Both the position numbers and the translations under genes were made by a program. Under the pieces are notes generated by a model that was not told the DNA's origin, did not search any database, and saw only the letters and a program-made list of their open reading frames with translations. Shown here in pieces: positions 1 to 34,420 of a stretch of DNA of 34,420 nt (position 1 is the first letter of the stretch; each line of letters begins with the position of its first letter). Source of the stretch: an uncultured Pseudomonadales bacterium (GTDB taxonomy: Bacteria; Pseudomonadota; Gammaproteobacteria; Pseudomonadales; Pseudohongiellaceae); NCBI GenBank assembly GCA_905478195.1, contig CAJQHM010000137.1, positions 1 to 34,420 of the forward strand, in the 5' to 3' direction.

Positions 1-470
1 CCAATTGCCCGGATATCTGCCCCTTAACGATGGCCGAGCTGCGTCAATTCTATGCAGCCCTCGATTTCACTTACGATGTAAAACCCCGGGTGTTTCTCGT
101 AACAGTAGACCCGCAGCGAGACAATCCCGAAACCATGGCGGCCTATCTAAGCAATTACAACACAGAATTTATTGGCTTGAGCGGCGACCCACAGGCGATC
201 TCACAATTGGCATCGCAGCTGTATGTCGTCTATGAAGATACTGAAGATACTGAGGAATCTGAGGCGTCGAACTCCCACGATCATGCCAGCCCTGATATTG
301 GAAATGATGTTCAAGGCGCAGATGACAATGTTATGAACCACGACAATTATCTGATCACCCACAGTGGTCACATTGCCGTGATAGACCCTGAGGGTAACTA
401 TTATGCGGTCATGCGTGCGCCTCACCGCGATCGAGATCTGCTGACAGCATTCCGTGAACTAGTACGCTAA
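1..470 (+). CDS. SCO1/SenC family copper chaperone, 5'-truncated
   Basis: The 5' end lies outside the window; the frame is open from base 3 to the TAA at 468-470. SCO/SenC proteins are membrane-anchored periplasmic thioredoxin-fold proteins that deliver copper to the CuA site of cytochrome c oxidase. The diagnostic CxxxCP motif is visible right at the edge (NCPDICPLTM, bases 3-32). The thioredoxin-like strand FLVTVDPQRDNPETM follows, and the distal region YLITHSGHIAVIDPEG carries the conserved metal-ligand histidine. Between them is an acidic, His-containing stretch (about bases 234-345, EDTEDTEESE...SHDH) at the place where the family has a short loop; this insertion is unusual. The signal or anchor segment is not in the window. 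It is convergent with znuB, 7 bp away. Family assignment is firm; the cytochrome oxidase partner is inferred from the family. Confidence 0.9.
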   Translation, partial: NCPDICPLTMAELRQFYAALDFTYDVKPRVFLVTVDPQRDNPETMAAYLSNYNTEFIGLSGDPQAISQLASQLYVVYEDTEDTEESEASNSHDHASPDIGNDVQGADDNVMNHDNYLITHSGHIAVIDPEGNYYAVMRAPHRDRDLLTAFRELVR

Positions 471-486
471 AAACTGATTAGTTTTT
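469..486. terminator. A/T-rich hairpin between the convergent SCO and znuB genes
   Basis: An inverted repeat AAAAACT-GATT-AGTTTTT sits exactly across the two stop codons. It gives a run of T on either strand, so it could act as a weak bidirectional terminator. The stem holds only one G:C pair, so stability is poor and the call is tentative. Confidence 0.3.
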
Positions 487-1302
487 ACTTTTTAGAACGC
501 CCGGATAGAAATAGAAAAGCAAAAAAATTAGCGTTGCGACTACCACGATAGACGGCCCCACCGGGACATCAAAATAGAAAGCCGAAATTAGACCAAGCAC
601 TACCGAAACACTTCCAACCAGGCTCGCCTTGACGGCCATCTGCTCGGGCGTATTTGCCAGCGACCGTGCTGCTGCAGGCGGGATTATCAGCAAGGAAGTA
701 ATCAATAATACCCCAACGATTTTCATCGAAACGGCTATTGTAAGCGCGATGAGCAAAACCAGTATTAAATTCAGCCGCTTTACGTTTGCGCCTTCAATTT
801 CCGCTATTTCAGAGTGAACTGTTATTGATACGAAATCGTTCCAAAACCAATATAGTACTATTGCAACCACAGTAGAAACGAGAAGAATCCAGATTAAATC
901 TGCATTTCCTATGGTAAGCAGCGCACCAAACAAGTAAGCCTCGAGATCAACCCGAACCGAGTCGGCCAGGGCGAGAACTACGATGCCCAGAGCAAGACTG
1001 CTATGTGCCAGAATGCCAAGCAGCGCGTCGGTAGATAGTGACGGGCGCCTGTCAAGCAGAGTCAAAATAAAAGCGAAGAGTAAACAACTAAAAATTATAC
1101 TCAGCTGCGGATTGCTGTCGGTAATTAGGCCCAGGGCAATTCCAAGCAAAGCAGAATGTGCGAGTGTATCGCCAAAATAAGACATACGGCGCCATACAAT
1201 AAATGAGCCAAGCGGACCAGCCACTAGCGACAAAGAGATTCCGGCCGCAAGCGCATAGAGTACAAAATCGGTAGTGAAGAAAAGCGTCATCGAATCAATC
1301 AT
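478..1302 (-). CDS. znuB: Zinc ABC transporter permease ZnuB
   Basis: A 274-aa polytopic inner-membrane protein of the ABC-3 (ZnuB/MntB-type) permease family, the channel of a high-affinity zinc importer. It is almost entirely hydrophobic helices. The N-terminal segment VAGPLGSFIVWRRMSYFGDTLAHSALLGIALG is a hallmark of this family, and SMKIVGVLLITSLLIIPPAAARSLA is the conserved late cytoplasmic-loop/TM region. The start codon overlaps the end of znuC by 8 bp (1295-1302), so the two are translationally coupled. An internal ATG (residue 5) is a possible alternative start. Partners are the ATPase ZnuC immediately upstream and the divergent binding protein ZnuA. Metal preference for Zn over Mn is inferred from the His-rich ZnuC tail, the ZnuA features and the polA-linked synteny. 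Confidence 0.93.
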   Translation of the reverse strand: MIDSMTLFFTTDFVLYALAAGISLSLVAGPLGSFIVWRRMSYFGDTLAHSALLGIALGLITDSNPQLSIIFSCLLFAFILTLLDRRPSLSTDALLGILAHSSLALGIVVLALADSVRVDLEAYLFGALLTIGNADLIWILLVSTVVAIVLYWFWNDFVSITVHSEIAEIEGANVKRLNLILVLLIALTIAVSMKIVGVLLITSLLIIPPAAARSLANTPEQMAVKASLVGSVSVVLGLISAFYFDVPVGPSIVVVATLIFLLFYFYPGVLKSKN

Positions 1303-2098
1303 GATGATGCTCCTTTACGCCACCACCGATGCCGTGTTCATGATCGTGGTGGTGGGTGTAGACCGCGAGATCCCCAGAGGCGCTGGCACCAAATAGATTT
1401 AGATAGGCAGGGTCATTGCTAACGTGTTCGGGCTTGCCGTGGCAACAGACATGGTGATTGAGGCAAATGACCTCGTCGGTGGAGGACATCACCAGGTGAA
1501 GGTCGTGAGAGATCATAAGTACACCGCAGCCCTGGCTATCGCTTATATCGCTGATGAGACGATAGAGCTCCGCCTGCCCACCAAGATCTACGCCCTGCGC
1601 AGGTTCGTCAAGGATGAGCAGCTCTGGTTTGCGCAATAGTGCGCGTGCTAGCAACACCCTCTGCAGCTCACCACCGGAAATGGACGTCAGCTGGTGGTCT
1701 TGAAGATGGCTTATCTTAAGGCCGTTCAGGGTGTTGCCTAGCAGTTCTCGGTCGTGCCGATTTGCTAACTGCAGAAATCGACTCACTGTCAGGGGCAGTG
1801 TGGGCTCTACCTGCACTTTCTGTGGCATATAGCCGATGCGCAGGGCTGGTCTGTGATAGATAGCGCCGGAATCCGGTTGTAATAGCCCCAGCACTATCCG
1901 TACCAAGGTTGTCTTACCGGCCCCGTTTGGGCCAATTAGAGTGACAATCTGCCCTTCTTCTATCGTGAGGCTGATATTCTCGAGTATCTTCTTGTCGGCG
2001 AATTCCTTATTTATCGATCTTGCCGCAAGCAGAACGCCTGAAGAAAACTCTCCAGAAGATTCTAAGGCTGATTTGCTGTCGTTATCGGAACTTTCCAT
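1295..2098 (-). CDS. znuC: Zinc ABC transporter ATP-binding protein ZnuC
   Basis: A 267-aa ABC ATPase that energises zinc import through ZnuB. Walker A is GPNGAGKTT (residues 56-64), the signature is SGGELQR, Walker B is LLILDEPAQGVD and the switch histidine lies in SHDLH. The C-terminus is strongly histidine-rich (YTHHHDHEHG and a terminal EHHHD), typical of ZnuC and probably zinc-binding. The first ~22 residues are a Ser/Asp/Glu-rich tail before the first ABC strand. The gene is first in a znuC-znuB operon that diverges from znuA, with a candidate Zur operator between them. In Pseudomonas a zur gene sits next to znuC; none is present here. Confidence 0.95.
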   Translation of the reverse strand: MESSDNDSKSALESSGEFSSGVLLAARSINKEFADKKILENISLTIEEGQIVTLIGPNGAGKTTLVRIVLGLLQPDSGAIYHRPALRIGYMPQKVQVEPTLPLTVSRFLQLANRHDRELLGNTLNGLKISHLQDHQLTSISGGELQRVLLARALLRKPELLILDEPAQGVDLGGQAELYRLISDISDSQGCGVLMISHDLHLVMSSTDEVICLNHHVCCHGKPEHVSNDPAYLNLFGASASGDLAVYTHHHDHEHGIGGGVKEHHHD

Positions 2099-2195
2099 TC
2101 GAATGACTGCTAGCAGTCCCTAAAAATTCAATTAAAAATGCGGCCCTGCGCTTTCTTTACTGCGCATTTATACTCGCGTAGGAGCAGGCAGGACA

Positions 2196-2212
2196 ATGGT
2201 ATATCATAGCAT
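2196..2212. promoter_or_regulatory. Candidate Zur operator in the divergent znuC/znuA promoter region
   Basis: The 17-bp sequence ATGGTATATCATAGCAT is an odd-length palindrome of the form ATGnTATnnnATAnCAT. It resembles gammaproteobacterial Zur boxes (ATGTTATA...TATAACAT) in length, A/T-rich core and half-site. It lies inside the 178-bp region from which znuCB and znuA diverge, so one site could repress both units when zinc is plentiful. The Zur assignment rests on resemblance and context only. Confidence 0.55.
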
Positions 2213-2276
2213 CGTTGTCAAACTTTCCTTTGGCACACGCTTTGCTGAATTTCTTGGGAACGCCTGAAGCTAGCCA

Positions 2277-3149
2277 ATGTTAAAATCCTATGTGACCCTA
2301 TTATTAACTGCCCTGCTTTCCACAGGAAGTTACGCCGATGTAAACGTCGTCACCACCATTAAACCACTGCAGCTGATTGCCCAGGCGGTAATAAAGGATC
2401 ACGGCAGTGTATCCTCGATTGTAGATCCGCAGCAGTCACCGCATCATTTTTCCCTGTCTCCCTCTGACCGTATAGCGCTAGCCAGGGCAGATCTGGCGGT
2501 ATGGATAGGCCCTCCGTTTGAAACACATCTGCAAGATTTTTTCCTGCAGTCCGCACTCAGGGCAAAGACGATTACTGCTATCGACATAGATGGCTTGCAA
2601 CGGCATTACATTAGCGAAGGGCAGCTCGATGCACATCTGTGGCTGGATAGCTCCAACGCGCTTAAGATTGCCGCGCAGATCACCGAGCAGGTTTCTGCTA
2701 TAGATTCGAGCAATGCGATCTACTACAGACAAAACCTGGAAAACTTCGAGACGGAAATAGCCCAAGCAAACCAACAGATCGCCAGGAAGTTTGAGGCGGC
2801 GACGACAGTTCGCTACGCGGTCTACCACAATGCCTATCAATACTTCGAACAGCAGTTTTCTCTGCAACACGATATAGTCATCTTGCGCGATCCGGAAACC
2901 CAACCGGGCATCCGTGAAATAGTGCAATTGAGAGAACGCATAAATCAACGGCAGCCGTCTTGTCTCCTGTTGGAAATCGATTCGAGTGAGGAGTTGATTG
3001 CTACGGTCTTAAGTGGCCATGAATTGAATTCGATAGTCGTTGATCTCTTAGGAAGCAACTTGGATAACGCAGTGACTTCGTCCGAGAATGGCTACAGCAA
3101 ATTCATCGCAAATATTGCCGATGATTTTTACGAGTGCCTTTACGAATAA
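2277..3149 (+). CDS. znuA: Zinc ABC transporter substrate-binding protein ZnuA
   Basis: A 290-aa periplasmic cluster A-I metal-binding protein that hands zinc to ZnuBC. A Sec signal peptide is visible (MLKSYVTLLLTALLSTGSYA, cleavage after residue 20). The mature chain starts VNVVTTIKPLQLIAQAV, as in ZnuA. Candidate metal ligands are the histidines in SPHHFSLSPSD, DAHLWLD and VYHNAYQYF, plus an acidic residue near the C-terminus (LLEIDSSEE or VDLLGS region). The long His/Asp-rich loop found in many ZnuA proteins is absent, which makes this a short-loop form. It diverges from znuCB and is followed after ~50 bp by polA in the same direction, so read-through into polA is possible. Confidence 0.92.
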   Translation: MLKSYVTLLLTALLSTGSYADVNVVTTIKPLQLIAQAVIKDHGSVSSIVDPQQSPHHFSLSPSDRIALARADLAVWIGPPFETHLQDFFLQSALRAKTITAIDIDGLQRHYISEGQLDAHLWLDSSNALKIAAQITEQVSAIDSSNAIYYRQNLENFETEIAQANQQIARKFEAATTVRYAVYHNAYQYFEQQFSLQHDIVILRDPETQPGIREIVQLRERINQRQPSCLLLEIDSSEELIATVLSGHELNSIVVDLLGSNLDNAVTSSENGYSKFIANIADDFYECLYE

Positions 3150-3200
3150 TCGAACTGAGTATCTACTAGTCAGAAAATAACTTTGCAGAAGGAACCTAAG

Positions 3201-5948
3201 TTGGCCGACCCTAAACAATTAATTCTCGTCGACGGATCCTCGTATCTGTTTCGCGCCTTTCATGCACTGCCTCCACTTGTGAGCAGCAAGGGGCAGCCGA
3301 CCGGTGCAGTCAAGGGTGTCATCAATATGATACGCAGTCTCATAAAAAGCTATGAGGACAGCAATATCGCCATCGTATTCGATGCCAAGGGCAAAACCTT
3401 TCGCAGCGATATCTATACCGAGTACAAGGCGCATCGTCCACCTATGCCCGACGAGTTACGCTCCCAGATACAACCCATACATCAGATCATTGAGGCCATG
3501 GGCCTGCCGTTGTTAATCGTCAGCGATGTGGAAGCGGACGATGTCATCGGAACCCTGTCACAACAAGCCACCGAGATCGGCATGCCTACACTTGTCTCTA
3601 CAGGAGATAAAGATCTGGCCCAGTTGGTTAACGACAAAGTGACCCTCATCAATACCATGACCAACGAACTACTCGACACCGAATCTGTCGAGGTGAAGTT
3701 CGGCGTCGGCCCTGACAGAATCATCGACTACCTCGCTCTCATGGGAGATAAGTCAGACAATATCCCTGGCGTACCTAGCGTGGGTCCGAAGACGGCGGTT
3801 AAGTGGTTACAGGAATACGGCTCCATGGAAGGCATAATTGAAAATGCCGACGCCATTGGCGGCAAAGTCGGCGAGAAGCTGCGCGAGAATATCGACCTGC
3901 TAAGACTCTCTTACGAACTCGCCACGATCAAGATGGATGTAGAGCTGGACGTCAAGATACCTGAGTTGGTAGCAGGGGCAGAAGATCAGCAGAAGCTGCA
4001 CGAACTGTTTACAGAAATGGAGTTCAAGTCGTGGATAAAGGAGTTAGAGGATCAGGGAGTCTCCGGCTCGCCTAAGGCGAAGGCGGCAGCAGCAAACGAA
4101 GCGGCAACGGAAGAGGTTGATGTATCGGTTGCCGAGGAAGACATCGACTATCAGATAGTTGTGGACGCGAAAAGTTTCACCAAACTTGTCGATCTACTAT
4201 CCGTAGCGAAGAGTTTTAGTATTTCTCTGGAGACAATAGGGGAACACTTCCTTGATCAGGAAATACTGGGCATCGCCGCGTGTGTCGACATGGGCAAGGC
4301 ATTCTACGTTCCGTTTCTGCATGACTACGAGGATGTCCCTGCCCAGTTGAATCTGGCAGAGTGTCTTGCGCAGTTGAAGCCAATTTTAGAAAACCCTTCT
4401 ATAGTAAAAATCGGCTTCGACCTGAAGCACGCCTGTCATGTCCTTGGAAACTATGAGATCAAGCTGCAGCCGATAAAGAACGACGTGCACCTGGCTTCCT
4501 ATGTTGCGAACTCTGTCGCCAGCAAACACCTGCTTCCCGATATAGCTAGAAACTATCTGGATTTTTCGCCTATCGATATCGACAGCCTGTTAGGTAAAGG
4601 GCGCAGCAAATTAAGCAAGCCACAAGTCGCGCTGGCGGACTTTGCGTCCTATGCCGCACAGAAAGCCGACCACATTCTGCGCCTGTCTGCGACCCTGCAA
4701 CAGAATCTAAGCAGCAATGGGCACCTGTTGGGCTTATATCAATACTATGAACTGCCACTTATCGAAGTACTAAGCACGGTTGAACGCAATGGCATCAAAG
4801 TCGATTCCATTGCGCTGGCCAAGCAGAGCAAACAGTTGGGCAAGCAACTGGAGAAACTGCAGCTAGCAGTTTTTGAGATAGCGGGGGAAGAATTCAATCT
4901 TGGTTCGCCGAAGCAGCTGCAAAGCATTTTCTATGAGAAGCTGGAACTGCCGGTGCTTAAGAAAACCAAGACGGGCCAGCCTTCAACCGCTGAGCCTGTG
5001 TTGCAAGATCTGGCGCAAGACTATGAGCTGCCGCGTCTCATCCTGGAGCATCGCTCCCTGAACAAATTAAAATCTACCTACACGGACAAGCTGCCTCTGG
5101 AAATCAACAAGGGTACCGGGCGTATTCATTCTTCATTTCAGCAGGCCGTAGCGGCTACCGGGCGCCTGTCTTCTACGGATCCAAACTTACAGAATATTCC
5201 CATTCGTACAGCCGAGGGGCGCAAGGTACGCCAAGCCTTTGTCTGCGATGCCGGTAATAAAATGATGGCGGCGGATTATTCTCAGGTAGAGCTTAGAATC
5301 ATGGCGCACCTGTCCCAAGACGAAGGCTTGCTGCGCGCGTTCTCCAGTGCAGAAGATGTTCACAAGGCGACGGCCGCCGATGTGTTCTCAGTTGCCCTCG
5401 AGGAAGTTAGTGCCGAACAGCGACGCAGTGCAAAAGCAATTAACTTCGGCCTGATCTATGGCATGTCAGCGTTTGGCCTTGCCAACCAGCTTAATATTAG
5501 CCGCGGTGAGGCCGCGAAGTATGTCGATCGTTATTTCGAAAAATATCCGGGTGTCAGAAAGTACATGGATGAAACTCAGGCCTTGGCGGATGAGAAGGGC
5601 TATGTTGAAACTTTGTTTGGTCGCAGACTCTATCTACCTGACATTCATGCAGGCAACGGCATGTTGAGAAAGGCTGCGCAACGTACCGCTATCAATGCGC
5701 CAATGCAGGGAACCGCGGCGGATATTATCAAGCGAGCGATGATCGATATCGATCACTGGCTCGCCATGGGCGAACTCGATGCGCGCATGATATTGCAGGT
5801 GCACGATGAGCTGGTCTTTGAAGTCAGCGAAAAAGATCTCGACCTTCTCTGCGATGGTGTGAAGTTTAGAATGACAACGGCGGCGGCATTGGATGTGCCC
5901 CTGGTTGTCGATATTGGTGTGGGAGATAACTGGGACGAGGCGCACTAG
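3201..5948 (+). CDS. polA: DNA polymerase I, proofreading site apparently inactive
   Basis: Repair and Okazaki-fragment polymerase. I place the start at TTG 3201 (product begins MADPKQLILVDGSSYLFRAF, 915 aa) because an AGAAGGAA ribosome site lies 6-7 bases ahead. A TTG at 3183 would add six residues and lacks such a site. The 5'-nuclease domain is intact (VEADDVIG, STGDKDLAQLV, GDKSDNIPGVPSVGPKTA). The polymerase domain is intact: motif A ADYSQVELRIMAHLS, motif B RSAKAINFGLIYGMSAFGLA, motif C LQVHDELVFEV. In the middle 3'-5' exonuclease domain the catalytic acids of E. coli align as D355 to Ser (ISLET), D424 to Ala (KHACHVL) and D501 to Lys (YAAQKAD); only E357 is kept. The domain is therefore probably structural only, as in Taq-type enzymes. 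Confidence 0.95.
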   Translation: MADPKQLILVDGSSYLFRAFHALPPLVSSKGQPTGAVKGVINMIRSLIKSYEDSNIAIVFDAKGKTFRSDIYTEYKAHRPPMPDELRSQIQPIHQIIEAMGLPLLIVSDVEADDVIGTLSQQATEIGMPTLVSTGDKDLAQLVNDKVTLINTMTNELLDTESVEVKFGVGPDRIIDYLALMGDKSDNIPGVPSVGPKTAVKWLQEYGSMEGIIENADAIGGKVGEKLRENIDLLRLSYELATIKMDVELDVKIPELVAGAEDQQKLHELFTEMEFKSWIKELEDQGVSGSPKAKAAAANEAATEEVDVSVAEEDIDYQIVVDAKSFTKLVDLLSVAKSFSISLETIGEHFLDQEILGIAACVDMGKAFYVPFLHDYEDVPAQLNLAECLAQLKPILENPSIVKIGFDLKHACHVLGNYEIKLQPIKNDVHLASYVANSVASKHLLPDIARNYLDFSPIDIDSLLGKGRSKLSKPQVALADFASYAAQKADHILRLSATLQQNLSSNGHLLGLYQYYELPLIEVLSTVERNGIKVDSIALAKQSKQLGKQLEKLQLAVFEIAGEEFNLGSPKQLQSIFYEKLELPVLKKTKTGQPSTAEPVLQDLAQDYELPRLILEHRSLNKLKSTYTDKLPLEINKGTGRIHSSFQQAVAATGRLSSTDPNLQNIPIRTAEGRKVRQAFVCDAGNKMMAADYSQVELRIMAHLSQDEGLLRAFSSAEDVHKATAADVFSVALEEVSAEQRRSAKAINFGLIYGMSAFGLANQLNISRGEAAKYVDRYFEKYPGVRKYMDETQALADEKGYVETLFGRRLYLPDIHAGNGMLRKAAQRTAINAPMQGTAADIIKRAMIDIDHWLAMGELDARMILQVHDELVFEVSEKDLDLLCDGVKFRMTTAAALDVPLVVDIGVGDNWDEAH

Positions 5949-6012
5949 CGGTCCTAAAATTGCGCAAGCTAGTGTTTAAGATTGTATTTACGATAGTGTG
6001 TAAGCCGGTACG

Positions 6013-6654
6013 CTAGTCGGAAACTTTCTCTTCGTCGGTCTCGCCGATCTCTTCAATAACATTGGCCGGTACCGCTAGCCATTCGTCAAGCGTCGCCCTG
6101 GCCTCGTCAACGCCAACGTTCTTTAATGAAGAGAACAACTGCACAGACACATTGCTTAGCGGCGCAAGCTCCCTGCGCACCTCCAACATCACATTCTGCG
6201 CCGCACCTCTCTTTAGCTTGTCTGACTTGGTCAGCAATAGATGCAGGGGTAGATTTGACTGCACGGCCCAGTCGATCATCATGCGATCGAATTCTTTCAA
6301 GGGATGACGAATATCACTTAGTAGAATCAAGCCGACCAAAGCATCGCGTTGTCGCAGGTAACGCTCTAACTCCTTTTGCCATTTGTCCTTCACCTTGAGA
6401 GGCACTTTAGCGAATCCGTAGCCGGGTAGATCTACCAGATGTCTGCCTTCGTCCAGTGCGAAGAAGTTGATCAGCTGAGTTCGCCCAGGCGTCTTACTGA
6501 TGCGCGCCAGTCGATTCTGACCAGTGATTGTATTTATAGCGCTGGATTTACCCGCGTTTGAGCGGCCGGCAAAGGCCACCTCGGCCAGGCTATCGTCTGG
6601 GCAGGCGCTAAGTGTTGCCGCGCTGGTTACGAACTGTGCCTGATTATAGTTCAT
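6013..6654 (-). CDS. engB: Ribosome biogenesis GTP-binding protein EngB (YihA/YsxC)
   Basis: A 213-aa TRAFAC-class GTPase required for large ribosomal subunit assembly. GTPase motifs in order: G1 GRSNAGKSS (residues 30-38), G2 region [14 protein letters not shown]3 [11 protein letters not shown]4 TKSDKL, G5 SSLKNVG. The length is normal for the family, with a short acidic C-terminal tail ([11 protein letters not shown]). It is convergent with polA, with 64 bp between the stops. The polA-engB pairing is conserved in gammaproteobacteria. In enterics the Spot 42 RNA gene lies in this gap, but here it is too short and nothing similar is seen. Confidence 0.95.
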
Positions 6655-6790
6655 CGATTAGTCACTACCTGAAGCATCATCTGAAAAGGCCCCTGCATCC
6701 CCATTATCCTGTTAAGTTAGCTGCATTCACCGCGGAATCACTTTCTATCGACGAATGCGAGGATAAATAGAGTCAGTGGGTAATTTGCGT

Positions 6791-6796
6791 TATAAT
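6791..6796 (+). promoter_or_regulatory. Likely sigma-70 -10 element for cytochrome c4
   Basis: A perfect TATAAT sits 77 bases ahead of the cytochrome c4 start, in the 218-bp gap between divergent engB and cc4. No good -35 hexamer is present 16-18 bases upstream (TAGAGT-like), so an activator or a weak promoter is possible. Transcription would begin near 6803, leaving a leader of about 70 nt. Confidence 0.5.
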
Positions 6797-6872
6797 TCGC
6801 GACCGCGATTTATTGATTCCATTGCCGAATCGCTAGTTTATCTGAATTTGTAGGAAGTGACCGGGAAAACCC

Positions 6873-7484
6873 ATGAAGAAAATTGTAATAGCAGTACTTT
6901 CAGCCGCCTTTGTCGGCTTATTACCTAATTTACTCCTCGCCCAGGGCGATGCGGCAGCAGGTCAGGCAAAATCTGCTCTGTGTGCCACCTGTCATGGCGC
7001 CGACGGAAATAGCCAATTGGCGATGAACCCAAAACTGGCGGGTCAAGGCGCCAGGTATTTGGTCAAGCAGCTGCAAGATTTCAAATCAGGCGCCAGAAAT
7101 AATGCCACCATGGCAGCCATGGTAATCTCCCTGAGCGATCAGGACATGGAAGACATCGCGGCATGGTATGCCTCGCAGCAGACTACGATTCAGGGCGCAG
7201 ACCCAGAATCTGTGGAATTGGCCCAGAGGCTTTATCGGGCAGGAAACTCCGAGATCGCTGTTGCAGCATGCTCCGCCTGTCACTCACCGACAGGCAAGGG
7301 CAATGCGCCCGCCGGCTTTCCCTCACTGAGTGGTCAGCACCCTGAATATACTCTGCAGCAGCTCAAAGGCTTTCGCTCTGGAGCCCGGCAGAATGATGGC
7401 AGCGCGATGATGCGAACAATCGTTGAACGCCTTACGGATAAAGAGCTTGAGGCGCTTGCCAGCTACGTTTCCGGCCTTAACTAG
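6873..7484 (+). CDS. cc4: Diheme cytochrome c4
   Basis: A 203-aa periplasmic diheme c-type cytochrome that passes electrons from the bc1 complex to terminal oxidases. A signal peptide is evident (cleavage near LLLAQG, residue ~23). Two tandem class I cytochrome domains follow, each with a heme-attachment motif: CATCH (37-41) and CSACH (133-137). Each half repeats the pattern P-K/S-L-(A/S)-G-Q...QL..F(K/R)SGAR, and a Met-containing segment (MAAMV; MMRTI) supplies the axial methionine. The length matches cytochrome c4. It is followed by dsbA, as in Pseudomonas, whose oxidase activity supports periplasmic protein maturation. An upstream TATAAT suggests its own promoter. Confidence 0.95.
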   Translation: MKKIVIAVLSAAFVGLLPNLLLAQGDAAAGQAKSALCATCHGADGNSQLAMNPKLAGQGARYLVKQLQDFKSGARNNATMAAMVISLSDQDMEDIAAWYASQQTTIQGADPESVELAQRLYRAGNSEIAVAACSACHSPTGKGNAPAGFPSLSGQHPEYTLQQLKGFRSGARQNDGSAMMRTIVERLTDKELEALASYVSGLN

Positions 7485-7735
7485 GGCATAAACTGGCATT
7501 AGCAGTAGAAGGCGTGAATTACTAATTACGTCGAACCGATCCTGGTTTGGACTCAATGAGATAGCGGTAAGCAGAGCCCTGTGCTAATGTTTTTCCAATG
7601 AACTGGGTGGCTGCAAGCCCCCAAGAACGGCTTAAATAGACAATAGAATACACAATAGACTCGAGTAGATAGATTAAAATTAGACTAAAGTCAGGCCAAA
7701 GACAGTTTAGAAAGTTAAAAAGACGGAGTTAAATA

Positions 7736-8389
7736 ATGAAGCGATCAATGCAGATTTTAACCTTTGTAATGCTAATGCCCCTGGCATTTTCTAGCTTTGC
7801 TCAAATTGAGAAGTATGTAGCAGGTACTCACTACACTGAGCTGCAAGCCCCCGTAAACACTAACGATTCCAGCAAGGTCGAGGTTTTGGAAGCATTCTGG
7901 TACGGCTGCTCACACTGTTTTCGATTCGAGCCGCTAATAGCCAACTGGGAAGCAACAGCGGGTGAGGATGTCGATTTCGTTCGTTTTCCAGCTATGTGGA
8001 ACGCCCTCATGGAAGTTCACGCACAGGTTTACTACACGGCCGAAGCCATGGATGCTCTGGATATAGTGCATGAGCCTGTCTTCAACGCGATTAACATCGA
8101 AGGCAACCGACTGCAGAACGAAAACCAGATCGGCGCCCTGTTTGCCGAGTACGGCATCAGCGAAGATGACTTCAGCAAGGCCTTTAACTCATTTACCGTT
8201 CGCACCAAGGTGAATCAGGCGAAGCAGCGCATGCAGGCTTACGAAATTCGCAGCACGCCAAACATGATCGTGAACGGAAAGTATCTCGTCACTACGGGCG
8301 AGACTGTTCGCACACAGGCAGATATGCTCGAAGTTGTTGATTTTCTTGTAGAAAAAGAGCGTCAGCAGCTTTCAAACTCAGGCGAGTAA
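7736..8389 (+). CDS. dsbA: Thiol:disulfide interchange protein DsbA
   Basis: A 217-aa periplasmic oxidoreductase that introduces disulfide bonds into exported proteins. Signal peptide cleavage is expected after SSFAQ (residue ~23). The thioredoxin-fold active site is WYGCSHCF (Cys58/Cys61), a CSHC variant of the usual CPHC. The substitution may shift redox potential slightly but is tolerated in the family. The cis-proline loop is RSTPNMIVNGKY. The helical insertion domain lies between, at about 75-155. ATG 7736 has a good ribosome site (ACGGAG at 7723-7728). The 251-bp gap after cc4 holds no recognised feature. A strong terminator follows. Secretin and pseudopilin-dependent exoproteins of the neighbouring T2SS are plausible clients. 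Confidence 0.95.
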   Translation: MKRSMQILTFVMLMPLAFSSFAQIEKYVAGTHYTELQAPVNTNDSSKVEVLEAFWYGCSHCFRFEPLIANWEATAGEDVDFVRFPAMWNALMEVHAQVYYTAEAMDALDIVHEPVFNAINIEGNRLQNENQIGALFAEYGISEDDFSKAFNSFTVRTKVNQAKQRMQAYEIRSTPNMIVNGKYLVTTGETVRTQADMLEVVDFLVEKERQQLSNSGE

Positions 8390-8418
8390 GTTCCGCGCTA
8401 GCCAACGAGAGCAACACC

Positions 8419-8456
8419 AAGGCCACCCTGAGCTAACTCGGGGTGGCCTTTTTTAT
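8419..8456 (+). terminator. Intrinsic terminator after dsbA
   Basis: A 12-bp GC-rich stem (left arm GGCCACCCTGAG at 8421-8432, right arm CTCGGGGTGGCC at 8437-8448, one G-T pair) with a CTAA loop is followed at once by TTTTTTATT. This is a textbook rho-independent terminator 30 bases after the dsbA stop. It separates the cc4/dsbA block from the secretion operon. The remaining 226 bp up to gspL hold no site I can call with confidence. Confidence 0.93.
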
Positions 8457-8682
8457 TGCCGGTTGCCGGTAAAGCTCCTACCGCCCCATTAGCGGCCCAT
8501 GCCCTGAAATCTCTGGGTATCGAACAATTTTGCGCCTTAGAACTATTTTGCCGATATAAGAGTCTTACACCAGAGATTTAATGTTTTTCAATAGTTTAGC
8601 TGTCGACCCAAGTGGTGCATTCCCCGGTCCAAGGCGACACTTACCGACTTGACGGTTAAAAGTTTTAGAAAAAACGAGCCCT

Positions 8683-10038
8683 ATGCCCAGCTTCGCAATC
8701 GACAACTCGCAGTGGCGAGAAAAACTAGCCGCTGTTCTGCCGCCCCAGCTACGGGCATTGCTTCAGGGCGCGTCGGGTCGTGATCTGGTGAAGAAAGTCG
8801 ATGCCAGCTTCCTGCTTTTCGATGACAAGATTGTCCACCTCGAAACCAGAAAGACGCAGCAGCTAGAGCATAGGCAGCTGCCAGGGCAAAAAGAGGCAAA
8901 ATCGATCGCAGCAGCCTGTGCACAGTTGCTCGCCGGACATAGTACCGAATTTAGTACCGAACAACGTAAAGACTGCGCTGCATTGCTGCTGTTGCCGGCG
9001 AATTATTTTGTTGCAACGACCACGAAGATGCCCGGCCTCGCCAAAGACAACTTAGTGGCTGCGTTAAAGATTCAGGCAGATAGCATTTTGCCCAGCCTCG
9101 AAGAACCGCTGTCGCTTGCGATCAATCCCGCATCGGCAAGCAAGGGCGACGAGCATCTTGCTCTGTGGATGACAGAATCAATTCTCTCGGAACTATTCGA
9201 TGCATTTGCTGAACAAGACATTTTTCTTGCGGCAGTCAAACCGCGTTTCATGAATGCCCATTCGGTAAACACAAGTACAGAAAATACAAACAAAGAAAAA
9301 ATAAAAATACGGGATGTAGACGCGAAGACAGAAACAAGCGCATTAATCGAAAACAATATTCTCAAGTCTCTGCTTACCGTGCCAAAGCAAGACCTACAGC
9401 AAGACGTATTTCAGCAACAGTGGCAAGAAAGTCAGAAACTGGAAAACGCTGCCATAACAATTGATCTGAGAGAGCCCTCCGATTATTTCCAGTTTCTAGA
9501 AGCCCAGACAAATCAGGAATATTGTTTCTTTCCTTATGGCGCGCTTAACGTGACGCGCAGATCGGCGCAGGGCAGGCAATACATCGCCGCCGCTGCCGCA
9601 GTCGTCGCGATACTTTTTGTCGCAGCGATTCCGTTCATTGCGCAATCTTTAGAGTTTCGATCCCTTGCTGCAAACTTAGAGGTGCAAAGAGCAATGGCAA
9701 GCGATGCCCGGCAGGACCAAGCCGCGGTTGTCAGCTTTGAAAACGAATGGGGGCTTATCAGTGATTTCCCCGAACAAAGAATAGCTGCGGCGATGTTCAC
9801 GCTGCAGAACATACTGCGGCCAGACACGCTGACCTCATTAGAAGTGACCGATGGCTTGATAAAAATCCAGGGTAGCAGCAATGAGCCCCAGGCGATTCTG
9901 CAGCGCCTGGAGCAAGACCCGATGTTTACCGAAGTCGTTTTCTCCAGAGCGACCAACAATAACAGATACTATATCGATCTAAGACTTAGCGCCGTTAACT
10001 TCGAAGCGTATATGGTGCGCTATTTTCCCGATGAGTAA
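8683..10038 (+). CDS. gspL: Type II secretion protein GspL-like
   Basis: A 451-aa bitopic inner-membrane protein, first gene of the T2SS operon. The N-terminal cytoplasmic half (1-290) is a divergent actin-like/PilM-type domain; the segment TTKMPGLAKDNLVAALKIQADSILP (about 113-137) resembles the GspL/PilM core. One membrane segment follows at 300-322. The periplasmic part has a coiled-coil stretch and a C-terminal ferredoxin-like PilN/GspL domain (DTLTSLEVTDGLIKIQGSS...). GspL recruits the GspE ATPase to the membrane and pairs with GspM. The sequence is divergent, so the call leans on domain layout and on its place directly before gspM and gspE. A linker rich in Lys, Asn and Thr (about 193-220) is low complexity. 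Confidence 0.8.
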   Translation: MPSFAIDNSQWREKLAAVLPPQLRALLQGASGRDLVKKVDASFLLFDDKIVHLETRKTQQLEHRQLPGQKEAKSIAAACAQLLAGHSTEFSTEQRKDCAALLLLPANYFVATTTKMPGLAKDNLVAALKIQADSILPSLEEPLSLAINPASASKGDEHLALWMTESILSELFDAFAEQDIFLAAVKPRFMNAHSVNTSTENTNKEKIKIRDVDAKTETSALIENNILKSLLTVPKQDLQQDVFQQQWQESQKLENAAITIDLREPSDYFQFLEAQTNQEYCFFPYGALNVTRRSAQGRQYIAAAAAVVAILFVAAIPFIAQSLEFRSLAANLEVQRAMASDARQDQAAVVSFENEWGLISDFPEQRIAAAMFTLQNILRPDTLTSLEVTDGLIKIQGSSNEPQAILQRLEQDPMFTEVVFSRATNNNRYYIDLRLSAVNFEAYMVRYFPDE

Positions 10039-10074
10039 TCAGTGGTCAGTATAAAGTATCGAGACATAGCTACG

Positions 10075-10644
10075 ATGAAAATATCTCAACGCGAAAGAAA
10101 TATTCTGATATTAGCGGCGGTAGTGGCTCTGATTTTTTTGAGCACTAGTGGTTGGCCTGCTATCAAGTCAGTGTATACCCAGAGACAGGACAACATCGAA
10201 GGTGTTGAGATAGACATCGCTCGCGAACAACGCCTGATCGAGAACACCGCGAGCTGGCGCGAGCGTCGCGTCGAAGTCGAATCGCAGATAGATGAATTGC
10301 ACAATCAACTATTCTCTGGCGCGACTATACCTATAGTCGAGGCAAATATTCAACGAGCTCTATCAGGGCATGCGCGAGACACAGGCATTACGGTGAGCTC
10401 AACGCGTCTGGCAGACCGTCTGATAAGCGACGATTGGCTACTTATTAGTCAAGAGATGTCGTTTCGCACAAGTGATCAGATGAACACAGCTCGGTTTCTG
10501 GAAAGGCTGGAGACCTCTGCGCCACGCCTTTGGGTTACCGGCTTTACCGTGAATCGAAGCCGAAACCAATACAGCGGTTCTATCACAGTCGTTGGATTTG
10601 CTCGCAGCGAAGGGCTGGTAACAGAGGTCGCGAGTAACAGATGA
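10075..10644 (+). CDS. gspM: Type II secretion protein GspM-like
   Basis: A 189-aa bitopic membrane protein. I chose ATG 10075 (MKISQRERNILILAAVVALIFL) because it gives the family's short cytoplasmic tail before the single membrane helix. A GTG at 10042 would add 11 residues and lie 3 bases after gspL. After the helix comes a coiled-coil segment (VEIDIAREQRLIENTASWRERRVEVESQIDEL region) and a small PilO/GspM-type ferredoxin fold near the C-terminus. GspM stabilises GspL in the assembly platform. Its stop overlaps the gspE start (ATGA at 10641-10644), which indicates translational coupling. Sequence identity is low, and assignment is by architecture and context. Confidence 0.78.
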   Translation: MKISQRERNILILAAVVALIFLSTSGWPAIKSVYTQRQDNIEGVEIDIAREQRLIENTASWRERRVEVESQIDELHNQLFSGATIPIVEANIQRALSGHARDTGITVSSTRLADRLISDDWLLISQEMSFRTSDQMNTARFLERLETSAPRLWVTGFTVNRSRNQYSGSITVVGFARSEGLVTEVASNR

Positions 10645-12194
10645 GCGAGATGGTGAATCAAGCAGCAGAAGCCGACCTGGACAGATCTGAAGAGAGGTCT
10701 GAGCAGGGTGTTGACGGGATGCTCGAGGAGAGAGATCCGTCAGCAATGACCCTGTCTGTATTCGGTCAATTGCTGGAGCCAGAAGGCATAGCACCAGCAC
10801 AGGATTTTGCAGAGTCTGGCCGGCTCATCTGTGAACAGACGCCGAGTATAGAACTGCGCGCGAAGATACGTTTTATCCTGAATGAAGATATACAGTTTGA
10901 TGTGGGTGCCGGGGATGATGTGCGCCGTCTAATGCGCCACTGGCGCGCCGAGCTCTCGCCGCAGATTGAGAATACAGACGAAGACCTGTTTGTTTCCGGC
11001 TTCGCCGATGATGAGGCTCTGGCCGATCTGGCATCGGAGGCACCCATCATTCGGCTGGTTAACCATCTATTTGCTCGTGCGTTGGATCTCGATGCCAGTG
11101 ACATACACTTCGAACCGAACGAGAACTACCTCGACATACGCTGCCGTGTCGATGGCATCATGACACGAATTGAGCGACTGCCCATAAAGATTCACACCGC
11201 GGTAGCCTCGCGCTTAAAGCTAATGGCAAAGCTGGACATCGGCGAGAAGCGTCTGCCTCAGGACGGCCGCATAGATTACAAGGTGGGTAACAAGCAGCTC
11301 GATATGCGCGTATCAACCCTGCCAGGAGTGCATGGAGAATCCGTAGTACTGAGAATCCTGGACAGAAGCGATACCGCCGTTAGTCTAAAACAACTAGGCA
11401 TGCCAGAGAAAATCCTCGAGCAGTATCAGGGCATCATCAATCAGCCCCACGGCATGGTGTTGATAACAGGCCCCACCGGCAGTGGTAAGACGACTACGCT
11501 GTATGCAACATTAGAAAAAATAAACAGCGAGGCGCAGAAAATAATTACCGTGGAAGACCCGGTCGAGTATCAACTCGATGGCATAACCCAGATTCAGGCC
11601 AACGCCAGTATCGGGCTGAGCTTCGCACAGGGCTTGCGTTCGATCGTTAGACAGGATCCGGACGTTCTTATGATAGGCGAGATTCGCGATCACGAAACCG
11701 CAGAGATCGCGATCGAATCGGCGCTTACCGGGCACCTGGTTTTCTCCACCCTGCATACAAACGATGCGGCAGGGGCGGTAACCCGGCTGCAAGACATGGG
11801 TGTGCAGGGCTATCTGATTAGCTCCAGCCTTCTCGCCATTCAAGCTCAGCGATTAGTAAGAAGAGTATGTACCGACTGTGCCGAAGTGCACCCTCTCAAT
11901 ATAGATGAGGCGGCGGCGCTAGAGATAGACATAGATTCCATAGCCGAGATCCGTCGTGGCAGTGGCTGCGAACGATGTGGTCAAACCGGATACAGGGGCC
12001 GTGTTGGTCTTTATGAGCTACTGATTATGACCGATGCGATTCGTCATCATATCGCGGCCGGCGCAGACGCGAATATTATTCGCGACGAAGCAATCAGAGA
12101 AGGCATGAAGACACTCAGGCAGGATGCCCTGGAGAAATTATCAGATGGAATGACTACCCCAGAAGAAGTAGTGCGGGTGACCAGAGCAATATGA
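10641..12194 (+). CDS. gspE: Type II secretion ATPase GspE
   Basis: A 517-aa cytoplasmic hexameric ATPase that drives pseudopilus assembly. An acidic N-terminal extension (1-40) is followed by the N1E/N2E region. The catalytic core shows DIHFEPNENYLDIRCRVDG, Walker A GPTGSGKTT (277-285), the Asp box VEDPVEYQLDGITQIQ, Walker B RQDPDVLMIGEIRDHETAEI and the His box TGHLVFSTLHTNDA. The zinc-binding tetracysteine module is present (CTDC ... CERCGQTGYRGR), characteristic of GspE/PilB. It overlaps gspM and gspF by 4 bp each. Nothing essential is missing. Confidence 0.96.
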   Translation: MSEMVNQAAEADLDRSEERSEQGVDGMLEERDPSAMTLSVFGQLLEPEGIAPAQDFAESGRLICEQTPSIELRAKIRFILNEDIQFDVGAGDDVRRLMRHWRAELSPQIENTDEDLFVSGFADDEALADLASEAPIIRLVNHLFARALDLDASDIHFEPNENYLDIRCRVDGIMTRIERLPIKIHTAVASRLKLMAKLDIGEKRLPQDGRIDYKVGNKQLDMRVSTLPGVHGESVVLRILDRSDTAVSLKQLGMPEKILEQYQGIINQPHGMVLITGPTGSGKTTTLYATLEKINSEAQKIITVEDPVEYQLDGITQIQANASIGLSFAQGLRSIVRQDPDVLMIGEIRDHETAEIAIESALTGHLVFSTLHTNDAAGAVTRLQDMGVQGYLISSSLLAIQAQRLVRRVCTDCAEVHPLNIDEAAALEIDIDSIAEIRRGSGCERCGQTGYRGRVGLYELLIMTDAIRHHIAAGADANIIRDEAIREGMKTLRQDALEKLSDGMTTPEEVVRVTRAI

Positions 12195-13396
12195 GCGCAT
12201 TGTATTTTAAATACCAGGCCTTCGATGCCCAGGGCAAGATGCTAAACGGTCAGCTAAGTGCAGATACCGAGCGTGAGGCCGTGCGTATCTTGAAAGGGAA
12301 GAACCTAACACCGGTAAAGATTCAGGAGACCAGAGAAGCCTCCCAGACGACTCGTCGCAGGCGAATCTCTCAGGCGGACGTATTGGATTTTACCAATGGC
12401 CTGTGCACACTGGTCGAGGCACGCGTGCCCATCGACAGATCGCTACGCCTGTTAGAGGGCATTACAGAATCGACGGCGATGCGTGAGCTTGTGATAAGCC
12501 TGCTGCGCGAAGTCAAAGAAGGCAGAAGTCTGGCCGAGTCGATGGAGGCTCACCCTAGAGTATTCAGCAGGATGTACGTCAACATCGTACGTGCCGGCGA
12601 AGAAGGCGGCATACTCGATCAGCTTCTACCCGATCTAGCGGAATTTTTGGAGACCAGTGCGAAAACGCGACAGGCCATAATCTCGGCAATGATCTATCCG
12701 ATCGTATTGCTAATTACCGGCGTACTCTCCGTCGTTCTCTTACTCGTCTTCGTAGTGCCTCAGTTCGCGGCAATGTTCGAAGACGCGGGGACTGAGATTC
12801 CAGCCTCGGCGGCCTTCCTGCTCTCGCTCAGTAGTGGTATTCAAAGCTATGGTTATCTGGTTCCGGTGTTTATTGGGCTACTTATTTTCTTCTGGAAGCG
12901 CCTGGATAAAGAGCCAGCCTCAAAGCTTAAGAAAGACGGCTTCCTGCTCTCTCTTCCCATGATGGGCACGCTGATTCTCTACAAGGAATGCGCGGTCTTT
13001 GCCCGGACACTGGGCGCGCTATTAGGGGCAGGTATCCCTTTAATTCGTGCGCTTCGTGTTTCGAGAGAGGTTGTTGGCAATACCGTACTCGCTACCCATC
13101 TGCACCAGGTAGAAGAGGACGTTAGGGGCGGCGCCGGCCTTGGTGTCTCGCTGGAGAAGACCAATCAATTTCCAACTCTTCTGCACCAGCTGGTTACAGT
13201 CGGCGAAGAGTCGGGACGCACAGCCAATATACTGATTAAATCGGCGGCCACATTCGACACCACGGTGCGCAATCAAATTTCCAGTCTGGTAGCTGCCTTG
13301 CAGCCTGCCCTAATAATAATTCTTGCCATAGCGGTAGGTGGAATCACCATCACTATGCTTTCGGCCGTATTCAGTATGAATTCGGTAGATTTTTAA
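12191..13396 (+). CDS. gspF: Type II secretion inner-membrane platform protein GspF
   Basis: A 401-aa polytopic protein at the centre of the inner-membrane platform, contacting GspE and GspL. It begins with the typical ALYFKYQAFDAQGKMLNGQL and has two repeated cytoplasmic helical domains: RRISQADVLDFTNGLCTLVEARVPIDRSLRLL and its second copy YKECAVFARTLGALLGAGIPLIRAL. Each copy is followed by membrane helices (about 172-196, 220-240 and 375-395). The motif VGEESGRTANIL and the first-copy counterpart AGEEGGILDQLL are the family signatures. Its ATG overlaps the gspE stop (ATGA). Confidence 0.96.
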   Translation: MSALYFKYQAFDAQGKMLNGQLSADTEREAVRILKGKNLTPVKIQETREASQTTRRRRISQADVLDFTNGLCTLVEARVPIDRSLRLLEGITESTAMRELVISLLREVKEGRSLAESMEAHPRVFSRMYVNIVRAGEEGGILDQLLPDLAEFLETSAKTRQAIISAMIYPIVLLITGVLSVVLLLVFVVPQFAAMFEDAGTEIPASAAFLLSLSSGIQSYGYLVPVFIGLLIFFWKRLDKEPASKLKKDGFLLSLPMMGTLILYKECAVFARTLGALLGAGIPLIRALRVSREVVGNTVLATHLHQVEEDVRGGAGLGVSLEKTNQFPTLLHQLVTVGEESGRTANILIKSAATFDTTVRNQISSLVAALQPALIIILAIAVGGITITMLSAVFSMNSVDF

Positions 13397-13411
13397 TTCT
13401 CGGAGAACATC

Positions 13412-15535
13412 GTGAAGTCGAAGCAACGTTTACTAGTAATTAAAAACCCTCTGGCGGTGTTTCTGTTGGGCTTTTTACTATCCTCCTGTGCGGTTCTGGA
13501 TGTTCAATCCGATACCGATATCGGCGCGCAATCGAGCACTCCTCCTAACGCACGTAATACGGCCATCAGTAACACGGCTGCGGCATTGCCGGAAGACGGC
13601 AGTGAAGTCTCGCGAGAGCAGCAGGCTCTCATCGATGAGATCAACCGAGACGGCAATGCCTTACAATACGACGGCATGCAAGAGTCCGTGCCAAACCCGC
13701 AGCAGGTCGCTACCGATGATGTGGTGGAGCTAAACTACGAGCAGGCGGACCTGCGACTGGTATTGGAAGAGTTGGCCGATGCCCTGAATGTTTCAATTAT
13801 TATCGACCCCACCATCGACAACAAAGTCAGTCTTCGTACCTCTGCCACGCGTCCCCTTAGACAGGCCGATATCTGGCCACTGATTCGGCTGTTAAGCCGC
13901 GATGCGGGCATAGTCTTGAACCGCGAAGGCAATATCTATAACGCACGCAAGATAAGCAGCGCCCTTCCCGTCGAGATAGCAACGCCAGACACCCTGGGCC
14001 AGGGCACGGCCGCTCGTATCCTGCAGATTACGCCACTGACCTATATCTCACCGCAGGCAGCCCTGCAGGTGGTGCAGCCTCTGCTGGCGCCAGACGGCGA
14101 AGTGAGAACCCTCGTCGGTAATGGCACTCTGGCGATATCAGGCAGCGAATCCCAGCTGCAGCGCATCAACGAACTGCTATTCCTTATCGATGCCGACCCG
14201 TTTCAGAATCAGGGGATTCATCTCTACCAACTGTTTAACGCCAACGCGGTGGAAGTCGCCGACGAGTTAGCTGAGATTCTATTGCTTATCGAAGGCACTA
14301 CCCCGGCCTATCAGGTTAGGGGCATCGAGCGTATCAATGCGATTCTGGTGACGGCCCCTGCAACTCGAGGCTTCGAGGAGATATCGCGCTGGATACAGAT
14401 TCTGGACGCCGATGGGCAGGAGCAGGTAGAGCAGCTGTTTCAGTATCAGGTCAACAACCTGATTGCGACGGAACTCGCGGAGACACTCTCGAACGTTTTC
14501 GAAGATGACGACAATAACGAGGCGCTAGCGATACCGAATCGCGGCAATGACAATTCGCCGTCTGATGTTGAGGTAGTTGAGGTTGCAGATGACGTCGCTG
14601 CAACTGCAACTACGACGGCGGTATCGGCAAATCTCCGTGTGAAGATCGTAGCCGACGAGGCGACCAATAGTTTATTGATTAGAAGCACCGCGCGTGACTA
14701 TCGACAACTGCTCACCACCATCAACCAGCTCGATGCCGTGCCTCTGCAGGTAATGATAAATGCGGTCATCGCACAGATTACTCTCAGCGATGCAACCAAG
14801 TTCGGTGTGGACTGGTCACGCATCGCGGCTAACAGTGCCGTCGATACTATTTCAACCGATACCTCTACAAGCTTCGTGCCGCAATCTGGACTGGGCGGTC
14901 TATTGTTTACCAAGTCATTCATCGATGGCGCGTCTCAAGTCGATGCAACACTCAATGCCATAGCCATAAACAACGATGTGCAACTGCTGGCCAGGCCATC
15001 GCTGACAGTAGCCAATAATCAGGAGGGTGATATACAGATAGGCTCACAGGTGCCTGTAGAGCAGGGTCAGTCCCTGGGCAATGCGGGTATCTCGACCACG
15101 AATATTCAGTACCGGGATACGGGTATCGTGCTGTCGATCACGCCGCAGATTAACAACGACGGCATAGTGAATCTGATTATCCGCCAGGAGCTCTCTTCGG
15201 TAGACGGGGGCGCAACGGGCGTTAACAATAATCCGGTGTTCAACAATCAAGAGATCAATACCACCGTTGTGGTGCGCGATGGCGAGAACGTCGTACTGGG
15301 CGGACTGATTCAGACCGATACCGAAAATCTAAATAGCGGTGTTCCGGGCTTGAATCGGGTGCCGCTACTGGGCAGACTGTTCTCTTATCAACAAGAGACG
15401 ACGGAGCGACGCGAGCTATTCATCGTTCTGCGGCCGGAGATCATCAATCTCAACGCCGAAATCGGGTTAGAATATCAAGACATATTGGACCGTTTCGATA
15501 TGGCCTCCGACCTCATCGAAGGCGCAGGCATCTAG
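13412..15535 (+). CDS. gspD: Type II secretion secretin GspD, with lipoprotein-type signal
   Basis: A 707-aa outer-membrane channel subunit. GTG 13412 is the start, with GGAGA six bases upstream. The signal ends in a lipobox (FLLSSC, Cys26, next residue Ala), which predicts an outer-membrane lipoprotein. Most secretins have a plain signal peptide, but the lipidated Pseudomonas HxcQ is a precedent. A linker of ~75 residues precedes N0 (VELNYEQADLRLVLEELADA). N1 and N2 follow, then N3 with an acidic Asn/Asp insert (EDDDNNEA). The secretin barrel carries LARPSLTVANNQEGDIQIGSQVPV, DTGIVLSITPQIN, VVLGGLIQTD and GVPGLNRVPLLGRLF. There is no obvious C-terminal S domain for a pilotin, consistent with self-piloting through the lipid. 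Confidence 0.95.
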   Translation: MKSKQRLLVIKNPLAVFLLGFLLSSCAVLDVQSDTDIGAQSSTPPNARNTAISNTAAALPEDGSEVSREQQALIDEINRDGNALQYDGMQESVPNPQQVATDDVVELNYEQADLRLVLEELADALNVSIIIDPTIDNKVSLRTSATRPLRQADIWPLIRLLSRDAGIVLNREGNIYNARKISSALPVEIATPDTLGQGTAARILQITPLTYISPQAALQVVQPLLAPDGEVRTLVGNGTLAISGSESQLQRINELLFLIDADPFQNQGIHLYQLFNANAVEVADELAEILLLIEGTTPAYQVRGIERINAILVTAPATRGFEEISRWIQILDADGQEQVEQLFQYQVNNLIATELAETLSNVFEDDDNNEALAIPNRGNDNSPSDVEVVEVADDVAATATTTAVSANLRVKIVADEATNSLLIRSTARDYRQLLTTINQLDAVPLQVMINAVIAQITLSDATKFGVDWSRIAANSAVDTISTDTSTSFVPQSGLGGLLFTKSFIDGASQVDATLNAIAINNDVQLLARPSLTVANNQEGDIQIGSQVPVEQGQSLGNAGISTTNIQYRDTGIVLSITPQINNDGIVNLIIRQELSSVDGGATGVNNNPVFNNQEINTTVVVRDGENVVLGGLIQTDTENLNSGVPGLNRVPLLGRLFSYQQETTERRELFIVLRPEIINLNAEIGLEYQDILDRFDMASDLIEGAGI

Positions 15536-15566
15536 TGGCGATACGATAAAATTACAGGCGGTAATC

Positions 15567-15992
15567 ATGAAGCAGACAAGCAATGGGGCATTGAGCGGCG
15601 GCGCAACGGCCAGCAAGGGTTTTACTCTCATCGAAATACTCGTCGTGATGGCCATCATTGCCATGCTGGCGGTCATGGTCGCGCCGAACCTGTTCAGACA
15701 GCAAGCCGGGGCCATGCGCGATGTAGCTCTCACCGAAATCTCCACCCTGGAAGCCGCTCTGGATATCTATCGCCTGGATGTAGGCGAATACCCGGATAGC
15801 CTGGAGGGCCTCATGGAGAACGACACAGACAGGGCGTCCTGGAATGGCCCCTATCTGCGCAGAGCAGTCCCGACCGACCCCTGGGATAACGACTATGTCT
15901 ACGAATCTAACGGGCGCGAGTTCACGCTTCTCTCCTATGGAGCCGACGGCATGAGCGGCGGCGAAGAAGATGACGCCGACATCGGGCTCTAG
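15567..15992 (+). CDS. gspG: Type II secretion major pseudopilin GspG
   Basis: A 141-aa prepilin. The cleavage site is SKG|FTLIEILVVMAII with Gly18 at -1 and Glu at +5, after an unusually long 18-residue leader. The body has the GspG features: LYRLDVGEYP-like segment (IYRLDVGEYPDSLEGL), WNGPYLRRAVPTDPWDNDYVY, and the calcium loop SYGADGMSGGEEDDADIG. It forms the helical shaft of the pseudopilus after cleavage and methylation by a prepilin peptidase, which is not encoded here. Its end overlaps the gspH start by 23 bp. Confidence 0.96.
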   Translation: MKQTSNGALSGGATASKGFTLIEILVVMAIIAMLAVMVAPNLFRQQAGAMRDVALTEISTLEAALDIYRLDVGEYPDSLEGLMENDTDRASWNGPYLRRAVPTDPWDNDYVYESNGREFTLLSYGADGMSGGEEDDADIGL

Positions 15993-16521
15993 AACCTCAT
16001 CCAACAGAGCCAAAGGCCAACTCGAGCTAGCGCGTCAGCGTGGCTTCACCCTACTCGAAATTCTTCTGGTGCTCGCCATCATCGCCATGGCAAGCATATT
16101 CGTCGTACCGAATCTCGGTGGCTTCGACGCACGCACCTTCAATACGCAACTGCGCCAAGCCCATTCGCTGCTTAACTATGCGCGGCGCACGGCGGTTGTC
16201 ACCGGCCAGGCGAGCACAGTCAGGTTCAACGTGATCCCCCTAGTTGAGCGAGGTGAGCAAAGTGGGACAGAGTCAGATAGCTCGCAACTCAGTCTTAGCA
16301 ATGTTGTAGCGCAGTGGAATGGTTCCGGTATAGCGCTGCGTTTCCGTGACAGCACCGATAGAGAAATCGAAATCGAGGAAGTAACCGAAGTCACCTTCTA
16401 CCCCGAAGGAGGCAGCACCGGGGGCAGTCTGCTATTCGCTCAGGCAGAGCAGTCGGGCATCATCGACATCGATCCATTCAACGGCAGAGTATCGACCCGA
16501 GATTACGAAGAAGATCTGTGA
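15970..16521 (+). CDS. gspH: Type II secretion minor pseudopilin GspH
   Basis: A 183-aa minor pseudopilin. The prepilin site is RQRG|FTLLEILLVLAIIAM with Glu at +5 (Gly25 at -1). The leader is long because the only usable ATG (15970) lies inside gspG; no closer in-frame ATG, GTG or TTG is evident. The C-terminal domain is beta-rich and shows the GspH-like pattern of short strands and an acidic segment (DREIEIEEVTEVTFYPEGGSTGG). Identity is assigned by gene order between gspG and gspI. GspH sits near the pseudopilus tip. Confidence 0.88.
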   Translation: MTPTSGSRTSSNRAKGQLELARQRGFTLLEILLVLAIIAMASIFVVPNLGGFDARTFNTQLRQAHSLLNYARRTAVVTGQASTVRFNVIPLVERGEQSGTESDSSQLSLSNVVAQWNGSGIALRFRDSTDREIEIEEVTEVTFYPEGGSTGGSLLFAQAEQSGIIDIDPFNGRVSTRDYEEDL

Positions 16522-16904
16522 TGAAAAAACTCAACAGGCGGCACAGTGGATTTACTCTCCTGGAGGTAATCGTTGCGCTCACCATTACGGGTTTTGTCTT
16601 AGGAAGCCTGTTTTCCCTGGTAGGCGGTAGCAAACAGCTTTCCTGGCGCTCCGAGCAGAGTCTTGTGCAGGCCACCCGCCTGCGCGCAGCTATTAATTTT
16701 TCGCTGCTGGAAGATGAATTTTCTGAGGTCGAACAGATTCTGCAAGACGACAGCTATCAGATTCGCGCACTGGACCTGCTCGAAGACCCGGTGCGCAAGA
16801 CCCAGGCAAGTATCTATGGTTTTCAGGCCTATGAAATCATCAATCGAGAACGGGATGAAGTCATCGAGGGTAGCCGCTGGATTCAATTCGACCTTCCACA
16901 ATAG
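16521..16904 (+). CDS. gspI: Type II secretion minor pseudopilin GspI
   Basis: A 127-aa minor pseudopilin. ATG 16521 overlaps the gspH stop by one base (TGATG); a GTG three bases earlier is an alternative. The prepilin site is RRHSG|FTLLEVIVALTITGFVLG (Gly10, Glu +5), with the EVIVAL pattern typical of GspI. The remainder is short and acidic and lacks strong motifs. GspI forms the tip trimer with GspJ and GspK. Position in the operon and the motif support the name. Confidence 0.87.
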   Translation: MKKLNRRHSGFTLLEVIVALTITGFVLGSLFSLVGGSKQLSWRSEQSLVQATRLRAAINFSLLEDEFSEVEQILQDDSYQIRALDLLEDPVRKTQASIYGFQAYEIINRERDEVIEGSRWIQFDLPQ

Positions 16905-16938
16905 ATGCTCCTCAAAACAGAACAAAAGCACAGAAACA

Positions 16939-17583
16939 ATGAAACAGAAAGGATTTACATTAGTTGAGATTATCTTAGCCTTGGGACTGACCGCCCTGCT
17001 GCTTGGTCTTCTTAGCACTGGTGTCTACATAGTGGCCGACGATTGGAATCGAAATTCCCGCGTGCTGGATGAAAGTCTAGATCAGGCCCTGGCAGTTCTG
17101 CAGATCGATAGGGCCTTACATGGCGCCTTTCCCCATAGTTATACAAACATCGAAACTCTGGGCCGCGAGATCTATTTCTTTGGCGAAGATGACTACATAA
17201 GCTTTGTCTCGGCAGTCTCGCCGCAGCGTAATCCGGGCCTAACGGTGTGGCAGATCTATTCTGTGGCGGACGAGGGTGTCTACCTGAGCTTGGTGCCAGC
17301 TTTCAGCGACGATCCCACGGAGCGTCTGAGCGAGAGCGAGCCTACGCTAATTCTTGCGAACTACAGCGCCGAGTTCAGCTACCTATATCAGGAGCTCAAT
17401 GAGGACAGGGTGTGGGTTGACGAATGGATTGGCAACGAGGAGCTGAGCCTTCCGCTGGCGGTTTATGTGCGTTTCATCCCCGATAGAGACTATGAAGATG
17501 TGAACGAAGAGCTGGAGATAGTGGCGCGCATCAAGAACAATCAACACCGTAGCATTCGTCCTACGACGAATGTCGGCCTGTGA
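16939..17583 (+). CDS. gspJ: Type II secretion minor pseudopilin GspJ
   Basis: A 214-aa minor pseudopilin. I use ATG 16939 because it leaves a five-residue leader directly before the prepilin site MKQKG|FTLVEIILALGLTALLLG (Glu +5). The same frame stays open upstream inside gspI (back to 16663), but that stretch is out-of-frame gspI sequence. The body contains the tip-type pattern DQALAVLQIDRALHGAF (pseudopilins J usually have ..Q..l..D). Together with GspI and GspK it caps the pseudopilus. The stop overlaps the gspK start (GTGA at 17580-17583). Confidence 0.88.
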   Translation: MKQKGFTLVEIILALGLTALLLGLLSTGVYIVADDWNRNSRVLDESLDQALAVLQIDRALHGAFPHSYTNIETLGREIYFFGEDDYISFVSAVSPQRNPGLTVWQIYSVADEGVYLSLVPAFSDDPTERLSESEPTLILANYSAEFSYLYQELNEDRVWVDEWIGNEELSLPLAVYVRFIPDRDYEDVNEELEIVARIKNNQHRSIRPTTNVGL

Positions 17584-18674
17584 AAGTCATGGTTAAGAGC
17601 TTCAAACAGCAAGGCTCCGTCATAATAATTGTCTTATGGACGGCCGTGTTGTTGACGGTGCTGGTTACGGCAATGGCGAGCAAAGTCAGACTGTCCGCGC
17701 AGACAGTTGTCCATAACCGCGACGCGAGCTGGAATTGGGCGCAACTAATGACGGCGGTCAATTTTGCCGAGATGGAGCTGATGCTGGAGCGCATGCCCCT
17801 ACCCATCGGGGAAGAAAGAGAAGAATCAGAAGAAGGCGAACTCTTGTCGCCCGCCTATCGCTTCGACGGTGAAGACCTGGAGCTGAACTATCCCAAGAAT
17901 GAGAATATGGCTGTGCGCATCTTTGATCATGCCGGAAAGATAAACCTGAACAGAATTCCACGGCGCAATATGCAGCTGCTTATCGAAAAGTTGTTGGGCG
18001 GTGAGGAGGCGGAGCCGGAACAGGTGCAGGATCTTCTCGCCGCGTGGACAGACTGGACAGACCTTAATGACTTGGAGGGGCTGAACGGTGCCGAGAAGGA
18101 CTACTACCTGGAATTAGAGCAAGGCTATAGCCCGCGCAATAATCCTGAGTTGGATACCGTGGAGGAAATTCTCCATGTACGCGGGTTCGCTGAGCTTCTC
18201 GAGGGTATCAACCTCGATGCCGCCTTTACTATCTATGGCAACGCACGCACCGTAAATCTGAACGTGGCGACGCGTGAGGCAATGCGACTACTGCCGGGCC
18301 TGGATGATGAACTCATCGAAACAGTCATCGCCTACCGCCAGCTACAAGACATAAATAATCAGGCCGAGCTTGCAGAGATTATTCCCCTCGAGAACCTACA
18401 GGAGCTCACCCAGTGGTTGGGCACCAATACCTCGAACATCTATTCATTATTCGTCTATCCAAGACAAGACGTTAGCGATCGCCCGGGGGCAGTTCAGGTG
18501 CAGGAACGGGGCGAGGATACTGCCCAGCCCCGCGATAGTGTTCGGCAGGCTTATATGGAGGTGATAGAAGTAAGAAGCGGCAATGCCTTGCCCCGAGTCT
18601 ATAAGGTCGACCCTTATGGCGTATTGCCGGATACGGCACCGGCGCGGGTAGAGGAATACGGCATCGAGTTCTAG
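17580..18674 (+). CDS. gspK: Type II secretion minor pseudopilin GspK
   Basis: A 364-aa large minor pseudopilin, last gene of the operon. The start is GTG 17580, coupled to gspJ; ATG 17589 is an alternative. The prepilin-like site is QQG|SVIIIVLWTAVLLTVLV. Glu at +5 is missing, as is normal for GspK, which sits at the very tip. The alpha-helical GspK domain is recognisable: FDHAGKINLNRIP, LLAAWTDWTDLNDLEGLNGAEKDYY, and ARTVNLNVATREAMRLLPGLDD, the SAM-like helix-hairpin-helix repeats. An extra C-terminal tail of ~55 residues follows (from about 310). The gene stops 15 bp before the convergent wzt gene with no visible terminator. Confidence 0.93.
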   Translation: MKVMVKSFKQQGSVIIIVLWTAVLLTVLVTAMASKVRLSAQTVVHNRDASWNWAQLMTAVNFAEMELMLERMPLPIGEEREESEEGELLSPAYRFDGEDLELNYPKNENMAVRIFDHAGKINLNRIPRRNMQLLIEKLLGGEEAEPEQVQDLLAAWTDWTDLNDLEGLNGAEKDYYLELEQGYSPRNNPELDTVEEILHVRGFAELLEGINLDAAFTIYGNARTVNLNVATREAMRLLPGLDDELIETVIAYRQLQDINNQAELAEIIPLENLQELTQWLGTNTSNIYSLFVYPRQDVSDRPGAVQVQERGEDTAQPRDSVRQAYMEVIEVRSGNALPRVYKVDPYGVLPDTAPARVEEYGIEF

Positions 18675-18689
18675 TCTGCTGATTAAGCC

Positions 18690-19922
18690 CTAGCCTTTCT
18701 TATCGAGCTGCCAGTCGCATTTCATTATTATGGGCCCGACGCCCTTGTTGGCTTCCATGGCCAGAAGTTTACTGAACTTCGTCTCGTACCACAGCAGGCC
18801 ACTCTTGTCGGCCAGGCCGCCCAGCACATAGAACTCGCCCACTCGCATGGCTACCTTCTCAACGATTAGAGAGACCTTAACGATGTCGCCCTTGGCGAAC
18901 ACGCCGAGCTCGATCTCGTCTGCGTTGGTCGTGAGGAAGGAGGCGATTGGTTCCTCGGCAGATTTCATGAAGGCGAAGCCGAAATGCCCCTCCATAGTGT
19001 CCACCAGGACTTCGACTTCCATCTCCAGCAACACATCGCTCAGAGGCTTGACCGTAGCGATATCGCTCCCATCGGGTGACTTGACCGCGATAGAGTTGAT
19101 TTTACAATCCTGTATATCGTCACTGGCATTCGCCTTACTGGCCTCCTGTGAGGTATCCCGCTCGGTAGGTATGTCCTCTCGAATGCTGTTGTAGGTCTTC
19201 TTGTTGTTACAGAAGTCTTCGTAGTGTCCGACGACCTTGTCGCTGTCACCTATCTCGCGAATCTTGCCCTTGTCCAGCCAGATCGCGATATCACACAGCT
19301 CCTGCACGTGAAACATTGAATGACTGCAGAAAATCATCGTTTTCTGCTGCTGCCGAAATTCGTTCATGCGCTGCACGCACTTCTTCTGAAACGCCATATC
19401 CCCGACCGACAGGGCCTCGTCGATGACCAAGATATCGGGGCGTACCATGGTGGCAATCGAAAACGCGAGCCGCACATACATGCCGGAGGAATAGGTCTTC
19501 ACCGGTCTGTCGATGAAATAGTCCAGCTCGGAGAAGGCGATGATGTCTTTCTCCAACTCGGCGATGTTGTCATCGGGTACACCCAATAGCGCTGCGTTCA
19601 GATAGATATTCTTGCGACCTGTAAACTCAGGATGAAACCCGGCTCCCAGCTCCAGTAGTGCCGCGACCTGTCCTTCGATGGAGATCTCGCCACTGGTGGG
19701 CTGCAGCGTCCCGACCAGGAGCTTGAGCAGCGTAGACTTGCCGGCGCCGTTGTCGCCGATGATACCGAGGCTCTTACCATCGGGTACCGCAAACGATATA
19801 TCACTCAGTACATGGTAGAGTTGATGCCGTTGCCTGCGGAGTATGATCTCGAACAGGCGATCCTGCGGCCGCTCGTAGATCTTAAAATCCTTGTTGAGAT
19901 TCTGAACCGAGACGTGTGGCAC
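18690..19922 (-). CDS. wzt: Polysaccharide ABC exporter ATPase, Wzt type
   Basis: A 410-aa ATPase of the O-antigen/teichoic-acid exporter family. The ABC domain spans 1-240: Walker A GDNGAGKST (56-64), the family-typical GAGFHPEFTGRKNIYLNAALLG, the degenerate signature YSSGMYVRLAF, Walker B ILVIDEALSVGD and the H-loop CSHSM. A Ser/Asp-rich linker follows. The C-terminal ~150 residues are beta-rich and match a Wzt carbohydrate-binding domain (SVKSPDGSDIATVKPLSD, GHFGFAF...). Such domains recognise a terminal modification of the glycan before export. It is downstream of wzm with a 27-bp gap. No glycosyltransferase genes lie alongside, so the glycan cannot be named. Confidence 0.92.
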   Translation of the reverse strand: MPHVSVQNLNKDFKIYERPQDRLFEIILRRQRHQLYHVLSDISFAVPDGKSLGIIGDNGAGKSTLLKLLVGTLQPTSGEISIEGQVAALLELGAGFHPEFTGRKNIYLNAALLGVPDDNIAELEKDIIAFSELDYFIDRPVKTYSSGMYVRLAFSIATMVRPDILVIDEALSVGDMAFQKKCVQRMNEFRQQQKTMIFCSHSMFHVQELCDIAIWLDKGKIREIGDSDKVVGHYEDFCNNKKTYNSIREDIPTERDTSQEASKANASDDIQDCKINSIAVKSPDGSDIATVKPLSDVLLEMEVEVLVDTMEGHFGFAFMKSAEEPIASFLTTNADEIELGVFAKGDIVKVSLIVEKVAMRVGEFYVLGGLADKSGLLWYETKFSKLLAMEANKGVGPIIMKCDWQLDKKG

Positions 19923-19949
19923 GGCTAGCTCTCCCGCTCGCTGATCGGT

Positions 19950-20756
19950 CTAGAGTACATCGCCGAAGGCCTGCTTGATCTTCATGAATAGCCATCCACC
20001 GAAGAAATAGGTGATCAACGACACCGGAATAATAATTTGTAGATAGATAAAGTGAACCTGACCCTGCAAGACGATCTCGCGATAGAGGCTGACGAAGCTG
20101 TGCATCGGGTTTAATAAAAACAGGTTTCTCACATCTTCATTCTGTAACATGGTTATCGGGTAGATGATCGGCGTGAGGAAAAACCAGACCGTCACGCCCA
20201 GAGCGACTAACTGTTGAAGGTCTCGCAGAAACACGCTGAGTGCAGAGAGTATCGAAACCAAACCTAGGGCGAAGAGAAACTGAAAGAAAAAAATGAATGG
20301 CAGATAGATCCACATCCAGTTCAGATATCCCTGAGTTGCCAGATACAACAGCAGAATGCCGAAGCCAATGGCATGTGTTAAGTAGGGAATGACAGTGCCC
20401 ACATAGGGAATAATCTGCACCGGAAATTTTACTTTCGTAATCAGGGGCGCCTTCTCCAAAAGCAGGCCGGTCGATTTGGAGATTGAATCGGCGAAGGCGA
20501 ACCAAGGCAGATAGCCTACCATCATGAACACGACGAAGGTCGTCTCGCCGAAACCCTCGACCGATCGAATCTGAAAGATATAACTAAAAACGAAGGAATA
20601 GATGATGATGTGAATGACGGGCGTGAGGATAAGCCAAAGGAAGCCTCCAATCGAAGCTGTAAATTGGACGAGGAAATCCTGCCTGGAAAAATTATGAAAG
20701 AGTCGGTAATTGGCGAAGGGGGTTAGCAGCCATTCACGCAGTATTGTCAGCAGCAT
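19950..20756 (-). CDS. wzm: Polysaccharide ABC exporter permease, Wzm type
   Basis: A 268-aa ABC-2 family permease with about six membrane helices (for example TPVIHIIIYSFVFSYIF and VTVWFFLTPIIYPITML). The signature stretch FFLTPIIYP...NEDVRNLFLLNPMHSFVSLYREIVLQG is diagnostic for Wzm/TagG-type polysaccharide exporters. An amphipathic interface helix is likely at the N-terminus (LREWLLTPFANYRLFHNFSRQDF), followed by the QFTASIGGFLWLILTP core. It forms the export channel with the downstream Wzt. Its start is 147 bp from the divergent PIG-L gene. Confidence 0.92.
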   Translation of the reverse strand: MLLTILREWLLTPFANYRLFHNFSRQDFLVQFTASIGGFLWLILTPVIHIIIYSFVFSYIFQIRSVEGFGETTFVVFMMVGYLPWFAFADSISKSTGLLLEKAPLITKVKFPVQIIPYVGTVIPYLTHAIGFGILLLYLATQGYLNWMWIYLPFIFFFQFLFALGLVSILSALSVFLRDLQQLVALGVTVWFFLTPIIYPITMLQNEDVRNLFLLNPMHSFVSLYREIVLQGQVHFIYLQIIIPVSLITYFFGGWLFMKIKQAFGDVL

Positions 20757-20851
20757 TCCCGATCCATTGTCGTGTTTCTATCGATGGTAGTGAGACTGCG
20801 AATTTAAGCACGAATCGCCTGAAAAGACTAAAAAATAGTGCCGTAAACCCT

Positions 20852-20857
20852 TATAAT
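20852..20857 (+). promoter_or_regulatory. Possible -10 element for the PIG-L gene
   Basis: A perfect TATAAT lies 46 bases before ATG 20903, in the gap divergent from wzm. No good -35 is seen. It supports the shorter start of the PIG-L gene, because the 5'-extended reading frame would run across it. Confidence 0.4.
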
Positions 20858-20902
20858 CAGAGCTTCCGCAATCCCAGTCACGCTGCACTATACTGCCCTG
20901 CT

Positions 20903-21643
20903 ATGTCAAAAACTGAATTGAATCCAGAACACAGGCTCATCCCTTTCGAGACCTCGGAGTTACCAGCGGGCCCCTGGCTGGTTTTCGCGCCACACGCCGA
21001 CGACGAGACCTATGGCATGGCGGGTAGCTTGCTAAAAGCCTCGGAGGCTGGCATCGCGACCCACCTGGTAGTGATGACCGATGGTGCCCTGGGCGGCAGC
21101 GCGGCGGACCTAGTAGACACCCGGCAACAGGAGGTTCAGGCTGCGGCTAAACTGCTCGGTATAACCAGCCTCGACAGCTGGCAGGAGCCCGATCGCGGCC
21201 TCGTATATAGTGAAGCCTCAGTGAGCAAAATTGCGCAGAAGATTAACAGTCTCGGCGCTGCCAGTGTCTTCTTTCCGGGGCCCCTAGAGCTACACCCGGA
21301 TCATCGTGTCACGGCACTGCTAGTTTGGGCAGCTATTCAGCAATTAAGCAAAGAGTCTCTTTCAGTGAACGCGTATTCCTACGAGATCGGTGTACAGAAC
21401 CCGGTCAACGTGCTCATCGATATTACCGAGCAGCGGCCGCGCAAGGAACAGGCCATGACGATTTATGCGAGCCAGAACGATGAAAATAATTACGAGGAAT
21501 TGGTACTGTCCCTGGACAAGGGACGCACCTTCACACTGCCGGCGAATGTCAGTCACGCAGAAGGCTTTTACCGCTACTCGGAAGAGCAACTGGCCACGTC
21601 GCTCAGAGCAGTTACACACGAAATCATCGAGTTGTACTTCTAA
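20903..21643 (+). CDS. PIG-L/LmbE family zinc-dependent deacetylase
   Basis: A 246-aa LmbE-like N-acetylglucosaminyl deacetylase. The zinc-binding signature PHADDET (His31, Asp34) lies near the N-terminus and the second part HPDHR (131-135, His134) supplies the third ligand. The strand-loop LVVMTDGALGG is also typical. The frame is open 53 codons further upstream, but ATG 20903 puts the first strand (GPWLVFAPHADDE) at the expected distance from the start. Members remove N-acetyl groups from sugar precursors or glycans. Lying next to Wzm/Wzt, it may tailor the exported glycan, although the exact substrate cannot be read from the sequence. It is convergent with the 177-aa gene, 31 bp away. Confidence 0.88.
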   Translation: MSKTELNPEHRLIPFETSELPAGPWLVFAPHADDETYGMAGSLLKASEAGIATHLVVMTDGALGGSAADLVDTRQQEVQAAAKLLGITSLDSWQEPDRGLVYSEASVSKIAQKINSLGAASVFFPGPLELHPDHRVTALLVWAAIQQLSKESLSVNAYSYEIGVQNPVNVLIDITEQRPRKEQAMTIYASQNDENNYEELVLSLDKGRTFTLPANVSHAEGFYRYSEEQLATSLRAVTHEIIELYF

Positions 21644-21674
21644 CGGCGCGAGATCGCAACATCAGGAATCGCGG

Positions 21675-22208
21675 TTAGTGCAGTGGGTTTGAACTTCCGG
21701 GAGCAGGCGACTCATCCATCCAAGTCGGCCAGATCGCGAGTGGCCAGTCCGCGCGTCGCCACTGCGCGTGCAAGATACCCAGCCATTGGCGCAGTTGTTT
21801 GGAGACTACCGTCAGCGTCGCCATTCCCTCGTCGTCCTGCCCCGCTACCGCACCTAAATCACGCTTGAATAAGAGCACCAGCGTGCCCTCCGGGCTCAGC
21901 GTAATATCCACTTCCGGAATAAGCCAACTTATTGACGACGAGACAGCCCTCACGGGCTGTTCCGGTGCAAGTTCGGCCTCGGCAGCTTGCTGCGCAAAGC
22001 CCTGTAAGAGGCTACTCGTTGGCGCTCCCTTCTCACCAGGGGTTGGCGACTGTTTCTCGATGAGGCCGAGCAGATGCGAAATTATCTGTGTCAGCAGGCG
22101 CTGGGTTAACCATAGAACGATGGTTTGGTTGTCTTCGCTCTCGCCAGCGAGGCGAATACGGTCTTCGACTTCGACGTACTCGGTAGTGATGCGCTCTAGA
22201 TTGATCAT
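21675..22208 (-). CDS. Conserved-looking protein of unknown function, downstream of tolC
   Basis: A 177-aa soluble protein without signal peptide or membrane segment. I do not recognise the family. The N-terminal block INLERITTEYVEVEDRIRLAGE is followed by VLWLTQRLLTQIISHLLGLIE (amphipathic helix), a low-complexity Pro/Ala/Gln region (about 53-84) and a second structured block with ISWLIPEVDITLSPEGTLVLLFKRD. The C-terminus contains several tryptophans (QWLGILHAQWRRADWPLAIWPTW). It starts only 9 bp after the tolC stop and is certainly in the same transcript, so a role linked to the type I secretion operon is possible. No function is assigned. Confidence 0.75.
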   Translation of the reverse strand: MINLERITTEYVEVEDRIRLAGESEDNQTIVLWLTQRLLTQIISHLLGLIEKQSPTPGEKGAPTSSLLQGFAQQAAEAELAPEQPVRAVSSSISWLIPEVDITLSPEGTLVLLFKRDLGAVAGQDDEGMATLTVVSKQLRQWLGILHAQWRRADWPLAIWPTWMDESPAPGSSNPLH

Positions 22209-22217
22209 AGGGGGAGA

Positions 22218-23591
22218 TTAACGCGCAGGCGCTTCCAGCCAGGACCCGACTTCGAGCATGTCGTCGGCGGTGAGTAGCCCTGTTTCGCGCTTCAGCATGA
22301 GGAGAAATTTGATGTGATCGTAGCGAGCTTGCTGCAGGTCCCGCTCCGCGCGGTACTGATCGCGAAGGGCATTCAGCACGTCTACACTGGTTACCGCGCC
22401 GAGTTCGAAGCCGCGTTGCATGGCCGTAGAGGCAAGGGCGGTGGAATCGACAAGCTTCTGTGCCGCCTCGATCAGTGTTTCTGCGGCCTGCACTTGGATA
22501 TAGGCAATTCTGACCTGTTCGTTGGCTTCCAGCTGAACCTGTCGCAATTCGTTTTCCGCGATACTGTGCTGACTCAGAGCCTCGCGGACCGCGGCTTTGT
22601 TGGAGCCGCCTGCATAGAGCGGGATTGTAACGTTCAGCCCGACATAGGTATTGTCGGTTCTGTTTAGCGGCATGTTGTCGAAACCCACATTCGAATCCTG
22701 TCGCTGTACGACGAAATTTACTTGCGGCATATACGCACCGCGTTGTTCATCCACGCGTTTGTCCGCGGCTTCAACGGCAAACTCCCGTGCCACAATCTGA
22801 TGGTTGTTCTTCTCTGCCTGGCTAACCCAATAATTAATGCTGTTTTCGAGAGGAGGTATGGCCGCTTCTTCGCGTAGGCTGGAAAGCTCACCTGCCGTAA
22901 CGCCGCTAGCGGAGCGCAATGCCTCGCGTCTCATGGCGAGTTCACTCTGCAGATTCAACTGCTCCGCCTCGACAGCGGCAGCGCTCGCCCGTGCCTGGTA
23001 CAGATCTGTTATCTGTGCCAGCTGTCTGTCATAAAGGCTCTGAATCTGGTTCAGCTGATTTTGCACGGCCTCAAGTTCGGCGGCAATCGAGTCGAGAGCG
23101 TCCTGTGCTTGCAGCACGTTGAAGTAGCGCTCCGCCACGTCGGTTAACAGGTTTGAGAGAGCGCCATAGTATTCGGCTTCGATCTGATCTTCGACAAGGT
23201 AGGCGGCGCTTCGCGCAGCATAGGCCTGCCAGTTAAACAGTACCTGCGAGAGTTGAACCGAATAGCGTCGTCCATCGAATTTCTGTAGCTGACTGGTATC
23301 GGAAATCATTCTCCTGTTGTCAGACACGTTGGCATTGGCGCTCAATTGTGGCAGCAACCTGCCGTTGGCAGCCTGCTTGCGCGCCGACCCGATATTCAGC
23401 GATTCTGCAGCGATCTGTAGGGTGGGACTGTAGTTGATCGCGGCGGTAAAAAAATCTTCCAGCGTACGGCCGATAGAATTTTCCGCTCTTGCTATGGCTG
23501 TATTGTTAAGCTCTGGAAGACCATCGGCAGCCATAGTGCCATGGGCATGGCTGATGCTAATGATAAGCAGCAATAAAAGATTTTTACGCAT
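22218..23591 (-). CDS. tolC: TolC-family outer-membrane channel of the type I secretion system
   Basis: A 457-aa outer-membrane efflux protein. The signal peptide runs to about residue 21 (...HAHGTMAADG). Two OEP repeats of long coiled-coil helices follow, with barrel strands such as ANVSDNRRM and NFVVQRQDSNVGFDN and the conserved GLNVTIPLYAGGSNKAAVREA. The tail GAVTSVDVLNALRDQYRAERDLQQARYDHIKFLLMLKRETGLL is typical of TolC/PrtF. It follows the hlyD-type gene by 5 bp in an operon and would complete the trans-envelope conduit with it and the ABC protein. Confidence 0.93.
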   Translation of the reverse strand: MRKNLLLLLIISISHAHGTMAADGLPELNNTAIARAENSIGRTLEDFFTAAINYSPTLQIAAESLNIGSARKQAANGRLLPQLSANANVSDNRRMISDTSQLQKFDGRRYSVQLSQVLFNWQAYAARSAAYLVEDQIEAEYYGALSNLLTDVAERYFNVLQAQDALDSIAAELEAVQNQLNQIQSLYDRQLAQITDLYQARASAAAVEAEQLNLQSELAMRREALRSASGVTAGELSSLREEAAIPPLENSINYWVSQAEKNNHQIVAREFAVEAADKRVDEQRGAYMPQVNFVVQRQDSNVGFDNMPLNRTDNTYVGLNVTIPLYAGGSNKAAVREALSQHSIAENELRQVQLEANEQVRIAYIQVQAAETLIEAAQKLVDSTALASTAMQRGFELGAVTSVDVLNALRDQYRAERDLQQARYDHIKFLLMLKRETGLLTADDMLEVGSWLEAPAR

Positions 23592-23596
23592 AACAG

Positions 23597-25102
23597 TTAG
23601 TCTTCAGTGAAGCTGCGGGCCAATGCATTGGAGAAAGGCTTAAATAAATACTGCAGCAGCGTGCGTGAGCCAGTAGCAATGAATACCTCTGCTGGCATGC
23701 CCGGCAGTAACTCGAGATCACCGAGATCTGCCATGCCCTCGGGCGACACTTCAATTCGAGCAAGATAATGCGTTAAGCCGGTATTCTGATCTTGGATGGC
23801 ATCGGCAGAGAGGCTCAGCAGCGAGCCAACAATCGTCGGAGTGCGGTTGCCAAAGCTCGAGAAACGAATAGTTGCTTCTTGCCCTTCGTAGACGCGGTCT
23901 ATGTCGAGCGGAGAGACCTGCGCTTCGAGAATCAGTTCCTCGGTGAGCGGGACGATTTCGGCGATTACTGTGCCTGGGCCGATAACGCCGCCTTCGGTGT
24001 GTACCTGCATACCGTTAATCACGCCTGCAACCGGTGCGCGCACGGTAGTGCGGCTCACGATATCTTGCAGTGCTGTGCCGCGTTCCTGTGCATCTTTGAG
24101 TCGAGTTTGTACCTCGCCAAGCTCATTTACTACTTCGTTTTGGAATTCTCGATTTAACTGGAGTATCTGTAAGCGAGTCTCGCCTATCTGCACTTCGGTC
24201 GAGGCACTGGTCGCTGACAGGTCAGCCGCCTCGCCTTGGTAGCTTGCCAGATTGCGTTCAACCTGACGCAGGCGCGCCTTGTCTGAGAAGCCTTCATCGA
24301 GCAGCGCACGGGTGTCTTCGAGCTCGTCCGCAAAGGACTTGGCGAGCGCGATTTTGCTGTCTTTTAGCGCAGACAGGCCAACGAGCTTGGACTTGAGTTG
24401 GTCGATACGCTGCTCCAGCACTTCGATGCTGCCTTCGCGCGACGCCTTGCGCGCCTCAAAAATGGATGTCTGAGAGGCTATTTCCTCCGCTGCGTTTTCG
24501 CTAGTCAGACTGGCAGGATAAATTATCTGAGTTAGCTCATCGCGCTCGGCCAATAGGCGCGCTTCGCGTGCATGCAGGGCGACTAGCTGCGAGTTAGCGA
24601 TCTCGAGCTGCGCCAGCGGCTGTGTATCGTCCATCTCGAGGAGCGGCTCGCCCGCCTCCACTACGTCACCATTCTGCGCGAGTATCGAACTTACTAAGCC
24701 GCCCTCTAAATGCTGCACGGCTTTCTTATACGTCTTAACGGTAACCTGTCCCGGCGCGTGTGCGGCGCCGTCAAGAGGTGCAATTGCCGCCCAGCCGCCA
24801 AACACGACAAACACGAGAATAAAAACAGAAAGCCCGACGCGGCGCGGCATCTCCATGCTGGTCTCGACAAGATCATCGGCGCCCGCCGCCTGCGGCTTGG
24901 CCTGCCGCGTTGGCAAGATGGGCTTGGCAGCCGACTCTGCTCTGGCAGTTGCCGCATCGTCCACCGCCGAGGGCTTGATCGGTTGACCTGCGGGCATTTT
25001 GGCCACCGGCACGCGGGCAAGCGCTTGCTTATTGGTCGAAGCGGTTGCTTCGTTGTCTTGGCCGTTCTTGTTTTCGTCGTCCACGGGATCTCTCGTTTGC
25101 AA
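23597..25102 (-). CDS. hlyD: Type I secretion membrane-fusion protein (HlyD/PrtE family)
   Basis: A 501-aa periplasmic adaptor linking the ABC protein to TolC. There is one membrane helix at about 89-109 (VGLSVFILVFVVFGGWAAIAPL). The lipoyl half-motif follows (GQVTVKTYKKAVQHLEGGLV), then a long alpha-helical hairpin (about 145-330), the second lipoyl half (RTTVRAPVAGVINGMQVHTEGGVIGPG) and the beta-barrel (RFSSFGNRTPTIVGSL). The cytoplasmic N-terminus of ~85 residues is long and rich in Ala, Pro and Lys. The start is uncertain: TTG at 25102 or GTG at 25084 (GAGAG upstream); there is no ATG, and an in-frame stop lies just upstream. A 160-bp non-coding gap separates it from the ABC gene. Confidence 0.92.
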   Translation of the reverse strand: MQTRDPVDDENKNGQDNEATASTNKQALARVPVAKMPAGQPIKPSAVDDAATARAESAAKPILPTRQAKPQAAGADDLVETSMEMPRRVGLSVFILVFVVFGGWAAIAPLDGAAHAPGQVTVKTYKKAVQHLEGGLVSSILAQNGDVVEAGEPLLEMDDTQPLAQLEIANSQLVALHAREARLLAERDELTQIIYPASLTSENAAEEIASQTSIFEARKASREGSIEVLEQRIDQLKSKLVGLSALKDSKIALAKSFADELEDTRALLDEGFSDKARLRQVERNLASYQGEAADLSATSASTEVQIGETRLQILQLNREFQNEVVNELGEVQTRLKDAQERGTALQDIVSRTTVRAPVAGVINGMQVHTEGGVIGPGTVIAEIVPLTEELILEAQVSPLDIDRVYEGQEATIRFSSFGNRTPTIVGSLLSLSADAIQDQNTGLTHYLARIEVSPEGMADLGDLELLPGMPAEVFIATGSRTLLQYLFKPFSNALARSFTED

Positions 25103-25262
25103 TGCCTGCTGCCCAATAAATCAAGCGGCTGGCTGTCTCTATGAATTCAAAAAGCGGACACGTCGTGTGCCTGCCTCTGGTCTAGTTGTTCTAAGTCAAG
25201 CATCTCTTCTTGTCTTGCGCAGCTGTGCAACTCTTACGCGGCGATGTAACGAAACTCTGAGC

Positions 25263-26981
25263 CTAGGCGGGTCTAAGCGCAGGCTTTTTGTCCTGCGGTG
25301 CTGACAGCGCTGCGAGCACTTGATCGCGCGGACCGAAGTGAGAGGCGGCGCCGTCGCGCATGACCAAAATTTTGTCGACACACTGCAGCACCATGGTGCG
25401 GTGCGTAATGATAATAACCGTTGCGCCTTCTGCCTTAACGCGTTGTATCGCCTGAACAAGCTCGCGCTCGCCTTGATCATCGAGGTTCGAGTTTGGCTCG
25501 TCTAAAACTAGATATTTGGGTGAGCCGTATATCGCGCGGGCGAGACCGATACGCTGCCGCTGACCGCCCGACAAAATACCGCCCGATCCACCGATGACAG
25601 TGTCATAGCCTTGGGGCAAATGAAGTATTAAGCCGTGAACGCCGGCTGTCTTAGCCGCCTCGACTACTTTGTCGGGGTCGACATCGCCGAAGCGGCAAAT
25701 GTTCTCAGAAATTGAGCCGTCGAAAAGTTCGATGTCCTGCGGCAGGTAGCCAACATAGGGACCAAGCTCGGCACGATCCCACGTAAAAATGTCTGCGCCG
25801 TCTAGACGGACCTTGCCGCTGTAAGTTGGCCAAATACCGAGAAGCGCGCGCGCGAGACACGACTTACCCGAGGCGCTCGGACCCACGATGCCAAGCGCTT
25901 CGCCTGCATCGAGTTCCATGTTTACGCCGCGCACTACGATGTTCTTTGAGCCGGGTGGCACAACCATCACCTGTTCGGCCGACAATTTACCGGTTGGCGC
26001 CGGAAGAGACATGGTGTCTGCGTCTTTCGGAATTTGATTGAGCAGCTCACCGAGACGATCGTATTGGCCGCGAGCGAGCGTAAAGCCCTTCCAAGTGCCT
26101 ACCAGCATATCAATCGGCGCAAGCGCCCTGCCGAGCAGCAAAGATCCTGCGATCATCATACCGGGTGAGATTTCTTGACGCAGGGCCAGCAGTGCGCCTA
26201 GCCCGAGCAGTAAAGACTGCATTACCATGCGGAAAGTTTTTGACAGGCTTTGCAGTAAGCCCGCGGCCCGACTCGCGTCGGTTTGCAAGGTAAGCACCCC
26301 ATCGAAGCGCTTCTCTTGACGGTGGCGAAGATCGTCCGCCATACCCATCGCAGCAATAACTTCTGAATTCTTTAACGTGCCGTTAACCTGATTGCTAATC
26401 CAGTTTGCCTGAGAGTTGGCTTCTTGCAGCTTCTTACTTGTTACCTTTTCGGTCGTGTAGGCTAGGGCGATCATGACAATACCGGCAAAAATTGCTGCAT
26501 AGCCGAAGGTCGGGTGGAACATAAACATCACGAAAACGTAGATCGGGAACCAAGGCGCATCAAAAAAGGCGAACAGGCCATTGCCTGTGAGAAATTGGCG
26601 TAAGCTCGAAAGATCGCTTAGCGGCTGTGAGTTGCTTACCGAGCCGCCGGTTAATAGCGCGCGCTTGAACGTGGCGTCAGAGATCCGACGCCGCAGATTT
26701 TTTTCTATGCGATTACTCGCCGCAATCAGAATCATAGAGCGAACCCACTCGAACCCTCCCAATGCAGCGGTCAGCGCGACCATGAGCAGTGTCAGCATAG
26801 CGAGCGTCGAGTAACTTCCGGACGACACCACACGATCGTAAACCTGCAACATGTAAATTACAGGCACGAGCATTAAAAGGTTCACTGCAGCGCTAAAAAA
26901 TCCGGCGTAAATAAAGTAACGTTTGACGTCGGTAAAGGCCGCTGCGAGTTCTGGGTATTTATTTTTTTTCTGCGAGCTCAT
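25263..26981 (-). CDS. prtD: Type I secretion ABC transporter (PrtD/AprD/RsaD type)
   Basis: A 572-aa half-transporter. Six membrane helices occupy 20-310 (FFSAAVNLLMLVPVIYMLQVYDRVVSSGS... is characteristic of PrtD). There is no N-terminal C39 peptidase or C39-like domain, as in exporters of RTX proteases and S-layer proteins. The nucleotide-binding domain has Walker A GPSASGKS (about 367), signature LSGGQRQRIG, Walker B YLVLDEPNSNLD and H-loop THR. It energises one-step export of substrates carrying C-terminal signals through the HlyD and TolC partners downstream. The S-layer-like gene at 33744 is the best candidate substrate in view. The Crp-like gene lies 148 bp upstream in the same direction. 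Confidence 0.95.
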   Translation of the reverse strand: MSSQKKNKYPELAAAFTDVKRYFIYAGFFSAAVNLLMLVPVIYMLQVYDRVVSSGSYSTLAMLTLLMVALTAALGGFEWVRSMILIAASNRIEKNLRRRISDATFKRALLTGGSVSNSQPLSDLSSLRQFLTGNGLFAFFDAPWFPIYVFVMFMFHPTFGYAAIFAGIVMIALAYTTEKVTSKKLQEANSQANWISNQVNGTLKNSEVIAAMGMADDLRHRQEKRFDGVLTLQTDASRAAGLLQSLSKTFRMVMQSLLLGLGALLALRQEISPGMMIAGSLLLGRALAPIDMLVGTWKGFTLARGQYDRLGELLNQIPKDADTMSLPAPTGKLSAEQVMVVPPGSKNIVVRGVNMELDAGEALGIVGPSASGKSCLARALLGIWPTYSGKVRLDGADIFTWDRAELGPYVGYLPQDIELFDGSISENICRFGDVDPDKVVEAAKTAGVHGLILHLPQGYDTVIGGSGGILSGGQRQRIGLARAIYGSPKYLVLDEPNSNLDDQGERELVQAIQRVKAEGATVIIITHRTMVLQCVDKILVMRDGAASHFGPRDQVLAALSAPQDKKPALRPA

Positions 26982-27028
26982 AGTCTGTAATCTTAGTTTG
27001 CTTACTGTAATTGTTAGCTTCGTGTCTT

Positions 27029-27074
27029 AACCTAGCGATAACCTTAGTCGAGCTAATCGAGCTCTACCTAGGTT
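27029..27074. repeat. Nested inverted repeats between the Crp-like gene and the T1SS operon
   Basis: AACCTAG (27029-27035) pairs with CTAGGTT (27068-27074), and inside it GAGCT (27050-27054) pairs with AGCTC (27060-27064). A separate pair, AACGCC/GGCGTT (27095-27100 and 27116-27121), lies just after the Crp-like stop. No T-tract follows either, so these could be weak terminators, operators or chance. Confidence 0.3.
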
Positions 27075-27128
27075 GGGGCGCGCCGCTGTATTTCAACGCC
27101 CTACTGTTCTAACTCGGCGTTAGGGTGA

Positions 27129-27827
27129 CTAAAGCTCCTGCTTACCTTCGGCGTAGCCGCGCAAAACGCCAACCTTATTAACCACAAGTAAGCTGGTGCC
27201 ATCTCGTTTAACTATCTGCCGATTCTGCAACGACTGAAATACACGGGTGACCGTCTCGCGGCTTATGTTTAACATTATTGCAATCTCCATGTGAGTGGGC
27301 GGATTGCGAATCTGTGCTTCTTCTTTCTCCTTATCTTTCTCGGGTACCAGCATCCAAAGCTGGCAGCACACCCGCTGAGCGATGTTGGGCAGGCCGAGCA
27401 ATGACCGCTGGAAAGTCATTTTACGGACATGGCCTGCGATCTTTGCGCTGATTGTCGCAAACAGCTCGGGGTGCATTTTGAGCAACGTCTGCATTGAATT
27501 TAGTGGGATACTGACAATAACCGAGGGCGTTAGAGCCATGACAAACTCAGGCTGCGCTCCTCCATCAAATAGGCACAGTTCGCCGCAAAATTCGCCAGGT
27601 TCGACGAAATAGAGCCCAACTTCGCGGCCATCTATTGTAAAGTCGACACCCTGCAACCGGCCTTCGAACAGGAAGCAAATTTGCTCCTCGTTTTGCCCGG
27701 CGTTAAGTACAATTGCTCGTCGAGCAGCTCTACGCACGCTGCTCTGCCCCGCGATCCCTTCGAGAGTCGCGTAGGGCAGTCCGCTTAAAAGCGGGAAGGT
27801 CTTGAGCAGTTGCGGTGTTACCACCAT
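27129..27827 (-). CDS. Crp/Fnr-family transcription regulator with altered nucleotide pocket
   Basis: A 232-aa regulator. Residues 1-120 form a cyclic-nucleotide-binding-like beta-roll (GQNEEQICFLFEGRLQGV..., EPGEFCGELCLFDGG). In the phosphate-binding cassette the E. coli Crp segment GELGLFEEGQERSAWV aligns with GELCLFDGGAQPEFVM (82-97): the phosphate-binding Arg82 and Ser83 become Pro and Glu. There is no Fnr-type N-terminal cysteine cluster. A dimerisation helix follows, then a winged HTH with recognition helix ISRETVTRVFQSL (188-200). That helix keeps the Arg-Glu-Arg contacts of Crp and predicts TGTGA-type half-sites, and such boxes are present nearby. The ligand is unknown. It diverges from the FecR-cyclase unit. 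Confidence 0.9.
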   Translation of the reverse strand: MVVTPQLLKTFPLLSGLPYATLEGIAGQSSVRRAARRAIVLNAGQNEEQICFLFEGRLQGVDFTIDGREVGLYFVEPGEFCGELCLFDGGAQPEFVMALTPSVIVSIPLNSMQTLLKMHPELFATISAKIAGHVRKMTFQRSLLGLPNIAQRVCCQLWMLVPEKDKEKEEAQIRNPPTHMEIAIMLNISRETVTRVFQSLQNRQIVKRDGTSLLVVNKVGVLRGYAEGKQEL

Positions 27828-27975
27828 AAAACGCGATCCCTCGGGGCGCAGCCATACTACTAGTTAATCAAAATGCATGCGCCGACTAATACAGCGGCAG
27901 CGGAGGCATTAACTTAAGACAAGGGCGCGGTCCCGCCGGATGGAAAAATTCTTATTACCTTAAAGATGCAGCCGC

Positions 27976-27981
27976 ATTATA
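27976..27981 (-). promoter_or_regulatory. Leftward -10 element for the Crp-like gene
   Basis: ATTATA on the plus strand reads TATAAT leftward, 149 bases ahead of the regulator's start. The -35 position is poor (TTTTTA). Transcription would begin near 27969, which puts the centre of the Crp-type box (28029.5) at about -60.5. That is the class I activator spacing and would suit a positive feedback loop. Confidence 0.45.
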
Positions 27982-28021
27982 GGCACGGGAAGGTTCGGTA
28001 AAAAGGGCGACAAGCGTCTTA

Positions 28022-28037
28022 TGTGACCGCAATCACC
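28022..28037. promoter_or_regulatory. Crp-type operator in the divergent promoter region
   Basis: TGTGACCGCAATCACC matches the Crp consensus TGTGA-N6-TCACA with one end mismatch. Its centre is 41 bases ahead of the start predicted from TTATCT (28058-28063), the class II activator position for the FecR-cyclase unit. It is also about 60.5 bases from the leftward start. Eleven contiguous bases, CAATCAC and TGTGACC flanks included, are nearly identical to the box at 33599. Confidence 0.75.
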
Positions 28038-28160
28038 CCGTTTTGTACATCCTTGAATTATCTTTAACCTCCATCAGGGATTTGTTTGCAGTAAATGAGA
28101 AACCCAATGCAACGCAGTCAACATACAAGCGCGATAACACCCCGAGGCCGAAGGGTTGGC

Positions 28161-29594
28161 ATGCGCGCGTCTTGGCTACGCGTACCTTCTCTCTCGCTGC
28201 TAGCGTTCCTGCTCTCTTTAAGCCCCCTTCACGCGACCGCCGAAGCCGACATATCTAACCAAACGAGCGTCCGTAAAGTGGGCGAGGTGAGCCTCGTGCT
28301 GGGAAGGGCGTATATTGAGCGGGCTAATGGGCGTGATCTAATCGAGACAGGTACCGAGATCCGTGTCGGTGATAGAGTCTTTACCGAGGGCGGCGGTCAT
28401 GTGCACGTGCGGTTTATCGATGACGCGCTGGTTAGCGTCCGGCCGAGTAGTACGCTCGATGTAGTGCGTTACGACTATGATGCGTCAAAGCCGCAAAATT
28501 CTGCCGTCAAGTTTGAGCTTAGCGAAGGGGTGGCTCGAGCAATTTCCGGCGACGCAGCAAAATCAGCCCGCGAACGCTTTCGTATGAATACGCCAATCGC
28601 GGCCATAGGCGTCCGTGGTACAGACTTTGTAGTAAGTGCTAACTCACGTTCAACGCGAGCATTGGTAAACGAAGGCGCGATAATCATGGCGCCTTATTCA
28701 AGCGAATGCAGGAGTGAAGCGCTGGGGCCTTGCGCGGTGGACGCGGTCGAATTGAGCCAGAACACGCTACAGGTGCTCGAGCTTGGAAGTGGTAGTGCAG
28801 TCCCGCGCTTTGTCGTCGCCTCTAGCGAGAGCGCACTCAGCGAAATCGAAAGCTCGAATACCAATGACACCAACGCAGTCGATGTTCAGGTTGCCTCCGA
28901 CGACAATACCGGCACGCTCGACTCTAACGAAATCTATTTAGAGAGCGTTGCCACTACAAAAATTAAATCAGAAGTCGCGGCGGCCGAGAAAATCAGCGGC
29001 CAGTCTCCAAATGATCAGCCAGCGAATGATTTGTCAGAGGCCCCGGTGGTTCTCGCTGACTTCACCCCAACTGACGCCCTTACGGCTGTGTCCACGGCCG
29101 GTGATCAACTCGTCTGGGGCCGATGGTCTTCGCCTGGCGCACCAAGCTTGCTGTCTCTAAGCTTGGGTGAGGCGCGTGAGGGGCGAGACGTCACGGTCTC
29201 TTCAACCAGCGGTTTCATACTCTACCGCAGCGAGCCAAGCGGCGCGCGGGTGGAATCTGGGTTGGGCGTAGTCAGATTAGATTTGAGCGCAGCCGAAGCA
29301 TTCTACGATTCGAGCAACGGCATCGTTGCCATGCGGGTGGCGGGTGGAAACCTCGAGCTAGACTTTGTCGATCGGGCTTTCGCGACCGAACTGAATCTCG
29401 ATCACGCGAGCACCGGTGCGATTGATTTCATGGCAAACGGTGCGATCGCCGACGGCGGCTATCTGCTGTTAAGAGAGGACTCAAAGATCCTGTCTGGCGC
29501 TGTAGCGACAGACGGCACAGAGGCGGGCTATTTCTTCGAACAGCAGTTAGACACCGGCCGCATTCAAGGCATTACGCTGTGGGGCGCGCAATAA
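28161..29594 (+). CDS. FecR-domain periplasmic protein
   Basis: A 477-aa secreted protein. ATG 28161 is preferred: AAGGG lies five bases upstream and the product begins with a clean signal peptide (MRASWLRVPSLSLLAFLL..., cleavage near LHATA). ATG 28095 would add 22 residues ahead of it and has no well-spaced ribosome site. The FecR domain follows (about 45-190 of the short form): GRAYIERANGRDLIETGTEIRVGDRVFTEGGGHVHVRFIDDALVSVRP, then RFRMNTPIAAIGVRGTDFVV. The remaining ~280 residues are unassigned, acidic and beta-rich. FecR domains usually sense or transmit envelope signals. The stop overlaps the cyclase start (TAATG), so the two are coupled and may act together on the periplasmic side. Confidence 0.87.
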   Translation: MRASWLRVPSLSLLAFLLSLSPLHATAEADISNQTSVRKVGEVSLVLGRAYIERANGRDLIETGTEIRVGDRVFTEGGGHVHVRFIDDALVSVRPSSTLDVVRYDYDASKPQNSAVKFELSEGVARAISGDAAKSARERFRMNTPIAAIGVRGTDFVVSANSRSTRALVNEGAIIMAPYSSECRSEALGPCAVDAVELSQNTLQVLELGSGSAVPRFVVASSESALSEIESSNTNDTNAVDVQVASDDNTGTLDSNEIYLESVATTKIKSEVAAAEKISGQSPNDQPANDLSEAPVVLADFTPTDALTAVSTAGDQLVWGRWSSPGAPSLLSLSLGEAREGRDVTVSSTSGFILYRSEPSGARVESGLGVVRLDLSAAEAFYDSSNGIVAMRVAGGNLELDFVDRAFATELNLDHASTGAIDFMANGAIADGGYLLLREDSKILSGAVATDGTEAGYFFEQQLDTGRIQGITLWGAQ

Positions 29595-31690
29595 TGAGCA
29601 CGCCGCGAATGACCTTTCCTCGACGCCTGGCGAGCCTGCCGGTTATCGGCGGCCTGCTCTCGATGGCGCCCATTCGCGGGCGTGTCGCCATGCTCGTTGC
29701 TGCTGCGATTGCCACTTACGCGCTACTTGCGGTTTCTGGGCCAAACAGCCCGCTTGCTAGCCTCGAAGAGCGTTTGGGCACTTTAGGGTGGACGCTCGCG
29801 CCCGAGACAAACGCCGAATCGCGTATCGTCATCGTCGCGATAGATGAACAAAGTATCGACGAGGTCGGGCCATGGCCATGGCCGCGCGAGACGATGGCCG
29901 AACTCACTCGGGCGATTGACGCTGCGGGCGCTCAACTGCAAATTCACGACATTGTTTATGCCGATGCGAAAGACGGCGATGCACAGCTCGCTGCGGCGCT
30001 TTCAAATTCGCGCGGCGCGGTTATCTCACAGGTGCCGGTTTTAGACATCAACCAGGCCCCTGGTCTTGCACCCGAGATCATTCGTGCAGGCCAGATGATG
30101 GGGAGCCTCGCAGGTATCCAATGCGCAGAGGGCGCGGGCTTAATGTCTACCGCCAGCTTCCTTGCACCGCACGCCGGATTCAACGCGGTCGCTAAAGGGC
30201 ACATTGCACCGGTGATTAACGGCGATGGCTCGATCTCGAAACAGCCTGCTCTAGTCTGTGTTGATGGCCAAGCCTATCCAGCGTTGGCGCTGTCTGTCTT
30301 GCTCGAAGCGACGGGCGCGGGTATCGATATGGAAGGCGTCAACAGCGCAAAAATTGTCGCTAATAGCAGCCCAATGGGCGCAGCTCAAACACTCACGCTG
30401 GATTCCTATCCCGGCCTCGCCGTGCCACTAGATGCCGATGGCAATCTGCGCATTTCGTATCGCCGCGCCCCCGAAAGTTATTTGACCATTTCTGCGGCAG
30501 ATATTTTATTTGGAAGGGCGGGCACCGAACTCTTAGATAAAGCGTGGGTGTTAGTTGGCGCAACCGCATTTGGGCTAGGCGACGTTGTTCCAACTCCTTA
30601 CAGTGGGGCGACACCGGGTGTCGAGCTGCAGGCGCGCATACTCGGCAGTCTGCTTGACGTTGCAGTGCCCTACGCACCTAACAGTGCCGCAGCGATTCAA
30701 GTTTTCATTGCAGGTCTCTTTGCGCTAGCGCTATTGGCCATGGCGTCACGAATGACCGGTCGCCTGGGTACGCTACTTTTGCCTAGCGCAGCGTTTGCGC
30801 TTCCCCTACTTTCTCTGGTCTTGCATGCCCAGGCACTGCGCAGCGCCGATGTTTGGCTCGGCTGGATGCCGTCGGCAATCTATGCGGTGATAACGAGCGG
30901 ACTGCTTTTCGTTCTAGAACAGGCGCGAACGCGCAGTCAAAGAGACCGAGTCTTCAATAATTTGGCGAGCTATCTGCCAAGCGAAGTGGCTGAAGAAATC
31001 GCCTACAGCCTGCCGAGTTCTAATGTTGTCGCGGAGCGCAGAGATTTCACTCTTGTAAGCGCCGACCTGCGTAACTTCTCGACCTTCAGCGAGGCGCGGA
31101 CTCCAGAAGAGTCTGCAGCCGTATTGCACTTCTTCTTCCAGAAAGCGGCTGAAATTATCGAAGCGCACGGCGGCAAAGTGCACGAATACAAAGGCGACAG
31201 TCTGCTAGCGCTATGGGATACCCAGAGTGCCGAAGCTGCACTAAACGCGCTTAATGCGGCGCAGAAAATGGTCGCGGAAATCGATCATATTTCGCTGAGT
31301 GCCAACACACCTTACGGGCTCGAGCCGCTTGCACTAGGCGTTGGTATCGAGCAGGGCGCTGCGTTGATCGGCTCGATCGGGCCTGCTCACCGGCGCACAC
31401 ATACTCTGTTGGGTGACACCGTGACAATTGCGCTACGCATCCAAGAAATGACCGCGCAGCTCGCGCAGCCTATCCTGCTTGGCGAACGCGCGGCGCGTCA
31501 GCTCGATGCTGAGTTACTCCAGTCGCAAGGCAGTTATTTGTTGCAGGGCTTAACGATCCCCCATGTGCTGTTTGCGCCTCAGCCAGACGAGGGCAAACTA
31601 GCTTCGCTAACCGAGTCCCTTGGCGACTTCGCTTCTGGCGAAGGCGGACAGCCTAGGCTCAAAGTGTTAGCCGGCGGGCGTCGATCGTAA
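29594..31690 (+). CDS. CHASE2-domain class III nucleotide cyclase
   Basis: A 698-aa membrane-bound sensor cyclase; ATG 29594 overlaps the FecR stop by one base. There is one helix near 31-49, a periplasmic CHASE2 domain at about 55-360 (IVIVAIDEQSIDEVGPWPWPRETMAEL is its hallmark), then three helices (about 366-445). The cytoplasmic cyclase domain (483-640) has metal aspartates Asp491 (SADLRNF) and Asp535 (KGDSLLAL). Substrate and transition-state positions deviate: the adenine-selecting Lys is Glu531, as in guanylate cyclases; the second selector is Thr602 (RRTHTLLGD), as in class IIIb; the transition-state Asn is Thr611, while Arg615 is kept. The product could be cAMP, cGMP or another nucleotide; activity is inferred. 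Confidence 0.9.
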   Translation: MSTPRMTFPRRLASLPVIGGLLSMAPIRGRVAMLVAAAIATYALLAVSGPNSPLASLEERLGTLGWTLAPETNAESRIVIVAIDEQSIDEVGPWPWPRETMAELTRAIDAAGAQLQIHDIVYADAKDGDAQLAAALSNSRGAVISQVPVLDINQAPGLAPEIIRAGQMMGSLAGIQCAEGAGLMSTASFLAPHAGFNAVAKGHIAPVINGDGSISKQPALVCVDGQAYPALALSVLLEATGAGIDMEGVNSAKIVANSSPMGAAQTLTLDSYPGLAVPLDADGNLRISYRRAPESYLTISAADILFGRAGTELLDKAWVLVGATAFGLGDVVPTPYSGATPGVELQARILGSLLDVAVPYAPNSAAAIQVFIAGLFALALLAMASRMTGRLGTLLLPSAAFALPLLSLVLHAQALRSADVWLGWMPSAIYAVITSGLLFVLEQARTRSQRDRVFNNLASYLPSEVAEEIAYSLPSSNVVAERRDFTLVSADLRNFSTFSEARTPEESAAVLHFFFQKAAEIIEAHGGKVHEYKGDSLLALWDTQSAEAALNALNAAQKMVAEIDHISLSANTPYGLEPLALGVGIEQGAALIGSIGPAHRRTHTLLGDTVTIALRIQEMTAQLAQPILLGERAARQLDAELLQSQGSYLLQGLTIPHVLFAPQPDEGKLASLTESLGDFASGEGGQPRLKVLAGGRRS

Positions 31691-31781
31691 ACCAGCCAGC
31701 ACGAAGGCAGACATCCACAGGACAAACTTTCCTTGACCTATTACCTTACGAGTGCAAAGGCTGTGTTAGTCTTGGCTTACG

Positions 31782-31810
31782 TTGACGTCCAAAAAATAAA
31801 ATTGTATTTT
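31782..31810 (+). promoter_or_regulatory. Sigma-70-like promoter for the TPR/barrel gene
   Basis: TTGACG (31782-31787), a 17-base A-rich spacer and TATTTT (31805-31810) form a reasonable promoter in the 139-bp gap after the cyclase. Transcription would start near 31817, giving a very short leader of about 13 nt. No Crp-type box is seen here. Confidence 0.5.
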
Positions 31811-31829
31811 CTGCGAGTTTGTTGAACGC

Positions 31830-33254
31830 ATGCTGCCACTGTTGGTCCCAGACGTGAGCCTCCCGAAGGGGAGAATCACCCACTTTCTTGTTTCAGGTGT
31901 TGTGGCATGTGGACTCCTAATCGCAAGCCATGCCAAAGCTCAAGCCTTGCCAACAGAGGCTTTAATCTGCCCCGACCTCGCTAGCTACTATTCCGAAATG
32001 AATTTTACAGACGCAGCCAGCGACGAACCCGCGCGCTGGGCTGCATTGACGACGACGCTGGCCGAATTACAATCACGTTGCCTGAGGTCTTCAGAATATT
32101 ACGCGCTTCTCGGTGCTGCGCAGCTCAACAGCGGACAGCTGGATGTCGCTTCAGAGTCACTCGAACGAGCCCTTCTGCTTGATCCAAAAAACGGCTCGGC
32201 GCAGATTGACTACGCGGAAGCGCTGTTTGCAGCGGGACAACTATTCCCAGCGCTACAGCTCAACGAGACGATCCTCGGTAGAGAAGATTTGCCCGCCGAA
32301 TTGAGGGAGACGCTGACGCAGCGCGAGGCCGATTGGCGCAAAAACACCAAACAACATATCCTCCAACTCGATCTGCAAGCCGGCTACGATAACAATCTCA
32401 ATAGCGCACCCGGCGCTGACCAGATTACGCTAACACTGTCTGGCGAGCCCGTGCTGCTGTCTCTCAACACCGATTTGCAGCCACAGGAAGGCGCTTTTAC
32501 CAACGCGCGCCTCAGCAGTACACAATTGACACTTACCGCCAACGGACAACACAGTTGGACAAACCAAGTCCGTGGGCGGCTTAGTCAGGACACGCGATCC
32601 GATTTGCTGCAGTTTGACTCGCGCTATGCATTGATTAAACCAACGCGTCGCCGAACGCTGCAGTGGGAGGCCGGTGCAAGCTCGCTCTTCTTTGGCGGCA
32701 GCGCGCTCTACACCTCGGCGCAAACGCGTCTGAGCTACCAGCCTAATACTAACAAGCGCTGCGCCCCGGTCTACGAAATAGCGAGCCAGTATCAGCGCTT
32801 TCACAGCCAGAACACGTTAGACGCATGGGAGAGCAAAGCCACACTGGGCGCTAGCTGCGTCGCAGGCGAGAATACCAACAACCCGCTTAGGATTGGCTTT
32901 GATGGCGGCTATATTAGCAATCGCGCCCTCGACTCAACGCGCCCCGGCGACGATCGCGATGGGTGGCAGGTGAACGTCCGCGCGCAGCGCGCATTGTTTG
33001 GCGGCGAGCTGTCCGCACAGGCGAGTTATACCCGCCTGGAGGACGCTGGCAGCTACAGCCCAATACTCGTAAACGGCGCCGCGAGGTGGCAGGAGCGTAA
33101 CCAATTTTTGATACAACACCGCACGCCGATGCGGCTGGGCACTCGAAGCGCCTTATTCCTTGTTAATTTTTACCACCAAGATCAGTCGAGTAATATCGAG
33201 CTGTTCGAACTGAGCGACACCGCCGTCGAGCTCGGGTTCAGTATAGCTCTCTAA
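31830..33254 (+). CDS. TPR-containing outer-membrane beta-barrel protein
   Basis: A 474-aa secreted protein. A signal sequence is visible (THFLVSGVVACGLLIASHAKAQA, cleavage near residue 38). The N-terminal part has TPR-like helices (YYALLGAAQLNSGQLDVASESLERALLLDPKNGSAQIDYAEALFAAGQL). From about residue 170 it turns into alternating amphipathic strands ending in an aromatic-containing C-terminus (TAVELGFSIAL), an outer-membrane barrel of 12-16 strands. The junction motif LDLQAGYDNNLNSAPGADQI is common in TPR-barrel proteins related to surface-lipoprotein assembly modifiers. Its position after FecR and CHASE2 genes and before the S-layer-like gene suggests a role in surface assembly. Molecular function is unknown. 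Confidence 0.82.
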   Translation: MLPLLVPDVSLPKGRITHFLVSGVVACGLLIASHAKAQALPTEALICPDLASYYSEMNFTDAASDEPARWAALTTTLAELQSRCLRSSEYYALLGAAQLNSGQLDVASESLERALLLDPKNGSAQIDYAEALFAAGQLFPALQLNETILGREDLPAELRETLTQREADWRKNTKQHILQLDLQAGYDNNLNSAPGADQITLTLSGEPVLLSLNTDLQPQEGAFTNARLSSTQLTLTANGQHSWTNQVRGRLSQDTRSDLLQFDSRYALIKPTRRRTLQWEAGASSLFFGGSALYTSAQTRLSYQPNTNKRCAPVYEIASQYQRFHSQNTLDAWESKATLGASCVAGENTNNPLRIGFDGGYISNRALDSTRPGDDRDGWQVNVRAQRALFGGELSAQASYTRLEDAGSYSPILVNGAARWQERNQFLIQHRTPMRLGTRSALFLVNFYHQDQSSNIELFELSDTAVELGFSIAL

Positions 33255-33460
33255 CGGTCTGTATTTTCGATATTTTACTGAAGAATCCCGTTCAGGCTCA
33301 ACACCTTGCCACTAGCCCTGTAATTTAAACTCGCGACGCTAAAAACGTAGCCTGCTACCGTAACCGCAGTAATCTACCCATTTTTGCCATCATTTTGTGC
33401 CACTGCACGTCAAACTACACAACCAAATTTACTATTAAAACCGCAACTTACATGCGCGAC

Positions 33461-33509
33461 TCGAAGTATTACTTCGATACAAAAAGTTGTACTTTTGCTA
33501 AAGTTTTAG
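33461..33509. repeat. Three consecutive palindromes upstream of the S-layer-like gene
   Basis: In order: TCGAAGTA-T-TACTTCGA (33461-33477, perfect 8-bp arms), AAAAGT-TGT-ACTTTT (33482-33496, perfect 6-bp arms) and CTAAA-GT-TTTAG (33498-33509, perfect 5-bp arms). They are spaced a few bases apart. The first has the size and symmetry of a dimeric repressor or activator operator. None is followed by a T-tract, so terminators are unlikely. Confidence 0.6.
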
Positions 33510-33598
33510 TATCCTTTGCCTGATATCTGGTAGCGGTTGTGGGTTCTATCGACCTCAGGCCTGATGTAACGGCGTTTGCCGAATTATTCGCTAGTGCG

Positions 33599-33614
33599 TG
33601 TGACCTCAATCACA
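33599..33614. promoter_or_regulatory. Perfect Crp-type operator upstream of the S-layer-like gene
   Basis: TGTGACCTCAATCACA is a perfect TGTGA-N6-TCACA palindrome, differing from the box at 28022 at only two of 16 bases. Its centre lies about 42 bases ahead of the start predicted from the -10 candidate TATGCT (33637-33642), again the class II spacing. It is 130 bases ahead of the start codon. Confidence 0.8.
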
Positions 33615-33636
33615 GGCCCTAGTGTGTCAACTGGCT

Positions 33637-33642
33637 TATGCT
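33637..33642 (+). promoter_or_regulatory. Possible -10 element for the S-layer-like gene
   Basis: TATGCT lies just downstream of the Crp-type box; CTTAAT at 33641-33646 is an alternative. No -35 is visible, as expected where an activator overlaps that position. Transcription would begin near 33649, leaving a leader of about 95 nt. Confidence 0.4.
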
Positions 33643-33743
33643 TAATTTAACGATGGAAAACCGCCGGCCTAATTTTGTGGGACGGGCCGGAAGCAATCGT
33701 AACCAACTATAATTTGAAATCGATCTCAAGGAGATACACCACA

Positions 33744-34420
33744 ATGGCTTTTATTACAGCTGAAACACGAAGCGAGCTGGTTGCACTGTCAGTCGCAATG
33801 CTCAAGCAAGCTCCAAGCAACACACTACTTGAAGAGCTTATCGGAATCTCAGTTGCCGGCGGCACACTCGCTGACGCAGCTGATCACATCGCTAAGACTG
33901 CAGCTTTCAAGGCTGAATACCCTAGCTTCCAGACCGCTGCTCAGTACGCAGCTGAAATATTTGACGCCTTCACTGTTGGTGGCACAGTAACTGCTGCTCT
34001 CCGCACTGAGGTAATCGACCTGGCTACTGGCCTACTAACTAGCGGCCAATACACAAAAGCCAGTCTTGCATCCGCTATCTCTAGCTTCTTGTTGGCGCCG
34101 GCGGCCCTGGAGAATGAAGGGCTAGCTGACATCGCGCAGGCTCACCAGAACCGTTCAGCCGCCGCTGAATACTATGTCATAACCAAGGAACTTGGAGGGA
34201 AAACTGACGCAGAGCTTGCAGCAGTGATCTCCTCTGTAACTAGCGACGCAGCAACTCTCACAGCCGCAAAAGCAGATGCAGATGCTGTTGCAGTTGCGGT
34301 AGCAGTTGTCCCCGGCAAGACTTTTACGCTCACTACAGGTTTGGACAACAAAACTCTGGGTGCTGGCGCTGACCAGGCTTTCGCCACAGACTCAACAACT
34401 GCGGCTGACGACACGTTCAA
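33744..34420 (+). CDS. S-layer-like type I-secreted surface protein, 3'-truncated by the window
   Basis: The frame is open from ATG 33744 (AAGGAGA ten bases upstream) to the window end: 225 codons, unfinished. There is no signal peptide and no cysteine. Residues 1-185 are helical and Ala-rich (MAFITAETRSELVALSVAM...). At about 190 the sequence changes to a Thr/Gly/Asp-rich stretch (GKTFTLTTGLDN, GAGADQAFATDS, TTAADDTF), the usual transition into S-layer beta repeats with the pattern FTLTTG.D...G...DTF. This layout is known from Caulobacter RsaA-like proteins exported by PrtD/HlyD systems. Alanine codons are mostly GCT and GCA, unlike the GCG/GCC-rich neighbours, as expected for very high expression. 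The C-terminal secretion signal and any calcium repeats lie outside the window. Confidence 0.8.
   Translation, partial: MAFITAETRSELVALSVAMLKQAPSNTLLEELIGISVAGGTLADAADHIAKTAAFKAEYPSFQTAAQYAAEIFDAFTVGGTVTAALRTEVIDLATGLLTSGQYTKASLASAISSFLLAPAALENEGLADIAQAHQNRSAAAEYYVITKELGGKTDAELAAVISSVTSDAATLTAAKADADAVAVAVAVVPGKTFTLTTGLDNKTLGAGADQAFATDSTTAADDTF

Follow-up and report, generated by a model that had tools for sequence, protein, structure and literature searches.

A CRP-type operator conserved at the promoter of an RsaA-type S-layer gene points to a probable dedicated S-layer locus

A CRP-type operator of the pattern TGTGA-N6-TCACA lies upstream of an S-layer gene in nearly all relatives examined, namely in 49 of the 50 family genomes having such a gene and in all three outgroup genomes. 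This previously unrecognized operator occurs within a conserved gene neighbourhood, which we regard as probably (roughly 0.7) a dedicated locus for the production and control of the S-layer. The arrangement of these genes and of the operator suggests that coat-building has a control circuit of its own. A sequence-only reading of the same DNA had proposed a self-contained chain of sensing, second messenger, transcription and export for one surface protein. The conserved locus, the S-layer identity, the exporter and the tie of the regulator to the S-layer gene are upheld by the present analysis, whereas the cyclic-nucleotide step and the self-containment are not.

The operator and its distribution

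The window (the whole stretch of DNA analysed, an entire contig of 34,420 bp) contains exactly two operator sites, against 0.02 expected. The candidate operator TGTGACCGCAATCACC (28022..28037, + strand) lies between the crp-like and fecR genes, and the second, TGTGACCTCAATCACA (33599..33614, +), is placed 130 bp ahead of the start codon of the S-layer gene. The looser one-mismatch pattern also yields two sites in the window, where 0.69 are expected and 19 of 100 shuffles reach two; within the window alone it is unremarkable, and the case for the operator is carried by conservation. Among the linked S-layer genes the operator is perfect in 43 of 45 and has a single mismatch in one more, compared to a chance expectation from shuffles of 0.7 one-mismatch sites and no perfect ones. 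A chance match was rejected on the basis of these shuffles and of the number of sites in the window. In the gap between crp-like and fecR an operator with at most one mismatch is present in 64 of 65 genomes, in most of them as the one-mismatch version; none was found in this region of genome G052. The link between regulator and S-layer gene that had been claimed earlier is supported by an operator common to the crp-like promoter region and the S-layer promoter.

Across 1,078,694 bases of the loci, 50 perfect extended sites were recovered, 43 of which lie in S-layer promoters, four in the gap between the PrtD and Crp-like genes, two between crp-like and fecR, and one just 3' of the TPR-barrel gene, at a contig end (this tally and that of the neighbourhoods exclude L014 and L005, the latter a duplicate of L135). 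The operator also occurs at the rearranged or unlinked S-layer genes of all three outgroup genomes and of G030, G073, G075 and G094, as well as at the S-layer gene of G090, which has the normal arrangement. No operator was detected at the S-layer-like fragment of G082 or at 10 further S-layer-like paralogs or fragments.

The S-layer gene, its probable exporter and the conserved neighbourhood

All the genes that the sequence-only reading had listed on the two strands, from a 177-aa ORF to an S-layer-like gene, were recovered at their positions and orientations upon inspection of the whole window, and an Rfam search of the window returned no match to an RNA element. The S-layer gene (33744..34420, +, with its ATG at 33744) runs off the end of the contig, and as the window is the entire contig it is interrupted after about 225 aa and reaches only into the first ~45 residues of the RsaA-like lattice domain. 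By itself this N-terminal fragment has no Pfam or NCBIfam match, and its identity rests on longer relatives (33–58% identity to the fragment) whose profiles match RsaA. A profile of full-length homologues (A1, comprising 17 of 29 full-length ORFs, with the excluded ones mostly longer or divergent) matched RsaA chains with E-values of about 1e-136 to 1e-142 over positions 181-902, and a profile of the fragment with more divergent homologues (A5), some of them excluded from A1, did so with E-values of about 1e-69 to 1e-76. The first ~180 profile positions were unaligned to the RsaA chains that contain the LPS-binding N-terminal domain. Of 32 S-layer ORFs not interrupted by a contig end, a set that includes one 180-aa remnant (L101), 29 possess at least one GGxGxD (RTX) motif and 28 are devoid of cysteine; Pfam HemolysinCabind scored above its cut-off in two of five homologues scanned. 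By the profile matches of its homologues, the interrupted gene encodes a member of the RsaA S-layer family, in agreement with the earlier labelling of the surface protein.

The minus strand encodes a PrtD-type ABC transporter of type I secretion (25263..26981; TIGR01842 score 726.4, cut-off 510.15), a HlyD-type periplasmic adaptor (23597..25102; TIGR01843 score 369.9, cut-off 208.65) and a TolC-family outer membrane channel (22218..23591). The first two exceed their family cut-offs, and the third falls just below that of TIGR01844 (222.3 against 225.15) with a match to Pfam OEP far above threshold (194.4 bits). These family-model matches support the type of exporter that had been proposed, and by homology and position this PrtD/HlyD/TolC system probably exports the S-layer protein encoded next door. 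A strong operator at the PrtD gene was considered and rejected: only 5 of 56 upstream regions contain a site with one mismatch or none (four of the five being perfect, all within one subset), and membership of the type I secretion genes in the predicted regulon is therefore unsupported. The row of secretion genes ends in the gene for the 177-aa protein (21675..22208, -), which is found in the same position in 23 of 52 loci. A profile built for this protein comprised 21 sequences, the window's own and 20 of 25. The protein has no Pfam or NCBIfam match, and its structure model is of moderate confidence (pLDDT 68.9); a fold assignment was rejected, the best match, a PUR repeat, being non-significant (E 0.015).

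Of the 99 family genomes sampled, 68 carry an ortholog of the CHASE2-cyclase at 46% identity or more; another 12, with matches of 31% or less, were not counted. S-layer genes, sought with a 248-aa N-terminal piece as query, turned up in 49 of the 68 and in none of the 31 genomes without the ortholog; that of G011 was found by a profile alone. In 18 of the 68 no S-layer gene was found, for which contig ends and the short query account in part. Given enough flank, the cyclase gene is accompanied by those for the Crp-like protein (58/58), FecR (61/61), the TPR-barrel (55/56), PrtD (52/56), HlyD (52/56), TolC (51/55) and the S-layer protein (31/38). The sequence-only reading had named the lack of a conserved neighbourhood in relatives as one refutation; the neighbourhood is conserved in relatives, far above chance. 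A wide spread in the class was rejected, with a single genome of 369, the window's own, recovered at E 1e-60.

The conserved neighbourhood probably extends beyond the span of that reading. A Wzt-like ABC ATPase of polysaccharide export (18690..19922, -; Pfam ABC_tran 73.4 bits, Wzt_C 25.9 and below its cut-off of 30.4), a Wzm-like ABC-2 permease (19950..20756, -; Pfam ABC2_membrane 34.1 bits) and a PIG-L-type deacetylase (20744..21643, +; Pfam PIG-L 81.3 bits) are encoded here. Where at least 8.4 kb of upstream sequence is available, the permease recurs in 24 of 52 loci; the PIG-L-type gene is present on the same strand in 23 of 52 loci whose flank is long enough, and a Wzt-like homologue lies close to the module in all three outgroup genomes. 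These conserved genes, along with glycosyltransferase genes, probably belong to the locus as well. No type I secretion system was seen in the sequence stretches read beside the module in the three outgroup genomes. Taken with the 18 cyclase-bearing genomes mentioned above, these points make "self-contained for one protein" too strong a description.

A putative envelope relay and the Crp-like regulator

The remaining genes of the module encode the Crp-like regulator (27129..27827, -; Pfam cNMP_binding and HTH_Crp_2, and alignments), a FecR-domain protein predicted to be periplasmic (28095..29594, +; Pfam FecR 47.3 bits), a CHASE2-class III nucleotide cyclase (29579..31690, +; Pfam CHASE2 135.6 and Guanylate_cyc 38.2 bits) and a predicted outer-membrane protein with TPRs and a 14-stranded β-barrel (31830..33254, +; structure model and fold search). 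If the analogy with NsrA-CyaK-Clr of Sinorhizobium holds, the latter three might form an envelope-spanning relay that reports the state of the surface or of secretion inward. The Crp-like protein would bind the operator of the S-layer gene and the weaker copy in its own promoter, shared with fecR, and through both sites would control the S-layer gene and its own sensory operon, as is suggested by the conservation of the operator and the recognition helix. A more specific proposal is that of a private S-layer circuit, in which the TPR-barrel and FecR proteins sense export or assembly, the CHASE2 protein emits a signal other than cAMP (cGMP in view of Glu536, or a different product in view of a missing Asn) and the remodelled Crp-like protein reads it at the near-invariant operator. 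We hold this full version to be unlikely; if true, it would describe a circuit shielded from the cAMP-CRP that most of these genomes also encode.

One component for which a different role has to be weighed is the TPR-barrel protein, which, at somewhat short of even odds, might be an outer-membrane assembly or export factor rather than a sensor, either Slam-like and serving protein, or resembling BcsC, PgaA and PelB and serving an S-layer-anchoring polysaccharide. Its model (pLDDT 74.8, pTM 0.56) has a TPR domain and 14 long strands, which is the architecture of Slam, and its best Foldseek matches are BcsC, PelB and PgaA entries, but with low TM-scores (0.28-0.37). TPR_Slam was matched weakly in 3 of 36 homologues (best E 0.0037; the profile consisted of the window's own sequence and 35 of 54); SlipAM was absent from the 25 of 29 families listed. 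The linkage of Wzm/Wzt and glycan genes to the locus would suit such a role, as would the situation in Oceanospirillum, where the TPR-barrel gene adjoins the S-layer gene and lies apart from that of the cyclase. Usually, however, it is co-directional with the cyclase gene and close behind it. The available text on Campylobacterota describes FecR and TPR genes clustering with CHASE2 cyclases (PMC9239204), and that on Sinorhizobium presents NsrA, an outer-membrane barrel, as the receptor upstream of CHASE2-type cyclases (PMC13001267, PMC7529298). An assembly or export function of the TPR-barrel would in any case be compatible with a dedicated S-layer locus.

A similar weighing applies to the step between cyclase and regulator. 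The Crp-like protein could well control the S-layer gene while its pocket has another ligand or none, with the cyclase product acting elsewhere or the cyclase domain being a non-catalytic receptor; we give this a substantial chance, though clearly below one half. None of the 59 distinct homologues of the Crp-like protein retains the Arg-Ser pair of the cNMP pocket; a conserved QPE[FY] takes its place (Q92 in 58, P93 in 57 and E94 in 59 of the 59), the Arg of E. coli CRP aligning with a gap and the Ser with Pro93. Its score against the NCBIfam CRP equivalog NF008732 (72.7 bits) is below the cut-off of 266, and the identity of an ordinary cAMP-CRP was rejected for want of the Arg-Ser pair. The pocket can be described as remodelled, with the conserved QPE[FY], Cys51 and Cys81. 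On the side of the cyclase, the transition-state Asn is found in none of 64 homologues (T in 51, S in 6, A in 5, G in 2). Against these absences, the metal-binding D496 and D540 are both retained in 64 of 64 homologues, the transition-state Arg620 in 63, and Glu536, of the guanylate type rather than Lys, in all 64 at the base-selecting position, where it aligns with the base-selecting Glu (residue 488) of Synechocystis Cya2; this retention suggests that selection still acts on nucleotide binding. Furthermore, crp-like is strictly linked to fecR and the cyclase gene, the three outgroup genomes included. If active, the cyclase would most likely make cGMP, and any of its product reaching the Crp-like protein would meet a non-canonical pocket. 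Hence a cyclase-to-Crp step, if it exists, is not that of ordinary cAMP-CRP; a second-messenger step is, in view of these alignments, weakly supported, and the generalization that Crp proteins answer to cyclic nucleotides, on which the sequence-only reading had relied, finds no support here. The Crp-like protein offers a test case for the ligands of a CRP pocket without the Arg-Ser pair.

As for the reader of the operators, the local Crp-like protein has a CRP-type recognition helix (SRETVTR), with R190, E191 and R195 of the R-E-x-x-x-R signature each present in 59 of 59 distinct homologues. An improbable alternative is that canonical cAMP-CRP reads the operators, with the S-layer belonging to its global regulon and the local Crp-like protein having another function. 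The operator does agree with the E. coli CRP consensus, and the window's own genome encodes a canonical CRP, which retains the Arg-Ser pair, shows a similar recognition helix and could equally occupy this site; a match to canonical CRP is found in 78 of 99 family genomes. Four other cyclase regions occur in the own genome, one of them (C11) split over two frames; since another (C14) gave no useful alignment, the reading of the others as having the adenylate-type Lys and Asn rests on three regions. The operator stands at an S-layer gene in seven genomes that lack a match to canonical CRP at E 1e-30, and this makes the local protein the likely reader. In the five of the seven that were scanned for Crp-type HTHs, two of which are single contigs, no CRP-like protein other than the local one is close to the query, and the other proteins above the HTH cut-off read as Fnr-type or Lrp-type; the remaining two are only 88-90% complete.

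That the genes are merely neighbours through shared ancestry, without a regulatory chain, is very improbable: the relatives are one family and three outgroup genomes, so that the counts are not independent, but the operator goes with the S-layer gene when it is relocated, its flanking bases are not conserved, and the parts remain close together in the outgroups and L141 despite a rearranged order.

Comparison with known systems

S-layers are among the most abundant proteins of the cell, yet little is known of how Gram-negative bacteria keep S-layer production in step with its export and its assembly at the surface. In the marine family, Oceanospirillum and Marinomonas, a conserved operator appears to join a locus-encoded regulator, a putative envelope relay and the S-layer gene, rendering feedback control of the S-layer directly testable. 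The Caulobacter rsa locus likewise has polysaccharide genes nearby, and we know of no Crp-like, FecR, CHASE2-cyclase or TPR-barrel genes linked to it. RsaA with RsaD/RsaE/RsaF has the lattice-domain homology and the adjoining PrtD-type exporter in common with the present locus, whereas the N-terminal ~180 aa of the S-layer proteins studied here do not align with RsaA. The available text of two reports places Caulobacter secretion genes beside rsaA (PMC7821379, PMC11784148).

The NsrA-CyaK/CyaD-Clr pathway of Sinorhizobium meliloti resembles the locus by description, with a barrel receptor, a CHASE2 cyclase and a CRP-family regulator (available text of PMC13001267, PMC7529298). Clr is described as binding cAMP and cGMP via Arg95 and Ser96 (PMC10127613, available text), counterparts of which the Crp-like protein lacks, and the available text of these three sources mentions no link to an S-layer or type I secretion. 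A Campylobacterota cluster of FecR, CHASE2-adenylate cyclase, TPR and phosphodiesterase genes shares the first three with the locus; the available text (PMC9239204) is silent on Crp-like, exporter and S-layer genes, and no phosphodiesterase gene is among the Pfam matches of the window. The CHASE2 guanylate cyclase Cya2 of Synechocystis (PDB: 2w01) has the same combination of CHASE2 and class III domains and the same Glu, but keeps Asn where the cyclase here has Thr.

Among other gammaproteobacterial S-layer proteins with an RsaA-like fold or homology, the words cyclase and CRP are absent from the main text on Slr4 and the 'hauberk' proteins (PMC7821379, PMC11784148), and FecR from that of PMC11784148, as far as these are available. 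Slr4 of Pseudoalteromonas, itself from marine Gammaproteobacteria, adjoins a type II secretion locus, unlike the S-layer gene here (PMC7821379, available text), whereas the 'hauberk' proteins of methanotrophs have type I secretion genes upstream (PMC11784148, available text).

Conservation of the gene neighbourhood

Gene calls and Pfam/NCBIfam matches in the window place the genes named in the sequence-only reading where it had put them. Orthologs of the CHASE2-cyclase, defined by at least 46% identity, were recovered in 68 of 99 sampled genomes of the family, and all 68 regions were examined; neighbours were counted in loci with enough flanking sequence, among them the window itself and the loci of three outgroup genomes (Oceanospirillum sediminis, Marinomonas ostreistagni and M. 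atlantica). The gene for the Crp-like protein (27129-27827, reverse strand in the window) lies upstream of the cyclase on the opposite strand in 58/58 such loci, and FecR is kept in 61/61, the TPR-barrel gene in 55/56, PrtD and HlyD each in 52/56, TolC in 51/55 and the S-layer gene, on the same strand, in 31/38. The neighbourhood, whose conservation the sequence-only reading had proposed as its check, is thus conserved. The transporter genes are missed in the three outgroup loci and in L141, where the transporter is present in inverted orientation; the S-layer gene is missed in the outgroup loci, L128, L131, L137 and L136, where it is present on the opposite strand. Less constant neighbours are the unknown 177-aa gene and a PIG-L gene (each 23/52 loci) and a Wzm-like gene (24/52). 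S-layer genes were detected in 49 of the 68 cyclase-bearing genomes versus none of the 31 without the cyclase (Fisher p 9e-13, a value too small given the relatedness of the genomes), and G011, detected by profile, is a fiftieth S-layer genome.

A class-wide search of 369 genomes at E 1e-60 returned the window's own genome as sole match; the module is also present in the named Oceanospirillum and Marinomonas genomes at 47-50% identity. In all three outgroup genomes the contig with the module also bears an S-layer gene belonging to this family, separated from crp-like by roughly 8 to 13 kb as calculated from locus coordinates. In Marinomonas it lies on the far side of PIG-L-like and Wzm/Wzt-like genes; in Oceanospirillum it immediately follows a TPR-barrel gene that has moved away from the cyclase. 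No type I secretion system of the PrtD/HlyD/TolC type was seen in the outgroup stretches examined.

Several peripheral features were also observed. Directly before the locus lies a type II secretion cluster (8683-18674; secretin, GspE, F, G, H, K, M and others by Pfam), and a GspK-like gene also adjoins the locus in L091. The 177-aa protein (21675-22208) is modelled as two beta-beta-beta-beta-alpha units, with a predicted fold weakly resembling PUR repeats (E 0.015); homologues lie beyond the S-layer gene in L088, L100, L103 and L125. In L215 (genome G017), TolC and PrtD are broken across several ORFs, by decay or sequence error. Distant CHASE2-cyclase loci (L018-L023, mostly Bradyrhizobium) have a weak Crp-like ORF directly before the cyclase (38-42 bits, 21-22% identity).

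An RsaA-type surface protein

The window is one complete 34420-bp contig of a 2.97-Mb genome in 141 contigs, and its last gene, for the S-layer protein, is therefore cut after about 225 residues from the ATG at 33744; inspection by eye shows a good ribosome-binding site (ggag) ahead of this ATG. This fragment alone matched no Pfam or NCBIfam family model, and is 33-58% identical to longer homologues. A profile of 17 full-length homologues matched the solved Caulobacter RsaA at E ~1e-136 to 1e-142 across profile positions 181-902 (of 902), and a more mixed profile including the window fragment did so at E ~1e-69 to 1e-76; both searches left the N-terminal ~180 residues unaligned to RsaA. Of the S-layer ORFs, 32 are not truncated at a contig end; 28 of these lack cysteine and 29 contain the GGxGxD motif. 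The profile matches, paucity of cysteine and GGxGxD motifs sharpen the label 'S-layer-like', which was correct, to RsaA-type. Complete proteins span 723 to 1894 aa, except for a remnant in L101 (6370-6909), whose sole S-layer ORF of 180 aa, with an operator in front, reflects decay or sequence error.

The operator and its candidate reader

Upstream regions were scanned for the CRP-type operator TGTGA-N6-TCACA, with first-order shuffles as the null. Linked S-layer genes have a perfect operator in 43/45 upstream regions and one with a single mismatch in 1/45, against shuffle expectations of none with zero mismatches and 0.7 with one. The only linked region without it is that of L141 (genome G073), and a second G073 copy on another contig has one. 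With G030, G075, G094 and G090 added, 49 of the 50 S-layer-bearing family genomes carry the operator at one such gene. No operator was found at the G082 fragment at a contig end, or at a further ten S-layer-like copies or fragments within the stretches examined. In the outgroup, the operator is perfect at each S-layer gene (3/3) and lies 168-271 bp away from the start as annotated.

Allowing up to one mismatch, the crp-like/fecR gap holds a site in 60/60 genomes and in 4/5 more (64/65); G052 has none at this threshold. Y and R occupy the inner positions of this site in 61/61 regions. Since its first base is not T in 59/61 regions, whereas it is T in all 45 aligned S-layer sites, this putative autoregulatory site looks deliberately weaker than that of the S-layer gene.

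The longer, stricter form of the pattern occurs perfectly 50 times in 1,078,694 bases of loci: 43 at S-layer genes, four in the PrtD-Crp gap, two between crp-like and fecR, and one just past a TPR-barrel gene at a contig end. In the window it occurs exactly twice (28022-28037 and 33599-33614), versus 0.02 expected. The whole genome contains six perfect TGTGA-N6-TCACA sites, one being the window's S-layer site; none of the other five falls within a listed ORF, and the extended pattern is matched by one of them. The perfect operator in the Crp-like/PrtD gap is confined to L108, L109, L111 and L118, which suggests that there the exporter joined the regulon. L213 has a further S-layer-position site next to a cut contig, and L212 an extra unextended perfect site within the S-layer ORF. 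Upstream of the S-layer gene in L099, L101, L134 and L143, the operator lies within a longer palindrome (up to ~40 bases) that could form a hairpin.

A separate canonical CRP is present in the window's own genome and matched in 78/99 family genomes. At E 1e-30 it was not found in the other 21, some of them complete-looking single contigs. Cyclase-bearing genomes without a match at this cut-off number 14, and seven of these (G031, G072, G073, G075, G079, G090 and G094) carry the operator at an S-layer gene, G072 and G079 being single-contig genomes. A Crp-type HTH scan covered five of these seven; apart from the local Crp-like protein, the examined proteins above its cut-off look Fnr-type or Lrp-type from their sequences, as labelled by eye. 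In the recognition helix of the local protein, R, E and R are conserved in 59/59 sequences, as in E. coli CRP. Operator-bearing genomes without a canonical-CRP match, together with this helix, point to the local protein as the candidate reader.

The signalling step and its precedents

Both metal-binding Asp residues of the cyclase are kept in 64/64 sequences and Arg620 in 63/64. The base-selecting position is Glu in 64/64, aligned with that of Synechocystis Cya2, itself a guanylate cyclase with CHASE2, which the E488K substitution converts to an adenylate cyclase (PMC5995499); the transition-state Asn is found in 0/64 aligned sequences. Three other class III cyclases in the window's genome have Lys and Asn. 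The Crp-like pocket retains the ribose-binding Glu in 57/59 but has lost the Arg-Ser pair, which binds phosphate in Clr and CRP (PMC10127613). The lost pair, and a cyclase with Glu and without the Asn, make a plain cAMP chain unlikely; a putative cGMP or other signal chain is possible. Three cysteines of the Crp-like protein are near-invariant (Cys51 58/59, Cys81 59/59, Cys154 59/59); because Cys81 sits within the altered stretch of the pocket, there may be a function in redox or metal chemistry.

The TPR-barrel protein is modelled as TPR helices with 14 long strands (pLDDT 74.8, pTM 0.56); its closest solved folds, at low TM-scores, are TPR-containing exporters of polysaccharide (BcsC, PelB, PgaA). 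The protein may be a sensor or, just as plausibly, an assembly factor. NsrA, an outer-membrane barrel of Sinorhizobium, is described as the receptor for CHASE2-type cyclases feeding Clr (PMC13001267, PMC7529298), and in Campylobacterota FecR and TPR genes are reported to cluster with CHASE2 cyclases (PMC9239204); these are the closest precedents for a sensor in the outer membrane at this locus. In the literature searched, no paper contained both S-layer and CHASE2, and, judged from search listings, queries on S-layer with guanylate cyclase/CRP regulation, cyclic AMP receptor protein promoters, or type I secretion/Crp in Gammaproteobacteria gave nothing on this system. The individual parts of the locus are of known kinds; their combination, and its operator, appear new.
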